IMG/VR virus record: IMGVR_UViG_3300025525_000047 | Location: 1 to 48,347 of that record | From: a virus | Reading direction: 5' to 3' (one strand) | DNA: 48,347 nucleotides | In this document: positions 1 through 48,347 of the stretch, in pieces | How positions within the stretch are numbered: the first letter of the stretch is position 1 | Layout of the letters: every line of letters begins with the position of its first letter | Notes under the pieces: generated by a model | What the model was told of the DNA's origin: nothing | The model's input: the letters and a program-made list of their open reading frames with translations, nothing else | Database searches by the model: none | Position numbers and translations under genes: made by a program

Positions 1-396
1 TTACTCAATCTTTACATATTCAACATCCTTCTTCCCTCGAATGACTGAAAGAATGTCGTAGCCTTTATTAGCGTAGAACGAAGCCAGTAATCCGTAAAGT
101 AAAGCTCCATACCAGACGACCTCAGCAAACATTCCTAGGTTGAAATAGAACCCAATCATCCCCAATATTGGTCCTAGAACCCAGGAGACAATATCAGTGA
201 TGAGCCCAGATGTGTTGAACGTGCTTTTGATGAAAAGCGTTATTGCTGCAATACCGGCTGCAAGCGCGGTCAAGTCTACGAACATCGCCAAAGAGATGGG
301 ATTTTCGTTTGTAGGGTCAGGGTTTCCACCCGCAAAGGCTGCAACTGGCAAGATTAAAACTGCCAGCGCGAAAAGAAAGAAAATCAACTTTTTCAT
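1..396 (-). CDS. Small exported or membrane protein next to the lysis genes
   Basis: A 131-residue protein with an ATG start at 396 and its stop at the very edge of the window, so the gene is complete. Residues 1-22 form a typical signal peptide or first membrane helix (MKK followed by a long hydrophobic stretch and a small-residue end). Further hydrophobic segments lie at about 36-56, 66-88 and 90-108, and the tail is charged. It lies 35 bases downstream of the endolysin gene in the same direction, which suggests an accessory lysis or envelope role, for instance a second holin or an antiholin. I do not recognise the family. That it is a gene is fairly sure; the role is inference from position only. 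Confidence 0.7.
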   Translation of the reverse strand: MKKLIFFLFALAVLILPVAAFAGGNPDPTNENPISLAMFVDLTALAAGIAAITLFIKSTFNTSGLITDIVSWVLGPILGMIGFYFNLGMFAEVVWYGALLYGLLASFYANKGYDILSVIRGKKDVEYVKIE

Positions 397-431
397 AAAA
401 TTAAAGTTATTAGGTTAATAAAAAAAAGGAA

Positions 432-920
432 TTAGTATTCCCATCTCGCCATATGACCACGGAAGTCAAAATGGACAAAGCCTGGGAGGATTATTTTACC
501 GTTTTCGAATGTTGGCTTTTTAATTGCAAAGCCACCATTATATGATCTGCTAAATCTATGATAGAGCCAGCCAATGATTGAGGCTGCCTGTTTAATGCTG
601 CAATTAGTTGGGGTTGCATCATAAGCAGAGATAACATGCTGTGAGTTTCCGGAGCGTTTTTGGTGCAACTCCCACTCCCTGCACCTCCAACCGGAATTGA
701 TCGAAAACCCTATTTCAGTATTAGAGTTATCAGATTTGAATTCTTTATTGATCAAATCGCGTATTGACTGAGCATGTATAGCAGCACTTTCAATTTTCTT
801 AATATCCATTTGCTGAATATTTTTCCAGTTCATTTGAACTCCCATTGAGGGAAGTTTTCCTTCAATGAATTCATACAAACTGAAGTTAGGCGTTATCTGT
901 CTGTTCGGAATCGTTCTCAT
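432..920 (-). CDS. Endolysin, peptidase M15-type (D,D- or L,D-carboxypeptidase fold)
   Basis: A 162-residue protein that should cut peptidoglycan stem peptides at the end of infection. The zinc-site pattern of the M15_3 / VanY-like fold is visible: an SGWRC segment at 76-80, then SQH...YD with His95 and Asp101 (the SxHxxGxAxD motif with Ser for Gly), and His150 in HFDFRG. The N-terminal NFSLYEF segment is also typical of these phage enzymes. It has no signal peptide, so it should need the holin to reach the wall. Its start overlaps the 3' end of the holin gene by 35 bases, which fits translational coupling in a lysis cassette. The family call is firm; the exact bond cleaved cannot be read from the sequence. 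Confidence 0.85.
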   Translation of the reverse strand: MRTIPNRQITPNFSLYEFIEGKLPSMGVQMNWKNIQQMDIKKIESAAIHAQSIRDLINKEFKSDNSNTEIGFSINSGWRCREWELHQKRSGNSQHVISAYDATPTNCSIKQAASIIGWLYHRFSRSYNGGFAIKKPTFENGKIILPGFVHFDFRGHMARWEY

Positions 921-1410
921 TTATTTCAAATTTTTGATTAACTTTTTTCGAGAATAAAACCATTATCCGGTCAAATATTGGGTTACCTGTAATCTTTGAT
1001 ACATTAGCCGCAATTGAAGTCATTTCGACAACAGAAATCAATACTGCGCTTAGATTGGTTATTGAAAAGGAATAAATTGCGTCTGAGCTGATTGGCTTAA
1101 TCTGCAAAACATAAAGATCAAAGCTGTAGAAAACAACAATCACAAGCACATAGAAAAACATCTTTTCAATTGTTTTCCGTAGCTTTCCAGATTCAATCAC
1201 CCGAAGTGCTGTTGAGGTTCTTTTACCTTTTACAGCCTTTTCAGCAGCGATCTTCATCTGGTAGTAAATACTCGTAACCATGTCAACAAGCAGAAGGCCA
1301 ATTATGACATGAATAAGTCCGGCCAGTGGCGCAAGGAAAGCAAGGAAGATTGACCCGATTTTTATAGGCCAACTTAAGTTTTGAATAGTTAAGATAGTTC
1401 TTTCAATCAT
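886..1410 (-). CDS. Phage holin (Phage_holin_4 / toxin-secretion holin type)
   Basis: A 174-residue membrane protein with hydrophobic segments at about 16-45, 86-105 and 112-135, separated by a basic stretch (AEKAVKGKRTS, then KLRKTIEK). The tail is acidic and soluble (NENDSEQTDNA). This layout, in which a membrane pair is followed by a basic loop and another membrane pair, is that of the Bacteroidota and Firmicutes holin_4 family. It should form the membrane lesion that releases the endolysin. It is encoded just upstream of, and overlapping, the M15 endolysin. The alternative, a membrane protein of unrelated function, is unlikely given the context. Confidence 0.8.
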   Translation of the reverse strand: MIERTILTIQNLSWPIKIGSIFLAFLAPLAGLIHVIIGLLLVDMVTSIYYQMKIAAEKAVKGKRTSTALRVIESGKLRKTIEKMFFYVLVIVVFYSFDLYVLQIKPISSDAIYSFSITNLSAVLISVVEMTSIAANVSKITGNPIFDRIMVLFSKKVNQKFEINENDSEQTDNA

Positions 1411-1417
1411 TGTAGTA

Positions 1418-2134
1418 TTAAGCTAAAGGGTGATTTATTTGTCTACAGGCTTTTAATATTTGAGCGGTTGTATAACCAGCAACAGCCATGTTTGTCAGCT
1501 CAATGAAATCAGCCTGTGTAGGTATTCTCCAGCCATTTCCAGAAACCACGTTTCCAGTTCGGATGGCATAGCCATTGTATAGGAATCCATATACCCCGAC
1601 TTCATGGCAATATGCTGGAGTTGTCAAAGCGGCCCACGCACTATTAGTTTCAACACGCGAAATTGATGTCCCATTTTGGAACTTGCCACTTTTCAAAGAT
1701 CCAACAACCCAAACAAGACTACCAACCTTCACTGCGTTGTAATTTAAGCCATCTCCATCTTGGTAGGCATTTTCAATCAACTCACCATCGAAGTAATTTA
1801 ATTCAGTTGCATTTGCATTGCGAACTGGTTTGATACATGCACCAAATTTTTCTTCCGCACCATAGAAATCAACGGTTTCACTATCATAATACAAATTGAG
1901 TAACCAATTCAATTCTGGAAAGGCTGAAACTGGTGTTGAAGTCCATATCCTTGCCCTTTGACTCAACAAGCTATAAGCTCCAGCAGCACTTCTTTGTCCT
2001 CCACCATGTATCTCCAAACCAAACCAATCAATTCCATAATGGTCAGGATTTTCAGCCCAACCCGGATTGACCAATGTGGCTATCGAACATGGTCGCAAGT
2101 GAAGTTTGTTTTGAGCAAAAAATAGATTGTTCAT
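1418..2134 (-). CDS. Fibre or adhesin protein built from two FISUMP half-domains in swapped order
   Basis: A 238-residue protein of the Fib_succ_major (FISUMP) type, expected to be a receptor-binding or fibre-tip component. Residues about 105-238 match the first half of the family: DGDGLNYNAVKVG, then an AWAALTTPAYC segment, GFLYNGYAI, and the hallmark NGWRIPTQADF, after which the protein stops early. Residues about 25-103 match the second half: YGIDWFGLEIHGGGQR, an IWTSTP strand, LNLYYDSETVDFY and the closing CIKPVRN. The usual order is therefore reversed. It sits between the fibre genes and the holin. FISUMP assignment is strong; permutation versus a truncated tandem is open (see findings). 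Confidence 0.8.
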   Translation of the reverse strand: MNNLFFAQNKLHLRPCSIATLVNPGWAENPDHYGIDWFGLEIHGGGQRSAAGAYSLLSQRARIWTSTPVSAFPELNWLLNLYYDSETVDFYGAEEKFGACIKPVRNANATELNYFDGELIENAYQDGDGLNYNAVKVGSLVWVVGSLKSGKFQNGTSISRVETNSAWAALTTPAYCHEVGVYGFLYNGYAIRTGNVVSGNGWRIPTQADFIELTNMAVAGYTTAQILKACRQINHPLA

Positions 2135-2136
2135 GT

Positions 2137-2463
2137 TTACGCGTATTTTGCCATGTTCCAGAAAAAGTTTGTTCCATCGTATTCAAAACAAAAAATGTAA
2201 TGACCTGCAGAAAGTGTGTCAATCCTACCAGCCCCACGATTTGTTTTTCCTGTTGAAAGTGTTATTGTCGAAGTGCCGGACGTTATGTTCACATATAGCG
2301 TTCCTGACATTCCAGCCTGCAAATTTGAAATGACCAAAGTGAAACTATTGCTTGCGACAACCTTTGTTTTAAGCGTATCAGTTGTCCTCCAAGTTGTGCT
2401 TCCACCACTTACCGTTAATTGGGTAAACCCCTCTGTCTGTATATCAAATTTAGGTTCTGCCAT
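2137..2463 (-). CDS. Small beta-rich fibre-cluster protein
   Basis: A 108-residue protein rich in Thr, Ser and Gly with alternating hydrophobic residues, typical of an all-beta virion domain. It has no signal peptide, membrane segment or cysteine motif. It ends in CFEYDGTNFFWNMAKY, a closing strand style seen in phage fibre-tip domains. It lies 2 bases upstream of the FISUMP gene and 4 bases downstream of the glycine-rich fibre gene, so the three are almost certainly co-translated parts of the host-recognition apparatus. I do not recognise a named family. Confidence 0.75.
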   Translation of the reverse strand: MAEPKFDIQTEGFTQLTVSGGSTTWRTTDTLKTKVVASNSFTLVISNLQAGMSGTLYVNITSGTSTITLSTGKTNRGAGRIDTLSAGHYIFCFEYDGTNFFWNMAKYA

Positions 2464-2467
2464 AACT

Positions 2468-3646
2468 TTATTCTAAAATGTAATCTGAACTGTAACGAAT
2501 TACTACTATTCCTGAGCCGCCCAGCGCTCCTGCGGAGGCGTATAAACCACCGCCACCTCCACCATTACCTGTATTTACCCCACCTGCTGCTGGGTTGGAT
2601 GTATTATAATCTCCTCCTTTTCCGCCTTGCGCATAGTTGGTAGAATTACCATTTCTGAAATTATTGGAAATAGGATTTCCACCAGCACCACCCCCACTTA
2701 TTGTTGCAGTACCAACAGAGCCAACAGAGCCAGCCCCGCCACCCCCGCCACCAGTTGCGCTCCAAGGTTGTGTCCCTTGTATCCCATTACCTCCCGCATA
2801 ACCTTGATTTGGAGTACCAGCCCCGCCAGAACCACCGCCTGCTGGATACCTACCATAACCACCACCACCAGAACCTCCTGTATTACCTGAAAAACTTGAA
2901 ACACCAGCCCCTCCACCGCCACCAATGGCGATTGCTCCAAATACGCTTGAATTACCTCCGTTATATCTTAAGGCTTCATGCGTGGAACCAGCCCCACCAG
3001 CGCCTATCGCAATTGGGTACGTCCCCAAACTCCCTGCGTAATCTAACATAACAATAACTCCACCAGCGCCACCGCCCCCCGCATTACCAAGACTTGATAC
3101 GCCTTTTCCACCCCCGCCGCCACCGGCAACAATCAAAACATCAAGTTTCGCTGATTTGGATATTTCGCTAATTACAAGATTGCCGGCTGAAAGAAACGCT
3201 CTTGATTTGTATCCCGTATAACTGTTCAAAGTACCCCCCGAAATAATCAACACAGGTCTTACATTTACAGTCCAAAACACTCGTGTTGGAGTACCTAATA
3301 TGTGTTCAGGCAAAGTATAAAATGCTTCATGTTGAAAAGTACCTATAACAGCACTTCCATCCATATCTTCATCCAAAACCCAACTATCAACAGGTACTTG
3401 AATAGTACCGCTTGGATTTAAAACAACATTCACATATTCTGGGAATATTATTTCATTTGGGTCATCTTCTTTCACAGTAATTGAAGGAATATTTGCTGAA
3501 ACAAAAGTCACAACGGTGGAAGTCAAACCAGCACCCATCTTGCCTGACAATAGAACTCTTCCAATTTTGCCAGTCAGATTTTGTATAAAATCCATTTGTC
3601 CTTTCTTTTGAATGTAAGGACTGCTTAAACCTTTCAACTCTGCCAT
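2468..3646 (-). CDS. Tail fibre or adhesin with a C-terminal glycine-rich domain
   Basis: A 392-residue protein in two parts. Residues 1-165 are mixed beta and lead into a segment (LDVLIVAGGGGGG) that opens the glycine-rich domain. Residues 168-392 are dominated by GGGG, GGSGGGG and AGG blocks and close with GGSGIVVIRYSS. This opening and closing pair is characteristic of the phage glycine-rich tail-fibre domain, comparable in principle to T-even gp38 adhesins, where polyglycine-II helices present variable receptor-binding loops. The loops between glycine runs (for example YGRYPAGG, TQPWSAT) would be the specificity positions. The long GC-rich glycine tract produces spurious open frames on the other strand. 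Confidence 0.85.
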   Translation of the reverse strand: MAELKGLSSPYIQKKGQMDFIQNLTGKIGRVLLSGKMGAGLTSTVVTFVSANIPSITVKEDDPNEIIFPEYVNVVLNPSGTIQVPVDSWVLDEDMDGSAVIGTFQHEAFYTLPEHILGTPTRVFWTVNVRPVLIISGGTLNSYTGYKSRAFLSAGNLVISEISKSAKLDVLIVAGGGGGGKGVSSLGNAGGGGAGGVIVMLDYAGSLGTYPIAIGAGGAGSTHEALRYNGGNSSVFGAIAIGGGGGAGVSSFSGNTGGSGGGGYGRYPAGGGSGGAGTPNQGYAGGNGIQGTQPWSATGGGGGGAGSVGSVGTATISGGGAGGNPISNNFRNGNSTNYAQGGKGGDYNTSNPAAGGVNTGNGGGGGGLYASAGALGGSGIVVIRYSSDYILE

Positions 3647-3650
3647 TTTG

Positions 3651-3998
3651 TTACGGCCTCCCTACCAATGTTTTCTTCAAGTCAACAACTCCTGATGATG
3701 CAATTGCTTTTTTGTTTTGTGCGTCAATCATTTCCAATTCATGGTAATATAAACCCTCTGGAATAGCAGTAACACTATCCTTTGTTTCAGAACCGTTAAC
3801 AACGACCAAGACCTTGTTACCATCGAAAGTAATCCCGTTACCACCAGACTGTTTTGTTATTAATTTTGGACTGTTTACATCAACAGCCATATGCCATTTT
3901 GCAGTGAAGCCGGAAACATCGGTTGCATCCTCAATCGTAACTTGAATGATTCTGTCGTCACCTTTCCACATTATAAAATTCTGTCCTGTTAAGCCCAT
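3651..3998 (-). CDS. BppU_N-like baseplate or fibre-anchor protein
   Basis: A 115-residue beta-rich protein beginning GLTGQNFIMWKGDDRIIQVTI. The pattern of an N-terminal strand followed by KGDD and a polar-alternating strand resembles the immunoglobulin-like N-terminal domain of lactococcal-type baseplate upper proteins (BppU) that anchor receptor-binding proteins. The middle holds an SETKDSVTAIPEGLYYHELEM segment, also as in that fold. It lies 4 bases upstream of the glycine-rich fibre gene, consistent with an adaptor. The similarity is by eye and modest; a generic fibre-associated Ig-like domain is the alternative. Confidence 0.65.
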   Translation of the reverse strand: MGLTGQNFIMWKGDDRIIQVTIEDATDVSGFTAKWHMAVDVNSPKLITKQSGGNGITFDGNKVLVVVNGSETKDSVTAIPEGLYYHELEMIDAQNKKAIASSGVVDLKKTLVGRP

Positions 3999-4010
3999 AT
4001 TTTTGATAAT

Positions 4011-4625
4011 TTATATTGATAAATCGCCACCACCACTTTGGTAGTTGAATTTCTTAATCTCTGCTGTGTATCTGGCTTGAAAAGAGCCGTTTGCAATACT
4101 GAAAGCAGCAACATTAAAATTACTTTTGACATCGATATATAGCCTGTCAGATACAATTACCGCATCAAATGTTATATCATTAGCCTTCACCTCCCACGTC
4201 TGTTTGTTGACTGCATTTACGACCATTCCAGCGTGTGAAGTCATATATATCGTTGGAAGTGAGTGAACATTAATGCCCCCAAAAGAATAAATTACAAAAG
4301 CAAATTCCAGTGTCCTTTTTGCTGCTAACCTGTAATTACTGTTACTAAGATTGCCAAACTCAAAATCCAGTTTGCAGGTATAAGAACCAATCTCAATACC
4401 TACATTAACACCATCAGTCGTAGTTAAAGCCTGTACATTAATCCTTGCCGGAGAACTGGAATGAATATAGTTAATCTGGTAAACAGTAGGTGCGCTGGAG
4501 GAGTTGGCAAATCTCTTTACATTACCCTCTGCGTCAATACCCATCAAATGAGGTATTGAAGCAACTACTAGAGCTGTACCAACCTTCAGCGTTCCCTTTA
4601 AAAACAAGTTTGCATCTAATTCCAT
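4011..4625 (-). CDS. Tail or baseplate structural protein, unknown family
   Basis: A 204-residue all-beta-looking protein without signal peptide or membrane segments. It begins with a short hydrophobic strand region (LFLKGTLKVGTALVVASIPHLMG) and a DAEGNVKRF turn that resembles the N-terminal attachment repeats of phage fibres. The remainder alternates polar and hydrophobic residues and ends in SGGGDLSI. It is encoded between the long repeat-containing fibre and the BppU-like protein with gaps of 3 and 12 bases. Its role is inferred from position only: a fibre shaft, chaperone or lectin-like module are all possible. Confidence 0.7.
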   Translation of the reverse strand: MELDANLFLKGTLKVGTALVVASIPHLMGIDAEGNVKRFANSSSAPTVYQINYIHSSSPARINVQALTTTDGVNVGIEIGSYTCKLDFEFGNLSNSNYRLAAKRTLEFAFVIYSFGGINVHSLPTIYMTSHAGMVVNAVNKQTWEVKANDITFDAVIVSDRLYIDVKSNFNVAAFSIANGSFQARYTAEIKKFNYQSGGGDLSI

Positions 4626-4628
4626 TTC

Positions 4629-6230
4629 TTATTTCATTATAAATACCTTGTATTTATTTGAACTTGGAGCAGCAGCAAATGAAAGTGTAATTGCTGCTGT
4701 TGTAGTTCTTGCAACATCACAAAGCACCGTATCCCATGTTGCATTGTCCCAAACTTCAACCTGTACATTCTTTGTGTTTAAGCTATGAGTTACTGTATAG
4801 GTTGTTGCAGAACCATTTCCAACATCAGCTATAAACCTTCCATAAGCCGCAACCAATCCTTCTGCATAAACTTTCAACTTTGCAGGTGTCACAGCCCTTG
4901 TATCATCAGTACCTCCGGAAACTTCCTCCGTTGTAGCAATTTCAATAAGTCCTGTATTTGTCTCTGTTGCCAGTCTGGAGGAAAGCCCTGCAGGTGTTAC
5001 AAACTTTTTAGGTTCAGTTCCGGTTTGAGTTTCAGCATTTGAAGCCGCAACAGTTAGTAAACCTGCCGGGGTAACAAATCGTGTTGAATCAGTCATTGCC
5101 TGTACTTGTGCTGTTGTGGCAATTGCAGCAATACCAGTTCTGGTTTCAGTAGCCGTCCTTGATGAAAGGTTAGCCGGAGTAATGAATCTGTCTGTTGCCG
5201 TACCTGTTTGGGTTTCAGCATCGGATGCTTTAACATCACCAAGATTTGAGGGCGTCAACCCTTTTGTGGTACTTGACATTGCCCTTGCCTCTGCCTGTGT
5301 TGCAAGGCTAATTACACCAAGTGTGGTTGTGGTAGCTTGGTCGCGGTTTGTTTCAAGAAAAATCCAGTCGGCTGCTAAGGTTGTGCTTGCGTTGTCTTTG
5401 TTGGCAATTAAAACATCGCCAACATTCAAAGGAACTGTTTGAACTGTGCCAGCCACACTTACATACCAGTAATCTCCTTTTTTCGTTCCTCCAGCCCCAA
5501 CTGGAAAATTCGTGCTTGTATTCGCATTGAAAGCTCCTTCAAGGTTACCTATTCCACCAAGTGTTGCAGCAACATAATCCTTAACCGCTTTTGCAGTTGC
5601 AAGGCTGTCGTGCGCTGAAACTATTGCAGATAAATCAGTCAACACATTTATTGCGCTACTAACGCCAGTAGCAGCCTCAACACGACCAATAACGGTCATT
5701 GTCGGGATGTCCTGAATTTTGGCAAACGATATGTTTTTATCCGTTATCTTTATGGATGTAACGGCATTGTCAGCCAGTTTTTCGGTTGTGACATTTGCGT
5801 TTGCAATCTTTGCTGTAGTGACATTCGCGTCCGCTATCTTCGGTGTTGTGACATTTGCATCTAGAATCTTCACCGTTGTAACTGCGTTTGCTGCAATTTT
5901 TGCAGCACTGACACCCGCGTCCTTAATCCTCGCCGCTCCACCAGCACCAGCAACGGTTTCCAAAGTACTTCCGTCAGTCACAAGAGTAACTGTTGCCACG
6001 CCAGCAAGAACACTCACCGTAATACCAACACCGCCTGTAACATTACTTATTAGGCCTGTGGTATCATTAACTGGAATCCACGCTGAATTATTCCCATAAT
6101 ACACTTTGTTATCCGTGGTCAAATAAACAAGTCCTCCCTGCCAAACAGTAGGCAAACTTGATACTTGATGCAGTTTTACGTTTATGATTTGTGCGGATTT
6201 CTCAAAATCCTGGTGACTTGTAATTTTCAT
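4629..6230 (-). CDS. Long tail fibre with decapeptide repeats
   Basis: A 533-residue fibre. Residues about 1-55 carry an attachment domain (WQGGLVYLTTDNKVYYG, common at the start of Bacteroidota phage fibres). Residues about 100-180 hold tandem ten-residue units of the form ANVTTxKIxD (for example DANVTTPKIA, DANVTTAKIA, NANVTTEKLA). Residues about 300-450 hold roughly 40-residue repeats of the form TxTGxxxIATxxQVxAMTDSTRFVTPAGL, as in T4-like short-fibre shafts. A compact C-terminal domain (about 465-533) ends in YKVFIMK. Repeats of both kinds are trimeric-fibre shaft modules. It is the first gene after the tail-associated protein and so probably the main side or central fibre. Confidence 0.85.
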   Translation of the reverse strand: MKITSHQDFEKSAQIINVKLHQVSSLPTVWQGGLVYLTTDNKVYYGNNSAWIPVNDTTGLISNVTGGVGITVSVLAGVATVTLVTDGSTLETVAGAGGAARIKDAGVSAAKIAANAVTTVKILDANVTTPKIADANVTTAKIANANVTTEKLADNAVTSIKITDKNISFAKIQDIPTMTVIGRVEAATGVSSAINVLTDLSAIVSAHDSLATAKAVKDYVAATLGGIGNLEGAFNANTSTNFPVGAGGTKKGDYWYVSVAGTVQTVPLNVGDVLIANKDNASTTLAADWIFLETNRDQATTTTLGVISLATQAEARAMSSTTKGLTPSNLGDVKASDAETQTGTATDRFITPANLSSRTATETRTGIAAIATTAQVQAMTDSTRFVTPAGLLTVAASNAETQTGTEPKKFVTPAGLSSRLATETNTGLIEIATTEEVSGGTDDTRAVTPAKLKVYAEGLVAAYGRFIADVGNGSATTYTVTHSLNTKNVQVEVWDNATWDTVLCDVARTTTAAITLSFAAAPSSNKYKVFIMK

Positions 6231-6244
6231 AATAGAATTGTTTT

Positions 6245-7981
6245 TTAGTTGAATACTATTTTACCTGTGAAATAATTTATAAAATTTACTGTAACTGAAT
6301 TTTCATCCAGATACTCGACATCTGCAATACAAAGGTTACCTTCCTCGTCAAGTACGCTGACAGAAGGCTTTTTGCCTAAATCGTGCTGAATAGTTTCAGT
6401 CTTTTTATAGTTTACATTGAATGATAAATGCTTGTCAGCGAATTCCGTCAAGTCCGGTTTGTTCTTGATATAAGATGGTTCAAGAGAGTTTTCCTCTGTC
6501 CAATCGGATTGACTAAATGCTGCCTGCTTTAGTTGGGCCAGTTCTGTTCTTACCTGTTGGGTTGGCTTCCTCTCCTTTGGCTTGTATACACTGTTTGAAA
6601 GGATTAAAGTATACAGGTTCTCCCGGACAAGGTTTCTCCTTACATCAGTAATACGGATCTGCTCTGATATACCCATATCAGCATCCACCACTCCAATTCC
6701 GTCACCTACACTGAATGAAATCTGTTGATCACTTATAAATTTCTCATCAAGATTAAGCTCATATAAGACATGGTCGTTACTGTACTTTTCGAGCCATTCT
6801 TGCGCCCTGGTAAGTAATCTGCTTTCGGCCTGATCAACATACAGCTGAGGTAAAGCTATATCAAGGATTACATATTTGTCTCCTACATTTATCTGGAAAG
6901 CAGTCGTGTCAGGATTAGGAAATTCAGTGCTTCTTTCATCAATGTATTTTTGCAAGGTAAAGGTCCCGCTAACAGTATCAAAGGCTGCAATAGTAAATTC
7001 GTAACCGGCCAGATTTCCTGTCCTAAAACTGACCTTTGGATCAATACTAAGCCAATATAAAGAGTTCCCATCACCATCAACTGCATTAAGATCAAAGCAA
7101 TCCTCATCAACAAACTGGTATATTGTGCTGCCTAAAGCCGTTACTGTGCCTTCTCTTTGCGGAAATATATCATCGAACATTACAACACGTTCGATCACTC
7201 CATACTTGGAAACAGCACCAGGATTATCCATGTGCGAGTCTTCAGAAGTGGTAGCTGGAAGTTTTAACCTTGTGCTATAGTTCCTGTAGTTGGCACCTAA
7301 ATTTCTTGAAGCACCAAATGCATAGAGACGTGTTGTAAGATTGTTACTACTTGCAATGGTGCGCTTCAGATCATATAAACCTTTACCTTTTCCATATTCA
7401 AATGTTACAGCCTGAAATCCGCCTGCCTGCTTTCTTAATGTTATAATTGTTTCATTTTCATATTCATTCAACTCATATTCACAATCAAATTCAGCGCAAA
7501 GAGTTTGAAGCGCTTGAAGACAATTGTTTTCCGAAAATGAAAGATTGACTACTTTATCAGTGGGTACACCTAGATTGCTAACAGTCCATTTATCTACTCC
7601 ATAAACTCTTTCAAGATTTGTTTCGATTAATATTCTGAATGTATCTACATTGCCTATTAAAAAGAACTCATGTGAAAAGTGGATGCCGGTTGCATCAACA
7701 TCCAGTAAAGCGACTTTTGACAAGTCATAGATAACACTCTCAAAAGTAACTTCATACTCAAATAAATTTGAGGAGTATTTTTTTTCAATCGGGGTCGTAT
7801 TGATTAAATACTTGCGGCCAAAAACAACACAATGATCACCTATTCCAAGAGAAACAGGATTACTAGACTCAAAAAACACCTTAACAACATCTTCCTCCAA
7901 TAACCTCTTTACCATCTCGGAATTGGATTTAAGGTTGACGCTTACACTTCCTGTCGCTGTATGTATTGTCAATGTATTCAT
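6245..7981 (-). CDS. Tail-associated baseplate hub protein (Tal / gp27-like)
   Basis: A 578-residue protein directly downstream of the Dit-like gene (they overlap by one base) and upstream of the fibres, which is the usual place of the siphovirus tail hub. The N-terminal half has the strand pattern of the gp27/Tal ring domains (FGRKYLINTTPIEKKYSS..LFEYEVTFES, then a FRILIETNLERVYG segment with the aromatic and charge pattern of that family). The last ~80 residues (WTEENSLEPSYIKNKPDLTEF) form a linker seen in Bacteroidota phage hubs, followed by a small C-terminal beta domain. No lytic motif was seen, so any peptidoglycan activity is unproven. Confidence 0.75.
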   Translation of the reverse strand: MNTLTIHTATGSVSVNLKSNSEMVKRLLEEDVVKVFFESSNPVSLGIGDHCVVFGRKYLINTTPIEKKYSSNLFEYEVTFESVIYDLSKVALLDVDATGIHFSHEFFLIGNVDTFRILIETNLERVYGVDKWTVSNLGVPTDKVVNLSFSENNCLQALQTLCAEFDCEYELNEYENETIITLRKQAGGFQAVTFEYGKGKGLYDLKRTIASSNNLTTRLYAFGASRNLGANYRNYSTRLKLPATTSEDSHMDNPGAVSKYGVIERVVMFDDIFPQREGTVTALGSTIYQFVDEDCFDLNAVDGDGNSLYWLSIDPKVSFRTGNLAGYEFTIAAFDTVSGTFTLQKYIDERSTEFPNPDTTAFQINVGDKYVILDIALPQLYVDQAESRLLTRAQEWLEKYSNDHVLYELNLDEKFISDQQISFSVGDGIGVVDADMGISEQIRITDVRRNLVRENLYTLILSNSVYKPKERKPTQQVRTELAQLKQAAFSQSDWTEENSLEPSYIKNKPDLTEFADKHLSFNVNYKKTETIQHDLGKKPSVSVLDEEGNLCIADVEYLDENSVTVNFINYFTGKIVFN

Positions 7982-8457
7982 TATGAAGAAGCTCCTCCTG
8001 TTGTTACGTGATTAGTTATCCCGGTGCATGCGTCTTTTAGGATGAGGGTAAATGTCCAGGCGTTACCTGTTTTCCGGAGTTTCTTTACAACCTTTACAGG
8101 TTCTTCTCTGAAAACATCAAATTGAAATTTACTTGTTGGGCCGGTTTGTCCAACAGCAGGATAATCATAGATAATTTCAAGCCTTACAAAACTAGACTGG
8201 TCAATAAGGCTTATAAGGGAGTTGATTTTTGTATAGGCATCATTGATAGTTGTGCCTAAAACAATGCACTCCAGTTTGATTTCTCTTGCTTCAGCTTTAT
8301 AATCTCCAAGCTCAACTTCCTCCCCATGTTCATCAAGCCATTCATGCCTGTAGGGAATTTTGCGTTTCGGGAAATCTATGTAACCAGAGCCGTTTGTCAC
8401 ATAGATCTTCAAAGAAGAAATATCGGTATTTCCGATTTTGTAAATTACAAATGCCAT
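7981..8457 (-). CDS. Distal tail protein, Dit-like
   Basis: A 158-residue protein located between the tape measure gene and the hub gene, the canonical position of Dit. It has IGNTDISSLKIYV at the start, a conserved-looking IPYRHEWLDEHGEEVELGDYKAE segment with the typical change-of-basis strand, and a long helix-like AYTKINSLISLIDQ. These fit the Dit N-terminal beta-sandwich that forms the hexameric ring at the tail tip. The stop overlaps the hub start (ATGAA context) so the two are coupled. The family is inferred from order and strand pattern. Confidence 0.7.
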   Translation of the reverse strand: MAFVIYKIGNTDISSLKIYVTNGSGYIDFPKRKIPYRHEWLDEHGEEVELGDYKAEAREIKLECIVLGTTINDAYTKINSLISLIDQSSFVRLEIIYDYPAVGQTGPTSKFQFDVFREEPVKVVKKLRKTGNAWTFTLILKDACTGITNHVTTGGASS

Positions 8458-8459
8458 TT

Positions 8460-11400
8460 TTAACTTCCTCCGCTAGCTCTGTTTCGTAATACTGAATTGT
8501 TTTGATTGGATTGAATCAAATCGTAGATTCTTTTGATATACAGATTGTTTCTTGTATTGTATTCAATCTTAGAAAGTTCAAGAAGTTGGTTGTCCATCAA
8601 AGTCAATGCATGCGCTTGGTTTATTCTGATAGCATTCATTTGGCCTGCCAGGATACCGGCTGTCGGTTCAGTAATACCTTTGATGTTGCCGGAAAGTGTA
8701 GTGTTATTAGCATCATTGATATCAGGAAATACTCTTTCAATAAAGGACATTGCATTTTCCCAAAATTCATTTCCAGCCTCCCCAACATCTTGCAGCCCCA
8801 TCATCAACTGAGCCATCCATGATTCAGAGTTCATTCCACCTCCCATGATACCTCTTGAGAATTCCTCAAGCCATGAGTTCAGCATAGGTTCAAGCACCCT
8901 CATCTTCAATCCCTGAAGGATTGCTTTTTTCATTAAACTTTCGAAACTGTCAGCAAAATCAACTGTCATGGTTTTGCCCTCTTCAAACATTTGGGCAATT
9001 TCATCTACCAAGGCACTGGATGTAGTGCCAGTGATATATTCCTGATATTCCTTCTGAAGGTCATTTAACCTTTTTGTGCCATCTTCAATCAGATTGATAT
9101 ACTCAACTCCTAAATCGTATTGCTCCTGTGAAATAATGCCGTCTGCAAGCGCCTTGCTTAAAGCTCCCAGACTGTCAGAAACGCCTGTCATTTGTTTAAT
9201 AACATCAAGCGGTATCTGAATATTAATTTCTTTTGGAGTCTTCTGGAGCGAAAACAATAATCCTTGGAGTTGCTTTTGCGCTTCTTTAATTGATTCGGTT
9301 AATACACTTGCTTTCGGAGAAAATGACTGACCGGTGGGCATATTTTCTAAAAGCTCTAACTGTTTCGAAAGTTTCTCATTCAGTTCATCAATTAGAAATC
9401 CAACTTTTGTATTGTATTCGAGCCGGGCCTGTTCAATATCTGCAATTCGTCTCTGCGTTCCCCACTGCTTGTCCAAAGCGTCTGAAACAGTATAGAATAT
9501 ACCGGCAATAGAAGTAAAACCAGCAAGACCAGAAGCGAAATCAATGTCATACTTCTTTGTGCCACTTGTACTTGTTACACCTTTAAAAGCCTTATTCAAT
9601 TCTCTGGTAGCATTTCCAAGTTCACCAACAACTGAGCTAACAGCAGCGGCCATCTGAGCGAATCCGCTATTTGCATCGGAGGTCAGGGAAACAATTTTAT
9701 CAAGTGAGTATGCAGCCGAAATTAACCCTTCACTAAGGTTTTCAACATCAGTATTTTTGATTTCAGCTTTGACATCCGAAATAAGACTTTTTATCAGCTT
9801 ATATGCCTCGCTTTGGCTATCAAGTACCTTAAGTTGATCTTCAAGTATATCAACATAATCAAGTGCTTCTTTTCGGGAAATCCTGCTTAAATCTCCGCTG
9901 AGTTTCTTATAAGCATCAAGACTTTCAGCTTCCTTTACTTTAATGTCGTCAAGGGTTTTAAGTCTTACTTTGTTTGCTTCATCAATTGCTTTCTGATAAT
10001 TTTCACCAAGGCTTTCAGGGTCAAGTTTTTTTAACGTTTCCTGATATTCCAGCTCTGCGTTTAACCTTTGCTGTGCATAATCCTGACTAGATTTCATCAG
10101 GTTCTGAAAGGTGCTTAATGAATCATTTACAAATTGCTTTTCTGCACTTGCAAGTTCCTCTAAAAGGAATTTTGATTTTTCAATTTCTTGCTCTGAACCT
10201 GCAAACTTTGAGGCTTTCTCAATTTCAGCCTTGATGAATTCAATGTAATCTACAACATCTTTGAAACCTTCTTTTGTATTTTCAATCTTCTTCTTAAAGG
10301 ACTCTACACTGGATTCCTCGCCAATCAAATCTGCCCGGCTAGCGATTAGAAGATTTAGGTTTTCAGTGTCTGATACTGACCTCTTTGTTTTATTTTCCAG
10401 TCTGGCTATTTCTGCATCAAGATATTCCAAGTAAGATTTACCACCTTTAATGAGGTTTTCAAACTGTTCATCAGCTGACTGTTGCCCGTACCTAGAAACC
10501 CAACGGTAGTAGTTTTCGTACATCTGCTGAATTTCTTTTAGCTTTTGGGAAAGGGTCTTCTTGTCTTCTTCAATTTTATTACTGAAATCTTCGTCTGGTT
10601 TCGTAGATAGGCTCATATTAAAGCCATCAATTATTTTCTGGTAAGTTTCGTCAATTATTTTCTTTTGCTTTTGAATCTCTGTGTAATTTGCAAGAAGCAA
10701 ATCAACATTGTTTCCATACGTAACAAAGATTCTTCTGCCTGCTTCATCAAATTTAGGATTGTTTCTTTCCTTAAGTATTTCATTAAAGTCATATCCGGCC
10801 TTATTAATTTCTTTTATGACCGCAAGCTCTCTTTCATACCAATATAGCTTTTCCTCATTTGAAGCTTTAATAGCCAGCGTCCTAATCATTTCCTCATTTG
10901 AGGCTTTTTGAGCTTTCTCAATATCCTCTAATACAGCCTTCTCAAGATTAAGGTTTGAGATATAAGTCCCATGAATTGATTCTAATTTCCGGATAGCTAC
11001 CGTCCTTTCCTCTGTGCCAGCAGTTGTTTTTTTCAACCTATCCCAAAGGACATTAGATTCAGAAACGGATTTTGAAACAGAGTCGTTAAACTCCTGCATT
11101 TTTTTTCCGCTTTCATCAATCGCTCTATTGTAGGCCCATAAACCTCCAACCAATGCTGTGATACCGGCTAAAGCAAGGCCGTATGGATTCGCTTTTTGCG
11201 CTATATTCAATAAATTCTGCTTGATTATAGCCAGATTTAAGGCAATTGTGTACTTACCCATTGCCACAGCATTGAGCATTACAGCTGCTTTGTAAGCTCC
11301 ATAAGTAGCAATGATAACTTTTAAAATATCTGCTACTTTCTGATAGTTTTCTACAACACTGATAGCAGTTCTGACTGTCCCTTCAATTGTTTCCTGATTA

Positions 11401-12167
11401 GCCCTGCCTATATCATTCAACATATTATCCCAGGCATCTCCAAGATTTGACCTCAGTCCGGCAATAGATTTGGATTGCTTTTCCATCATGTTACCAAACA
11501 TGCCTGTTTCATTAGTCAGATTAGCAATCACTTCTTGAAGTAAACCAAAATGAATTTCACCTTTTGTTGCCAGATCCATTACCTCAGCTTTTGACACTTT
11601 CAGAATTTTGCTCAATTCGTCAATGATCGGGATACCTCTTCCTGCAAACTGCATGAGGTCTTTTGTCATTAACTTTCCCTGAGTAGCTGAAGTTCCATAG
11701 AGATAAACAAGGTCGTTAAATGGAATTGATAGTCCGGCTGCAACATCTCCCAGCTGGCGCATGGTTGTAATGATATCATCTGCCGCGGTTCCGTATGCAA
11801 GCAGTTGTTTTGCTCCGGAGGCAACTCCCTTGAGGTCAAATGGGGTTGTTGTTGCAAATTGGACAACTTCGGCCATCAACTTATCAGAGAGGGCCTTGTT
11901 TTTCAGCATTGTTTCAAAAGAAATCTCTAGCTGCTGAAATTCGCCTCTTACATCTGCTACCTGCGTTACAAAACTGCTTAACTGGCCAGCGCTGAAATAT
12001 GCAGCCATGGCAACGCCAATATTTCTGAAAGTGTTGTCAATCCTTTGCCCCTCATGAACAGCAGCATCTCCCGTACCACGAATACGCCTTTGCATTTCAT
12101 CAAGCATCGCATTAAATTGACTGCCATCAATCGTAGCATCAAAATCTAAGGGGCCGTTTCCGTTCAT
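8460..12167 (-). CDS. Tail tape measure protein
   Basis: At 1235 residues this is the longest protein in the window. Residues about 60-260 match the tape-measure domain found in many phages (VADVRGEFQQLEISFETML, then TTPFDLKGVASGAKQLLAYG and the DLMQFAGRGIPIIDELSK block). A hydrophobic stretch at about 330-348 (PYGLALAGITALVGGLWAY) could insert into the host membrane on DNA injection. Long helical and coiled-coil regions fill residues about 350-1000. By the rule of thumb of 1.5 angstrom per residue the tail would be about 185 nm. The stop overlaps the Dit region by none, and the start overlaps the 3' end of the chaperone frame by 4 bases. Confidence 0.95.
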   Translation of the reverse strand: MNGNGPLDFDATIDGSQFNAMLDEMQRRIRGTGDAAVHEGQRIDNTFRNIGVAMAAYFSAGQLSSFVTQVADVRGEFQQLEISFETMLKNKALSDKLMAEVVQFATTTPFDLKGVASGAKQLLAYGTAADDIITTMRQLGDVAAGLSIPFNDLVYLYGTSATQGKLMTKDLMQFAGRGIPIIDELSKILKVSKAEVMDLATKGEIHFGLLQEVIANLTNETGMFGNMMEKQSKSIAGLRSNLGDAWDNMLNDIGRANQETIEGTVRTAISVVENYQKVADILKVIIATYGAYKAAVMLNAVAMGKYTIALNLAIIKQNLLNIAQKANPYGLALAGITALVGGLWAYNRAIDESGKKMQEFNDSVSKSVSESNVLWDRLKKTTAGTEERTVAIRKLESIHGTYISNLNLEKAVLEDIEKAQKASNEEMIRTLAIKASNEEKLYWYERELAVIKEINKAGYDFNEILKERNNPKFDEAGRRIFVTYGNNVDLLLANYTEIQKQKKIIDETYQKIIDGFNMSLSTKPDEDFSNKIEEDKKTLSQKLKEIQQMYENYYRWVSRYGQQSADEQFENLIKGGKSYLEYLDAEIARLENKTKRSVSDTENLNLLIASRADLIGEESSVESFKKKIENTKEGFKDVVDYIEFIKAEIEKASKFAGSEQEIEKSKFLLEELASAEKQFVNDSLSTFQNLMKSSQDYAQQRLNAELEYQETLKKLDPESLGENYQKAIDEANKVRLKTLDDIKVKEAESLDAYKKLSGDLSRISRKEALDYVDILEDQLKVLDSQSEAYKLIKSLISDVKAEIKNTDVENLSEGLISAAYSLDKIVSLTSDANSGFAQMAAAVSSVVGELGNATRELNKAFKGVTSTSGTKKYDIDFASGLAGFTSIAGIFYTVSDALDKQWGTQRRIADIEQARLEYNTKVGFLIDELNEKLSKQLELLENMPTGQSFSPKASVLTESIKEAQKQLQGLLFSLQKTPKEINIQIPLDVIKQMTGVSDSLGALSKALADGIISQEQYDLGVEYINLIEDGTKRLNDLQKEYQEYITGTTSSALVDEIAQMFEEGKTMTVDFADSFESLMKKAILQGLKMRVLEPMLNSWLEEFSRGIMGGGMNSESWMAQLMMGLQDVGEAGNEFWENAMSFIERVFPDINDANNTTLSGNIKGITEPTAGILAGQMNAIRINQAHALTLMDNQLLELSKIEYNTRNNLYIKRIYDLIQSNQNNSVLRNRASGGS

Positions 12168-12514
12168 TGCTTGAATCTTTTCATTAACTGATCAATTTCT
12201 TCAATTGTTTCTGGCTCTGGTATTATCCTGTCAGTTTCTTCTTCATCGGAGCTGTAGCGAGGGGCGTCAACTATCATCATTTGCAGGTTTACCCAGCTTA
12301 TTTTCCAGAGAATTTGCTCTAATGTCCAGCCTGTTGAAGTACACACGCTCCACAAGCTGCCCCAAAGGGTTTTTAAGCCTCTACCAGATCTTCCTTCGGC
12401 CTCATGAGTCTTAGGGTGTGAATCAATCTGATAGAATTTGTAAAAGACGCTGTATTGTTTACTATCAATACCATCCCCATGATTTGATACAGCTTGTCCG
12501 GCTTCAATGTCCAA
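12164..12514 (-). CDS. Tail assembly chaperone, downstream (T-like) frame
   Basis: This open frame overlaps the end of the upstream chaperone gene by 142 bases in the -1 frame and stops inside the tape measure start. The frame opens only with TTG at 12514, and its first in-frame ATG falls inside the conserved block, so a normal start is absent. The block TGWTLEQILWKISWVNLQMM..DAPRYSS is the recognisable part and matches the lambda-T-like part found before tape measure genes in Bacteroidota phages. Size, order and overlap fit a G/GT pair made by ribosomal frameshifting. Residues before about position 50 are probably not translated in this frame. No textbook slippery heptamer was found, so non-ATG initiation (TTG or GTG near 12340) remains possible. 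Confidence 0.7.
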   Translation of the reverse strand: MDIEAGQAVSNHGDGIDSKQYSVFYKFYQIDSHPKTHEAEGRSGRGLKTLWGSLWSVCTSTGWTLEQILWKISWVNLQMMIVDAPRYSSDEEETDRIIPEPETIEEIDQLMKRFKQ

Positions 12515-12819
12515 AGCAGATAATTTGCAAGAAGCCTTGAAAAGAGTTTAATCTTCAATCTGTTATTCAGAACAGCTATAGCAATTACAAGTGCAACCCT
12601 CTTAGCGTTTTCCGGGACAAGCATATAACTGCCTGCATAAGCAGAATCTTTAAGTTTTGACTCATCGATAGCAATCAGGGAGTAAATCTTACTCAAATGA
12701 AGGAGAGTGCCAAGATAGGACTGCCGTAAGTGAAGTTTTAATCTTCCGGCCTTGAATACCATACCTTCATTTAGCAGTGTCTGAATTGCTGTAAGCTCTG
12801 TATTAAAAGCATCTTTCAT
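12373..12819 (-). CDS. Tail assembly chaperone, upstream (G-like) protein
   Basis: A 148-residue mainly helical protein between the tail tube gene and the tape measure gene, the position of lambda gpG. It has a LLANYLLWTLKPDKLYQIMGMVL segment followed by SFTNSIRLIHTLRLMRP, a pattern I associate with the chaperone of Bacteroidota siphophages. The frame ends at TAA (12373-12375), and the continuing reading frame holds the T-like part. It should coat the tape measure protein during tail assembly and is absent from the finished virion. A terminator-like hairpin lies just upstream and may reduce its expression relative to the tail tube protein. Confidence 0.75.
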   Translation of the reverse strand: MKDAFNTELTAIQTLLNEGMVFKAGRLKLHLRQSYLGTLLHLSKIYSLIAIDESKLKDSAYAGSYMLVPENAKRVALVIAIAVLNNRLKIKLFSRLLANYLLWTLKPDKLYQIMGMVLIVNNTASFTNSIRLIHTLRLMRPKEDLVEA

Positions 12820-12831
12820 GGAATAGTTTTT

Positions 12832-12859
12832 AAAAAAGCACCCGGTTAAGAGTGCTTTT
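12832..12859 (-). terminator. Terminator-like hairpin between tail tube and chaperone genes
   Basis: On the minus strand an 8-base stem AAAAGCAC / GTGCTTTT encloses a 10-base loop and runs into six Ts. It sits in the 58-base gap after the major tail protein gene. As there is no promoter obvious downstream, partial termination is the likely effect: abundant tail tube mRNA and less chaperone and tape measure mRNA. This is inference from the hairpin alone. Confidence 0.65.
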
Positions 12860-12877
12860 GAGTTTCAGCATCTGGTT

Positions 12878-13384
12878 TTAAGCTGCTACAGTGACATAGC
12901 TAAATGGTGCTGTGTCAGCTTTTGTAGGCTGCATCACAACACAGGTAACCGTCGCCTTGAAAACATCCTTTTTGGTAAAATTGATGTTTAGTTTTGCGGT
13001 AACCTTTACGCGAGGAAACGACCATTTGATGTTATTTTTTGTAATAATTTCAAGTGATTGTTCTATAGCAGGAGTAACAACAGGACCATTGTATGTTTCT
13101 GCTGCTCCTGTTCCGCTAGCAGTTCCACCAAATACACGAGCGATGTTTGCAGGTGACATATCAAATATGTCAAAAACAACTTTCATTTCTCCCTGAGTAT
13201 TCCAGGTGTGAACCGGCAAATCAGCTTCCTCAATTGTAATCTCTCCTTTTTCACCATCCTCCATTGTTAATGTTGCAGAACCTTCGAGCGTGCCACCAAG
13301 ATCGGTGAGAGATGTTCCCATTCCACCATCTCCAGCAACCGCTCCCATTTTTAGGCTTTTCAGCCCGTAGTGTACTTTATCCAT
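12878..13384 (-). CDS. Major tail (tube) protein
   Basis: A 168-residue protein with strong alternation of strands and glycine or threonine turns. It begins VHYGLKSLKMG and ends FSYVTVAA, with a central DIFDMSPANIARVFGG helix that resembles the tail-tube fold. It lies between the tail terminator-like gene and the chaperone pair, the classic position for the tube protein. It should polymerise as hexameric rings around the tape measure protein. The terminator-like hairpin right after it fits the need for hundreds of copies. The family is assigned by order, size and fold pattern. Confidence 0.8.
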   Translation of the reverse strand: MDKVHYGLKSLKMGAVAGDGGMGTSLTDLGGTLEGSATLTMEDGEKGEITIEEADLPVHTWNTQGEMKVVFDIFDMSPANIARVFGGTASGTGAAETYNGPVVTPAIEQSLEIITKNNIKWSFPRVKVTAKLNINFTKKDVFKATVTCVVMQPTKADTAPFSYVTVAA

Positions 13385-13389
13385 TTTAT

Positions 13390-13797
13390 TTAAATGTTTG
13401 TGAATATGAATGTTAATCTAATGTTTGAATAATATTCGTTTCCAGATTCATTAGCTAATACAGCCTGATTGGTTACGAAATAATGAAATGTCGCTTCGGC
13501 CACATTTTCCAGCTTACTTATTACCAAGTCCGAAATTTGCTTTATACGGACTGTATCTGGCATCTTTGTTTCCTGGCCTTTTACTTTGACAATCAAGTTC
13601 GGTACGTAACAGTTTACATTTACCACACACTCCTGAGGGATTGTCTCAGTAATTGGAAGGGCATTGATAACAATATCTTCTTTTACAGAGTTGAAAGGTC
13701 GCTGAAGCTTGTAAATCTCACCTGAAATTGCTGTTGTAATCTGTTGTGTAGCGAGTCGCTTCCAGATTGCATCAATAGCCTCAAAGTTTGTTTTCAT
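13390..13797 (-). CDS. Tail terminator / completion protein (gpU or DUF3168-like)
   Basis: A 135-residue protein that starts with a helix (FEAIDAIWKRLAT) and then a short loop with strand pairs, ending with a YYSNIRLTFIFTN strand. This is the arrangement of the small tail-terminator family that caps the tail tube. It is encoded just upstream of the tube protein and 4 bases overlapped by the gp10-like gene, as in many siphoviruses. Similarity is by layout rather than by a signature motif. Confidence 0.65.
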   Translation of the reverse strand: MKTNFEAIDAIWKRLATQQITTAISGEIYKLQRPFNSVKEDIVINALPITETIPQECVVNVNCYVPNLIVKVKGQETKMPDTVRIKQISDLVISKLENVAEATFHYFVTNQAVLANESGNEYYSNIRLTFIFTNI

Positions 13798-14270
13798 AGC
13801 TTCATCCTTTTTATTTGTTCCCTGAGCTTTCTTAATTCTTTGGGTATCTCTTCGTTTGCAAGATATTCAGTGGTAGTAAGAACATCTTTTCCTCGGCTTT
13901 CAACAGCAAAGGCATAATCCATTCCTGCCACAACAATCAAGACATACCCAACTGGATGTTTCAAGGCAATAGATATTGCATGATTAAGCCCTACACTTTT
14001 GCCATCAATTATACTGGCAACAGGTCCTTGAATTTCATCAAAATCTGACTTAAGAACAATGCCATCCTTAACTATGATATATCCAGTACTTGATCTTAGG
14101 TTACCTGTCTGATCGGTATAACCAATATCAGCTGTAATTGACCGGGCATAGTTAACAAGCTTCTCCCCTATAAAAGAAAGTCTAAAGAAAATAGCCCTGT
14201 CGATGCGTACTTTAACAGCATTCATCCGGGCCTTAAGCTCGCTTAAATTGCCTTTGTTTCTTATAGCCAT
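13794..14270 (-). CDS. HK97 gp10-like head-tail joining / tail completion protein
   Basis: A 158-residue protein with an N-terminal helical region (LKARMNAVKVRIDRAIFFRLSFIGEKLVNYARS) followed by DIGYTDQTGNLRSSTGYIIV, which is the hallmark stretch of the gp10-like family (Y-x-x-x-TGNLR-x-S). Later GYVLIVVAGMDYAFAVESRG matches the family's second conserved part. It should sit at the neck and connect the tail terminator with the head-closure protein. Its C-terminus overlaps the terminator gene start by 4 bases. Confidence 0.85.
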   Translation of the reverse strand: MAIRNKGNLSELKARMNAVKVRIDRAIFFRLSFIGEKLVNYARSITADIGYTDQTGNLRSSTGYIIVKDGIVLKSDFDEIQGPVASIIDGKSVGLNHAISIALKHPVGYVLIVVAGMDYAFAVESRGKDVLTTTEYLANEEIPKELRKLREQIKRMKL

Positions 14271-14581
14271 ATCCGACAGTTGTATCGATCTTTTGAAAAC
14301 CTAAGAACTGTACCCCTGATTCTTAAAGCACCCTGCACATCCTTTACCTCAACAAGATCTCCTGCATTGAGATTCGGACAATCCTGGGGGGCGTAAACCA
14401 ATGAAGTATATTCAACATGCGAACCTTCTCCATTTGTCACTTTGCGCCCGGAACTGTTTGATTCATCTCTGCAATAGCAACCAAAAACAAGATCAACAAC
14501 CTTCGGAATGAAGTTGCCTGACTCGTCTCTGCTGCTGTCACCGGTGATGCTCGAGAAATAAAGTTTGTTATGGTACCTCAT
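14261..14581 (-). CDS. Head-closure / head-tail connector protein
   Basis: I place the start at the ATG at 14581, which begins RYHNKLYFSS and lies one base after the TAA of the upstream gene. The longer open frame up to 14659 only reads the upstream gene out of frame. The product has about 106 residues and looks like a small beta-barrel: DLVEVKDVQGALRIRGTVLRFSKD resembles the SH3-like stopper of siphovirus head-closure proteins. The order connector - closure - gp10-like - terminator - tube supports the role. The exact family is uncertain. Confidence 0.7.
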   Translation of the reverse strand: MRYHNKLYFSSITGDSSRDESGNFIPKVVDLVFGCYCRDESNSSGRKVTNGEGSHVEYTSLVYAPQDCPNLNAGDLVEVKDVQGALRIRGTVLRFSKDRYNCRIWL

Positions 14582-14582
14582 T

Positions 14583-14897
14583 TTACCAGAGTTTTGAACC
14601 ATCAGAGATAGTAACCTGAGAAATGTATCCGGAAGCATCAATACCGGCAATCTCGGCAAGGGTTTTAATTCTTGCTTTCAAACCCTCCTTATCAAAGGCT
14701 TGAGAAAATGAACCCTCACCTTCAGATCTCAGGGAGAGATATCGAGAAAGAACCTCAACAGCGGCTTTAGCAATCTTAGTTTTTGATGAGTATTCTGAGT
14801 CAGGACTTATCAAATTATCTGCTAAGGCTTTTTCTGCAACCCTCTTTGAAATCGTGAATGGTTCACATTCTGCTATTAATGCTTCCAGATTTGTCAT
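14583..14897 (-). CDS. Head-tail connector (adaptor) protein
   Basis: The start is taken at the ATG at 14897 (TNLEALIAECEPF), just after the stop of the capsid gene; upstream codons in this frame overlap the capsid gene. The protein of about 104 residues is helical, with a DNLISPDSEYSSKTKIAKAAVEVLSRYL stretch typical of the small adaptor that docks under the portal (gp6/gp15-like). It is commonly found directly after the capsid gene in Bacteroidota phages. Assignment is by size, helicity and place. Confidence 0.7.
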   Translation of the reverse strand: MTNLEALIAECEPFTISKRVAEKALADNLISPDSEYSSKTKIAKAAVEVLSRYLSLRSEGEGSFSQAFDKEGLKARIKTLAEIAGIDASGYISQVTISDGSKLW

Positions 14898-14898
14898 G

Positions 14899-16017
14899 TT
14901 ATTGAGCAGCTTCAGCAATATTGAGTGATGCAATACCGTCAATGGTTGTGAAGACAGGCATAGCACGACTAGAAGCCTGTGTCATCTCTGCAGATAACTC
15001 ATTCTTACTTTCACCTGTTCTCCATTGTGCAACCACGATGTTGCCTCTGTCATAAGTTGAGTAGGATACGTTTTCTTCCGGCATGATCTGGCTGTCCTCA
15101 AAGGCAGTCTTTACGATACCAAGCTTTCCAGAAGGAATGAAAACAACCCGGTTCTTGTTCCAAGGGTTAACCACAGTACGTTTGCCATCCACAAGCACGT
15201 TGTTTCGTTTATTAACAACCTCTATTACAGGCAATCCATACCTTTGGAATTGCTCATTCATATAAGGAATCATCAATGGCGTATTGAGCTTGTCAGTACC
15301 ATAGATAGCTTGTTTTACTGCTTTAAATCTGGCTAACAAAAGCAGGGTTTCATTGTCCATAAGCATCTTTTCAAACTCCACTTTACCTTTGTTGTCATTG
15401 ACAACTTTCGCCAGGTCAGCAAAAGGATCTGCCGTCAAAAGGTTTGCCTCATTCCAGATTGCTTTGACCTTTGACTTGTTTTCGTCCGGAAGCTCATAGT
15501 CGATCTGGAAACGTCGCCCATCAGGGTTATTAGTTTCATTGAAAATTACAACTCCATCATTACTGAGTGCAGTCAAAGTAATGAAGTCAAGACGGTCCTT
15601 AACGCCTTTCACTGCTTCAGCAACGTTGGCGAACATGGTGTCACGAAGCTTTTGCATTTTAGCAGTGTCAGAAATACGCTGTGTTTCCAGCATCTGAAGG
15701 AGTTCTCGGACTTTGCTAGCTTCCATTGGAAACTTATGTCCGATACGTGGAATAGAACCCTGGTAAGTACCAGCTCCATCGGAGCTTCTGAGTGGGGTTG
15801 CGGCATTGTCACCAATCACCGACGCGAGAACGGTGAGCTTAAAGCTTCCGATAATTTCGTTGAAGGTCAAGCCGTATTGTGGCGTATCCCAATCCATAAA
15901 CTGGTCTACATAGGCAGTTGCAAAAAGCTGTTTCTGTTTTTCACTTGCCTGGTCAAAGGTTAACTGTACCAATCTGGTAAGGTCACCAAAGGTTTCTGAA
16001 TTAAAAAATGATTTCAT
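14899..16017 (-). CDS. Major capsid protein
   Basis: A 372-residue protein in the right position, after scaffold and decoration genes. It has a long N-terminal arm (FGDLTRLVQLTFDQASEKQKQLF), a spine-helix-like region around 120-145 (RISDTAKMQKLRDTMFANVAEAV), and the later PWNKNRVVFIPSGKLGIVKTAF segment that is typical of capsid-E-like HK97-fold proteins. It would build the icosahedral shell. It has no proteolysis gene nearby, so maturation by a head protease is not indicated. The family call is firm as a major capsid; the exact subfamily is open. Confidence 0.9.
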   Translation of the reverse strand: MKSFFNSETFGDLTRLVQLTFDQASEKQKQLFATAYVDQFMDWDTPQYGLTFNEIIGSFKLTVLASVIGDNAATPLRSSDGAGTYQGSIPRIGHKFPMEASKVRELLQMLETQRISDTAKMQKLRDTMFANVAEAVKGVKDRLDFITLTALSNDGVVIFNETNNPDGRRFQIDYELPDENKSKVKAIWNEANLLTADPFADLAKVVNDNKGKVEFEKMLMDNETLLLLARFKAVKQAIYGTDKLNTPLMIPYMNEQFQRYGLPVIEVVNKRNNVLVDGKRTVVNPWNKNRVVFIPSGKLGIVKTAFEDSQIMPEENVSYSTYDRGNIVVAQWRTGESKNELSAEMTQASSRAMPVFTTIDGIASLNIAEAAQ

Positions 16018-16035
16018 GTGTAGAATCCTCCTGTT

Positions 16036-16653
16036 TTAGAGTGAATTGGAATAGCGTAAATGTGGGTTTACCGTAAGCATGTCGTTCGTCTTCAATGAAG
16101 CAGGAACAGGGAGAACCCTGCGAGCATACATTTCAGCATCTTTTGTGACATCAATTCCATTGATACCATCAACCACCTTTACAGATTTAATGACAGCAGC
16201 GTTGAATGTGGCAATAACAGCTGCTTCATCTGATACATTCTTGATCTCAGTGATAACATCACCTACTTCAAGATCAGGGATAGCGGCCGAAAGTGTAATA
16301 GTCCCTTCAGATACGGCTGCAACTGTGACCTCTACAAGCGGGGTAGCGGGTTCAGCAACAGCAGGGATGATATGAACCATATCGCCAGCAGCGAAGAGGT
16401 TTGAGAGATATTCGTCATGTTCAACTGAGATGATCTTTGCATCTTCAGTGTCAATTGCTGTTACCCTTGCAGATTTAAACAGCTTCACTTTCCGTGTTGA
16501 CTCATCGCAAACAGCGAGAGTTCCGGCAGGGATAATAGCACCAATGGCAAAGGTCTGTGCGCTGGTATCAAGTTCAAATCCACCCAACACAAGTGCTGGA
16601 GGATTAACAAAAACCGGCCGACTTCCGCCATAACTGTTTTTCTTAAAGTTCAT
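16036..16653 (-). CDS. Head decoration or head-fibre-like protein
   Basis: A 205-residue protein between scaffold and capsid. It starts NFKKNSYGGSRPVFVNPPALVLGG and has beta-rich modules (GDMVHIIPAVAEPATPLVEVTV, ATPL..GTITLSAAIPDLEVGDVI). Such beta-barrel repeats occur in capsid decoration (gpD/Soc-like) and head fibre proteins. It should bind the outside of the capsid lattice, probably in many copies. Role is from gene order plus composition. The short gap before it contains a triple near-repeat of GAATTTA without an evident function. Confidence 0.65.
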   Translation of the reverse strand: MNFKKNSYGGSRPVFVNPPALVLGGFELDTSAQTFAIGAIIPAGTLAVCDESTRKVKLFKSARVTAIDTEDAKIISVEHDEYLSNLFAAGDMVHIIPAVAEPATPLVEVTVAAVSEGTITLSAAIPDLEVGDVITEIKNVSDEAAVIATFNAAVIKSVKVVDGINGIDVTKDAEMYARRVLPVPASLKTNDMLTVNPHLRYSNSL

Positions 16654-16677
16654 TTTGAATGAATTTAGAATTTAGAA

Positions 16678-17310
16678 TTACTTTGATTTTTCCTCTACAG
16701 AATACTTGTCTACCAGATCTGAAGCCATTTGTTTAAGTGCTTCATCTTTGTTGACAAGGAATCCTGATTGTGCTTTGTTTGAAAGCCCTGCGGTAATCAT
16801 ATCCTGTTTGATCTCTGTCAAGAAGGTTGTGATTCCGGCCTCATCGAGGTTTTCCGGTAATATCACCCCCTTCATGCGCCATTCAGGGATTTCGAGTTCT
16901 TTCACTTTTGCTGCTACCTGAGCTGACTTAGTTTCCTTTGCTCTATCAGCCTTGAAACTTTGATTCTCCTTTTCAAGAGCTTCAAGCTTTTTGGCTTGAT
17001 CTTCCTTGAATACTTTAAACCATGCTGGTTCTTCAGGATCAGGTTTTGGCGGATCAGGATTTTGAGGGTCAGGATTTTTTTTCTTCAGCTCTTCCAGTTC
17101 GGTTTTCTTTTGAGCCAGTTCTGTGCGAACTTTATCAACATCGCCCTGAAATGCTTTTAGCAGCGAATCGACCCCGGCAGTAGCGGTTTCGATATCTTCT
17201 TCCTTCGTGACGGTTTTAGAAAGGTAATCGGCCACCCCGTCAAATGCCTTGTCACCAAACCCCAGATTAGCATATTTGGTTTTTAGTGCCTGTAAAATTT
17301 TCAGTTTCAT
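16678..17310 (-). CDS. Capsid scaffolding protein
   Basis: I choose the ATG at 17310 over a TTG two codons upstream. The product has 210 residues, is strongly charged and helical: a coiled-coil at about 60-80 (VRTELAQKKTELEELKKK), a proline-rich hinge (PDPQNPDPPKPDPEEP), and a second coiled-coil region after residue 95. A compact C-terminal part follows, ending EEKSK. This is the typical make-up of a siphovirus scaffold, which directs procapsid assembly and then leaves. It is the first gene of late operon B and lies just downstream of the late promoter candidate. Confidence 0.85.
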   Translation of the reverse strand: MKLKILQALKTKYANLGFGDKAFDGVADYLSKTVTKEEDIETATAGVDSLLKAFQGDVDKVRTELAQKKTELEELKKKNPDPQNPDPPKPDPEEPAWFKVFKEDQAKKLEALEKENQSFKADRAKETKSAQVAAKVKELEIPEWRMKGVILPENLDEAGITTFLTEIKQDMITAGLSNKAQSGFLVNKDEALKQMASDLVDKYSVEEKSK

Positions 17311-17341
17311 TTTCAACTAATTAGTTTGTCAATGTGAGGTT

Positions 17342-17411
17342 GTAAAGTTAGGTTCTAAAGTAGCGTGTTATTATAACACTCACTAAAAATCTAGTTTATT
17401 ACTGATAATCA
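17342..17411 (-). promoter_or_regulatory. Late promoter region B (dyads plus TAACTTTAC)
   Basis: On the minus strand the order is TGATNATCA-type dyad (17411-17403), then GTGTT-N5-AACAC dyad (17379-17365) followed by GC, 12 bases, then TAACTTTAC (17350-17342). If the last element takes the place of the Bacteroidota TAnnTTTG box, transcription begins near 17338 and the GTGTT dyad covers about -27 to -41, replacing the usual TTTG at -33. The scaffold ATG is at 17310. The same layout occurs at 34008-34088. I infer a promoter read by a phage-modified polymerase or activated by a dimeric regulator. Confidence 0.65.
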
Positions 17412-17447
17412 ATTAAAAATAAATACAAAAAAATTTATTAAAAATTG

Positions 17448-17477
17448 TTGTATTTAATAAAACAATTCGTATATTTG
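17448..17477 (+). promoter_or_regulatory. Bacteroidota-type promoter for the small plus-strand genes
   Basis: TTG at 17448-17450, 19 bases, then TATATTTG at 17470-17477, an exact TAnnTTTG box. Transcription would start near 17484, giving a leader of about 24 bases to the ATG at 17508. It points away from late promoter B, so the two form a divergent pair. Confidence 0.7.
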
Positions 17478-17507
17478 TAAGGAAATAACACTTAAAACTT
17501 AAAAATC

Positions 17508-17549
17508 ATGACAGTACAAGGATTAATCGAACAGCTTGATGCCGGATGA
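17508..17549 (+). pseudogene. N-terminal fragment of a frameshifted small gene (MTVQGLIEQL...)
   Basis: Directly downstream of the plus-strand promoter an ATG opens a 13-codon frame reading MTVQGLIEQLDAG then TGA. This is the beginning expected for a small conserved Bacteroidota protein (MTVxxLIExL), but it stops at once. The following frame, offset by one base, continues with MPDDFSFGYEV, which is what such a protein would have next. A single-base indel near 17538, or a +1 shift of the ribosome, would join the two. Confidence 0.5.
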
Positions 17550-17766
17550 TTTCAGCTTTGGTTATGAAGTAAATCCATTGATATTTACCACCGGAGGAAT
17601 ACCTCACCTTAAACCCATTAGCAAACAGCAGTCCATTGCTTGGCAGGTTTGGCATAATGAGAAAGGTGAACCAAAGCCTGTTAATGGCCATAAAGTTGAA
17701 CACATCAACGAAAAGAAAATTCCAGTTCCGGTATTTGCACCGGGCATGCAGTTAACATTATTCTAA
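17539..17766 (+). CDS. Small protein, main part of a frameshifted gene upstream of symE-like
   Basis: About 75 residues from the ATG at 17539 (MPDDFSFGYEVNPLIF); a TTG one codon earlier is also in frame. The body (KQQSIAWQVWHNEKGEPKPVNGHKVEHI) looks like real coding sequence and ends in PVFAPGMQLTLF. It is the +1 continuation of the short frame at 17508. It may be translated from its own start by coupling or be a decayed gene. It lies 10 bases upstream of the SymE-like gene and is transcribed with it. I do not recognise a function. Confidence 0.6.
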   Translation: MPDDFSFGYEVNPLIFTTGGIPHLKPISKQQSIAWQVWHNEKGEPKPVNGHKVEHINEKKIPVPVFAPGMQLTLF

Positions 17767-17776
17767 ATCTATAAAC

Positions 17777-17965
17777 ATGAAAATTAGAGAGATAAAAGTC
17801 AGAGAACACATTGAATCTCCTCGGAAAACCAGTAAGTTCCGTTCTAAAGCTATTCCAAAGCCTCAGCTGGTTCTAACAGGCCATTGGCTTAAAGAAGCCG
17901 GTATAGAGTCTGGGAATACCGTTAGGATTCAAGTTCTACAAGATCGACTGGTTATAACATCATAG
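17777..17965 (+). CDS. SymE-like small protein (type I toxin family)
   Basis: A 62-residue protein whose C-terminal half carries the SymE signature: PKPQLVLTGHWLKEAGIESG, then NTVRIQVLQDRLVI. SymE proteins have an AbrB-like swapped-hairpin fold; the E. coli member is SOS-induced, associates with the nucleoid and is kept silent by an antisense RNA. The N-terminal basic part (KVREHIESPRKTSKFRSKA) fits nucleic-acid binding. No antisense promoter was identified here. It is co-directional with the small gene before it. A DNA-binding role in the phage rather than a toxin is equally possible. Confidence 0.75.
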   Translation: MKIREIKVREHIESPRKTSKFRSKAIPKPQLVLTGHWLKEAGIESGNTVRIQVLQDRLVITS

Positions 17966-17986
17966 TTTAACAAAGCTTTGATCTTA

Positions 17987-18008
17987 AGCAGGCAATTAAT
18001 TGTCTGCT
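17987..18008. repeat. 22-base near-perfect palindrome after the symE-like gene
   Basis: AGCAGGCAATT / AATTGTCTGCT pair over eleven bases with one G-T wobble. It lies 22 bases past the SymE-like stop. It has no loop and no T-run longer than three, so it is a poor terminator; it may be a weak terminator, an operator for the next gene, or a binding site. Confidence 0.5.
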
Positions 18009-18066
18009 ACTTTAGTCCCTAATTCCATTCAGAAATCATAAATTTACACACTCAATTAAAAACACA

Positions 18067-18309
18067 ATGACAAAGCAGCAAAGGAAAGTATATCACGTCG
18101 AATTTAAGGGCACCGGAAGGCATTACTACTTCGGAAGCCTTGCCGCAATATTTGATCGCTTTACTATTGACCAGATAGGCGTTGAGATATCAACATTTTG
18201 GTATGATCATGACTTTGACCTAAGCCCATACCAGAACGATAAAGTAATTGTCCGGTTTGGGTATCTGGTTGCCAAAGAAGGAAGGAGGGGTGGAAGGAAA
18301 GTCCAATAA
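18067..18309 (+). CDS. Small conserved Bacteroidota phage protein, unknown function
   Basis: An 80-residue protein starting at the ATG at 18067. The pattern YHVEFKGTGRHYYFGSLAAIFDRFT followed by IGVEISTFW and, near the end, KVIVRFGYLVAK..GGRK resembles a family of small proteins common in Bacteroidota phages and mobile elements, in which a GSLxAIY segment is typical. It is probably a small winged or HTH-like DNA-binding protein, but this is inference. A separate promoter is not clear; it may be read from the 17448 promoter through the palindrome. It converges with the toxin gene at 18346. Confidence 0.7.
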   Translation: MTKQQRKVYHVEFKGTGRHYYFGSLAAIFDRFTIDQIGVEISTFWYDHDFDLSPYQNDKVIVRFGYLVAKEGRRGGRKVQ

Positions 18310-18345
18310 TTATGGAATCTCAATTAATGTCTAAAATTATAGCGA

Positions 18346-18783
18346 TTAAAGCTTTCTCAGAAGCTTTTTTGGAATATCATTTATATCGCTTTTATAAATA
18401 CCATCTAAAAGTCTATTGTATTCTTCTTCTGACAAATTCCCAGTGACGTTTAGCACACCTTGACCAACTTTCTCATAAAGTTTTCTTTTTGTTGCTGAGA
18501 AATATTGATTACAGTCGACGTATGTATCGTTAGTTAACCCATTTGATCCATTAGGTTCAATGTATACTAAGCTATCAAGATGTAACCCACTATTTTCAAA
18601 ATAATTTATCTTTTTATCTAACTGAGTGGTGCAGACACAAAGGTAATTATGTTCATCTTCAATAGCAACAACAATATAATAATGAGGGATTTCAATATTA
18701 ATAAATTCAGGTGCTACAATTTTGTAAATTACACCTAACTTTAAGGTGCTATTAATTACAAATTCAGCAGGGAAGTCCATCAT
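18346..18783 (-). CDS. MazF/PemK-like toxin candidate, partner of the Panacea protein
   Basis: A 145-residue protein whose ATG overlaps the last base(s) of the upstream Panacea gene (TAATG). The strand order looks like the PemK/MazF barrel: LGVIYKIVAPEFI, PHYYIVVAIEDEHNYLCVCTTQ, then DTYVDCNQYFSATKRKLYEKVGQGVLNVTGNLSEEEYNRLLDGI, where the last part matches the family's closing (…G.L…LSEEEY…L..). MazF-type toxins are ribonucleases. The catalytic residues cannot be assigned reliably by eye. Its place right after a Panacea antitoxin supports a toxin role. Confidence 0.65.
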   Translation of the reverse strand: MMDFPAEFVINSTLKLGVIYKIVAPEFINIEIPHYYIVVAIEDEHNYLCVCTTQLDKKINYFENSGLHLDSLVYIEPNGSNGLTNDTYVDCNQYFSATKRKLYEKVGQGVLNVTGNLSEEEYNRLLDGIYKSDINDIPKKLLRKL

Positions 18784-19349
18784 TAATCTTTCAATATTGA
18801 TTGAAGAGAGGAATTGTAATTGTATCTTGAAATGGAATTTTGAACTTCCTCAGCAGTAATGAAATCATTAAAAATCCCAGCACTTACATCCTCAAAAAAA
18901 TCTGTGATCACCATTTCATAACTATTTGGCATTGATTCGTTTAATAATTCTTTTTCATACCTCTTCCATTCCGGAAACTCATGTGACAAATCACGAAGTT
19001 TTATTGAGTCCATTGAGCCAAATTTGTTCCAAACGTATTCAAAAACCTTAATGTCAGAATTGGAAAAGTACTCTTTATCAAAATCTTTTAAAGCTTTAAT
19101 TTTGAAGCCGTTTACCGTGAAGAAATCGACTATAGAAACTCTTGAAATATCTATGGTATTTGAAGGAACTGGCCCATGAGGCAAAGCACTGTATTTATCT
19201 CTTGTTATGAGACGTCCATATTTATTCAAATGAATTCTATCTGAAAGCCAAAGAAGTTTCATTAATTTTAATCGATCAAGTGTATTGTCATCGCCTCTAA
19301 AAGCAAAAAACAATATTGAATTAATAATTTTGGAAGTACTGGAATTCAT
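18783..19349 (-). CDS. Panacea-domain antitoxin (SocA / DUF4065 family)
   Basis: A 188-residue protein with the Panacea signature: LDRLKLMKLLWLSDRIHL at about 24-41 and the SALPHGPVPSNTID block at about 54-67. Panacea proteins are antitoxins that pair with many unrelated toxins; Caulobacter SocA is a proteolytic adaptor of the family. It is encoded first, with the MazF-like toxin overlapping its stop, the usual antitoxin-toxin order. A clear promoter lies 24 bases upstream (19373-19405). Confidence 0.85.
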   Translation of the reverse strand: MNSSTSKIINSILFFAFRGDDNTLDRLKLMKLLWLSDRIHLNKYGRLITRDKYSALPHGPVPSNTIDISRVSIVDFFTVNGFKIKALKDFDKEYFSNSDIKVFEYVWNKFGSMDSIKLRDLSHEFPEWKRYEKELLNESMPNSYEMVITDFFEDVSAGIFNDFITAEEVQNSISRYNYNSSLQSILKD

Positions 19350-19372
19350 TTCTTACAGTCTGTTTCTTAGAA

Positions 19373-19405
19373 CAAAAGTAATACATATTAAACAAAAGAA
19401 CCAAA
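19373..19405 (-). promoter_or_regulatory. Bacteroidota-type promoter of the toxin-antitoxin pair
   Basis: On the minus strand TTTG (19405-19402), 21 bases, then TACTTTTG (19380-19373), an exact TAnnTTTG box. It lies in the 64-base gap between the restriction enzyme stop and the Panacea ATG at 19349. Transcription should start near 19368. The pair is thus expressed independently of the R-M genes. Confidence 0.75.
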
Positions 19406-19413
19406 TTTTTGAG

Positions 19414-20352
19414 TTATTTTCTAGGTCCTAAAAACCTATCCCCATTGAAATGAATCAAGTGATCAGGTATATCCATTAACCAAACCTCTGTTTCCCATGC
19501 GATGTTGTTTGAGTGCTTTTTAAACTCAGCCATATCAGGAAAGGCCGTCACATATATCTTTCCAGCAGAACAGTGCTTTAAAAGATCGTCTATTTCGACA
19601 ATTCGTTTTGGAGAAACAGGGCCATGAGAGGTCACAGCTTCAATCAAAAACAACCAGTTTCTATTTTTATCATAAATTACTACATCCGGTAGCTTGCTGT
19701 GTTGATCAATAGGAATATTAAGTGAGTTAAGTGTTTCTTGATCAAGATATAAATTCTTTTTTGCAGTGTCACCAAGATAAAGCAATAGTCCTCCGGGAGC
19801 AAACCTTGTTGCAAACTTTTCAATTATTGCTGCCTGAACCTCATTATGTCGACCAGAGGAAAGATTGATAGTTTCACCGCTTTGTAATCGAACCGGGATT
19901 TGGTTCATCTTCCTTTCTTTAATGTAGATTTCCGATAGCTTTACATAGGAGTCAAGAAAAATTGAAAGTTCATTTTCCCATTTCAGCGTACCGTATGTTT
20001 GAACCACTTTTAAGAACTGAGGAGTTAATGCATAATGAGCACGTGGACTATTCACTGGCAAATCAGGAATATCTGGATTGTAGTTTGCAATCCGAGCTTG
20101 CACGAATTGATGTAAAACTTGTCTTCTGAATGTTTCTCTTGTGTTAGGCGCATAGCTTTTGCTGTAGTGCTCGTTTACGAATGACATTATGCCTTTTGTG
20201 ACAGTTAAACTTCTACCTGTTGCATATTCCCAAGAATCATCCTCTTTTATCTGTGCCAATGCAAGTAGAGTTAAGCCTGACAATTCATTACATTGTGCGG
20301 GTGGAAGCCCTAAGGCTGAAAGAATTTCTTGAGATTCCCTAATTTTGGTCAT
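19414..20352 (-). CDS. Type II restriction endonuclease, BsuBI/PstI family
   Basis: A 312-residue enzyme with the family's signature in its C-terminal half: LPDVVIYDKN at 221-230 and FLIEAVTSHGPVSPKR at 235-250, which supply the PD...E nuclease core. The N-terminal half contains a helical domain with TRETFRRQ at 71-78, as in the family. BsuBI and PstI cut CTGCAG, and if this member does too, the phage's own DNA needs protection: CTGCAG occurs for example at 2205, 4988, 14988, 24656, 27321, 33597, 35668, 37351 and 45863. It is encoded 6 bases after the methyltransferase. Confidence 0.9.
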   Translation of the reverse strand: MTKIRESQEILSALGLPPAQCNELSGLTLLALAQIKEDDSWEYATGRSLTVTKGIMSFVNEHYSKSYAPNTRETFRRQVLHQFVQARIANYNPDIPDLPVNSPRAHYALTPQFLKVVQTYGTLKWENELSIFLDSYVKLSEIYIKERKMNQIPVRLQSGETINLSSGRHNEVQAAIIEKFATRFAPGGLLLYLGDTAKKNLYLDQETLNSLNIPIDQHSKLPDVVIYDKNRNWLFLIEAVTSHGPVSPKRIVEIDDLLKHCSAGKIYVTAFPDMAEFKKHSNNIAWETEVWLMDIPDHLIHFNGDRFLGPRK

Positions 20353-20358
20353 TTTGTG

Positions 20359-21948
20359 TCAAAGATTAATATGAAGTATATTTTTTATCAGAAGATTAAC
20401 ATTATCCATGCTGTAATTATTTGATTCAATTAATCGTTCTCCAATTTTTAAAATGAGTTCATAAGGAGGTAATTTCATCTCTCTTATTTCCGTTGCACTT
20501 ACATTTACGTTACCATTAAAAGACTGAAAATAAATATTATACAGGTCACTATTCAGTAAAGCACAAAGACCTATTACCTCAGTTTTTTTCATACAGCCAT
20601 TCTTTCGATAAATATAATTCAGTTTGTTTTCAAGACCTATCAATTTATATTCCTGATCATCAGAAAAAAATGGGGCTGCTATTAATCTACTTTTGTCATC
20701 CTTTGAACTAAACCTTCTAAGGATAATGTAATCCTTGGCCGGAACAAGAATTGACATTGATTCCGGACAAAATTCTATGAATTGACCTTTCCCTTTTATC
20801 ATTTTTGGCCATTCGATCTTCATTTTACAGATATTTTGTAGCCAAAATAAACTAACGCTTTGCACATCCTTACTAGGTTGGTCCTGTATGAATTTTATTG
20901 CCCTGAAAGAAACAACAGGCCCTGTTGAAACATGAATATCGAAGTCTCTTATTGTATTGTGCCAAGAGTTAACAAGCGAAAAAACAATTTCTTCACGTTT
21001 GTTTGAAGGAATGTGTAATATTTTTTCAGTCGAATTAAAGTCAATCAGTTCTTTGAGTAAATAGGATTTGCTATCTGAATTTGCGATATCTTCAACCCCG
21101 TTACTTGAAGAAATTTTCACAACGATGTCTTCAGCTTTTGATTGTTTAACAGCCCTAAGTATCAAAGTCTCTTGCAAGACACTATCTCGGTTGAAGGCAT
21201 CTTTTCGTGAGTTAAAGAGATGGATATTTGTAATAACTACATTCTTGAAAAACTCTAACCGAAAGGATTTAAAGTAGTTGCCTGAGGCAAAACTTCTTGG
21301 TGTGATGAAAATCAACTCCCCATATCTCTTGAGTAGTTTGGAAGATATCCCAAGAAATAATGCATAGATATTTGGCTGGCCACTTACCAACTCTTTTGCG
21401 GCTATTGCCTTCTCATCATCCCGTGACAGCTTGAAATAAGGAGGGTTTGAAATAATTATATCATAGAATTTCGGAAAAAAAGTTGATTCTTGCTCAAAAT
21501 ACCCATGGTTCTGAATCCTGAGAACAGTGGAGTTTGTTGTTACAAAATCTGTCTTTATAATAGTGTAAATTAACACTTTACCATTTGCCTTTACCCATGA
21601 TTGAAGATATGAAAGAGCCTGCTCAGTGTATGGAATGATTTCTTCATCAGTTTCATAACCTACCAAATTGATGTTTTCAACTTCATTACTGTGTAAAATA
21701 AGTTTTTCAACTAAAGCACAAGAAAGCACCCCCAAACCAATGCCTGGGTCACAAATATCCATACTTCGACTTTTAAACTGAGAAAGTGATGCCATAAGCT
21801 TAGCAACTTTCGTTGGTGTAAAAAACTGACCTTTGACTTTTTTACCCTTAACAGCATGACTGTTTGAGTAGATTACTCCAAGTCTATCAGCATAGCAACT
21901 TGGTAGTTCATTTTTTATCGAGGGGTGTGTAAGTATTAAATTGAGCAT
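20359..21948 (-). CDS. N6-adenine DNA methyltransferase of the R-M pair
   Basis: A 529-residue methyltransferase. SAM-binding motif I is DPGIGLGVLS at 67-76, preceded by the GQFFTPTKVAKLMASL motif (40-55) usual in this group, and the catalytic motif IV is NPPY at 168-171. The C-terminal part (beyond 300) should be the target-recognition domain. With the BsuBI/PstI nuclease downstream it forms a type II system expected to methylate the A of CTGCAG. The methyltransferase is translated first, which lets modification precede restriction. No controller protein gene was seen. Confidence 0.9.
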   Translation of the reverse strand: MLNLILTHPSIKNELPSCYADRLGVIYSNSHAVKGKKVKGQFFTPTKVAKLMASLSQFKSRSMDICDPGIGLGVLSCALVEKLILHSNEVENINLVGYETDEEIIPYTEQALSYLQSWVKANGKVLIYTIIKTDFVTTNSTVLRIQNHGYFEQESTFFPKFYDIIISNPPYFKLSRDDEKAIAAKELVSGQPNIYALFLGISSKLLKRYGELIFITPRSFASGNYFKSFRLEFFKNVVITNIHLFNSRKDAFNRDSVLQETLILRAVKQSKAEDIVVKISSSNGVEDIANSDSKSYLLKELIDFNSTEKILHIPSNKREEIVFSLVNSWHNTIRDFDIHVSTGPVVSFRAIKFIQDQPSKDVQSVSLFWLQNICKMKIEWPKMIKGKGQFIEFCPESMSILVPAKDYIILRRFSSKDDKSRLIAAPFFSDDQEYKLIGLENKLNYIYRKNGCMKKTEVIGLCALLNSDLYNIYFQSFNGNVNVSATEIREMKLPPYELILKIGERLIESNNYSMDNVNLLIKNILHINL

Positions 21949-21968
21949 CTTGTCTACTTGAGGAGAAT

Positions 21969-23270
21969 TTATAATTTGAATATATCCATGGAAAGAAACG
22001 AGAGCTTATCATCAACGAAACAAAGATCCTCATTAAAGCCAAAAACACGGCAAATTCGTTGTGATACATACTTTCCAATGTTATGAATATCTTTCTCAGT
22101 TAATTTTGCTGGGGAAACCTTTCTCGAAATCTTAAAGTTCTGATGTTGTCGATTATTTATACTATTTCGCATATGAATATGCCTAAGGTCGTACTGGTTA
22201 TGAACTCCATATGGATAGTAGTTTAGTACATTTTTAAAGCTTATCTGAAATAAGCATTCTTCACTGATTCCAAAATGTTGATAAACTAACCTTAAGAACC
22301 CTAAAAACATCATAGAATAACCAACTATTGGAGTTAGATGAATTTCAACTTGATTATGGGGAACTTCGTTTCGATCTTTGCATAGACGAGTAAAAGAACT
22401 CGAAAATCCAGCCTCAACAAAACCGTTTTCTAACATTTCAAGATAAGATGTGGGGTATGAATCTATTCTATTGTTTATGATAACAATGCCGTCAATTTTA
22501 TGCTCGTAGTCGTCATGTACAAAAAATAAACGTTTATCTGGAAATGGGAGGTGTCCTAAAGAGTTCTTTTCAAACCAACTATGAATACTGTTGGTACTTA
22601 TTTCTATTTTCTCGTTAAACAGTTCACTGGGAACTAAAGTAAACAAAACAACTGGTTTCTTATAGTCAGTTTTGGTGTGAATATCTGAGAAAAGCTGCTT
22701 TGAATTAAAATTGTCTGCAAATTGCTCACTATCTATGTCCAGTAAATTACGGGAGGTTAAAAAACTATTGAACTGGTCTAACCTGCTTCTTGAATTATCA
22801 AACATGTCTCTAATTTCATAATGTTTTGCAACATCAATTTTGTCATTACGTCTTATATGATAGGTGTTCTTATCCCTCACCATGTGAGGTTTATTCTTAC
22901 TTTCTGGAACCTGAATAATGAGAATTACTTTCAGATTGTCTGGGATAGGTATGATAACCGGGTCAACGTAGTGAATTGGGGGCTCAATATTTGATGAGAT
23001 GATCTGGTTGAACCATTCAATAACAGGCCTTCCATTTATTTCGGCTTCAACCCCAATAATTTCAAGTTTATCCGAAATACCGAAAACAAGAAATCCACCA
23101 GTTGCATTGGAAAATGCGGACAAATCTTTAGCAAGTTGTGTCTTGCCTCTATCGGATAAATCAATATTCTCTTTATAATCGAGGTACTGACCTTCCTTTT
23201 CTTTTGTATTTACAACTAAATCATAAATGTCGTCGTAATTTAATTCTGAAACTTTCTTTGAAAATATCAT
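21969..23270 (-). CDS. AlbA_2 (Schlafen-type) domain protein, possible defence component
   Basis: A 433-residue protein whose first ~150 residues are an AlbA_2 domain: EGQYLDYKENIDLSD at 26-40, AFSNATGGFLVFGIS at 52-66, and YHIRRNDKIDVA further on. AlbA_2/Schlafen domains bind nucleic acid and some cleave RNA. The rest (about 160-433) is not a family I recognise and may be the effector or sensor. It stands 5 bases after the 225-residue gene and 20 bases before the methyltransferase, so it is part of the same cargo run. A defence role is inferred from the neighbours. Confidence 0.75.
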   Translation of the reverse strand: MIFSKKVSELNYDDIYDLVVNTKEKEGQYLDYKENIDLSDRGKTQLAKDLSAFSNATGGFLVFGISDKLEIIGVEAEINGRPVIEWFNQIISSNIEPPIHYVDPVIIPIPDNLKVILIIQVPESKNKPHMVRDKNTYHIRRNDKIDVAKHYEIRDMFDNSRSRLDQFNSFLTSRNLLDIDSEQFADNFNSKQLFSDIHTKTDYKKPVVLFTLVPSELFNEKIEISTNSIHSWFEKNSLGHLPFPDKRLFFVHDDYEHKIDGIVIINNRIDSYPTSYLEMLENGFVEAGFSSSFTRLCKDRNEVPHNQVEIHLTPIVGYSMMFLGFLRLVYQHFGISEECLFQISFKNVLNYYPYGVHNQYDLRHIHMRNSINNRQHQNFKISRKVSPAKLTEKDIHNIGKYVSQRICRVFGFNEDLCFVDDKLSFLSMDIFKL

Positions 23271-23275
23271 TTTTC

Positions 23276-23953
23276 TTATTTTTTTGGTAGACCAATGCCA
23301 ACTGCAATACCATTGACCACTTCAGCGCTTTTTACTTTGATTGCAATATCTGTTAAGTTTCCAATGTTAACAATAAACGGCTTATTTGATTGACCTCTAA
23401 TAAAAATTCTGAATTCCTTCTGATAATCATACTTGATTGATTTTATAAAAGGACTCAATTCACCTTCATAAGTGTTAAAATCTGTGTAAGTTATTGGTTC
23501 ATATTGATATTTCTTGTGTTTTCTCTTTAGTGCTTTCTCTAGTCTTATGAAAAACTCTGGGATATTGTATATAAGCATTGCGCTGTTGCCAAAACGAGCG
23601 AGAGAGGGATTTAGAGTAATTGGATGAATCTTAAAGTCTTCATTAATTAACGAATAGTCTATATCATCACGAGTTATTGCTGACATGCAGTACAAATTAC
23701 CATTGAATGAACCATCATCAACATAAAGCTGAGCTTTAGTATTAAACTCCAAGGAAATACCTTCATTTTCAATTTTTAACCAATCAATTTGCTTTATGTA
23801 GGTTTTACATTCATTTTCGTCACCTCTTGTATAGTTATCATCTACTTCTCTAAAATACTTAACTGTATTGCAATACACTGTTCCATGTTGAAGTAAATTA
23901 TCAATGTTTTCTTCAGAACCAAATTTAAATAAAAAAACTAAAGTTACTGTCAT
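23276..23953 (-). CDS. Unknown cargo protein paired with the AlbA_2 protein
   Basis: A 225-residue protein without signal peptide or membrane segment. Visible features are GTVYCNTVKYFREVDDNYTRGDENE at about 24-48, where a YF-R-x-x-D-D...RGD-x-x-E pattern stands out, and KSIKYDYQKEFRIFIRG near 170-187. I have an impression of similar proteins of this layout in bacterial islands but know no function. An enzyme acting on nucleotide or NAD-like substrates is conceivable from the paired acidic and arginine motifs, but this is speculation. It is the first gene of the cargo run and lies downstream of the late operon A terminator. Confidence 0.65.
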   Translation of the reverse strand: MTVTLVFLFKFGSEENIDNLLQHGTVYCNTVKYFREVDDNYTRGDENECKTYIKQIDWLKIENEGISLEFNTKAQLYVDDGSFNGNLYCMSAITRDDIDYSLINEDFKIHPITLNPSLARFGNSAMLIYNIPEFFIRLEKALKRKHKKYQYEPITYTDFNTYEGELSPFIKSIKYDYQKEFRIFIRGQSNKPFIVNIGNLTDIAIKVKSAEVVNGIAVGIGLPKK

Positions 23954-24006
23954 AAGGCTAAATGAGTGAATATGTCACAAAAACCTAAGTTATGATGATT
24001 GATCCA

Positions 24007-24024
24007 CGAAAATAAATATTTTCG
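24007..24024. repeat. Inverted repeat upstream of the cargo genes
   Basis: CGAAAAT, four bases, ATTTTCG: a 7-base AT-rich perfect stem. It lies 54 bases upstream of the 225-residue cargo gene and 8 bases after the late operon A terminator. It may be an operator for the cargo promoter. No clear TAnnTTTG box is visible in this gap. Confidence 0.45.
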
Positions 24025-24031
24025 CTACACG

Positions 24032-24065
24032 AAAAACAGCCCCCGAGAAATAATTCCGGAGGCTG
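24032..24065 (-). terminator. Terminator of late operon A
   Basis: On the minus strand a stem of nine pairs (CAGCCTCCG with CGGGGGCTG, one G-T pair) encloses an 11-base loop and is followed by five Ts. It lies 28 bases after the stop of the MuF gene. It ends the terminase-portal-MuF transcript before the cargo island. Confidence 0.8.
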
Positions 24066-24092
24066 CCAACCAAAAAACAACTAACCTAAAAT

Positions 24093-25142
24093 TCACACTT
24101 TCGAAAAGCGTGGATTATCTTTAATGAAATACGGCAATGTGCCTTTCTTCTTTGCTTCCTTATACTGGGTCTTATGGTCCTTAATCCATTTCTTGAAACC
24201 ATCCGGTACCCGAATAACTTTCCTGCTACTACCCACCTCAGACTCTCCATCTAGTAAAGCTTGCTGCATCCTATCAAACTCCTCATCCGTTGGAAGTACC
24301 GCAACTACATGACACCTACAGTTGGGGTGCCATCCTGTAAACTTGAATTCCTTTGGATACAAGCCTTTTAAATCATCGCATATATCTACAACAGGGTGAT
24401 TGTTACTTAAACGCACTTCAAAGCCCTGAATGAATGTGAGCTGCTGCCACCGGGTATGGTCTGCCGTCCTGTATGCCATATTGGTTTCAGTCCTGGTCAA
24501 TCTCATCGCATTCTTATAGCTGGACCTGTAGACACCTCTCCCGGGATGGTAAGCTTTAGCATTCTTGCTCAATTGAAGAACACCATGTTTATCTCGAACC
24601 CTGCGGAAAAGCTTCTCTGGTTCATTCAGATACTTGCGTACATCTCTGGATAGTTCTGCAGCAGATCTTCCGTCAGCCAATCCAATGTCGAGAGCCATCT
24701 CCATCTCCTGCCTGAATTGTCCAACATAATTCCAAACCCTCTTGCTTAGATTTAAGCCATCTTTACCGCTTTTCCTGCTTATAAAAGCATCTCTGGCCGC
24801 AAGGTTGCGTTGTAGGTATGCAGCTGGAACTTTCCCAATTTTCTTCAACTTGAAAACGCTTTCTGTTCGCAAATCATTGAGTTTATTGCTTTCATCCCAT
24901 TCCTGACCAATTCCATTTACGATTGTTGCTTTGATCTCATCATTGAGCTCTTTTAAAACCCTCTTGGCTGCCCGATTAAGATCAGGATAGTCCTCAAACC
25001 GAAAAGGTTTAGAAGTATCTATTTTTGTCTCATTTGCCAGGTGGATAAGCTTACGTATTGCCGCCAGGTATTTCTTCTTTACCCGGGTCGCATAAAGCTC
25101 AATCCTATGAAATTGGACTTGGTTGAGGTCGATATCTTTCAT
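24093..25142 (-). CDS. MuF-type minor head protein
   Basis: A 349-residue protein with the two hallmarks of the Mu gpF / SPP1 gp7 family: the RLTRTETNMAYRTADHTRWQQ helix at 214-234 and the zinc- or metal-binding-like WHPNCRCHV at 271-279. It should be carried inside the head in a few copies at the portal and help assembly or DNA exit. It follows the portal gene by 2 bases. No toxin domain is fused to the C-terminus, which ends in a basic stretch. It is the last gene before the cargo island. Confidence 0.9.
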   Translation of the reverse strand: MKDIDLNQVQFHRIELYATRVKKKYLAAIRKLIHLANETKIDTSKPFRFEDYPDLNRAAKRVLKELNDEIKATIVNGIGQEWDESNKLNDLRTESVFKLKKIGKVPAAYLQRNLAARDAFISRKSGKDGLNLSKRVWNYVGQFRQEMEMALDIGLADGRSAAELSRDVRKYLNEPEKLFRRVRDKHGVLQLSKNAKAYHPGRGVYRSSYKNAMRLTRTETNMAYRTADHTRWQQLTFIQGFEVRLSNNHPVVDICDDLKGLYPKEFKFTGWHPNCRCHVVAVLPTDEEFDRMQQALLDGESEVGSSRKVIRVPDGFKKWIKDHKTQYKEAKKKGTLPYFIKDNPRFSKV

Positions 25143-25144
25143 GA

Positions 25145-26554
25145 TTAAAAGCCTTGGCCAAATACATCACCTTCAGTTTCTCTTTTCGTCTTACGTTCTT
25201 TCTCGATCCGGTTGGTTTCTGAAGCTGTATCTGTCACCAGAGGATGGAGTTCACGTCCGGTCTCCTCACTCATCAAGCCTCCGCTAATGGAGTCAATGAG
25301 GTTCTTGATTGTTTCGGACACATCCTCACCGAATGGGCTCTGGAACTGCGCGTCAATGATGAGTTTATCACATTCCGCCTTGAGCTTAACATCGAGCACA
25401 TTCCCTATCGTTGTCTTAAGAAGACTTATGAACCGGTCGATCATTTCATCGTGGTACTCTTTATGCTTATTGGCCTTTATTTCAGCCAAAGCCATCATTT
25501 GCTTGAGCGCCTTTCCGGAGACATTGGACAGAGATTTCATTGTCTCAAAGTCAATGTTTGGAGTGAAAGTCTTACTTAATATCTGTCTTTGAAGATAATC
25601 TATCTCCATCTTTTTGAGCTCCGGGGCGCTATCCACGGTCAGGTATGACACATCACCATCCTTGCTGTCCTTCACGTAGACCTTACCCGGTTCACCTTTA
25701 TCTGGAATATTTTTAAGGACATCTGCTGTTACCACAACCGCTGGAGAAGCAAAGTAATCATTTACGTCTGCTGTCACAGAAGCAATATGTTCTTCCCTCT
25801 CAATCAATCTCTGAACACCAGCATGTTCTTTATCTTGTTTGAAATAGATAACAGGGATTTTACCAATTAAATTTACTTCCGGAATAACATCCCATCCCGG
25901 GTCTTTACGTGTGCAGCGAAAAATTATATCATTTGTAAATATGTCGAAGTGATAAACTGATTTCCCGCTTTCCTTGACATAATATCCTCTGCCAAAGCTT
26001 ATCATCCGGTCGTACATATCGAACATAGGCCTTAGATCGTCACCTTTGCTTGCAGCAAGGACTTTGAGCAGCGCGTCTGGCTGTTCTTTATCATTACGAA
26101 ACACATGGAGCAATAAGGCTGATTCAGTTTCTGCACCAGCGATCCTTTTGCATTGCCTTATTCGGCTGTCAAATCTGAGAGACTTAAGCAAGTCAATAAA
26201 CTTATTGAATGCATTATCTGTATTTTCACTTTTTTGAGAAAACTTCACTGGCTGGCCATAAAGAAAAACAAGACTTATCTCATTAATGAAGATTTGATAA
26301 GGGATTGGGAGTTTCCATTGCTTTTCAACGCGGACATTTTCCCCTTTACTGTTTTTGATGATCTTATCCTGTCGGGACATGATCTCATGTGAATCGACAT
26401 TGTATTCCTTTAAAGCTTTTTGAACATCCTGGCTTCGGTTCTGCATCTGCTTGATAATGCTGTCAATGTCCTTGTTGGCTAAAAGCGTTTCAAAATCCTG
26501 TTGAATACCAATGGCAGATTTGAGTTTGTTTTTGATAACTTTTATAATACTCAT
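25145..26554 (-). CDS. Portal protein (SPP1 gp6-like)
   Basis: A 469-residue protein between the large terminase and MuF genes. It has the features of SPP1-type portals: an N-terminal wing region, PYQIFINEISLVFLYGQPVKF at about 81-101, NDYFASPAVVV near 272, and a C-terminal helical part with SNVSGKALKQMMALAEIKAN around 350. It forms the dodecameric ring through which DNA is packaged. The acidic, polar tail (ERKTKRETEGDVFGQGF) is typical. Firm assignment by motif style and order. Confidence 0.9.
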   Translation of the reverse strand: MSIIKVIKNKLKSAIGIQQDFETLLANKDIDSIIKQMQNRSQDVQKALKEYNVDSHEIMSRQDKIIKNSKGENVRVEKQWKLPIPYQIFINEISLVFLYGQPVKFSQKSENTDNAFNKFIDLLKSLRFDSRIRQCKRIAGAETESALLLHVFRNDKEQPDALLKVLAASKGDDLRPMFDMYDRMISFGRGYYVKESGKSVYHFDIFTNDIIFRCTRKDPGWDVIPEVNLIGKIPVIYFKQDKEHAGVQRLIEREEHIASVTADVNDYFASPAVVVTADVLKNIPDKGEPGKVYVKDSKDGDVSYLTVDSAPELKKMEIDYLQRQILSKTFTPNIDFETMKSLSNVSGKALKQMMALAEIKANKHKEYHDEMIDRFISLLKTTIGNVLDVKLKAECDKLIIDAQFQSPFGEDVSETIKNLIDSISGGLMSEETGRELHPLVTDTASETNRIEKERKTKRETEGDVFGQGF

Positions 26555-26565
26555 AGTTGTAATTT

Positions 26566-28038
26566 TTAGAAAAAACCTAATGATTCTTTAGTTAAATCTT
26601 CCGGTATTGCTGCAATGCCATTCAAATGATAATCTACTGCATAGCAAAGCAGGTCAACATATTCATCGTGGGTCTTTAGTGGAAAGCCACAGACCTCATC
26701 AATAAAACTTTCGTTCCACTCCCCATCAACAAGATAAACCCGACCACATTCTATTGATGGAGATGCAGCATTGAGTCTGGTTTCCTTGCTTTCTGATGGA
26801 GAAGGTGTCTGTGTGACATTTATTTTCGTTTCCCTTTCGAGCTGTTGTATGACACTCTTGCCGTTTGCTTTTGGTTCAATCCGCAAGCTTCCGCGGTTGT
26901 CATAACCGTTGGCTTGTATGTAACCAGGGACAAACTTGATCAGGTCTGGGAATTGCTTGTATAGCTTTTTAGCATCAAAAATGAAAAGCGCATTATTGAC
27001 AAAAGTTGTGGCAATTATTCCTGAAGGGTCGTTGTCTGTCTTTTTCTTCTTTTCATCATATGCAGTGTCCATAAAGAAATGTACAGGTGCTTTCCCTCTA
27101 ATGGCCATAAACTGAGTCAAAGGAATTCTCCTAAACCATTCTTCTTTGATAATATTACCACCTTCCACTGTAGGCGACTGACCATACTGTCCGGAATATC
27201 CTTTACTTCCAAGATCAATCATAGCTTCATCCAGTACCTTTCTGGATAACCTGACGGGGTCAAGAAGTCCGTCAATATATTTTTCCTTCAATGCTGCTGG
27301 TTTCACATTATCTGATAGCTCTGCAGGTAAACAGACATGCTTAATATTTTCACCTTTGCGTTTCAGTAAGTATCCGGTAACATCTTCCTCATGAAGTCTT
27401 TGCATGATGGTCACGACTGGCGTATTTTCCTTGTTTACCTTACGCGAAGAAAGGGTCTTTGTATGTTCGTTAGCTTGTTCCCTTAGTGGACCGGAGCTGG
27501 CTTGTTTTGGATTCTGCGGGTCGTCATTGATGATTAAGTGTCCATGCTTTCCGGTAATGGTTCCACCTGTTGAAGTTGAATATCTGGCTCCTGTCTTTGT
27601 GTTTTCGTAAAATCCTTTTGCAGATTTATCAGGTCGAATCTTAACTTCTGGAAAATACGCCTGGTAGCGCTCACTGGTGATGATATCCTTGCTCTTTGAA
27701 GCATGATCAAGTGAAAGATCGCCTGAGTAGGAATTGGATATTACTCTTATTGTAGGGTCAACAGTCCACAGCCATGTTGGCCACATCACCGTCACAATTG
27801 TTGATTTTGTTGTGCCCGGTGGAATATTAATGAGAAGGTCATAAGGCTTTGGGTCACGTCGCACGATATGGACGGATAACTCCTGAAGCTCCTGGCACAG
27901 GAATGGAATATGCCAGTTGTATACCGGTTCTTCTTTGATTATCACGTCCCAGAATTCTTTAACGAAATAAAAGAAGTTGCGTTTGCACATCTCCCGGTTA
28001 TATGCAATTGTAATAGCTTCAACATTAGCCTTGCTCAT
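26566..28038 (-). CDS. terL: Terminase large subunit
   Basis: A 490-residue DNA-packaging motor. Walker A is PPGTTKST at 73-80 (with a C-terminal-lysine variant of the loop), Walker B is LIINDDP at 168-174, and a coupling-type S/T block lies at about 209-219 (TPVVTIMQRLHEEDVTG). The C-terminal RNase-H-like nuclease part begins near HFFMDTAYDE at about 316 and includes later acidic residues. It should cut concatemeric DNA and drive packaging through the portal. It overlaps the small subunit gene by 14 bases. Confidence 0.95.
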   Translation of the reverse strand: MSKANVEAITIAYNREMCKRNFFYFVKEFWDVIIKEEPVYNWHIPFLCQELQELSVHIVRRDPKPYDLLINIPPGTTKSTIVTVMWPTWLWTVDPTIRVISNSYSGDLSLDHASKSKDIITSERYQAYFPEVKIRPDKSAKGFYENTKTGARYSTSTGGTITGKHGHLIINDDPQNPKQASSGPLREQANEHTKTLSSRKVNKENTPVVTIMQRLHEEDVTGYLLKRKGENIKHVCLPAELSDNVKPAALKEKYIDGLLDPVRLSRKVLDEAMIDLGSKGYSGQYGQSPTVEGGNIIKEEWFRRIPLTQFMAIRGKAPVHFFMDTAYDEKKKKTDNDPSGIIATTFVNNALFIFDAKKLYKQFPDLIKFVPGYIQANGYDNRGSLRIEPKANGKSVIQQLERETKINVTQTPSPSESKETRLNAASPSIECGRVYLVDGEWNESFIDEVCGFPLKTHDEYVDLLCYAVDYHLNGIAAIPEDLTKESLGFF

Positions 28039-28456
28039 TTTTTGATTTCTCTAAAAGCTTACCTATTGTTGCAAGTTCCTCATCTGAAAGGTTCTTAAAA
28101 TCAATTTCCTGAGAAATTGCAATACTTTTACCATCAATACCACTGACCTCCCTGCGTTCGGTATAACCTCTGTCTTTTCCTTTTGTCTTGAGGTAAAAGA
28201 TAATCGCCGTTGTATCTTCGCTTTTAATCTTTTTGAGTAGTGAAGCCTCCGCAAAATCTATTTGAATTTCCTGAATATCGTCTGCTTTTAAAGCAAATGC
28301 TGGATCTTCCTTATACCAGTTGTAATAAGTCACACGCGATACCCCTGCTTTCTCACATGCATAGGCCACAATGCCGCTAGTTTCGCGCAAGTATTCAAGA
28401 AGCTTTTCTTTCTTCTTTTTCTTGGACAATCGTGTAAGTTTCTGGCCCTGTCTCAT
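28025..28456 (-). CDS. terS: Terminase small subunit
   Basis: A 143-residue protein with a basic N-terminus (RLSKKKKKEKLLEYL) and an HTH region: ETSGIVAYACEKAGVSRVTYYNWYKED at about 26-52, the characteristic fold for recognising phage DNA. A helical oligomerisation region follows, then the ETRREVSG-like YTERREVSGIDGKS segment seen in many small terminases. It lies 2 bases after the PP-loop gene and overlaps terL. Confidence 0.85.
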   Translation of the reverse strand: MRQGQKLTRLSKKKKKEKLLEYLRETSGIVAYACEKAGVSRVTYYNWYKEDPAFALKADDIQEIQIDFAEASLLKKIKSEDTTAIIFYLKTKGKDRGYTERREVSGIDGKSIAISQEIDFKNLSDEELATIGKLLEKSKNEQG

Positions 28457-28458
28457 TT

Positions 28459-29529
28459 TTAATCCATGTTTTCATTAAAAATCTCTGAAGTAACAACACG
28501 TACGGTTCTGTTTTTCGGGTCTCCTGCCAGTAGAATCTGATAGATCTTCCTGCAAGTTTCAGATGAGTTTTTCGGGGTCACTTTTGCATAAAGTTTCTTT
28601 GCCTGCTTATAGCCTGGATAGAGTCCCGGATGCTGAGAGGCCTTCTTAAGTTCAAGCCTGAGAATTTCTTTATAATCTTTATCCTTGCCTGTTTCAAATC
28701 GCGAATCTTGTCTTGAACTCCTGAACATATCTGTTTCCCAATAAAGCATCACAAGATCTGCGTTGGGTTCTCTGCGGATAATTCTTTCATAAAGGTTTGG
28801 GTAGAATTCCAGAACCTTTGGAAGGGACTTTATGGTATCGACACTAAAGAACTGACTTATCCGGAGCTTGTTTATCGGAACCCCTGTCTTGTACAGATAA
28901 AGATATGTTTCAGGGAATGGTATGTTATTTAGCTTGAGGTAAAGCCATACATCATTATCTCTCCAGTCATAGATCGGATAAACAAATTGTGACTTAGACT
29001 TTTCGGCAATCGAATTCAGACGTTGCACTGATTCATATATTCTTAGCCCAACAAAAACAGGTAAGCCATCAAAAAGAACCTTTGAAAAGACTTGATATGT
29101 CATTCCCATGACAAACTTCTCATGATTGCGTATAGCGAACTTTGGCATAGGTTTAATCCAAATATCTTCTTTGCCCGGTTCCCAGCAGATAAAGCTTTCA
29201 TCATTCTCCAACCTGTTGCAGCAGTTGTAATGCTTTATAGGTAAACAGAACCAATAAAACTTTGCACCCAATGACAGGAACATGGAGCGCCATTCGAATA
29301 CTGTCCTTTCAAAGTCAGGATAAACGCCTTCCTCATCATAGAATGTAACGATTAGTCGGTTGAATGGAATGCTGTACTTGAGCATCGTTTTAATGATGAG
29401 GTCTCCCATAACGATTGAATCCTTTCCCCCGGAGAAGGAAAGGACTGTCATGTGATGCTTGTTGAAGGTTTCCAGAATCCTCCTTTCAGCAGCTGTCACA
29501 ACATCAATATTGTATGTTTTGGTTTTCAT
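28459..29529 (-). CDS. PP-loop ATPase, PAPS-reductase-like / IbrA (DUF3440) type
   Basis: A 356-residue protein. The PP-loop SGGKDS lies at 33-38. Downstream, FVYPIYDWRDNDVWLYLK and then GVPINKLRISQFF match the C-terminal pattern of the IbrA/DUF3440 group of PAPS-reductase-like proteins. Such enzymes activate a substrate as an adenylate; the E. coli IbrA/IbrB pair is known from prophages, but its chemistry is unknown. The start overlaps the ParB-like gene at 29526 by 4 bases, as for ibrB-ibrA. It sits between a second such pair and the terminase genes. Confidence 0.85.
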   Translation of the reverse strand: MKTKTYNIDVVTAAERRILETFNKHHMTVLSFSGGKDSIVMGDLIIKTMLKYSIPFNRLIVTFYDEEGVYPDFERTVFEWRSMFLSLGAKFYWFCLPIKHYNCCNRLENDESFICWEPGKEDIWIKPMPKFAIRNHEKFVMGMTYQVFSKVLFDGLPVFVGLRIYESVQRLNSIAEKSKSQFVYPIYDWRDNDVWLYLKLNNIPFPETYLYLYKTGVPINKLRISQFFSVDTIKSLPKVLEFYPNLYERIIRREPNADLVMLYWETDMFRSSRQDSRFETGKDKDYKEILRLELKKASQHPGLYPGYKQAKKLYAKVTPKNSSETCRKIYQILLAGDPKNRTVRVVTSEIFNENMD

Positions 29530-30047
29530 TTATATTTCCTCAATGACTCGGCATTATTGAAAGTCTGGCGTTTTATGATCGTATTAAGAAAAGTCTCACG
29601 ATCAATTTTTGAAAGTCTGAAAATCTCCTCTCTGCTCATGCCAATCTCTTTGGAAATTTCATCTACCGTTTTACCTTTATCCAAAAGTGATTTGACTATG
29701 TTTTCCATTGGTTCAAGAAGGTGTGTCCCTCTGGCACGATTGAATGTAACTGTACCGTACATGTTCTTACTTTCATCTTCATGCGTCACCACCACAACAG
29801 GAATCTTTCCACCCAACATTGATTTCAAAGGCTCTCTCCCGGAAACTAGCCATCTGTGAAAACCGTCTATGATGGTATAATCCGGCCTGATTACAATCGG
29901 GAAACAGAAACCATTTGTCAGTATGCTTTGCATGAGAAGTTTTAGGTTTTTCTCAAGTACTTTGTTGGGGTTATAATCATTTGGCCTGATTATTTCCCTG
30001 TCAACAAACTTCATTTCCTTAAGTGGCTTAAAGAGGTCTCTTTCCAT
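29526..30047 (-). CDS. ParB/Srx-fold protein, IbrB-like
   Basis: A 173-residue protein with the ParB N-terminal fold: IIRPNDYNPNKVLEKNL, FPIVIRPDYTIIDGFHRW (the GxHR-type nucleotide-binding motif as DGFHRW) and a C-terminal HTH (TVDEISKEIGMSREEIFRLS). This arrangement is as in IbrB. ParB-fold domains bind CTP or ATP. It pairs with the overlapping IbrA-like gene. Confidence 0.85.
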   Translation of the reverse strand: MERDLFKPLKEMKFVDREIIRPNDYNPNKVLEKNLKLLMQSILTNGFCFPIVIRPDYTIIDGFHRWLVSGREPLKSMLGGKIPVVVVTHEDESKNMYGTVTFNRARGTHLLEPMENIVKSLLDKGKTVDEISKEIGMSREEIFRLSKIDRETFLNTIIKRQTFNNAESLRKYK

Positions 30048-30049
30048 GA

Positions 30050-30628
30050 TCAGATCGTTATTTCACCTCCACAGTGGGGGCATTTCATTGTTCTTGCAGG
30101 TTGCATTCCTGCATCGATGTTTTCATACTGGGCATTTTGTTCTGCCTGAAGGTCATTGCTGAAATTGTCATTTCTTATACCAGGCTTTGTAAAGTCTACA
30201 CCCATGTTATCGAGACTAACTTCATTCAGGATTGTATCAAGGTACTCAGGAGAAAAGCCGATGATATCCATTTCCCCAATATCTTTGATCAAAGCCTCAA
30301 CCTGTGTAAAGTTTACATAACTCATGCTCTGAATCTTGTTATCCTCGAGCAATAGTTTCAGTTTCTGTTTTTCGTTCAGACCCTTTATAACTGTAACTTT
30401 TGCGGACTTTTCACCCATCTTTTCCAGAGCCATTTTCTTACCATGGCCACAGATAATCTGATTGTTTTCATCACAGATGATGCGATAATATTGGCCATAC
30501 CGATCCATGCTCTGTACGAGTGCATCTATCTGCGCGTGTGTATGGGTGTTGGGGTTGCCAGGGTGCTCTTTTAACTCTGACAGGTTAAGGACTTTATCCT
30601 CGTGAATGATTTTAGATTGTTTTGACAT
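30050..30628 (-). CDS. Second ParB-fold protein with C-terminal zinc ribbon
   Basis: I take the ATG at 30628 (SKQSKIIHEDKV); the longer open frame upstream only overlaps the neighbouring PP-loop gene. The 192-residue product has the ParB core: ELKEHPGNPNTHTHAQIDALV, RIICDENNQIICGHGKKMAL (GHGK as the nucleotide motif) and a following helical LLLEDNKIQ region. It ends with half of a zinc ribbon, MKCPHCGGEITI. Similar ParB modules are fused to or found next to phage DNA-modification enzymes. It overlaps the PP-loop gene upstream by 17 bases and lies 2 bases before the IbrB-like gene. Confidence 0.8.
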   Translation of the reverse strand: MSKQSKIIHEDKVLNLSELKEHPGNPNTHTHAQIDALVQSMDRYGQYYRIICDENNQIICGHGKKMALEKMGEKSAKVTVIKGLNEKQKLKLLLEDNKIQSMSYVNFTQVEALIKDIGEMDIIGFSPEYLDTILNEVSLDNMGVDFTKPGIRNDNFSNDLQAEQNAQYENIDAGMQPARTMKCPHCGGEITI

Positions 30629-31424
30629 GCTTTTTAAGTGTTTCAATTGCTTCAGGAAAATATTTTGCTGCTTTGTGTAATGTTTCTGGGCTAATCTGAT
30701 AAAGTAGCTCCCAGGAATGCTCCCTGCCAAAGGATGAGGTTTGCACGGGCCATACACCGGTACCACTAATCCAACCCTCAGGATCGTAATAGATTGGGGG
30801 GATATTTCTGTTCTTGAAATAGTGACAGGCTGCCAGCACATGTTCATGTTTCCAGTGTGCTATTGGAGACAACCTTGTTACTCCATTTTTATCTGTATAG
30901 AAATTCTTTCCCTTTTCACCGGTGTAGTTGCCATCTTGTGTTCTTCTCCCAAGAATGATAATATCAAGATTTGCGTTGTGAAAAAACTCTGCCTGTGCAC
31001 GATGCTGGATAAGTGCGTACCACTTGGACATCAATTCCGATCTGTCAGGAAATACCATGTGTGGATTTTTAACAAGCCATTCATATCCAATGTTGGCATC
31101 CCACGTTATGCAACCGGAAGGTCTGTTCATTTTTAGCCAGGCGAGATAATGTGGATATTCCAGCTCTCTGGATAGACCAATAACAGATTGATGGATTCCG
31201 GCTATCTCACATACTACCTGAAGGGCAATGCTGTCTTTTCCTCCAGACCATGCATATCCGGCATTCTTTTCTCCAACCCTGCACTTGATATCCATGGCAG
31301 CATCTGCAACAAGGCTTTCAATCTGGTCAGATGAAACAATCTTGTCTATATTGTCCCACAGCCTCACAAAAGCCTCGTTACTTGCATTCTGCTTTCTTCC
31401 CGGTGATTGAAAATCTACGATCAA
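30612..31424 (-). CDS. Second PP-loop ATPase, PAPS-reductase-like
   Basis: A 270-residue protein with the PP-loop WSGGKDS at 59-65 and a following LQVVCEIAG helix. The later region (IIILGRRTQDGN and SPIAHWKHEHVLAACHYF) holds the substrate-side motif of CysH-like proteins. It is different from the IbrA-like protein at 28459, so two separate PP-loop enzymes exist, each beside a ParB-fold gene. No C-terminal ECGLH-type catalytic cysteine motif of true PAPS reductases was seen, so sulfate reduction is unlikely. Confidence 0.8.
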   Translation of the reverse strand: MIVDFQSPGRKQNASNEAFVRLWDNIDKIVSSDQIESLVADAAMDIKCRVGEKNAGYAWSGGKDSIALQVVCEIAGIHQSVIGLSRELEYPHYLAWLKMNRPSGCITWDANIGYEWLVKNPHMVFPDRSELMSKWYALIQHRAQAEFFHNANLDIIILGRRTQDGNYTGEKGKNFYTDKNGVTRLSPIAHWKHEHVLAACHYFKNRNIPPIYYDPEGWISGTGVWPVQTSSFGREHSWELLYQISPETLHKAAKYFPEAIETLKKHVKTI

Positions 31425-32020
31425 AGGTGAATTGCTGTTGAAAGGGTGAATGAATCTATACCTGTGTCATACCTCAACTGAATCCATGAAAGGTTGGTTA
31501 GTTTTAGCCTTATGTTTGTAACAAAACCGGGCTGATCTCTGATTGAATAACCAGCATTAAAGATTACATGCTTCCATCCATATCCGGCAAGTATCTGAAG
31601 CCTGTCTTTCTGCAAGAACTTTTCCGCTCGATAGAAGTTATCCCAAGTGAAGTCAACCATATACTTATTGAGTTTGACTGTTCCTGAAATCGTTTCGCTG
31701 AAGGTCTCTGACTTGAGGTCATAAATTGACCTGAACAGCAGGTAGTATTTCTGTTGATAGTTTACATTGACCCAAAGTTGCGGTATGACTGCCTCCCTGG
31801 AGAAGTTATACTGTAACACCGGTGTAAGAGAAATCCAGTTGGCCGGTTGAACCTTGTAACCAACGAAAGGTGCAGCAGCAAGTTTTCCTGTACCATCTGT
31901 TGAGGTTGAAAATGGCATCCAGTATCTAAACTTTGTCGGTTGTGTGATACCGTCGTAGACTTGAGCTGAAGCTGTTGCTGCAAATGTCAGCATCAGCAGA
32001 ATTGCGATAATTCGTTTCAT
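31421..32020 (-). CDS. Exported protein, outer-membrane beta-barrel-like
   Basis: A 199-residue protein with a clear signal peptide (MKRIIAILLMLTFAATASA, cleavage likely before QVYDG). The remainder alternates polar and hydrophobic residues with many aromatic girdle residues (FVGYKVQPANWISLTPVLQYNF, WVNVNYQQKYYLLFRSIYDL, AGYGWKHVIFNAGYSI) and ends in FTLSTAIHL, consistent with a small outer-membrane barrel of about eight to ten strands. It lies between the PP-loop gene (4-base overlap) and the small genes below the symporter. Phage genes for outer-membrane proteins can block superinfection; transport is an alternative. Confidence 0.65.
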   Translation of the reverse strand: MKRIIAILLMLTFAATASAQVYDGITQPTKFRYWMPFSTSTDGTGKLAAAPFVGYKVQPANWISLTPVLQYNFSREAVIPQLWVNVNYQQKYYLLFRSIYDLKSETFSETISGTVKLNKYMVDFTWDNFYRAEKFLQKDRLQILAGYGWKHVIFNAGYSIRDQPGFVTNIRLKLTNLSWIQLRYDTGIDSFTLSTAIHL

Positions 32021-32328
32021 GAAGTTTGATTTTGAGTTTTAATGAATGATTTGAGAATTTTCTTGAGTGCATTTTTTGCGTTCAGTGCAGGCATAAATAT
32101 TGTATCCGGCTCCTGAAAAACTTTTGACCTTGTAATTACATTTCCGTTAATATCTAGGATTGCTTCCTTCTTGAGGTCTACTTTCCTAAGATGGACCTTT
32201 GTCATGTTGAAAGCAAAGAGGGAATGCCCACGCTTAATTTTTATACTTCCAAGCCTTTTATACTCTTTCTGAGCCTCTGCGACCAAATGAGTATCTGGCT
32301 TTAATTGGATTGGGTTAAATTCGTTCAT
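32017..32328 (-). CDS. Small conserved phage protein, unknown function
   Basis: I place the start at the ATG at 32328 (NEFNPIQLKPDTH), one base after the upstream stop; the earlier in-frame codons lie inside the neighbouring gene. About 103 residues, basic, with YKRLGSIKIKRGHSLFAFN and a C-terminal helix ALKKILKSFIK. It has no membrane segment or signal. It overlaps the exported-protein gene by 4 bases. Its role is unknown. Confidence 0.65.
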   Translation of the reverse strand: MNEFNPIQLKPDTHLVAEAQKEYKRLGSIKIKRGHSLFAFNMTKVHLRKVDLKKEAILDINGNVITRSKVFQEPDTIFMPALNAKNALKKILKSFIKTQNQTS

Positions 32329-32329
32329 C

Positions 32330-32599
32330 TTAGTTTGGATTGATTGGAAAATCAGGTTTCTCAAAAAAGACTGTTTCTTCAGCTGACATCCATACCGGAG
32401 GTTGGGTGTGTCCGGAAAGAACAGATAGCCATATCCGGCCGGTACGGTTAACCTTTGCTAGTTCTTCCGGAGTCAATTCCCAGCAGGAAATACATTGCTT
32501 TCCATCGGTGAACACTGGTAGAGGAGAGCATTCCTCCTCTGATATTCCTTTGGGTGGTCCAAGCTGTTGATTCTGCTCTTTAAACTTTACTGGTTTCAT
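32330..32599 (-). CDS. Small conserved Bacteroidota phage protein
   Basis: An 89-residue protein with KPVKFKEQNQQLGPPKG at the start and CISCWELTPEELAKVNRTGRIWLSVLSG followed by QPPVWMSAEETVF. The pattern of ISCWxLTxxE..K...TGxxWLSVL...QPPVxxS is one I recognise from small proteins in Bacteroidota phages and conjugative elements, function unknown. It overlaps the symporter gene by 20 bases and lies directly upstream of the next gene. Confidence 0.75.
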   Translation of the reverse strand: MKPVKFKEQNQQLGPPKGISEEECSPLPVFTDGKQCISCWELTPEELAKVNRTGRIWLSVLSGHTQPPVWMSAEETVFFEKPDFPINPN

Positions 32600-33986
32600 C
32601 TTTCAATGTGATTGATATGAGACCTGAAGCAAGGATGGTAAAGAGTGATCCTGTAACAATCAATAGCGTATTGCCAGAGAAGTTTCCAATTGCGAAAATT
32701 GGAAGACCTATTGTGATACTGGTCAGAAGTCCATAGAACAATCCTTTTTCGCTCATCTTTATGCCTTTGATTGCAAAGGCTGTTGGAAGCATGACTGAAG
32801 CTCTAAGGGTGCCATAGATCAGGAACAGGTGTAAGATCTTCAGTCCAGGGATGTTGGATATTGTGATTGCTAAAAAGGTTACAACAATCATTGAAAACTT
32901 TGCAACCTGAACAGGAGACCATCTTCTGAATCCTTCAAATCGTTTCACCAGATCATGGCCCGAAACAGAAGAAACAGCGCATATGATACTGTCAACAGTG
33001 GAAATCAGGCCGGAAAGAATCATGACCATGAAAACATACAAGAACCATTTAGGTGCAAAAGCCATCACAGCCCCTACATTGACAAGTTGTGGGTCTGTAA
33101 TATCTAAACCTTTTCCTGCAACAAAAAAGCCGAAAATCGCAAGAGAAAGCGGTACAACTCCAAAGATTGCTGCTGCCCAAAGCATTGATTTCTTTACCTG
33201 ACCTTCTTTGATGGACCATATTCTTTGCCAGAACATCTGATCTCCAAATGTCCCGGATAGAAGTCCTATCGTTGTAGGAATTCCGAATGCAAGTGTTACA
33301 GCTAATCCTTTACCGCTAAACATCCCATGTATGTCGCCAGCTTTTCCGGAAAGCCCCTGCAAGAGTGTTTCTGTTCCTCCACCATTGATGAACATAAACG
33401 GCAATCCAATAAGTAGTACTATCACTATCCAGAGCATCTGCCAGTAATCAGTCAGGATGCTGGCTTTAATGCCCTTTGTGTAAGTGTATGCAAGTGGAAT
33501 AACAGCAAGCAGAACTGTTGTAAGTGTGAATGGTAGACCTGTAATTTTCCACATGATTGTTGCTCCGGCAAGGAGCTGCACTGCAAAGCTGAGTATCTGC
33601 AGACCGAAACTTTCAACTAGGTAGAGATTGTGTGTCCTGTTACTAAACTTTGTCCTGATGAAATCAGAGAATGTCCAGCCATGAGGATGCATTTCTCTCA
33701 TCCAGGATGCGAAGTATGCAAAGATTACAAGTGTTAAAACGTTTGGTGTAATAAACCAGAAAACACCAACCCAACCAGCAGTATAGGCTTTCTCTGAAGC
33801 AATAAACATTGCCGGTGCCCATACCCATGTTGCAGCCAGTGAGAATGCTGCCATCCACCAGGGGATGCTGCGGTTGGCAACAAGATAGTTCAGTTTGGAC
33901 GTGTTTCCTTTTCGGATAAATTTTGTGATAAGGGATACTGCGATGAAGTAAAACAGCAGTAATAATGCTCCATGTGTCTGTGTCAT
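32580..33986 (-). CDS. Sodium:solute symporter (SSS family)
   Basis: A 468-residue membrane transporter with about 13 hydrophobic helices. It has the SSS start pattern (NYLVANRSIPWWMAAFSLAAT), a helix-3 region GWTFSDFIRTKFSNR, and the family's STVDS-like sodium-site motif in SGLISTVDSIICAVSSV at about 330-346. It is the first gene of late operon A, directly below the late promoter, and its start is at the ATG at 33986. The substrate cannot be told; urea, sugars, nucleosides and organic acids are all known for the family. An inner-membrane transporter in a late phage operon is unusual. Confidence 0.9.
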   Translation of the reverse strand: MTQTHGALLLLFYFIAVSLITKFIRKGNTSKLNYLVANRSIPWWMAAFSLAATWVWAPAMFIASEKAYTAGWVGVFWFITPNVLTLVIFAYFASWMREMHPHGWTFSDFIRTKFSNRTHNLYLVESFGLQILSFAVQLLAGATIMWKITGLPFTLTTVLLAVIPLAYTYTKGIKASILTDYWQMLWIVIVLLIGLPFMFINGGGTETLLQGLSGKAGDIHGMFSGKGLAVTLAFGIPTTIGLLSGTFGDQMFWQRIWSIKEGQVKKSMLWAAAIFGVVPLSLAIFGFFVAGKGLDITDPQLVNVGAVMAFAPKWFLYVFMVMILSGLISTVDSIICAVSSVSGHDLVKRFEGFRRWSPVQVAKFSMIVVTFLAITISNIPGLKILHLFLIYGTLRASVMLPTAFAIKGIKMSEKGLFYGLLTSITIGLPIFAIGNFSGNTLLIVTGSLFTILASGLISITLKDETSKV

Positions 33987-34007
33987 ACCTTTTTAAGTGT
34001 TAAAGGT

Positions 34008-34088
34008 GTAAAGGTAAAATAAAAAAAGCGTGTTGATGTAACACGTTGATTTTAGTACACAAAAGCATCAATTAAGCATTGATAATCA
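34008..34088 (-). promoter_or_regulatory. Late promoter region A (dyads plus TACCTTTAC)
   Basis: On the minus strand a TGATTATCA dyad (34088-34080) is followed by GTGTT-N5-AACAC (34044-34030) plus GC, then 11 bases and TACCTTTAC (34016-34008). Transcription would start near 34004, with an 18-base leader to the symporter ATG. The GTGTT dyad would cover about -26 to -40. The TGAT dyad is about 12 bases further away than in region B, about one helical turn. See region 17342-17411. Confidence 0.65.
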
Positions 34089-34122
34089 GTAACAAAATTT
34101 CGAGAAAATAGGGTTAAAATTC

Positions 34123-34139
34123 GTGTATCGGAAATACAC
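34123..34139. promoter_or_regulatory. Operator-like dyad GTGTAT-N5-ATACAC
   Basis: A perfect 6-base inverted repeat with a 5-base spacer, the same spacing as the GTGTT-N5-AACAC dyad 80 bases to the left. It lies at about -119 to -135 of late promoter A. It may be a second binding site for the same or a related dimeric regulator. Confidence 0.45.
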
Positions 34140-34288
34140 TTTCGAAGATTTAAGAAAAAAAGTAGTGCAGAGATAAGGTACAAATAGGGAAATAAGGCTG
34201 TTTTCTGCTATTCTTGGGTAATTCTTTCGGCATTTATAAGAGGGAGGTAAGGTTAAAAATGATGCTTCCGGCCCTAGTTGTGTAAACT

Positions 34289-34315
34289 AAAAAAGCCCCG
34301 CTGGGGAGGCGGGGC
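34289..34315 (-). terminator. Terminator at the end of the early operon
   Basis: On the minus strand GCCCCGC, a 7-base loop, GCGGGGC, then six Ts: a textbook rho-independent terminator. It lies 33 bases after the small gene at 34349 and separates the early block from late promoter A. In the plus direction five As follow, so it is one-way. Confidence 0.85.
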
Positions 34316-34348
34316 AAAAATGCAAGCAGAGTAAATAAGCTTTGAATA

Positions 34349-34465
34349 TTATGTCTTACGTTTAAATAGTTTTGCGATGGATCTTACCAGCCATAGGAAT
34401 AGTTCTACCGGCCACATTGCTTGTTGAGCACGGTACTTGACGGGGTTGTAGTTTTTATCAATCAT
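34349..34465 (-). CDS. 38-residue small protein, possibly membrane-associated
   Basis: A short gene with ATG at 34465 and TAA at 34351-34349. The product starts MIDKNYNPVKYRAQQAM and continues with WPVELFLWLVRSIAKLF and ends KRKT. A hydrophobic-aromatic helix followed by basic residues suggests membrane association. It lies 5 bases after the stop of the Abi-like gene and right before the terminator, so it is the last gene of the early run. It is credible because of composition and position but is not proven. Confidence 0.5.
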   Translation of the reverse strand: MIDKNYNPVKYRAQQAMWPVELFLWLVRSIAKLFKRKT

Positions 34466-34470
34466 ACATG

Positions 34471-35340
34471 TCAGTCCTCTTCATTTCGTGAATCAATATC
34501 TTCTTTAATAGCTTTTCTTACAATGTGTTCATAATTACTATCAGGATTATTTAAATGAGTCCATAACGAAAGCTCGTTTATTGTGTTATGAAAATCTGGG
34601 TAGTTATCGTTGTTTGAGAATTTATGAATATAGCATAGTAATTTGGCAACCTCTGGCTCGATTGAAAACCTCAATTGCAGTTGATAATAATCACTGTCAT
34701 ATGATGGATTCATTTTGTTATTTATATGATATTCAACATTTAACACAATAGACTTTAGATATGGTAGGATATGTGAAGATATTTGCTTTGTTTCAATTTG
34801 ATTAAAAGATGTTTGTAGTTCATCTAATAAAAATTCGTTTCGTCGATTAGTGTTACTTTTTAGTCTTTCAGCTCTATTTAGCCTTTTAGCAAAATTATCA
34901 TAGTTATTATGGAACTTATCAATGATATGAATGAAATATTGATGACCCCGATATACTTTGGAGTCTTCATTTACATCAATTGACATTAAATGAAATTTAC
35001 TTTCGTCGTAATGCTTAAAAAAACCAGTTTTCAAATCTTGAAGTTCCAGAAGCTCGGTTTGTCGCTTGAAAATATCATTAGCTGTAATAGCTTGTTGTCT
35101 GGTTTCTCTCATTTCAACAACTTGAGTTTGAATTGTGATTTGCTGTTGATAGATTGTATAGAGTAATCCCGCAAATGCTAAACTGGAAAAAATTGACTCA
35201 AGTGTACCACTATATTTATTTAAAAAGTGGGTTTCTTCAAAATAATCAAGGGCGAATGCCACTGCAATGTAAAGAATTATTACTCCAAAAAAGACTCCTA
35301 TTAGGGCCTCAAGCTTAATTTTGTGTGTAGGCTGGCTCAT
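34471..35340 (-). CDS. Two-helix membrane protein resembling abortive-infection protein (putAbiC-like)
   Basis: The ATG at 35340 (SQPTHKIKLEALIG) is preferred to a TTG ten codons upstream. The 289-residue product has two membrane helices at about 9-32 and 42-60, then a coiled-coil (QQQITIQTQVVEMRETRQQA) and a helical cytoplasmic domain. This layout, with FFKHYDESKFHL after the coiled-coil, resembles the putative phage abortive infection family (putAbiC), where two N-terminal helices precede a helical domain. It would be a superinfection-exclusion gene carried by the phage. The similarity is by layout; a search is needed to settle it. Confidence 0.65.
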   Translation of the reverse strand: MSQPTHKIKLEALIGVFFGVIILYIAVAFALDYFEETHFLNKYSGTLESIFSSLAFAGLLYTIYQQQITIQTQVVEMRETRQQAITANDIFKRQTELLELQDLKTGFFKHYDESKFHLMSIDVNEDSKVYRGHQYFIHIIDKFHNNYDNFAKRLNRAERLKSNTNRRNEFLLDELQTSFNQIETKQISSHILPYLKSIVLNVEYHINNKMNPSYDSDYYQLQLRFSIEPEVAKLLCYIHKFSNNDNYPDFHNTINELSLWTHLNNPDSNYEHIVRKAIKEDIDSRNEED

Positions 35341-35372
35341 ATATTTAAGAATAGTTGGTTTATGCCCCAAAG

Positions 35373-35642
35373 CTACAACCTTTTTAAAAAGAAAGGAGTT
35401 TTCAATATTTTTTTTGTGATTAAGCCACCCCGCTTATTACCTTGACCAGAGGGAGCGGGGTGTTTTTCTTTTAGTTCTTTAATTTCTTCTTTCAGTTTGA
35501 TGTTTTCGCCAAGAATTTCGTAGTATTCTAATCGTGTTCGTTGGCATATCTCTACTACCTTAATGATGTGATAAGCAAGCTTACGCTTAATCCCATAACC
35601 AATCCAGAGCCCCATCAGGAACCATACTATTGACCAGAGCAT
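35373..35642 (-). CDS. Single-helix membrane protein with coiled coil
   Basis: An 89-residue protein: membrane helix at 2-17 (LWSIVWFLMGLWIGYG), basic loop, then a coiled-coil region at about 35-60 (RLEYYEILGENIKLKEEIKELKEK). The tail (KHPAPSGQGNKRGG) is encoded by a hairpin region and may be peripheral. It overlaps the next upstream gene by 16 bases. Orientation would put the helical part in the cytoplasm. Function unknown; the shape resembles small phage membrane proteins. Confidence 0.65.
   Translation of the reverse strand: MLWSIVWFLMGLWIGYGIKRKLAYHIIKVVEICQRTRLEYYEILGENIKLKEEIKELKEKHPAPSGQGNKRGGLITKKILKTPFFLKRL
35426..35467 (+). terminator. Plus-facing terminator-like hairpin inside a minus-strand gene
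   Basis: CACCCCGCT and AGCGGGGTG pair over nine bases with a 19-base loop, followed on the plus strand by five Ts and then CTTTT. It lies within the end of the 89-residue gene, facing the opposite way. No plus-strand gene ends here. It may stop antisense transcription or be incidental. Confidence 0.4.
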
Positions 35643-35833
35643 ATAATTCTAAACCTGTCAAAGGATTCTGCAGATAATTCCCCAAAGAATAGTTTTCCAT
35701 TCTGGATATTTACAGTGACCATAGGTCTAAGGTCGATTTTGAAACCATCTTGACAATGCAGAAATCCATAACCGTGTACCTTGTCACCTATTTGCACCCT
35801 TTTGCCGGTTATATCAATCGGAAATTTTCTCAT
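35627..35833 (-). CDS. Small soluble early protein, unknown function
   Basis: I place the start at the ATG at 35833 (RKFPIDITGKRVQIGDKVHG); a TTG lies two codons earlier. The 68-residue product is beta-rich: KRVQIGDKVHGYGF, RPMVTVNIQNGKLFFGE. The GDKVxGYG pattern recalls small phage proteins with an SH3-like or YopX-like domain, but I cannot name it. It overlaps the neighbouring genes at both ends. Confidence 0.6.
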   Translation of the reverse strand: MRKFPIDITGKRVQIGDKVHGYGFLHCQDGFKIDLRPMVTVNIQNGKLFFGELSAESFDRFRIICSGQ

Positions 35834-36044
35834 CTTCAACTTCTTGGTTAAGTAAAATATAAATGTATAATTTCAACTTTATGCCAATTCGTAAGATTGT
35901 AATCGGCAACCCAAAAAATACCATCAGAAAGAAGCTGTTTCCGGCAACCTCATAATATTTTTTCATTCTTTCGCTTGCTGTTAAATGTTCATTAACAGCC
36001 AGAATGGTGTTAACTAAAAAGTAAGTCAAAATTAGCGTTGTCAT
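35814..36044 (-). CDS. Small membrane protein
   Basis: A 76-residue protein with two hydrophobic helices at about 1-17 (TLILTYFLVNTILAV) and 33-56 (FFLMVFFGLPITILRIGIKL), separated by a short polar stretch NEHLTASERMKK, and an acidic end (EVEDEKISD). It is probably a small two-span inner-membrane protein. Function unknown. It overlaps the downstream gene by 20 bases. Confidence 0.6.
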   Translation of the reverse strand: MTTLILTYFLVNTILAVNEHLTASERMKKYYEVAGNSFFLMVFFGLPITILRIGIKLKLYIYILLNQEVEDEKISD

Positions 36045-36085
36045 TTTTGATTAATTTTTAAGGGTTTGTTGCGTATTTATCCTTG

Positions 36086-36349
36086 TTAGCAACCATGTTT
36101 AAGAAATCCCGAATATCGAAGTTCTCCAAAGTTGCCAGAGCAAAACGGCTCACCATCTACATAATAACCAAATCGTACATCTCCGTTAGTATTTGATAGT
36201 GCAAACCTTAAGAAATCACCGTAAGCGAGCCATGCCACTTTCTCATTCACATATGAACTAAAAATAACACGGTTGCTAACAGCACTTAAAAAACAGGCGG
36301 GGTTAGGCGCTTCGTTGACAGTTTCGAATAAGTTCAATTGTTTGTTCAT
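36086..36349 (-). CDS. Small early protein, unknown function
   Basis: I place the start at the ATG at 36349 (NKQLNLFETVNEAPN), which looks like a natural N-terminus. The 87-residue product has a GDFLRFALSNTNGDVRFGYY segment and no obvious signal or membrane helix. The gap to the next gene (about 60 bases) holds nothing recognisable. Not assigned to a family. Confidence 0.6.
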   Translation of the reverse strand: MNKQLNLFETVNEAPNPACFLSAVSNRVIFSSYVNEKVAWLAYGDFLRFALSNTNGDVRFGYYVDGEPFCSGNFGELRYSGFLKHGC

Positions 36350-36412
36350 TTTATTAAGTTTTGTGGGCAAAATCCCGCCCGATTTTTTAGCTGCAAAACG
36401 TTACCGCCAATA

Positions 36413-36703
36413 TTAAGACGGGAACTCTATAAGCTCAACGGTTTGATTTTTCAAGTCATGTGAACAATCTCCAAGAAATTGTATTTTACCATCTGTAATA
36501 AATGAATGGCAAGTACCATAAAAAGGTTCTTCATTTTTAAATCCCAAAAAACCTTTTTGTAGAAACGATGGTGAGATTGTAGGCTTTTGAAAATCGTAAT
36601 TAAATTTCCATGTATCATTAAACATGTGTTCACAATTACAGCCAGGGCAAATAAACTTAAACTGTCGTGGTTGATTATTTCCAATTTCTTTAATTTTTGT
36701 CAT
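36413..36703 (-). CDS. Small zinc-binding-like phage protein (DUF6527-type)
   Basis: The ATG at 36703 is preferred as it clears the upstream gene. The 96-residue product has CPGCNCEHMFND, then KPTISPSFL, GTCHSFITDGKIQFLGDCSHDLKNQTVELIEFP. The order CPGC...PTxSPS...CHSFIxDGxIxFLxDCxH is the signature of a small phage family often misnamed ammonia monooxygenase. It should bind a metal through the Cys and His residues. Function unknown. Confidence 0.8.
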   Translation of the reverse strand: MTKIKEIGNNQPRQFKFICPGCNCEHMFNDTWKFNYDFQKPTISPSFLQKGFLGFKNEEPFYGTCHSFITDGKIQFLGDCSHDLKNQTVELIEFPS

Positions 36704-36726
36704 GTCCTTAATTTTACAATTGTTAC

Positions 36727-36999
36727 TTATTTTCTGTGTTGATAGTGTTTCTGTCTGTATTTCCATTCCTGACGTTCCTTCTTTCGCATATCATGTTCAT
36801 TAGATACTCCAATAGATGGGTACTCAATTTCAGGACGGGGAGTAATCACCATTTTTAATTCAGTAATTTCGTCTAGCACTTCTTTTACTGGAGGTTTATC
36901 ATCAATCACAACAACATGCTTTTCAAATTCTTTCATCCTTAAAACAGCCTCAAGAAGCTCACTACCATGATGATCTGGAACAGAGATTAATATTTTCAT
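36727..36999 (-). CDS. Small soluble early protein
   Basis: A 90-residue protein with an alpha/beta start: MKILISVPDHHGSELLEAV, then HVVVIDDKPPVKEVLDEI, which looks like a Rossmann-like or thioredoxin-like half but carries no motif. The end is basic (MRKKERQEWKYRQKHYQHRK), possibly for nucleic-acid binding. It lies 3 bases after the KilA-N gene. Function unknown. Confidence 0.6.
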   Translation of the reverse strand: MKILISVPDHHGSELLEAVLRMKEFEKHVVVIDDKPPVKEVLDEITELKMVITPRPEIEYPSIGVSNEHDMRKKERQEWKYRQKHYQHRK

Positions 37000-37002
37000 A
37001 AA

Positions 37003-37788
37003 CTATTGATTTACAACTTCAACTTTCTTAAATCCTTTTTCCATTACCCAATTGATAAAAGCTCTGCCTTTCTCCGTCCAATAGGTTGTGACTGCTGTTT
37101 TCAAGTTACCCTGTTGGTCAGTATAGGTATGAGTTTTGGTTTTGGTATAGTCTCTGTTCTGGTACCTGTGATAAAGCACCCAGGTACTACCGGACTTGTA
37201 AATGATCTGCTTTTGATGTAAAAGCCGGTTCAGAGAAACTGCACTCATCCCTAAATCTTTTGCAATTACATTTGTTGAAATCAGACTTTCACTTTGAAGA
37301 ACGTTATTGAAGTAGTTGACCTTTGGTGCTGATTCCTTCAGTTGTTTTTCCTGCAGCAAGGCTGTTTCTGCAATACGTTCTTTTTCCCGTCTTTCCCTTT
37401 TTAGCTCCGTAGCAAGGTTAATAATAAAGTCAGGATTGAGAAGATCCTCCGGCTCCATTGCCGTTGCACCATGCTTGAGCAGTTCTTTTATCCGGTCATT
37501 GCACCAGATTGCAAAAGATGGCGAAAGCCATCTGGCAAATTCCAGCGCTACATCTTCATGTAACCATGTGCCAACTCCATTGACAGTGTGAATCAAATCT
37601 GACCTATCCGATTTTCGGATAGCTTCCAATTCCAGCAGATAGCTTTCTGTAGATGGTAGTTCTAACCATTTCCCAGGCCTTTTTTTGAAGGCAGAAGCCA
37701 TTTGCGTTGCGTCAACCATCACTTCACCTTTTTTGCTCTGAAAAGTGATTGTATGACCTTCATAGTTGAAAATATTCATTTTATCCAT
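37003..37788 (-). CDS. KilA-N antirepressor-like protein
   Basis: A 261-residue protein with an N-terminal KilA-N domain: VMVDATQMASAFKKRPGKWLEL at about 23-44, GVGTWLHEDVALEFARWLSPSFA at about 71-93. A helical linker (EREKERIAETALLQ) leads to a C-terminal ANT/KilAC-like domain (SESLISTNVIAKDLGMSAVSLNRLLHQKQ, then TEKGRAFINWVM). Such proteins oppose phage repressors or regulate early genes. No repressor is in the window. Confidence 0.9.
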   Translation of the reverse strand: MDKMNIFNYEGHTITFQSKKGEVMVDATQMASAFKKRPGKWLELPSTESYLLELEAIRKSDRSDLIHTVNGVGTWLHEDVALEFARWLSPSFAIWCNDRIKELLKHGATAMEPEDLLNPDFIINLATELKRERREKERIAETALLQEKQLKESAPKVNYFNNVLQSESLISTNVIAKDLGMSAVSLNRLLHQKQIIYKSGSTWVLYHRYQNRDYTKTKTHTYTDQQGNLKTAVTTYWTEKGRAFINWVMEKGFKKVEVVNQ

Positions 37789-37799
37789 TGTGGTAAATA

Positions 37800-38189
37800 T
37801 TACGATTGTTTCTTTTTAAACTCTCCCCAATTAAGCCTAGATTGGACAAATGTTAAAAGCTCTTTTCTCTTTACCTCACTTAAATTTAACTGCTCAAGAA
37901 TCTCTTGGAAATTTGATCTGAATTCTTTGTCAGTTTGATATAGAGCTTTAACCATCTTGATGCTGTATACAGCAGTGGAGTGATTTTTGTCAAAAAAGGA
38001 TGCAGATCTCTCATAGCTGGAATCACACAAAGTCACTAGAAGAAATAAAATGATTTGCCTTGGTTCTACTATATTTCTTCTCCGGTTTGCTTTGCGAAGA
38101 CTACTTGCCGGAAGCTTATAAAAACTTGCAACAACTTGAATGATATCCTCTTCACTTAATTCCATTCCGGGTTTGATGTAAGGGTTCAT
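37800..38189 (-). CDS. Stand-alone DnaA C-terminal (DnaA-box-binding) domain
   Basis: A 129-residue protein that matches domain IV of DnaA only: SEEDIIQVVASFYKLPASSLRK, RQIILFLLVTLCDSSYERSASFFDKNHSTAVYSIK, the last part being the box-binding signature (x-HST-x). The AAA+ part is absent. It may bind DnaA boxes at the phage origin and recruit or block the host replication start. It overlaps the VRR-NUC gene by 4 bases. Confidence 0.85.
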   Translation of the reverse strand: MNPYIKPGMELSEEDIIQVVASFYKLPASSLRKANRRRNIVEPRQIILFLLVTLCDSSYERSASFFDKNHSTAVYSIKMVKALYQTDKEFRSNFQEILEQLNLSEVKRKELLTFVQSRLNWGEFKKKQS

Positions 38190-38530
38190 GTCAAGTAGTT
38201 TTCGATTACGGTTTGAAACTCGTCAAAGGACCATACAGTTGCAGTTGCATAACCTTGTGCAGCTGCCTGTTCAAGAAATTCTTTTTGTTCATCTGACAGT
38301 TTATTCCTGCCAAACTTGAATTCTACATAAAGTCCATGGTACTTTCCTTTTGGTACTGCTAAACAAGTGTCTGAAACTCCGGGAACGACTCCCTGAAGCT
38401 TCAGGTTCTTTGCCTCGATCTTGTTTCTGGATCCTCCATTTGGGATGGCGAAAAACAGTTTCTTGTAACGCGGGTAAGCATACCGGAACCATTTAAAGCA
38501 TTCGGATTGAAGTTTGCCTTCAGGTGTCAT
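38186..38530 (-). CDS. VRR-NUC nuclease
   Basis: A 114-residue PD-(D/E)XK nuclease of the VRR-NUC family. Visible are the LQSECFKWFRY start, FAIPNGGSR, GVVPGVSDTCLA (catalytic Asp), YHGLYVEFKFGR (catalytic E-x-K) and LSDEQKEFLEQA. It is expected to cut branched or junction DNA during replication and recombination. Start overlaps the ASCH gene by 4 bases; the SNF2 helicase in the same operon is a common partner. Confidence 0.9.
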   Translation of the reverse strand: MTPEGKLQSECFKWFRYAYPRYKKLFFAIPNGGSRNKIEAKNLKLQGVVPGVSDTCLAVPKGKYHGLYVEFKFGRNKLSDEQKEFLEQAAAQGYATATVWSFDEFQTVIENYLT

Positions 38531-38985
38531 AGCTCAAGCATATTTTTAATTTGATGCTTAACCTCATCCGGCACTATTCTCCATCCTAGTTTTCCCTGCC
38601 AGGGGAAAGGTTGAGGTAACATCTGAACGTTCTCGTAAACATGACAGTAAAGTGCAGGATGGTATTTTACGAAACAGATTTCCTCATCTTCAGGTGTCAT
38701 TTTTCTGCAATCAGAAAGATATCCAATTGCAATAGCAGATCCGCACAATTGTTTGAAGATTTCTCTAGCCTGAGCAAGATCAATAATCCGCTCTAATCCA
38801 TCAAATCCGGAGATAGCTTCAATCTGTCCAATGTTGTAAGGCTTCTTACTTGAACAGATGAGTACCCATCCCCGGTAATTGGTTTTCCAGCTTCTTGTCT
38901 CGATCTTACCGGCAAGCATTAGATCAGCATAAGGTTGACGCCATGAAAGCGCCCTGATTTCATTTTCCGTAGTGTATTTTTTCAT
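38527..38985 (-). CDS. ASCH-domain protein
   Basis: A 152-residue protein. The ASCH (PUA-like) signature is at the start: IRALSWRQPYADLMLAGKIETRSWKT followed by RGWVLICSSKKPYN. It may bind RNA or modified nucleotides; some ASCH proteins are amidohydrolases or RNases. It lies between the nuclease and the helicase loader. Exact role unknown. Confidence 0.9.
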   Translation of the reverse strand: MKKYTTENEIRALSWRQPYADLMLAGKIETRSWKTNYRGWVLICSSKKPYNIGQIEAISGFDGLERIIDLAQAREIFKQLCGSAIAIGYLSDCRKMTPEDEEICFVKYHPALYCHVYENVQMLPQPFPWQGKLGWRIVPDEVKHQIKNMLEL

Positions 38986-38987
38986 GA

Positions 38988-39863
38988 TTATTTCCTCCTG
39001 TCTGGTGCTGAAGAATCAAATGTCAGAATGTTGAACATCTCTCTCATTCTGCTGCGAACCCTGGCGCCGTAATATTTTTCAATATCATTTGCATTAAGGT
39101 TGGTTGTGATATGCGTCATGTTGTGTGGAATCATATCATACCTGTTCAGGATGATCTCTGTCATGGCATTTACCTTGTCACCATATCGCCTCCTTTCTTC
39201 TTCTGTGCCCATATCATCATAGCAGACGCCGATTTCTGTTTGCCAGTATTGGTTTCTTGCAATTGTTTCAATCCTGCAATGATCTTTGATAATGCTGAAC
39301 CCATGCTCTACAAAGTCGTAAGTCAGATGCATGCATGCAACAAACTTGTAGGATGTGTGTTGGTTTTTGGAAAAGCAACGCATTATGGTTGATTTTCCAG
39401 TACCTAAACCTCCCATCAGAAGAATTCCTTTGTTGAGGTCAATTCCAGCCTCTTTAGCTTGATCTGAAGCCGTGAAATAGAGAAATAGCTTTTCAAGTAT
39501 TGACCGGTTGTAGTTATCAATGACAAATTCCTTCCTGGCAATGTGACTTGCCCTTGCGATAAATGCCTCTCGAAGCTGGTCAACTGTGAGCGAAACCGGA
39601 GGGGTCTCCTTTTCGATCTTTTCCCAATATTCGTTTATCTTTTGGCTGCTAACTTTATCTTTTCTAGCAAACATCAACACCTTGTCAATAGCCTCTGGAC
39701 TTAGGGTTATGGCCTCAGGTGATATTCCAAATCGTCGTGCCCTACGGCTCTTTTCTGCTTGTATGGCAGAGTTTTTCTCCTCCGGAGTAAGCTCTGGTAA
39801 ATCACATTGGGACTTGATATCCATCTGCGGCAAAGCTTTTCTGATTATTTGATTGATTTCCAT
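38988..39863 (-). CDS. DnaC-like helicase loader ATPase
   Basis: A 291-residue AAA+ protein. Walker A is GGLGTGKST at 151-159 and Walker B is GVCYDDMGTE at about 212-221. A sensor region is TTNLNANDIEKYYGARVRSRM near 253-273. The N-terminal ~140 residues would bind the replicative helicase. It should load host or phage DnaB at the origin. Its 5' end overlaps the initiator-like gene by 62 bases. No DnaB-like helicase gene is visible, so a host helicase may be used. Confidence 0.85.
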   Translation of the reverse strand: MEINQIIRKALPQMDIKSQCDLPELTPEEKNSAIQAEKSRRARRFGISPEAITLSPEAIDKVLMFARKDKVSSQKINEYWEKIEKETPPVSLTVDQLREAFIARASHIARKEFVIDNYNRSILEKLFLYFTASDQAKEAGIDLNKGILLMGGLGTGKSTIMRCFSKNQHTSYKFVACMHLTYDFVEHGFSIIKDHCRIETIARNQYWQTEIGVCYDDMGTEEERRRYGDKVNAMTEIILNRYDMIPHNMTHITTNLNANDIEKYYGARVRSRMREMFNILTFDSSAPDRRK

Positions 39864-40668
39864 TTCTAATAATTGTTTTGTAATTTCCTTCTAAAACTTT
39901 TGTAAAATTTGATGGGTTCATAAGCCAATCAAGGTTTGCAATCCAGTTTCTATCATTTTCTCCGTTTAGGAAATTTGATAAAGCTGCGTTTTCAAACATT
40001 TGGATTATTCCAGACTCTCCAAAATCTTTAAATCTGGCTCTTATTGATTTTTTTCTGTTTTCATGCAAACTTTGAATTTTTGGCATTTTCGGGCATTTCT
40101 GGTGATATTCATCGACTATTTTTTTATAATCAATTTTTTCAAAAAGAGGGGGGGGAGTTTCTTCATTTCCTTTTATTTTATTTCTTTTTATTTCCTTTTC
40201 TTTTCTTTGTGTACCAAATTCGGAGGAAATAGGGGTTTCTTCGGAGGAAATAGGGGTTTCTTGGCAAGAAATAGGGGTTTCTTCGGAAGAAATGAGGTTA
40301 AATTCATCAATTTCAGAAACACGATTAGAGTTTTTCATAACAAGAATGAACCGTTCTTGAATGCCTTTTGAAGTCAATATTTTCTCCTTATCAAACAATG
40401 ATTTTGAAAACAGTCCAATGTTCAAGCAGCTCTTAATCACTTCGTGTATATAAGCCTCATCATACCCGGTAACCTCCGAGACTATGAAGGGCAACTCATT
40501 GTCCCACCGCATATAGTACCCATCTTTGTAGATACTACAGAGCAGGTAAGCATACACACTGATAGCTTTGCCACCCTGATACTTGATCAGTTTTCGAATC
40601 TTGATATCCTGAAAAATATCGATATCCATCGGGAAATATGTAAGTCCTTTTTTTGGTTTTCGTGCCAT
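39802..40668 (-). CDS. Replication initiator-like protein (Lin1244/Lin1753 N-terminal domain)
   Basis: A 288-residue protein. Residues about 10-120 match the Lin1244/Lin1753 domain, a winged-helix found in phage replication proteins: LTYFPMDIDIFQDIKIRKLIKY, GYYMRWDNELPFIVSEVTGYDEAYI. A low-complexity linker with a seven-residue repeat (ISSEETP-like) at about 125-150 and a poly-proline stretch follow. The C-terminal part (SNFLNGENDRNWIANLDWLMNPSNFTKVLEGNY) is the conserved region that pairs with DnaC-like loaders. It is expected to bind the phage origin. Confidence 0.85.
   Translation of the reverse strand: MARKPKKGLTYFPMDIDIFQDIKIRKLIKYQGGKAISVYAYLLCSIYKDGYYMRWDNELPFIVSEVTGYDEAYIHEVIKSCLNIGLFSKSLFDKEKILTSKGIQERFILVMKNSNRVSEIDEFNLISSEETPISCQETPISSEETPISSEFGTQRKEKEIKRNKIKGNEETPPPLFEKIDYKKIVDEYHQKCPKMPKIQSLHENRKKSIRARFKDFGESGIIQMFENAALSNFLNGENDRNWIANLDWLMNPSNFTKVLEGNYKTIIRNGNQSNNQKSFAADGYQVPM
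40148..40155. repeat. Eight-base homopolymer (C8 in the coding strand) in the initiator gene
   Basis: A G8 run on the plus strand, that is CCC CCC CC within ACT CCC CCC CCT encoding TPPP. It is in frame as read. Such tracts can slip in replication and change frame; no evidence that it is used so here. Confidence 0.5.
40221..40294. repeat. Imperfect 21-base coding repeats in the initiator gene
   Basis: Three to four units of about 21 bases (CGGAGGAAATAGGGGTTTCT-like) that encode the heptapeptide ISSEETP, ISCQETP, ISSEETP, ISSEFGT. The units form the flexible linker between the DNA-binding and C-terminal domains. Copy number may vary among relatives. Confidence 0.75.
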
Positions 40669-40669
40669 A

Positions 40670-40711
40670 TTATTTATAGGTTACATCTACTTATTTATAG
40701 GTTACATCTAC
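40670..40711. repeat. Two exact tandem copies of a 21-base unit
   Basis: TTATTTATAGGTTACATCTAC occurs at 40670-40690 and 40691-40711 without change. The right copy encodes the last residues and stop of the 56-residue gene; the left copy lies between that stop and the initiator ATG. The duplication therefore spaces the two genes by one unit. It may bear on translation of the initiator gene. Confidence 0.85.
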
Positions 40712-40861
40712 ATTCACATCAAGTCCTTTTTCTTTGTATTCATCAATAATTGACTTTTTATACAACTCAATCGTAAGTTCAGTCTTGAATTCATCTTTCC
40801 TGTCCTCAAGCAGTTGTTCCTTCTTTTTGAGCAGTATCTTCGTTCTGTATATCGTTCTCAT
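40691..40861 (-). CDS. 56-residue small protein overlapping the upstream gene end
   Basis: A gene too short for standard cut-offs: ATG at 40861 and TAA at 40693-40691. It begins MRTIYRTKILLKKKEQLLED and has a helical charged body (KTELTIELYKKSIIDEYKEKG) before ending VDVTYK. Composition is that of a real coding sequence. It overlaps the end of the 110-residue gene by 56 bases in another frame and ends just before the initiator gene. Function unknown; it may couple translation of the initiator. Confidence 0.5.
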   Translation of the reverse strand: MRTIYRTKILLKKKEQLLEDRKDEFKTELTIELYKKSIIDEYKEKGLDVNVDVTYK

Positions 40862-41138
40862 CAATCAGGTAGGTTAAAGGATAAATACACTTTGTTCCAA
40901 AAGCTGCCGTTTTTCCATCTGTCGATATTACACGAACCCATCCTGCACCAGCCCATATAATCTGAGCCTTGTAGATCACCTTACCGTTGTCAACTATTAT
41001 GCTCATTCCCTTGGTCAGGTTCTTTCTCCAGTTTTTGAGTTTGATGTCCTCCTCCATTATTCTTAATAAACCCATAATGGATACAGATAAAGCAAGAAGG
41101 CTAATTATCAATGCTGTTAATTTCATTTTCTTCATCAT
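40806..41138 (-). CDS. Small membrane-anchored early protein
   Basis: A 110-residue protein with one N-terminal hydrophobic helix at about 6-26 (KLTALIISLLALSVSIMGLLR) followed by a soluble domain with short strands (GMSIIVDNGKVIYKAQIIWAGAGWVRVI). The C-terminal acidic end (DENDIQNEDTAQ) overlaps another small gene. Topology is either a signal-anchor or uncleaved signal. Function unknown. It overlaps the helicase gene by 38 bases. Confidence 0.65.
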   Translation of the reverse strand: MMKKMKLTALIISLLALSVSIMGLLRIMEEDIKLKNWRKNLTKGMSIIVDNGKVIYKAQIIWAGAGWVRVISTDGKTAAFGTKCIYPLTYLIDENDIQNEDTAQKEGTTA

Positions 41139-42780
41139 TTTTTTGGTTAAATAAGTTAGCTACCATATTTACAATATCCTCCTCGATCTGCTCCGTCGCA
41201 CCTGTCACTGTAGCTGCAATTTCACGTTTGGTCTGGATGATCTTGTATATCTTCTCGTCAATAGTATCTTCCCCAAGGAAGTAGGTGCAAGTAACAGAAT
41301 CATGCTGACCAATACGGTGACATCTATCCTCACATTGATCACAGTCGGCTGCTGTCCATGGTAATTCTACAAAAGCAACCCGGGAACTGGCTGTTAAAGT
41401 CAATCCAACACCAGCGGCTTTGATGGAGCAAATGATCAGTTTTGTAGCCGGATTGTTCTGAAAACTGTCAACTGCATTTTGGCGGTCTTGTTGAGAATCT
41501 TCACCTGTTATCGTTACTGCATCCGGATAATGGTTGTGAATTGCACGAATGACTTCTTTGAGATGGGCAAAGATCACAAGCTTCTCTCCAGCCTCCATAA
41601 TGTCGTCAATGAATTCATAAACATCATTAAGCTTTCCTCTGGCTGAGATGTTCTTGAGTATTCCGATTTGAACCATGACCTCACCTCTGAGTGCTCTGGC
41701 CACTTTCTCATCATCTGCATCCTTATAAGCTCTCAGGTACTTGATGAGGTTATCTTCAGCATCCTTATATTCTCTCCTGGTACTGATTTGACACATGGCA
41801 ACCTGACGCATCTTTGCAGGAAGATCTTTCAGCACATCTTGCTTGTCACGTCTGTAAAAGCAATTCAGATTAAGCATGTAATTCAGCTCCCGGAGGTTGG
41901 AAGCTTCCCTGGGGCCACTGCAATAGCGTTGTGTGAATTTCTGGTACCCTCCAAATCTTGGCATCTGTTCAATAATCCCTAGCTGACTTATCAGGTCTTT
42001 CGGTTTGTTAATTACCGGTGTCCCTGTTAAAGCTAGAATGTATTCTTTTCCTGAAGCAATACCCTTGGTGAACTTGGTCTGTTGGGTTGCAGTAGACTTC
42101 ACACGGTGACTTTCGTCAATGATCACGCTCTTGAACATGCTTGTCACATGCTCTTTGAACTTCACATGATTGAGCCTTAGTTTTCCTGATTCAGGCTTAT
42201 TGATGCTCTGTACGAAGTACTTTTTAAGACTTTCATAATTCACTATAAAGACCTGCGCAAGATTGGCCTGCCAGTATAGATGGAAGTTATTCTTTATTCC
42301 ATCATTTAGTATCATTGCCTTTTTATCACTCCACATATCCCATTCCCTCTGCCAGTTTATCTTCAGTGATGAAGGTGCAATTACAAGGCATGGGAATGCA
42401 TTTGCAGCTACAATTGTCGCGATGGCCTGTGCTGTTTTGCCAAGTCCGGGCTGATCTCCTACAATAATCCTTTTCTTCTCTAAAGCATAAGCCACGCCTT
42501 GAGCCTGGTATGGAAAGAGATTCATCTTCAGTGGAATTTCTATTTGGAGTTCCGGCATTGGTGGTATTTCACCAACCCTTTCATCTATTAGGCTTTCGCC
42601 AATAGTGAATTTGTACTTATGTGCAAAATCAATGACTGTCTCCTTTTGATCGATAGGCACTAACCAGCACTTATTGACAGAATCAAATTTCCTTCCGGGA
42701 AGTGATTTTACTGCCTCCACCAGATGTGGCATGTATCGAAACTGGATACGGTAATGCTTACCTTGTTCAGTGATTGTCAT
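41101..42780 (-). CDS. SNF2-family helicase with HARP-like N-terminus
   Basis: A 559-residue ATPase. Residues 1-60 have a HARP-like fold pattern (YRIQFRYMPHLVEAVKSLPGRKFDSVNKCWLVP). The SNF2 core shows motif I DQPGLGKT at 109-116, motif II DESH at 222-225, a LTGTP motif near 250 and motif VI QCEDRCHRIGQ near the C-terminus. Such enzymes are strand-annealing or fork-remodelling motors. With the VRR-NUC gene it suggests a recombination-linked replication mode. Confidence 0.9.
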   Translation of the reverse strand: MTITEQGKHYRIQFRYMPHLVEAVKSLPGRKFDSVNKCWLVPIDQKETVIDFAHKYKFTIGESLIDERVGEIPPMPELQIEIPLKMNLFPYQAQGVAYALEKKRIIVGDQPGLGKTAQAIATIVAANAFPCLVIAPSSLKINWQREWDMWSDKKAMILNDGIKNNFHLYWQANLAQVFIVNYESLKKYFVQSINKPESGKLRLNHVKFKEHVTSMFKSVIIDESHRVKSTATQQTKFTKGIASGKEYILALTGTPVINKPKDLISQLGIIEQMPRFGGYQKFTQRYCSGPREASNLRELNYMLNLNCFYRRDKQDVLKDLPAKMRQVAMCQISTRREYKDAEDNLIKYLRAYKDADDEKVARALRGEVMVQIGILKNISARGKLNDVYEFIDDIMEAGEKLVIFAHLKEVIRAIHNHYPDAVTITGEDSQQDRQNAVDSFQNNPATKLIICSIKAAGVGLTLTASSRVAFVELPWTAADCDQCEDRCHRIGQHDSVTCTYFLGEDTIDEKIYKIIQTKREIAATVTGATEQIEEDIVNMVANLFNQKNDEENEINSIDN

Positions 42781-42983
42781 GAGTGAATATTTTGATCTTC
42801 ATTGTAACTTTCATCAATAAGTTCATCTGCCTGAATAGGGGTCATATAGTCGATATAGGACTCCATGAGGCTAAAGATTTCCTGGTAAAAGGGCAGGCTG
42901 TAATCAGGATTATCGTTTTGAGTGATGTTATCGGTACAACCACGTCTTCTTTTGTATTCGTAAAACTGCTGTGCTGTCATCAC
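42777..42983 (-). CDS. Small acidic early protein
   Basis: A 68-residue protein, MMTAQQFYEYKRRRGCTD at its start and strongly acidic afterward (MESYIDYMTPIQADELIDESYNEDQN). It overlaps the helicase and the next gene by 4 bases each, so it is in the same translational chain. The start may be either of two adjacent ATGs. Function unknown. Confidence 0.65.
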   Translation of the reverse strand: MMTAQQFYEYKRRRGCTDNITQNDNPDYSLPFYQEIFSLMESYIDYMTPIQADELIDESYNEDQNIHS

Positions 42984-43309
42984 CAGTCAATATCAGATCC
43001 ATCATCATCACCTTTCACCGGCATCAAAGCCTTTTTGTTTTTCTCAAAATACTCTCTGATATCCCAAGCTTGAATGGGTTTCACATTGAGTTGCCCTGCA
43101 AGGATCATAGCCATTTCCTCTGTCATTGGGTTGATGGCATAAATGGCACTCACATTTACTATTCTTGTAAATGCGGGACTTCTTTCAGTCTCCGGGACAT
43201 CGATTCTTACCATTGCCCCTCCAGCGATAGTCTGTTCGCTGACTTCACCAGCGATACGGGAGTGACCGAAGAGTTCGACCAATGCCCATGTTTTAAATTG
43301 TTCTGTCAT
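42980..43309 (-). CDS. Conserved phage protein, unknown function
   Basis: A 109-residue protein with the segment WALVELFGHSRIAGEVSEQTIAGGAMVRIDVPE, followed by SAIYAINPMTEEMAMIL. This combination (VELFGHxxIAGxVxExxxGGxxxVRxDVP, then AIYxxxPxTEE) is familiar from small proteins widely spread in phages and prophages, function unknown. It ends in an acidic tail (DDDGSDIDW). Translationally coupled to neighbours by 4-base overlaps. Confidence 0.75.
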   Translation of the reverse strand: MTEQFKTWALVELFGHSRIAGEVSEQTIAGGAMVRIDVPETERSPAFTRIVNVSAIYAINPMTEEMAMILAGQLNVKPIQAWDIREYFEKNKKALMPVKGDDDGSDIDW

Positions 43310-43509
43310 TTGAATTGAATTTTTAATTGTCTATCTTGTTTAATTTCAAACTTGTACTCTTTAATGAGGCTTAAGGCTTCAGGGATAGATACCAGCTTGG
43401 TTATATCCTCAAAAGCGAGAATAATCTTTCTCCGGTATCCATCTACCTGAATACCTTTCTTCCTTGCACGATAAGTAAGGTTGTAGCGCCTTTTAGTTAT
43501 CGGGTCCAT
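43306..43509 (-). CDS. Small basic early protein
   Basis: A 67-residue basic protein (DPITKRRYNLTYRARKKGIQVDGYRRK), likely nucleic-acid binding. The ATG shares one base with the stop of the upstream gene (TAATG), a sign of coupled translation. It overlaps the next gene by 4 bases. No family recognised. Confidence 0.65.
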   Translation of the reverse strand: MDPITKRRYNLTYRARKKGIQVDGYRRKIILAFEDITKLVSIPEALSLIKEYKFEIKQDRQLKIQFK

Positions 43510-43763
43510 TATTTTGTTAAAAACTTGGATTTGGACGCTTCCATCATTACTCCAGATGCCCCAGCATCTTTATTGATCAACTTTAGAAAGTCAACTTCAA
43601 CCTTTGCACTATCAATGATTGTGTTGGCGGTCATTGTTATTGCTTTTGCAGTTTCAATGTCAATCTTTTCAAAGCTGTCAGCGTTTGGGTCGTTATTCGA
43701 TTTTAAGCGTTCGATCACTTCAAACAAGTGATCACGCAAAGCAGGTAAATCATTCTTTGCCAT
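43509..43763 (-). CDS. Small helical early protein
   Basis: An 84-residue mainly helical protein: LPALRDHLFEVIERLKSN, then DIETAKAITMTANTIIDSAKVEVDFLKLI, a pattern seen in short phage proteins of unknown function that accompany ParB or HNH genes. It overlaps the HNH gene by 14 bases. No membrane segment. Confidence 0.65.
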   Translation of the reverse strand: MAKNDLPALRDHLFEVIERLKSNNDPNADSFEKIDIETAKAITMTANTIIDSAKVEVDFLKLINKDAGASGVMMEASKSKFLTK

Positions 43764-44385
43764 AATCTTTAATGGTTTTTTTGAGTTTATTTAATGCGAT
43801 AATTGCTTCTTTTAAATCTTTGGGATAATTGTGAATGTTGTTCCGGAGCACATTCTCTTGCCGCGTAATAAGTTCAAGGTTATCAATCCGAATATCTGAT
43901 TGGTCACCATTTTTGAATGCAACAATTAACCCTTCAGGGATAGGCCCGTTATGTTGCATCCAGAGTTGACGGTGCAGAAGCTCAAATTTTCCGTTTACTC
44001 TTATGTGAGCATAATATCTTCCGCCAGAATCTTTCCTTACTGAAATGTAACCGTCATACTTTGTGTTTGGTGGTACCTGTCCGGGCTTAAAGAAAGTCTT
44101 ACTACACTTTTGCTTTACTTCCGGAGACATCTTTTTACCTTTATTAGCCGGCACATTGCCTTTCTTAAACCGGTATGGTTTACCAAGATTTGCAAGGTTC
44201 TTTTTAAACCTGGTAGATGCCTCACTTTGATGAAATTCAGCTGACTTCTTTAATCCAAGAATAAATGCCTGATTATAAACTGCATTGACCGACACATCCA
44301 GAAACATCGCAATAACAGCTGCGCTTACATGAGGATACCTTGATTCCAGATATCTTAATTCCGAACCTGTCCACTTGTGTCTCAT
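43750..44385 (-). CDS. HNH-type protein with N-terminal helix-turn-helix
   Basis: A 211-residue protein. Residues 1-45 look like a Myb/SANT-type DNA-binding helix set (HKWTGSELRYLESRYPHVSAAVIAMFLDVSVNAVYNQA). The later part holds the HNH_3-like core: LLHRQLWMQHNGPIPEGLIVAFKNGDQSDIRIDNLELI at about 143-180. It resembles phage HNH proteins, many of which are free-standing homing or packaging-linked nucleases. Overlaps the ParB gene by 4 bases. Confidence 0.85.
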   Translation of the reverse strand: MRHKWTGSELRYLESRYPHVSAAVIAMFLDVSVNAVYNQAFILGLKKSAEFHQSEASTRFKKNLANLGKPYRFKKGNVPANKGKKMSPEVKQKCSKTFFKPGQVPPNTKYDGYISVRKDSGGRYYAHIRVNGKFELLHRQLWMQHNGPIPEGLIVAFKNGDQSDIRIDNLELITRQENVLRNNIHNYPKDLKEAIIALNKLKKTIKDYGKE

Positions 44386-46076
44386 TTCTGAAGCTCTTCA
44401 ATCTTTGAATTAATCTTTTCCTTGCGATTGAGATAAACTCCCTGGTGCTTCAGCTCTATCTCCTTTACCTCATCCGGATAGTATTCTGCCGCAATCTGAA
44501 TGAGGGAATTGGCCTCGCTAATCTGGTAGTTTGGAGTTGAAGTGTTAAGATTTTTCTGAAGAAAAGCCCGGAAGAGTCGATTGATCTGATTGATATCGAG
44601 TTTTGACACAATCTCAGCCTTTCTTTTACTTGCGATGAAACCGTTAGTATTTGGGTTTAACTCTTCCCTAAGTGGAACAAAGCCGATACTATCCAGCAGA
44701 ACAATGTATACTGCTCTCCATTCAATGGGAGTTAATTCTCTTTCAATATTTGAATATACATTGTTTGAAAGGAGCTCTTTGACTTCCAAATAAGTCTTTT
44801 CAAAAGCAAGTTCAGCATTACGGTTGTCTTTTGCTTGCAGTTCAATTATTTGTTTCTGTTTACCTACTTCGCCATCTTCTGCTTTATTACTTTTACCAGT
44901 TCCAGTAATTTCATACTCAAGAATTTTACCTTTATCTGTGCCAGCAGTCATGAAGACTTTTCTCAGATTTCCTTTAGAGACCTTTTTGTTGTAATCTTCA
45001 AGGTTTTCGTTATACTCTTCAAGCTCAGATTCATAATCATAAAGTGCGTCATTAAATTCCTCTACACTGTCAAAATCTTCCCTTTTTGGTTGTTCAGGAG
45101 GTTCTGGTGCAAACACTTTCTGAAAACCATTAGACCAGCTCATTTCAACAACAGGCACGCCGCGATTTTTCAAAGATTCTACCTGTTTTTCCTCTTCATT
45201 ATAAATATATGATGGGATTCCAAGAATTATTTCAGGCTGTTCCTCTTGAATTCTGTTCATTTCACGCTCAAAATGAATATCACTCTTCTTTTTGAAACAA
45301 TCTCGATCTAAGCAAAGTCCAGATTCCGGAGCATCAGGAAAAAGCAATAGATTTGATGAAGTGTTTTTCGGGCAAATAGTGCATGAGCCTGCTTTACTAT
45401 TCAGAGAAAGATCTTCAAGATTGAATTGAGCTTCACTTAGTTTAAGGGTGAATCTCTTCTCTATCATTTGCTTGAGATTTTTGACAGTCGGGCAGCTCCA
45501 GTATTGTTTTCGATCTTCAAAATCAGTATTGAAAATTTCCATCTGGTAAACAGATTCTAATTTAGAAATCTCAAAAGCGTGTGATACAGTGATGATATCC
45601 TGTTGAAGGAGTTGTCCGAAATTATAGATCAGATCGTTTAGCTTTACCCTTTGTCGGATATAAGTCACACTCTTGCCAAATCGGTCGCTGAGTGAATTGT
45701 AGTCATATTTCCCTTTGTTGATCAGGCTCTGGAAGGCTAAAGCCTCTTCCAAAGGGCTCACGTCTTTTCTCTGAAGGTTTTCTGTGATCATCAAATCGAA
45801 GGCTTCTTCATCTGAAAGGTCTCTTACAATTACCGGGACTTCTTTCAAATCAGCAATTACTGCTGCAGATAGTCTTCGTGAACCACAGATTACTTCAAAG
45901 GTTGGAATGTCATACTTTTGAACTGAAGTGTTGAGCCTGGCAATGATGGGTTGAAGTATTCCAACCTGTTTAATGCTTTCGGCAAGTTCTTCAATCCCTT
46001 CCATATCAAACTCCTTACGAGGGTTCATTGAGCTCTCTTGGAGTTGATTTGTTTCGATGTACTGAATTTGTTGCAT
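44382..46076 (-). CDS. ParB/Spo0J-like protein with zinc-finger-like insert
   Basis: A 564-residue protein. The ParB N-terminal domain is at 1-110: SMNPRKEFDMEGIEELAESIKQVGILQPIIAR, CGSRRLSAAVIADLKEVPVIV, NLQRKDVSPLEEALAF. A central HTH region follows (YNSLSDRFGKSVTYIRQRV). At about 222-260 four cysteines (CTIC.., CLDRDC) suggest a zinc-finger module. The remainder is a charged, helical region and a C-terminal domain. It is probably a phage DNA-binding or segregation and regulation protein; a partitioning partner (ParA) is not seen. Confidence 0.9.
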   Translation of the reverse strand: MQQIQYIETNQLQESSMNPRKEFDMEGIEELAESIKQVGILQPIIARLNTSVQKYDIPTFEVICGSRRLSAAVIADLKEVPVIVRDLSDEEAFDLMITENLQRKDVSPLEEALAFQSLINKGKYDYNSLSDRFGKSVTYIRQRVKLNDLIYNFGQLLQQDIITVSHAFEISKLESVYQMEIFNTDFEDRKQYWSCPTVKNLKQMIEKRFTLKLSEAQFNLEDLSLNSKAGSCTICPKNTSSNLLLFPDAPESGLCLDRDCFKKKSDIHFEREMNRIQEEQPEIILGIPSYIYNEEEKQVESLKNRGVPVVEMSWSNGFQKVFAPEPPEQPKREDFDSVEEFNDALYDYESELEEYNENLEDYNKKVSKGNLRKVFMTAGTDKGKILEYEITGTGKSNKAEDGEVGKQKQIIELQAKDNRNAELAFEKTYLEVKELLSNNVYSNIERELTPIEWRAVYIVLLDSIGFVPLREELNPNTNGFIASKRKAEIVSKLDINQINRLFRAFLQKNLNTSTPNYQISEANSLIQIAAEYYPDEVKEIELKHQGVYLNRKEKINSKIEELQK

Positions 46077-46104
46077 TTGATTATTATTTAGGTTTATAAA
46101 AAGT

Positions 46105-46210
46105 TGGTGGTCAGGACAGGATTCGAACCTGCAAGTGGTACATCCAGGTAATTCAGTTCCACCATCTGAATGTATTTAGGATGTGCGTCTACCAATTTCG
46201 CCACCAATTG
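46105..46210 (-). tRNA. tRNA-like element, leucine-type arms, probably degenerate
   Basis: On the minus strand the end of the element reads GCAGG TTCGAAT CCTGT (a full T-arm), then CCTGACC, A and CCA. Its start reads TGGCGAAATTGGTAGACGC, the D-arm of a leucine-type tRNA. Between them ACATCC and GGATGT can pair over six bases but enclose 33 bases, which include a second hairpin ATTCAG / CTGAAT, instead of a 7-base anticodon loop. The acceptor 5' half (CAATTGG) does not match CCTGACC; only the inner GG pairs. The 5' end overlaps the end of the upstream gene. A non-functional or mimic tRNA is most likely. Confidence 0.45.
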
Positions 46211-46481
46211 AGAATCCTGTTACCGCATAATCTTCGAAATCTGACAGGTCGTCCTTTTCAAATGTCTCGTTATTGATCATTTCCGCTTTACGCAAGTCAC
46301 AGATCACGATCATGTGAAGTGCAAGCCTGCTGAATGCTGTTCTTAGGTCGTCATGTACCAGACCGGCACATTTCATAATAACTTCATTTGTAATTGGTCC
46401 TCCTTCTGTTTCAAAGGTGTCGTTGAGTTCGACCTCAAGACTTCTGGATTTGAGTTTTGCTTTTCGGATTTTTCGTTGCAT
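46176..46481 (-). CDS. Small early protein overlapping the tRNA-like element
   Basis: A 101-residue protein: basic start (QRKIRKAKLKSRSLE), then helical (GLVHDDLRTAFSRLALHMIVICDLRKAEMI) and ending IGGEIGRRTS. The last residues are encoded by the D-arm of the tRNA-like element. The helical part with DDLRTAFSRLALH is reminiscent of small proteins in other Bacteroidota phages. Its start overlaps the next upstream gene by 109 bases in another frame. Function unknown. Confidence 0.65.
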   Translation of the reverse strand: MQRKIRKAKLKSRSLEVELNDTFETEGGPITNEVIMKCAGLVHDDLRTAFSRLALHMIVICDLRKAEMINNETFEKDDLSDFEDYAVTGFSIGGEIGRRTS

Positions 46482-46642
46482 AATGTTTCTTTTTGAAGTT
46501 CTTTTGCTATTCTGTATTTTTTAAGCAGGTGAACTGCTGCGCGAACTGTTGCTGACTCAGGGTTGCCTTTTGTTTGCAACAGAGTTACGCGCAGAAATTC
46601 ATCCTCATCTATGATTGTTAAACATGCATCCAGTTTGATCAC
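46373..46642 (-). CDS. Small early protein with GTG start
   Basis: An 89-residue protein with a GTG start at 46642 that shares four bases with the stop of the upstream gene (GTGA), a clear case of coupled translation. The first ~55 residues (IKLDACLTIIDEDEFLRVTLLQTKGNPESATVRAAVHLLKKY) look well-conserved. The last ~35 overlap the next gene and are low in complexity, so the end may be weakly constrained. Function unknown. Confidence 0.65.
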   Translation of the reverse strand: MIKLDACLTIIDEDEFLRVTLLQTKGNPESATVRAAVHLLKKYRIAKELQKETLCNEKSEKQNSNPEVLRSNSTTPLKQKEDQLQMKLL

Positions 46643-47106
46643 GGAAGTTTGATTGTAAGAAACTCTGATGTACTTGTTTGCGGAGGATAAAGCTGTTCGC
46701 CTGTATCGGAGTCTGCTATACTCATTCCTGGCTTAATGGTCTTAAGGAAGCTTTCCCTGTCTTTGACAGCCGTTTTAATTTCAGCTTCCTTTTCTTTCAG
46801 TTCAAGGTATTGACTATCCCCGCAATTTGAAAAGTCATAAGTTGTCCGGCTGGTTTTGGTGATACTGCAACCATAGGCTTTGAAGGTTTTTTCTTTATAC
46901 TTCTCAGCCTCAATCTGGATGGCATCCTTAACATCCGAATGCTTCCTTATTGCATTGACGGTTTCTTCCAGATTCTTGAGCATGATTTCCAGCTCGAGTG
47001 GATTCCGGAATCCAGATGTGATTTCATCTACACACATCTGTACGAAAGTCTCTCTTTCAGCTTTGTTGGCCGGGAGATAGGTAAATTGTGCTATTGCTGT
47101 TTCCAT
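46639..47106 (-). CDS. Conserved phage protein of the early recombination block, unknown function
   Basis: A 155-residue protein with helical N-terminal half (ETFVQMCVDEITSGFRNPLELEIMLKNLEETVNAIRKH), then KTFKAYGCSITKTSRTTYDFSNCGDSQYLEL, a coiled-coil KEAEIKTAVKDRESFLKTIKPG and an ending YPPQTSTSEFLTIKLP. The combination of a helical start, TxYDYSNCGD and YPPxxTST is one I recognise from phages of Bacteroidota, function unknown. It lies between the exonuclease and the GTG-start gene. Confidence 0.8.
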   Translation of the reverse strand: METAIAQFTYLPANKAERETFVQMCVDEITSGFRNPLELEIMLKNLEETVNAIRKHSDVKDAIQIEAEKYKEKTFKAYGCSITKTSRTTYDFSNCGDSQYLELKEKEAEIKTAVKDRESFLKTIKPGMSIADSDTGEQLYPPQTSTSEFLTIKLP

Positions 47107-47110
47107 TGTT

Positions 47111-47677
47111 TTAGGATTTTACGATTTGATAAATGTTTCTTGTAAGTTCAATGTCATAGGTAGCATCGTGAAGTTTTGATTCATCGATACCACCTAGTAG
47201 GTGTGCTGCAACTGTCATAAGTTTGAAGTTGAGCATTGTGTGTCTTTCAGAAAGTAGGTGTTGAGTAGCCAGCACCATTACGTCCAGGGGGTTTGACCAG
47301 AACCAGCTACCGAAGTACTTATCTCCGTTGCGCTCAAAAAAGGCACGGAGAAAACCGTTGTCAAAGGCTGCATTGTTCCAACCGGCCAGAAAAGCCTTGT
47401 CAAATTTGTCAAACTTGTCAATGTAGTCCAAAAGCATTGCAATGAACTTTCGGTAAACCTCTGCTTCAGAGGGATAGCTCATAAGATCCTCACGTGTTAC
47501 ACCGGAAACTTTAAGGGCTATATCTTCAATGATCAAGTTCTCGGCTGGTTTGATTTTGAAGTCAAAAGATTCAACCACTTTGCCGTTTACTTCCAGTATG
47601 CCAGAAAGCTGGTGCATGCCGTTGTTCATGTAATCAAGACCTGTTGTCTCAACATCGAAAAATAGGATTTTTGTCAT
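47111..47677 (-). CDS. DnaQ-like 3'-5' exonuclease
   Basis: A 188-residue DEDD exonuclease. Motif I is FFDVETTGLD (Asp8, Glu10), motif II is NAAFDNGFL at about 99-107, and motif III is HDATYDIELT at about 172-181, where His and Asp form the DEDDh set. It probably proofreads or trims DNA ends in phage replication. No DNA polymerase gene is present here. It overlaps the next gene by 4 bases. Confidence 0.9.
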   Translation of the reverse strand: MTKILFFDVETTGLDYMNNGMHQLSGILEVNGKVVESFDFKIKPAENLIIEDIALKVSGVTREDLMSYPSEAEVYRKFIAMLLDYIDKFDKFDKAFLAGWNNAAFDNGFLRAFFERNGDKYFGSWFWSNPLDVMVLATQHLLSERHTMLNFKLMTVAAHLLGGIDESKLHDATYDIELTRNIYQIVKS

Positions 47678-48141
47678 GATGCTTTTTGTGTTTCAGTTGA
47701 AAGTAATTGGATAGCTTCATTAAGAATGTTTACCGCTGATTCAAGACCTTTGATCCTTGAATACTTGCGTATGAAGCTTTGTAGTTCATTGTAAGCGGCT
47801 CTACGGATAAATTCAAAATCGTCTGTTGTTATAGTATCAATTGGCTTATAGGTTTTAACTTCTTGAACCTTTACAAAAGCGTTTTGATTAATGAACTCAG
47901 GCTTTTCATGTTCCACAATTACAACAGCACGGATTATTTCACTGGCCTGTCCGAGCCTGTATTTATGGCCAGCAATTGAATCGTTCCACTCAAATAATGG
48001 GTGAAGGGGGTTGTCACTTTCTTTGGCCTTTTCGACCACAATGTCAGGTTTTATTTCAGGAAGTGATTCCAGAAATTCTCCTACTACCTGGGCTACAACT
48101 TTCGTTGATATATAGCCTGTTCTCCATTCAAATTTTTTCAT
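47674..48141 (-). CDS. Conserved phage protein of the early block, unknown function
   Basis: A 155-residue protein. The segment NPLHPLFEWNDSIAGHKYRLGQASEIIRAVVIVEHE is typical of a widespread phage family of unknown function (SPLHxxFEWDDxxAAxxYRxxQAxxIIRxxxV). The N-terminal helix (STKVVAQVVGEFLESL) and the C-terminal helix (EFIRRAAYNELQSFIRKY) fit. It is the first gene of the early transcript in this window; its ATG is at 48141, about 32 bases from the GGCNN array. Confidence 0.8.
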   Translation of the reverse strand: MKKFEWRTGYISTKVVAQVVGEFLESLPEIKPDIVVEKAKESDNPLHPLFEWNDSIAGHKYRLGQASEIIRAVVIVEHEKPEFINQNAFVKVQEVKTYKPIDTITTDDFEFIRRAAYNELQSFIRKYSRIKGLESAVNILNEAIQLLSTETQKAS

Positions 48142-48173
48142 AGATTTTAGAATTAATTATTTACACTTTTTAA

Positions 48174-48347
48174 TACCTGCCACGCCTTGCCCTGCCATGC
48201 CACGCCTTGCCCCGCCAGGCCTCGCCCCGCCTGCCTTGCCTTGCCCCGCCAGGCCTCACCGGGCCGTGCCCCGCCGGACCTCGCCGTGCCACGCCTTACC
48301 TGCCTCGCCTTACCTGCCTCGCCTTGCCTTGCCCTGCCGAGCCTCGC
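48174..48347. repeat. GC-rich array of 5-base GGCNN units (NNGCC on plus)
   Basis: About 36 consecutive units of 5 bases, each ending in GCC on the plus strand (a few ACC, and a few 4-base TGCC units), run to the window edge. The two variable bases differ from unit to unit (ACGCC, TTGCC, CTGCC, CCGCC). Two exact 19-base copies (CCTTGCCCCGCCAGGCCTC at 48205 and 48239) and a 14-base one (TTACCTGCCTCGCC) lie inside. The rest of the window is AT-rich. It lies upstream of the first early gene. The far end is outside the window. Confidence 0.9.

Follow-up and report, generated by a model that had tools for sequence, protein, structure and literature searches.

The DNA analysed is IMG/VR virus record IMGVR_UViG_3300025525_000047, positions 1-48,347, and this whole stretch of 48,347 nucleotides is referred to as the window. 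Four open reading frames, P4, P3, P2 and P1 in order of transcription, occupy 28,459-31,424 on the minus strand (Table 1). P4 and P3 overlap by 17 bases, P3 and P2 are separated by 2 bases, P2 and P1 overlap by 4 bases, and P1 is followed after 2 bases by the terminase small subunit gene. The first-pass annotation had described these genes as a tight series of PP-loop, ParB, ParB and PP-loop proteins placed directly beside terminase, and their order, identities, spacing and placement were all confirmed. It overlooked a key feature of the locus, namely that a transporter, together with a porin, belongs to the unit. Beyond 31,424 the unit takes in a barrel gene, two small ORFs and a symporter gene, reaching position 33,986, and all junctions in this extended unit are overlaps or gaps of at most 2 bases. 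Since an anti-repressor gene is encoded in the window, the phage is probably temperate. An Rfam search of the window gave no matches, and a Bacteroidetes-type promoter pattern was not found in it above chance.

Table 1. Genes of the cassette and the adjoining terminase genes, with window coordinates.
Feature	Position	Strand	Evidence and remarks
Terminase large subunit	26566..28038	-	phrog_38 8.2e-90, PF17289; closes tight gene run
Terminase small subunit	28025..28456	-	phrog_309 5.3e-12; 2 bases 3' of P1
P1, PP-loop ATP-pyrophosphatase, IbrA-like, 356 aa	28459..29529	-	PF01507 1.4e-10; phrog_2302 5.9e-71
P2, ParB N-terminal domain, IbrB-like, 173 aa	29526..30047	-	PF02195 2.3e-7; phrog_2159 2e-60
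P3, ParB-like domain, acidic linker and C-terminal CPxCG knuckle, 192 aa	30050..30628	-	phrog_620 1.5e-37
P4, PP-loop ATP-pyrophosphatase, PAPS-reductase/CysD fold, 270 aa, TTG start	30612..31424	-	phrog_424 1e-11; SGGKDS
Predicted outer-membrane beta-barrel, 199 aa, signal-peptide-like N-terminus	31421..32020	-	Overlaps P4 start by 4 bases
Small ORF, 115 aa	32017..32364	-	Homologues in 22 fetched loci; close relatives only
Small ORF, 89 aa, overlaps symporter and next ORF	32330..32599	-	phrog_11885 1e-8; close relatives only
Sodium:solute symporter (SSF), 468 aa, putative cassette importer	32580..33986	-	PF00474, phrog_20720

P1 and P2 are adjacent, overlapping members of the IbrA and IbrB families, each matching its own phrog family, and the IbrA-like and IbrB-like assignments made earlier are borne out by these matches. 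P1 carries SGGKDS and GxRxxESxQR motifs whose residues were conserved at about 100% across 235 homologues, and C95 was a Cys in 97% of them; its PP-loop lysine is K36. P1 also matched the PADLOC BrxP model (2.8e-10). P2 carries DGFHRW and NRARG, and its residues D61, G62, H64, R65 and N103-R104-A105-R106-G107 were present in 100% of 240 homologues. Structure comparison matched P2 to Spo0J/ParB structures, and sequence inspection revealed a DGFHR variant of the GxxR-type motif of the ParB nucleotide pocket. IbrA and IbrB have been named co-activators of prophage gene expression (PMC5874904), and the E. coli IbrAB complex is discussed in PMC4541368. Gene activation is the sole role reported for IbrA/IbrB.

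The P3 frame permits an earlier ATG; homologues begin at 30,628. Besides its own family, P3 matched phrog_498, a DNA methyltransferase family (6.7e-26), and its ParB-like domain is the N-terminal domain otherwise fused to phage DNA methyltransferases. The closest solved structures were Noc/ParB, and the ParB arginine is lost in P3, with GHGKK or GNGL instead. The zinc ribbon ascribed to this protein stood in part: a conserved CPxCG lies at the extreme C-terminus (C, P and C at 96-100% in 209 homologues, the Cys pair at 99-100%), but this single knuckle is half a ribbon. ParB folds also serve in partition, as serine kinases and in regulatory roles.

The structure of P4 was predicted with a pLDDT of 96.2. 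Its best PDB match was CysH (Z 15.0, rmsd 3.0 over 181 residues), and CysD matched with Z 14.0. TtuA, LarE, TilS and GMP synthetase matched the fold with similar Z, and therefore the fold alone cannot pick the chemistry of P4. In the SGGKDS loop, G62, K63 and S65 were invariant in 66 homologues and D64 was kept in 65 of the 66. The SGGxDS motif, retained in the 235 P1 and 66 P4 homologues, and the fold of P4 place both proteins in the PP-loop superfamily. C72 of P4 was rejected as an invariant catalytic cysteine, being constant in the first 10 sequences but a Cys in only 59 of the 66. True PAPS reductases have a catalytic C-terminal Cys motif, ECGLH; a conserved C-terminal Cys of this CysH type was absent from the P1 and P4 homologue alignments. 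The PP-loop identity of P1 and P4 and the ParB identity of P2 and P3 are upheld by family, motif and structure matches.

The gene next to P4 encodes what is, by prediction, an outer-membrane 12-strand barrel. Its AlphaFold2 model (pLDDT 84.3) has about 12 strands, and Foldseek matched it to KdgM, NanC, OMPLA and a designed 12-strand barrel. The barrel was present in 8/8 full-symporter loci of Bacteroidota genomes and in 0/63 other transporter-bearing genome loci. Likewise, all 21 deduplicated transporter loci of the Bacteroidota type (P2-P1 order) contained it and none of the 163 loci with P1-P2 order did; it was never present in Gram-positive loci. Symporter and barrel share a single open frame in loci L117, L268 and L378, an arrangement seen in a Prevotella-type phage. 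Homologues of the 89-aa ORF were found in 18 fetched loci.

The symporter scored 82.8 bits against PF00474 (gathering cut-off 22.8), with further matches to phrog_20720 (1.7e-113) and TIGR00813 (1.2e-34), and its closest solved relatives were DUR3 and a choline transporter. In most cassette loci, a member of the SSF family sits immediately 5' of P4 or P3. Three transporter types occupied this slot: a full SSF, a shortened SSF relative, and an ABC permease with an SsuA-like (sulfonate-type) binding protein. Import of a single solute would be expected to produce such a pattern, in which even an unrelated ABC permease takes the same place. Of the 208 informative loci bearing P3 or P4, 192 had a transporter in translational coupling with one of these two genes and 16 had none, compared to 0/6 IbrA/IbrB-only loci with a transporter (Fisher p = 6e-7, with a small comparison group). 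Median spacings were -4 from SSF to P4 (n=102), -4 from the short SSF to P4 or P3, -1 from barrel to P4 and 0 from binding protein to P3. Conversely, all 152 viral loci fetched by the symporter families (76 full and 76 short; best matches per scan, and the two sets may share phages) had one or more cassette genes no further than 6 kb away. The binding protein of the ABC variant reached 114.7 bits, under the SsuA-like family cut-off of 163.5, so the support it lends to a solute class is weak. The signature motif of an ABC ATPase was sought beside the SsuA-like loci and none was found.

After deduplication, about 200 loci of viruses and prophages from Bacteroidota, Bacillota and others contained the cassette, and the adjoining terminases belong to many different families. 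Therefore, the arrangement is beyond chance. The earlier view of two complete pairs failed in this survey: P1-P2 was found alone, 58 loci had P3 but lacked P4, and P4 is an optional gene. No description of the transporter-linked cassette was found in open-licence PMC literature.

The suggestion that these genes carry out chemistry on nucleic acid remains plausible, given the sharing of the P3 domain with phage DNA methyltransferases and the precedent of CmoY and ParBc proteins in a proven hypermodification pathway of phage DNA (PMC12783734). With the coupled transporter and porin taken into account, the joining of an imported small molecule becomes likelier than sulfur transfer. In our judgement, the chances are about even that the cassette is an import-coupled nucleic-acid modification system of phages, most likely for DNA hypermodification. 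DNA is the most likely target, judged by the sharing of the P3 domain and by gene position. More tentatively, the cassette may represent an undescribed class, in which phage-borne uptake (a symporter, plus a porin in Gram-negatives) is combined with two PP-loop ligases and two ParB-type subunits that attach an environmental molecule to phage DNA.

Such a system would most likely act on phage DNA shortly ahead of packaging. Expressed late, the symporter, or the ABC permease in its place, would import a small solute, in Gram-negative hosts through the pore. Our leading guess for this solute, which draws on the SsuA-like binding protein accompanying the ABC permease, is a sulfonate- or amine-like molecule. 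Profile searches of the window for enzymes that install a chemical handle (DNA methyltransferase, thymidylate synthase and CmoA) found none, and neither CmoA (TIGR00740) nor C5-methyltransferase (PF00145) had a match there, with positive controls. This would leave either an unmodified base or the solute as the substrate of the PP-loop chemistry. P1, aided by P4 where present, might use ATP to adenylate a base carbonyl or carboxyl group or the solute itself, and the partner would then attack the adenylated group, as with TilS, GMP synthetase and the phage ligase CmoY. Contact with the DNA, and the coupling of NTP use to that contact, would fall to P2, whose DGxHR pocket is intact, and to P3, which has a DNA-methyltransferase-type ParB domain and a CPxCG tail. 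The outcome would be phage DNA protected by a hypermodified base. The phages with only IbrA/IbrB may have a simpler form that takes its substrate from inside the cell.

The same import-coupled chemistry might instead be directed at host tRNA or another RNA, as with TilS, TtcA and TtuA, and tune translation during infection. Many PP-loop enzymes modify tRNA, and P1 and P4 have their fold in common with TilS, TtuA and NcsA. We consider this reading unlikely: a search of the window for tRNA genes found none, the P3 domain is otherwise joined to DNA methyltransferases, neither P1 nor P4 had an RNA-binding domain match, and a position in the packaging operon is late for an effect on translation.

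Auxiliary sulfur assimilation, with a sulfonate or another source of sulfur being imported and activated sulfate being reduced by the PAPS-reductase-like enzymes, would fit the PF01507 name, the closeness of CysH to the P4 fold and the SsuA-like protein of the ABC variant, and phage PAPS reductases have been read as sulfur genes (PMC7785012, PMC10434257). This reading is weakened by the missing catalytic tail and by the intact SGGKDS loops of P1 and P4, unlike those of true PAPS reductases. P1 also lay far under the NCBIfam cut-offs for CysH (20.3 bits vs 165) and CysD (41.5 bits vs 195), and the two ParB proteins and the terminase linkage are left unexplained; we hold it to be quite improbable.

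Similarly improbable is DNA modification of the phosphorothioate type or by base thiolation, in which a host cysteine desulfurase would supply the sulfur and the P3 CPxCG knuckle or a P1 cysteine would relay it. C95 of P1, C72 of P4 and the invariant P3 tail could serve such a relay, and P1 is weakly similar to DndC and BrxP. The kinship to DndC suggested earlier was not supported, with P1 at 19 bits against a cut-off of 290.4 and P4 without an NCBIfam DndC match. Profile searches of the window found neither a cysteine desulfurase nor DndD (TIGR03185; controls matched only below the cut-off, and the record may be a fragment), and DndE had no match in the window or in the control genomes. The Dnd reading was rejected on the DndC score and the partners missing from the window; moreover, cysteine-derived sulfur requires no importer. 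Least probable is lysogenic conversion, in which IbrA/IbrB activate genes while importer and porin feed the lysogen with no nucleic-acid modification: it agrees with the annotation as prophage co-activators linked to E. coli IbrAB (PMC5874904, PMC4541368) and with an anti-repressor gene in a probably temperate phage, but the PP-loop catalytic motifs are invariant, and late lytic expression is implied by the placement of the cassette, which in the window shares the orientation of the terminase genes and runs on into them, and elsewhere lies close to them.

Genes for IbrA/IbrB and 'PAPS reductase' are very frequent in phages, and the usual interpretation is prophage co-activation or sulfur metabolism. 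The transporter link is fixed and is joined by a porin solely in hosts with an outer membrane; it offers a functional handle by pointing to something that is taken up and put to use. Were the product a modified base, viral DNA modification would be tied to a nutrient from outside the cell, and a long-annotated, unexplained gene pair would become testable in the cultured Faecalibacterium phage Taranis, whose cassette has the order transporter-P3-P1-P2.

Among known systems, DndABCDE/Ssp, too, has a PP-loop enzyme, DndC, and a ParB-like protein beside it, DndB; the cassette differs in that its enzymes are not DndC by score, its window is without DndD or cysteine desulfurase, and an importer is present. 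In Type 4 BREX, P1 resembles BrxP, a likeness known for P1 alone, whereas BrxP is longer, fused and Cys-rich, with 779 model positions (PMC12839542). The DpdA/DpdB system of 7-deazaguanine insertion likewise employs a ParB-like ATPase in DNA base modification (PMC12839542); among the scanned genes of the cassette locus, none appeared to encode a base-exchange enzyme such as DpdA. CysH and CysD share the fold of P4 and, for P1, the PF01507 family, whereas P1 and P4 have an intact ATP-hydrolysing PP-loop and lack the CysH catalytic tail. Asparagine-synthetase-type ligases belong to the PP-loop ligase superfamily. One of them, phage CmoY, joins glycine to 5-carboxymethylcytosine, and ParBc proteins occur in many of its neighbourhoods (PMC12783734). 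CmoA-CmoX-CmoY and the cassette thus have in common an ATP-dependent AMP-forming ligase and ParBc-domain proteins in phages (PMC12783734); the cassette differs by its PAPS-reductase/CysD-like ligases and by a phage transporter as the probable substrate importer. The IbrA/IbrB pair is represented by P1 and P2 themselves, which are members by sequence and lie adjacent in many phages, and to this pair the cassette adds P3, an optional P4, a transporter and, in Bacteroidota, a porin.

The four ORFs proposed by the first-pass annotation, two encoding PP-loop proteins and two encoding ParB-like proteins, were present at the positions and spacings it described, as an ORF check of the window showed, and family matches confirmed their family names. 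They are designated P4 (PP-loop), P3 (ParB-like), P2 (IbrB-like ParB), and P1 (IbrA-like PP-loop). On the minus strand, every junction in the surrounding gene run overlaps or leaves a gap of at most 2 bases. Therefore, the quartet occupies the central part of a longer operon-like run, ordered symporter, two small ORFs, beta-barrel, P4, P3, P2, P1, small terminase, and large terminase. Two intrinsic-terminator-like hairpins precede the symporter gene, and about 40 bases separate the second from the start of that gene. The run looks as if it were entered via read-through or antitermination, with a count of terminator-like sites in this region near chance.

Coordinates of features in the window and in individual fetched loci (L numbers)
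Feature	Sequence	Position	Strand
Terminator-like hairpin, first	window	34315-34295	-
Terminator-like hairpin, second	window	34045-34029	-
Operon-like gene run	window	33986-26566	-
Symporter	window	32580-33986	-
Beta-barrel	window	31421-32020	-
P4	window	30612-31424	-
P3	window	30050-30628	-
P2	window	29526-30047	-
P1	window	28459-29529	-
Anti-repressor Ant homologue	window	37003-37788	-
564-aa ParB-like protein	window	44382-46076	-
Symporter-barrel single frame	L117	2319-4631	
Symporter-barrel single frame	L268	5666-7978	
Symporter-barrel single frame	L378	5983-8295	
Short symporter	L289	7006-7998	
Short symporter	L025	4302-5303	
Block deletion	L343	7308-7964	
Block deletion	L358	1553-2635	

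The P4 of the window was 100% identical to a sequence on contig JAGXRB010000099.1 (L255), part of a Bacteroidetes MAG (isolate CROMO_A_64); therefore, the source of the window is probably a phage or prophage of Bacteroidota. The Ant homologue suggests a temperate phage. The early region also encodes an additional ParB-like protein (phrog_4715, phrog_18726), whose gene adjoins an HNH endonuclease gene.

Viral contigs and bacterial genomes were searched, and together with phage records this yielded 334 loci (248 deduplicated). The loci were fetched by similarity, and percentages hold for these families and not for all phages. Profile searches recovered two main orders, P4-P3-P1-P2, mostly in Bacillota, and P4-P3-P2-P1 in Bacteroidota, the taxonomy of viral contigs being inferred from related genome loci; further loci lacked P4 or held P1-P2 alone. 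A third order, P3-symporter-P1-P2, was observed in at least 14 viral contigs (L360, L363, L364, L366, L367, and others). The usual next large gene downstream was the terminase large subunit, spanning many PHROG families (phrog_675, 2, 15, 38, 9, 3717, and others); therefore, the cassette is held at this place across unrelated phages.

In loci without P4, a different gene occupied its slot: a sodium:solute symporter (SSF), a shortened 7-8-helix SSF relative (hhalign probability 98, E 3e-14), or an ABC permease with an SsuA-like binding protein. The short form, exemplified by L289, L025, and relatives in alignment A5, matched no Pfam family above cut-off. Models of these transporters matched 5' of almost every cassette: among informative loci that carry P3 or P4 the count was 192 of 208, and among IbrA/IbrB-only loci it was 0 of 6. 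Conversely, cassette genes were present in 76/76 fetched viral loci with the full symporter and 76/76 with the short one, each set being the best hits of its scan, with phages possibly common to both. The one clear exception was a symporter-like match (23% identical) in phage record MT835995.1. As a rule, a 4-base overlap joined the transporter stop codon to the start of P4 or P3.

P4 accompanied the symporter in 120 of 137 loci, the short symporter in 29 of 48, and the ABC type in 2 of 7, and appears optional; therefore, the core would be the transporter, P3, P1, and P2. Block deletions occurred in relatives (L341-L344, L348, L349, L358, L033/L259, L461), joining leftover pieces mostly in frame (barrel to P1 C-terminus, P2 to P1, P4 to P2), and terminase genes still followed in the barrel-P1 cases. 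Such natural losses suggest an accessory cassette, with metagenome assembly error possible case by case.

Bacteroidota-type loci carry one extra gene between the symporter and P4. Its product has a signal-peptide-like N-terminus with a conserved AQVYDGITQPT start, and its AlphaFold2 model (about 12 strands, pLDDT 84) matched KdgM, NanC, OMPLA, and a designed 12-strand barrel in Foldseek. This predicted barrel was found in 8/8 Bacteroidota genome loci with the full symporter and in 0/63 other genome loci with a transporter; it was absent from L333, a MAG locus that has the short symporter and is the only remaining transporter-bearing locus among the Bacteroidota genomes. A pore confined to hosts that possess an outer membrane is the pattern expected of a role in solute uptake. 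In three loci, one open frame of 771 residues encodes both symporter and barrel, joined by a linker of about 85 residues, and the frame contains an internal stretch resembling a signal peptide. Its product is a genuine fusion protein or, alternatively, a polyprotein that signal peptidase would cleave. The shared frame links the two functions.

SGGKDS is kept in both P1 and P4, and P2 keeps its DGFHRW pocket and NRARG motif. Homologue alignments showed one nearly invariant Cys in P1 (C95) and none such in P4. The P4 model (pLDDT 96.2) was nearest in fold to CysH (Z 15.0) and also matched CysD, GMP synthetase, FAD synthase, LarE, TtuA, and TilS. Against the generally known PAPS-reductase motifs, the intact SGGKDS loop and the absent CysH tail speak against a PAPS reductase and argue for a putative ATP-pyrophosphatase adenylating a substrate. 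In P3, a ParB-like domain that has lost its customary arginine is followed by a variable linker and then, at the C-terminus, by a CPxCG knuckle, which is near-universal among 209 homologues. The P3 domain matched phrog_498 (DNA methyltransferase; 6.7e-26) and occurs as part of proteins annotated as DNA methylases in Gordonia and Streptococcus phages.

The cassette may import a solute, adenylate either the solute or a group on a target, and join the two; the target could be DNA, perhaps for protection. Phage CmoY, an asparagine-synthetase-like, ATP-dependent amide ligase, joins glycine to 5-carboxymethylcytosine in DNA, and ParBc-domain proteins occur in many CmoY neighbourhoods (PMC12783734). 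In contrast to the CmoY system, searches of the window found neither CmoA nor a DNA methyltransferase. DpdB is a ParB-like ATPase serving another DNA base modification (PMC12839542), and both comparisons with the cassette are analogies.

Follow-up and report, generated by a model that had tools for sequence, protein, structure and literature searches.

Phages commonly carry sets of PP-loop and ParB-type genes, which are often filed as PAPS reductase metabolism. In the viral record IMGVR_UViG_3300025525_000047, whose whole 48,347-nucleotide stretch we refer to as the window, such a set lies between a predicted sodium:solute symporter and the terminase genes. This arrangement raises the question of what a transporter does at the head of packaging genes, and whether the neighboring enzymes consume what it imports.

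The symporter and its gene neighborhood

Four open reading frames (the symporter, two small proteins of 89 and 115 aa, and an exported protein) were found exactly where the initial annotation had placed them, all on the minus strand. Together with the genes that follow, the region encodes:

32580..33986, minus strand: SSS-family sodium:solute symporter, 468 aa (Pfam SSF 2.9e-23; phrog_20720 1.7e-113, unknown function; 28 close viral relatives)
32330..32599, minus strand: 89-aa protein restricted to close Bacteroidales relatives (phrog_11885 1e-08, unknown function; few loci)
32017..32364, minus strand: 115-aa protein restricted to close Bacteroidales relatives (weak phrog_15043 1.4e-04; few loci)
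31421..32020, minus strand: exported 12-strand outer-membrane beta-barrel, predicted pore, 199 aa (AlphaFold2 pLDDT 84.6)
30612..31424, minus strand: PP1, PP-loop ATPase of the PAPS_reduct superfamily (phrog_424 1e-11; PF01507 3.1e-04, slightly below cut-off; SGGKDS motif)
30050..30628, minus strand: ParB1, ParB-type protein with a C-terminal CxxC pair (phrog_620 3.7e-37; the longest ORF extends to 30847, but a start at 30628 is likelier)
29526..30047, minus strand: ParB2, ParB_N protein, IbrB-like (PF02195 2.3e-07; phrog_2159 2e-60; FP_Taranis relative noted IbrB)
28459..29529, minus strand: PP2, PP-loop ATPase, IbrA-like (PF01507 1.4e-10; phrog_2302 5.9e-71; FP_Taranis relative noted IbrA)
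28025..28456, minus strand: terminase small subunit (phrog_309 5.3e-12)
26566..28038, minus strand: terminase large subunit (phrog_38 8.2e-90)

A gap of 484 bases lies upstream of the symporter gene, which from this gap and the gene order alone is predicted to be the first gene of a late operon; a Bacteroidetes-type promoter pattern gave 2 matches vs. 3.24 expected by chance.

The proposal that the first gene encodes a full-length SSS transporter was borne out by the match to Pfam SSF (PF00474), which scores 82.8 bits against a cut-off of 22.8 and covers residues 34–422, and on this Pfam definition the encoded protein is assigned to the SSS family. Its score of 120.1 bits for TIGR00813 falls under the curated cut-off of 184, a shortfall that we attribute to divergence, given that the Pfam match and the full-length alignment hold. 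Residues S329 and T330, presumably the Na2 sodium site equivalent to PutP S340/T341 in the PutP/vSGLT comparison, are invariant in all 18 aligned phage SSS sequences, and the conserved pair points to sodium coupling. The nearest solved members are the DUR3 urea symporter (1.8e-29) and the CHT choline transporter (2.5e-18), with which the protein shares Pfam SSF membership and profile matches; matches to SGLT, vSGLT, and SiaT were also obtained. Unlike these, the window symporter is phage-borne and adjoins terminase operon genes, and because it is distant from every one of them, kinship within the family yields no substrate assignment. In a phylogenetic tree, the Bacteroidetes-phage SSS sequences form one clade (100/100), while the remaining phage and bacterial sequences are left intermixed; the tree does not show a single phage origin. 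PADLOC returned no match for the symporter, the barrel, or PP1.

A predicted outer-membrane barrel paired with the symporter

The initial annotation had guessed from its sequence pattern that the exported protein is an outer-membrane barrel, and structure prediction agrees: in the AlphaFold2 model (mean pLDDT 84.6, pTM 0.75), 12 strands come after an N-terminal helix resembling a signal peptide, and fold comparison matches it to 12-strand barrels at Z 14–19. It resembles KdgM (Z 17.4, rmsd 2.5, 157 aligned residues) and NanC (Z 14.8) in strand number and signal peptide. KdgM and NanC channels have a positive lumen, and a polar, net-positive lumen is likewise found in 16 of 16 cases in the modeled phage family. 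In contrast to KdgM/NanC, the phage barrel matches none of the Pfam families by sequence at E 0.1, and autotransporter domains, FapF, and the COG4313 channel are further 12-strand barrels that match its fold as well. With no Pfam, NCBIfam, or PHROG family found, it is not classed as a KdgM/NanC member. Host copies were considered as well, and among 393 genomes of one order only 3 match the barrel, one strongly (the source genome itself) and two very weakly.

In Bacteroidetes phages, the barrel gene is the first conserved one after the symporter. The barrel and symporter genes co-occur in 28/28 close viral loci, and an independent scan with the barrel gave the identical 28 contigs; because both genes recur together throughout, the pairing is not attributable to chance. 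A route through both membranes, as the initial annotation had envisaged, is supported for Bacteroidetes-type phages, but it does not extend to the Clostridia-type, marine-type, or Treponema loci, in which no barrel gene was seen. Treponema hosts are diderm, yet their loci lack the barrel.

Symporter genes lacking the PP-loop/ParB quartet would, on the initial annotation, speak against a shared function. Such an arrangement does occur in 7 of the 28 close contigs; these represent 3 lineages, however, in which the symporter is intact and a deletion has fused the 5′ part of the barrel gene to the 3′ end of PP2, so we regard them as later losses. Across 80 viral SSS loci, PP2 is present in 74 (as a 3′ remnant only in L016), and the other 6 are deletion forms.

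A recurrent importer slot ahead of the PP-loop/ParB genes

Relatives of the symporter are encoded in 202 viral stretches, so the earlier impression that transporter genes are unusual in a terminase operon does not hold for this group. In these phages, a module of ParB1, PP2, and ParB2, often with PP1, lies directly upstream of the terminase, and an importer gene was found within 5 kb upstream of 50/51 ParB2-anchored, 32/42 PP2-anchored, and 42/45 PP1-anchored distinct phage genes. Every row covers only genes preceded by 5 kb of sequence or more; genes that agree in their last 120 residues were counted once, and loci in which a cupin gene precedes the PP-loop gene (L326, L329, L369, and L384) were scored as no importer. 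The anchoring profiles were seeded from SSS-bearing loci, which favors co-occurrence. No importer was found in the 5 kb downstream of the anchor genes. The symporter frame overlaps or abuts the PP1 frame in four loci (L102, L346, L352, and L376), and in L135 it lies 4.2 kb upstream of PP1.

Three kinds of importer occupy the slot: the SSS symporter, a 331-aa mini-SSS, and an unrelated ABC permease with an SsuA-type binding protein. The mini-SSS matches the SSS profile at 97.4% (368-aa form) and 78.8% (331-aa form), and since the best matches of its structural model are SSS transporters (CHT1 Z 25.9, DUR3 Z 23.2, and NIS Z 23.0), it is predicted to share the SSS fold. The ABC replacement comprises a BPD_transp_1 permease (2.3e-18 and 1.1e-26) and an NMT1/SsuA-type lipoprotein (2.8e-21 and 2.1e-30), whose nearest kin are SsuA/TauA; no ATPase partner was recognized in the stretches read. 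The slot precedes the ParB/PP-loop genes in Clostridia-, Bacteroidetes-, and marine-type phages. The suspected link between the transporter and these genes is thereby stronger than first seen, and replacement by a non-homologous importer argues that the module may need import itself. Import is not always needed, as 10 of the 42 PP2-anchored genes, mostly more divergent ones, have no importer, and the Riemerella-type cultured phage PJN03 (ON245412) encodes ParB1-ParB2-PP2-terS-terL, and the part of its record that was read holds no gene for an importer. We found no description of the slot in the accessible portions of the open-access literature on phage symporters or such gene sets.

A comparable arrangement is seen in Faecalibacterium phage FP_Taranis, where gp35–gp38 encode a “transporter membrane protein” (mini-SSS), a ParB, a PAPS reductase family protein (noted IbrA), and a second ParB (noted IbrB), followed by terS and terL; it differs in having the 331-aa type of mini-SSS and in lacking PP1 and the barrel.

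Outside phages, 9 of the 12 loci that carry the nearest symporters have a PP-loop-motif ORF within 4 kb (these 12 are what is left of 13 genome loci having only the SSS once L068, which has phage-like neighbors, is set aside), and such ORFs are enriched near the symporter (10/149 vs. 0/120 far from it, Fisher p 0.002). Four of these neighbors are AsnB-type, two of them with Pfam matches of 3.4e-71 and 3.9e-69, and the gene adjoining the symporter carries an Asn_synthase domain at L039 and L044. In wider bacterial surveys, the symporter was detected in 1/297 and 4/286 genomes at E 1e-70; the three extra loci of the 286-genome survey (L415–L417) contain no PP-loop motif, and decide little because each is just 4.3 kb long.

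Candidate roles for late import

With moderate confidence, we favor the explanation that the late-gene module requires a small molecule of extracellular origin for nucleic-acid modification and that the symporter serves as its inner-membrane importer. In Bacteroidetes phages, the barrel would pass the substrate across the outer membrane, and transfer across the inner membrane would fall to the sodium-coupled SSS protein. The PP-loop enzymes would then adenylate the target or the substrate and join both, while the ParB-type proteins would supply DNA or NTP binding. The target would most likely be phage DNA, hypermodified late in infection beside packaging. For the substrate, a small organic anion or zwitterion is probable in view of the net-positive barrel lumen and of the replacing ABC systems, whose closest kin are of the sulfonate/taurine type, although this is the weak step of the argument. 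The recurrent slot with its non-homologous importers, the proximity of non-phage symporters to PP-loop motifs, the finding of the barrel only with this SSS, the DNA-modification matches of PP2 (BrxP 2.8e-10 and DndC 5.3e-04, both weak) and ParB1 (a PHROG named DNA methyltransferase, phrog_498 9.4e-26), and the AsnB-like amide ligase with ParB neighbors published for phages (PMC12783734) count for this explanation. Counting against it are the importer-less modules, the three lineages in which the symporter outlasts the quartet, the mixed SSS tree, the TIGR00813 shortfall, the Treponema loci without a barrel, and the failure to find a constant DNA-modification “handle” gene among those of the module.

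Alternatively, the module might serve sulfur nutrition as auxiliary metabolism. Both PP-loop enzymes match PF01507 or PHROG “phosphoadenosine phosphosulfate reductase” families, and the SsuA/TauA kinship of the ABC binding proteins would suit a PAPS reductase paired with uptake of a sulfonate or other nutrient. The catalytic signature of PAPS reductase (CysH) is ECGxH. This motif occurs in 0/361 PP2 and 0/236 PP1 frames, which disfavors a reductase identity for either protein. The constant ParB partners and the terminase-side position also fit a nutrient pathway poorly, and we consider this explanation improbable, although such genes are counted as host metabolism in the available parts of PMC11318856 and PMC10434257. 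Transcription control, in which PP2 and ParB2 would co-activate late prophage genes in the manner of IbrA/IbrB, with the importer supplying a signal or cofactor and no building block, has a somewhat better claim but is still unlikely. The FP_Taranis relatives of PP2 and ParB2 bear the remark “co-activator of prophage gene expression” with their IbrA and IbrB names, IbrA is used in further phage records, and the late genes begin with this module. The IbrA/IbrB label is an annotation, however, and two PP-loop ATPases, with glutamine amidotransferase-like genes in some relatives, suggest synthesis rather than signaling.

Two further accounts would leave the symporter unconnected to the enzymes. 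Phages do carry outer-membrane proteins, such as Lom, and the symporter survives the quartet in the deletion lineages, so that symporter and barrel might alter the host envelope, by superinfection exclusion or pre-lysis ion balance. Such an envelope effect is very improbable given a slot that stays ahead of the ParB/PP-loop genes across three phage types, its occupation by unrelated importers, and the PP-loop-motif neighbors of non-phage symporters. That a host importer gene was acquired once and is carried by the module without a role would account for modules from which it is missing, but three importer types at one site, with motifs conserved over deep divergence, are hard to obtain without selection for import, and we give this passenger account hardly any weight.

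Returning to the modification explanation, these modules may exemplify a widespread class of phages in which nucleic-acid hypermodification draws on an extracellularly supplied precursor through a phage-installed importer (SSS, mini-SSS, or ABC), plus a pore in Bacteroidetes hosts, to supply a pair of PP-loop ligases and a pair of ParB-type proteins during packaging; we offer this generalization tentatively. An importer so often found at one fixed site and replaced in three ways would mean that the set consumes an external compound, and narrows its chemistry. Should the module yield a DNA modification, restriction escape of many gut phages would hinge on a nutrient, and if the hypermodification explanation is true, modification of the packaged genome would depend on the extracellular surroundings.

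Several known systems share parts of this arrangement. The PP-loop enzymes of DNA phosphorothioation, DndC and BREX BrxP, resemble PP2 through the weak matches above, but PP2 fails the NCBIfam DndC cut-off (19 vs. 290.4 bits), no cysteine desulfurase, DndD/E, or PglZ was seen among the module genes, and PP2 has a single nearly invariant cysteine and PP1 none. Pfam likewise gave no QueC match for PP1 or PP2. The adjacent PP-loop and ParB_N pair of IbrA/IbrB is present (PF01507 and PF02195), to which the phage module adds a second PP-loop protein, a second ParB, and the importer. The CmoA/CmoX/CmoY carboxymethylcytosine pathway, as described in the accessible text of PMC12783734, relies on a phage asparagine-synthetase-type ATP-dependent amide ligase with frequent ParB neighbors and is thus similar in placing ATP-using ligase genes beside ParB; it differs in that PP1 and PP2 have no Asn_synthase domain by Pfam, and the word “transporter” is absent from the main text of that report. 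Compared with 7-deazaguanine DNA modification with YhhQ, as far as it is covered in the consulted portion of PMC6884629, the importer described here is a frequent fixed neighbor of the enzymes.

Symporter and exported barrel of the window

On the minus strand of the window, the gene order is SSS symporter, two small genes, exported protein, PP1, ParB1, ParB2, PP2, and the small and large terminase subunits, where the two PP-loop ATPase genes (PP1, PP2) and two ParB-type genes make up the quartet.

32580-33986, minus strand, SSS (sodium:solute) symporter (Pfam SSF, residues 34-422, 2.9e-23)
31421-32020, minus strand, exported protein (barrel)

The symporter is full length, in agreement with the initial annotation. 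The protein belongs to phage family phrog_20720, which carries no function in PHROGs, and which also takes in the phage symporters of the Clostridia type (1.3e-218) and of the marine type (6e-119; "marine-type" denotes the gene order ParB1-SSS-PP2-ParB2, not habitat).

For the exported protein, an alignment of 16 sequences (A2) was given to AlphaFold2, which returned a confident model of a signal helix and 12 strands (pLDDT 84.6, pTM 0.75). Solved 12-strand barrels, among them autotransporter domains, FapF, a COG4313 channel, KdgM, and NanC, match it with Z of 14-19; model and matches bear out the barrel-like pattern noted initially. All 12 strands have one more hydrophobic face and an opposite polar face. 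On the inward face, R32, R97, K116, R171, D123, and D185 are kept in all 16 sequences and R140 in 14, and the net charge is positive throughout (+1 to +8 in 16/16). The fold by itself would be insufficient to show a pore, but because the inward face is polar, net positive, and keeps these charged residues, the barrel is read as a predicted pore for small anions or zwitterions.

A barrel gene lies downstream of the symporter in all 28 viral loci from the symporter scan, and the barrel scan returned the same 28 contigs. The symporter frame is 768 aa long in locus L027 (9992-12298), where it reads as symporter and barrel joined by a signal-peptide-like segment, and in a Prevotella contig (L035). 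Seven of the 28 contigs, namely L016, L025, and five from a single lineage, bear a deletion that spares the symporter but removes PP1, ParB1, and ParB2 wherever these had been present; it fuses the 5′ part of the barrel to the 3′ end of PP2, and in two of the three lineages the fusion is in frame. A symporter without quartet is therefore a later loss, in which the barrel's end goes with the quartet.

Importers upstream of the module

With the aligned symporters as query, relatives turned up in 202 stretches of viral and 166 of genome sequence, and 80 and 79 loci, respectively, were kept. PP2 is present in 74 of the viral loci (once as a remnant only), the other six being deletion forms, and in 64 of the genome loci. 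In the symporter tree, Bacteroidetes-type phage symporters form one clade, while other phage and bacterial symporters are unresolved.

The reverse approach used the best 80 loci from each of the ParB2, PP2, and PP1 scans, limited to distinct genes with at least 5 kb of upstream sequence. An importer lies within 5 kb upstream of 50/51 ParB2, 32/42 PP2, and 42/45 PP1 genes, counts biased by profiles seeded from SSS-bearing loci, and within 5 kb downstream of none of the same genes. The place is filled by an SSS symporter (plus the barrel in Bacteroidetes-type phages), by a mini-SSS of 331-368 aa (profile kinship to SSS 78.8% and 97.4%; model pLDDT 83.1; fold matches to CHT1, Z 25.9, DUR3, 23.2, and NIS, 23.0), or by an ABC permease paired with a lipoprotein of NMT1/SsuA type. 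Since this ABC form is unrelated to SSS and occupies the same place, the pattern argues for selection on import itself. Against this, the importer is often absent near more divergent PP2 genes, and the stretch read of phage PJN03 (ON245412) has ParB/ParB/PP2 genes and no importer.

In two phage loci (L206:4998-6711, L254:5785-7487), the permease and SsuA/TauA-type binding protein have no ATPase gene recognised nearby. Where no importer was found, cupin-domain proteins precede the PP-loop genes in L384 (9228-9998; Pfam Cupin_2, 2.5e-08) and, as relatives, in L369, L326, and L329.

Ligase-type neighbours and enzymes of the module

Among 12 non-phage SSS loci, nine have a PP-loop-motif ORF within 4 kb (10/149 near ORFs vs. 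0/120 far ORFs; Fisher p 0.002). Four such neighbours are asparagine-synthetase-type genes (L039, L041, L044, L086; Pfam run on L039 and L044). Locus L050 instead has a porin-like gene before the symporter and, after it, a gene read as aminoacyl-tRNA-synthetase-like. In some phage relatives the module itself includes a gene resembling glutamine amidotransferases (L384, GATase_6 at 2.2e-05, under cut-off, and an asparagine-synthase model at 1.6e-07; weaker in L029). The symporter thus keeps company with ATP-using ligase-type enzymes in phages and non-phages alike. Beside the asparagine-synthetase/SSS pair, L039 (7176-8165), L041 (1665-2657), and L086 (7234-8247) encode 329-337-aa proteins with a zinc-ribbon-like start, that of L039, the one run against Pfam, matching Spo11-type Toprim (3.1e-06); pair and protein are possibly a bacterial DNA-acting system. 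In a Kaiserbacteria chromosome, a second PP-loop-motif gene in opposite orientation adjoins the symporter (L043:11516-12388).

Both PP-loop proteins, PP1 and PP2, are classed with PAPS reductase, although the reductase motif occurs in 0/236 PP1 and 0/361 PP2 frames. PP2 has weak matches to two proteins of DNA-modifying defence systems, BrxP and DndC, and ParB-type proteins occur alongside DNA modification in other systems (PMC12783734, PMC12839542, PMC10853773). In cultured phage FP_Taranis, relatives annotated IbrA and IbrB stand behind a "transporter membrane protein". On these grounds, we prefer to see the module as a putative late nucleic-acid modification system fed by an imported precursor. 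Its main rival is transcription co-activation. A point against the preferred reading is that no handle-forming enzyme is constant in the module. The open-access papers searched gave separate pieces only: PAPS reductase genes are listed as host metabolism (PMC11318856, PMC10434257) and YhhQ transporters are scattered among 7-deazaguanine phages (PMC6884629).

Outside the module, a third ParB-type gene (44382-46076) encodes a 564-aa protein with ParB_N and ParB HTH domains. A low-GC stretch between late genes (18346-23953; 0.31-0.35) looks like inserted restriction-modification cargo, holding genes of unknown function and

20359-21948, DNA methyltransferase-type gene (phrog_1600, 1.3e-82).

Follow-up and report, generated by a model that had tools for sequence, protein, structure and literature searches.

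A truncated GGY/NN repeat array at the end of a viral contig is almost certainly a new example of the phage VIPR system

The closest described system is VIPR (Viral Interference Programmable Repeat), presented in a 2026 preprint (PMC13142463, doi 10.64898/2026.04.26.720920). According to the account given there, a RAMP-like protein, Vipr, works with vrRNAs composed of 9-16 YNNGG repeats and an invariable 3' tail. The NN dinucleotides of the vrRNA recognise double-stranded DNA with a 1-nt skip, and the outcome is the repression of competing phages and satellites. The preprint also reports seven types, six accessory genes (vap1-6) and staggered arrays with overlapping vrRNAs; the systems it describes include SUSP1 and P. 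fulva, and its pull-down data identify the GGY/NN repeats as RNA bound by Vipr. A literature search combining the term vrRNA with phage returned no other paper, and searches on GGCNN and on pentanucleotide repeats in phages returned nothing relevant.

Two other guide-array systems share some of these features. In CRISPR systems with Class 1 RAMP effectors, RAMP-fold proteins likewise read a guide RNA (as stated in PMC13142463), but CRISPR arrays consist of long direct repeats and unique spacers, whereas in the array reported here the variable part takes up two of each five bases. TIGR-Tas (PMC12045711) also involves tandem guide arrays carried by phages for DNA targeting; as described in that source, it is set apart by another type of array and another protein family.

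The DNA analysed here (hereafter, the window) is the 48,347-nt IMG/VR record IMGVR_UViG_3300025525_000047, a linear fragment. The contig end falls inside the array, which is therefore truncated, so that its 35 GGY units do not represent the full length. The features of the locus, all on the minus strand, were as follows:

48175..48347, minus strand: GGY/NN (vrRNA-type) array of 35 GGY units, cut by the contig end (spacing parse and shuffles)
48315..48347, minus strand: block 1, at least 6 units, 5' end missing, last unit a 4-nt GGCA (array parse; putative meaning of blocks)
48301..48314, minus strand: block 2, 3 units, GGTAA GGCGA GGCA (array parse)
48232..48300, minus strand: block 3, 14 units, the last GGCA; NN = AA GT AC GA CC GG AC CC GA CT GG AA AA (array parse)
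48178..48231, minus strand: block 4, 11 units, the last GGCA; NN = GG GA CT GG AA GT AT AG AA GT (array parse)
47674..48141, minus strand: phrog_15946 gene, 155 aa, probable VIPR accessory gene (family match, E = 4e-16)

Read on the minus strand from 48347 down to 48175, the array contained 30 GGC and 5 GGT trinucleotides. The spacing between successive GGY was 5 nt in 30 cases and 4 nt in four cases, with no other value observed. In 2000 shuffles that preserved dinucleotides, links at 5 bp averaged 2.1 and never exceeded 9, versus the 30 observed here. When GGC alone was considered, 24 links were counted, versus a mean of 1.3 and a maximum of 9 under a first-order model, and a mean of 9.4 and a maximum of 21 under a second-order model, which already takes up much of the repeat pattern. 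The NN positions used 10 of the 16 possible dinucleotides over 30 units, and GC content was 0.75 in the array versus about 0.39 in the genome. The array at the window end is thereby confirmed as real.

The initial annotation had counted about 36 units with a constant GGC. The array itself stands, with 35 units, but its constant part is GGY rather than GGC, and four of the units are 4-base GGCA, which break the 5-nt register. The internal duplications it mentioned were visible by eye, GAGGCCTGGCGGGGCAAGGC being present twice, and the position before an early gene was agreed. It had also pointed out that all frames stay open over long stretches; this is because no NN pair is TA, and is not evidence of coding. 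TA dinucleotides and stops were present in the arrays of relatives, and coding sequence was ruled out on this basis. A CRISPR array was rejected as well: a tandem-repeat scan detected only period 5 and near multiples, with a constant part of 3 nt, versus the identical direct repeats of about 20-50 nt found in CRISPR, whose unique spacers are of similar length.

Compared with VIPR as published, the window array exhibits the same GGY/NN pentanucleotide repeats with hypervariable NN, is carried by a phage, and is intergenic, beside a small, probable accessory gene; in addition, relatives of the locus encode Vipr homologues. The differences are that vipr is unseen in the window, as the contig ends, and that the array is continuous, with 4-nt GGCA breaks. 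Moreover, only about 33 nt separate it from the next gene, which leaves no room for a long folded tail there. The blocks between GGCA breaks comprise at least 6, 3, 14 and 11 units; the vrRNAs of the preprint have 9-16 repeats. A search of the window against Rfam at gathering thresholds gave no match.

To place the array among other genomes, viral contigs were scanned for six GGCNN units and bacterial and archaeal genomes for nine units, each scan yielding at least 120 stretches; given the different unit numbers, the contrast in entropy is meaningful but the counts are not comparable. Among the matches listed, nearly all those from bacteria and archaea were of low entropy, e.g., (GGCAA)n, whereas those from viruses mostly exhibited near-random NN. 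High-entropy arrays proved common in viral contigs; the initial annotation had suggested a search of phage genomes. The viral arrays that were read closely were intergenic and GC-rich, even with AT-rich flanks. A BLAST search of the window array and its flank against GenBank phages gave no match. Three bacterial MAG contigs (L160, L179 and L234) carried high-entropy GGCNN arrays with no Vipr match in the available stretch. Two viral contigs without Vipr contained microsatellites, namely a perfect (GGCAC)n in L125 (9715-9772) and a near-perfect (GGCAA)n in L116 (6676-6748); these are slippage repeats that mimic the GGCNN pattern.

Genes ending a few bases before arrays frequently encoded a terminal G-rich motif resembling GDFRPxYGRF. 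We aligned 31 of these array-preceding proteins (alignment A1), 30 of which matched PHROG 4652, a family of unknown function; a Pfam search with the Vipr homologues of A1 identified no family. A search of the PDB with the A1 profile gave a single strong match, to chain D of 36pp, 'SUSP1 Vipr protein' (E = 6.9e-38). Among the matches listed, a profile search detected Vipr in 73 of the 97 loci with a high-entropy array versus 0 of the 118 loci with a low-entropy repeat, and array-Vipr pairs within 3 kb were on the same strand in 151 cases out of 155, with a median distance to the nearest array of 20 bp; this tie is partly by construction, as the members of A1 were picked beside arrays, which does not apply to the 0 out of 118 or to the 40-odd Vipr loci outside A1. 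The other 24 high-entropy loci had no Vipr in the available stretch, some of them being cut by contig ends. The plain GC-rich sequence in relatives that the initial annotation had named as evidence against its reading was not what we found: the pattern recurred next to a single protein family across unrelated viral contigs. In the window, a profile search over the 48 kb found no Vipr homologue; the contig ends on the side where vipr sits in loci with the order vipr-array-phrog_15946.

The phrog_15946 gene lies directly after the window array, on the same strand. This family adjoins vipr in about 29 other loci, and was the commonest among the other array-preceding genes (14 out of 59). Two loci, L011 and L012, were fetched solely via a relative of the window gene and both carried an adjacent vipr; L011 combined vipr and the phrog_15946 gene with no array in the available stretch, and L012 had a degenerate array. 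The order vipr-array-phrog_15946 was observed in L047, L097 and L112, in the Gordonia phages UmaThurman and Ecliptus, and in cyanophage Cy-LDV1. The window shows the array and the phrog_15946 gene of this order, and then ends. Other loci had the alternative order vipr, phrog_15946 gene, array. The window protein, which is likely a VIPR accessory protein, gave a predicted model with a pLDDT of 90.8; a fold search against the PDB yielded no match at E ≤ 0.001, and Pfam no family above cut-off.

In the annotated genome of Gordonia phage UmaThurman (NC_031249.1), a GGY/NN array (2666-2974) underlies annotated gene 40 (2674-2997), between gp39, a Vipr homologue, and gp41, a phrog_15946 protein; gene 40 is probably not protein-coding. 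Ecliptus, Cy-LDV1 and Mycobacterium phage Quico carry unannotated VIPR-like loci, each composed of a Vipr homologue, a GGY/NN array and a phrog_15946 gene, and located near repressor or excise genes.

Overall, we are highly confident that the window array is the vrRNA guide array of a phage VIPR system, with vipr probably just upstream and lost where the contig broke inside the array. This reading is based on the exact GGY/NN grammar, the tie between high-entropy arrays and Vipr, the match to 36pp, the phrog_15946 neighbour, the gene order and the GGCA breaks. The repeat grammar, together with the neighbour gene, strongly supports membership in VIPR at the sequence level, and the locus is almost certainly a truncated new example of VIPR and not a new system. 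By analogy with the published systems of SUSP1 and P. fulva, a GGY/NN-repeat RNA would be transcribed from the minus strand of the array and coated, via the GGY bases, by a small RAMP-like Vipr protein. The NN dinucleotides would then pair with double-stranded DNA, one target base being skipped between dinucleotides, and binding of Vipr and its guide would repress genes of competing phages or satellites. The array may thus act as an RNA-guided DNA-binding repressor in phage-phage conflict; transcription of the array, vipr in the window phage and any target are what we infer here.

The absence of vipr from the 48-kb window could also be explained by an orphan or decoy array, through which a phage without its own vipr would use or jam Vipr from another phage or prophage, and some high-entropy arrays elsewhere do lack a nearby Vipr. 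We consider this improbable, as the contig stops exactly at the position of vipr in same-order loci, and vipr is adjacent in the roughly 29 phrog_15946 loci mentioned above. Still less probable is a protein-binding array or structured element acting at the DNA level (origin, packaging site or regulator site), each unit of which would span half a helical turn. Although it would account for the regular 5-bp spacing and the position before an early gene, the 4-nt breaks spoil helical phasing, the strand shared by arrays and vipr in 151 out of 155 pairs within 3 kb is a better fit to RNA, and such repeats were pulled down as Vipr-bound RNA, as reported in PMC13142463. Among the options listed in the initial annotation, those of a protein-binding array and an RNA element are retained in that the data favour a guide-RNA array bound by a protein, whereas a replication or packaging start and a recombination hot spot found no support.

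A simple slippage repeat or an assembly artefact might be suspected for an array that sits at a contig end, all the more so as bacterial genomes often carry simple (GGCNN)n microsatellites. Such microsatellites have low NN entropy, with Vipr in none of the 118 loci among the matches listed, whereas 10 different NN occur among the 30 units of the window array, in agreement with the initial view that the constant/variable pattern is not a slippage product. The same grammar was also found far from contig ends, and in the genomes of annotated phages, which makes slippage or artefact the least credible of these explanations, with only a very slight chance of being correct.

Within the VIPR reading, the GGCA breaks would correspond to guide boundaries, where the transcript would be cut into separate vrRNAs. 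In loci carrying phrog_15946, 4-nt breaks, mostly GGCA, represented 120 of the 1373 parsed 5- or 4-nt steps, versus 36 of 1953 in other VIPR loci (nominal P = 2e-20, which is overstated, as the loci are not independent). Blocks between breaks mostly comprised 6-13 units in phrog_15946 loci; the window, which has four such breaks, departs from a uniform guide length in that two of its blocks comprise 3 and 14 units. Locus-specific constant linkers were observed between repeat blocks in L058 (5698-6053; ACCGCA), L080 (14631-14819; GGTAACGCCGACAA), L101 (3673-3985; AGTTNC) and the array of L227 (GGACTTCG), and may mark guide ends in those other VIPR loci.

Targets were searched for by decoding blocks with the 1-nt skip between NN dinucleotides, as published in PMC13142463. 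Block 4 taken as 10 units gave 0 hits, and block 3 taken as 9 units gave 2 hits, with 0 for its shifted version. As 8 units, block 4 matched six contigs, including an exact 8-unit match in two related AT-rich contigs (L265 and L266), corresponding to the residues GELGKVIR in a family-A DNA polymerase. The reversed-order control of the same block gave 3 hits, all codon-aligned too. The matches of the window blocks are thus at chance level, with no convincing target, and neither support nor refute targeting. Similarly, a decoded UmaThurman block searched against 301 genomes of the family of Nocardia flavorosea gave one 1-mismatch hit, taken as chance. We regard as rather unlikely the more specific proposal that phrog_15946-bearing VIPR loci constitute a separate class, with one continuous transcript whose successive guides would be delimited by the 4-nt GGCA break instead of a folded tail, and that block 4, read as GGn GAn CTn GGn AAn GTn ATn AGn, would match the polymerase segment above in rival phages.

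The terminase of the window was 59% identical to that of vB_RanS_PJN03, a Riemerella-named phage, the next closest being from Croceibacter and Cellulophaga phages. From these relatives, the host is probably a member of the Bacteroidota; close relatives sought via the ParB-like protein were not found. Elsewhere in the window, a region of lower GC content (19414-23270) encodes, side by side, a BsuBI/PstI-type restriction endonuclease, an Eco57I-like methylase and a Schlafen AlbA_2 protein, and is likely a cargo or defence island. A sodium:solute symporter family protein (PF00474), encoded at 32580-33986 in this phage contig, is possibly host-derived cargo.

With this locus, the range of VIPR, which to date rests on a single preprint from 2026, would extend to a phage probably of Bacteroidota. 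DNA sequence by itself is enough to detect VIPR arrays, using the GGCNN pattern and a filter on NN entropy, and contigs can end inside them. Unannotated VIPR loci exist in deposited phage genomes, including those of laboratory Gordonia and Mycobacterium phages. Finally, phrog_15946 marks a recognisable group of VIPR loci, and its protein has a confidently predicted fold without a solved relative.
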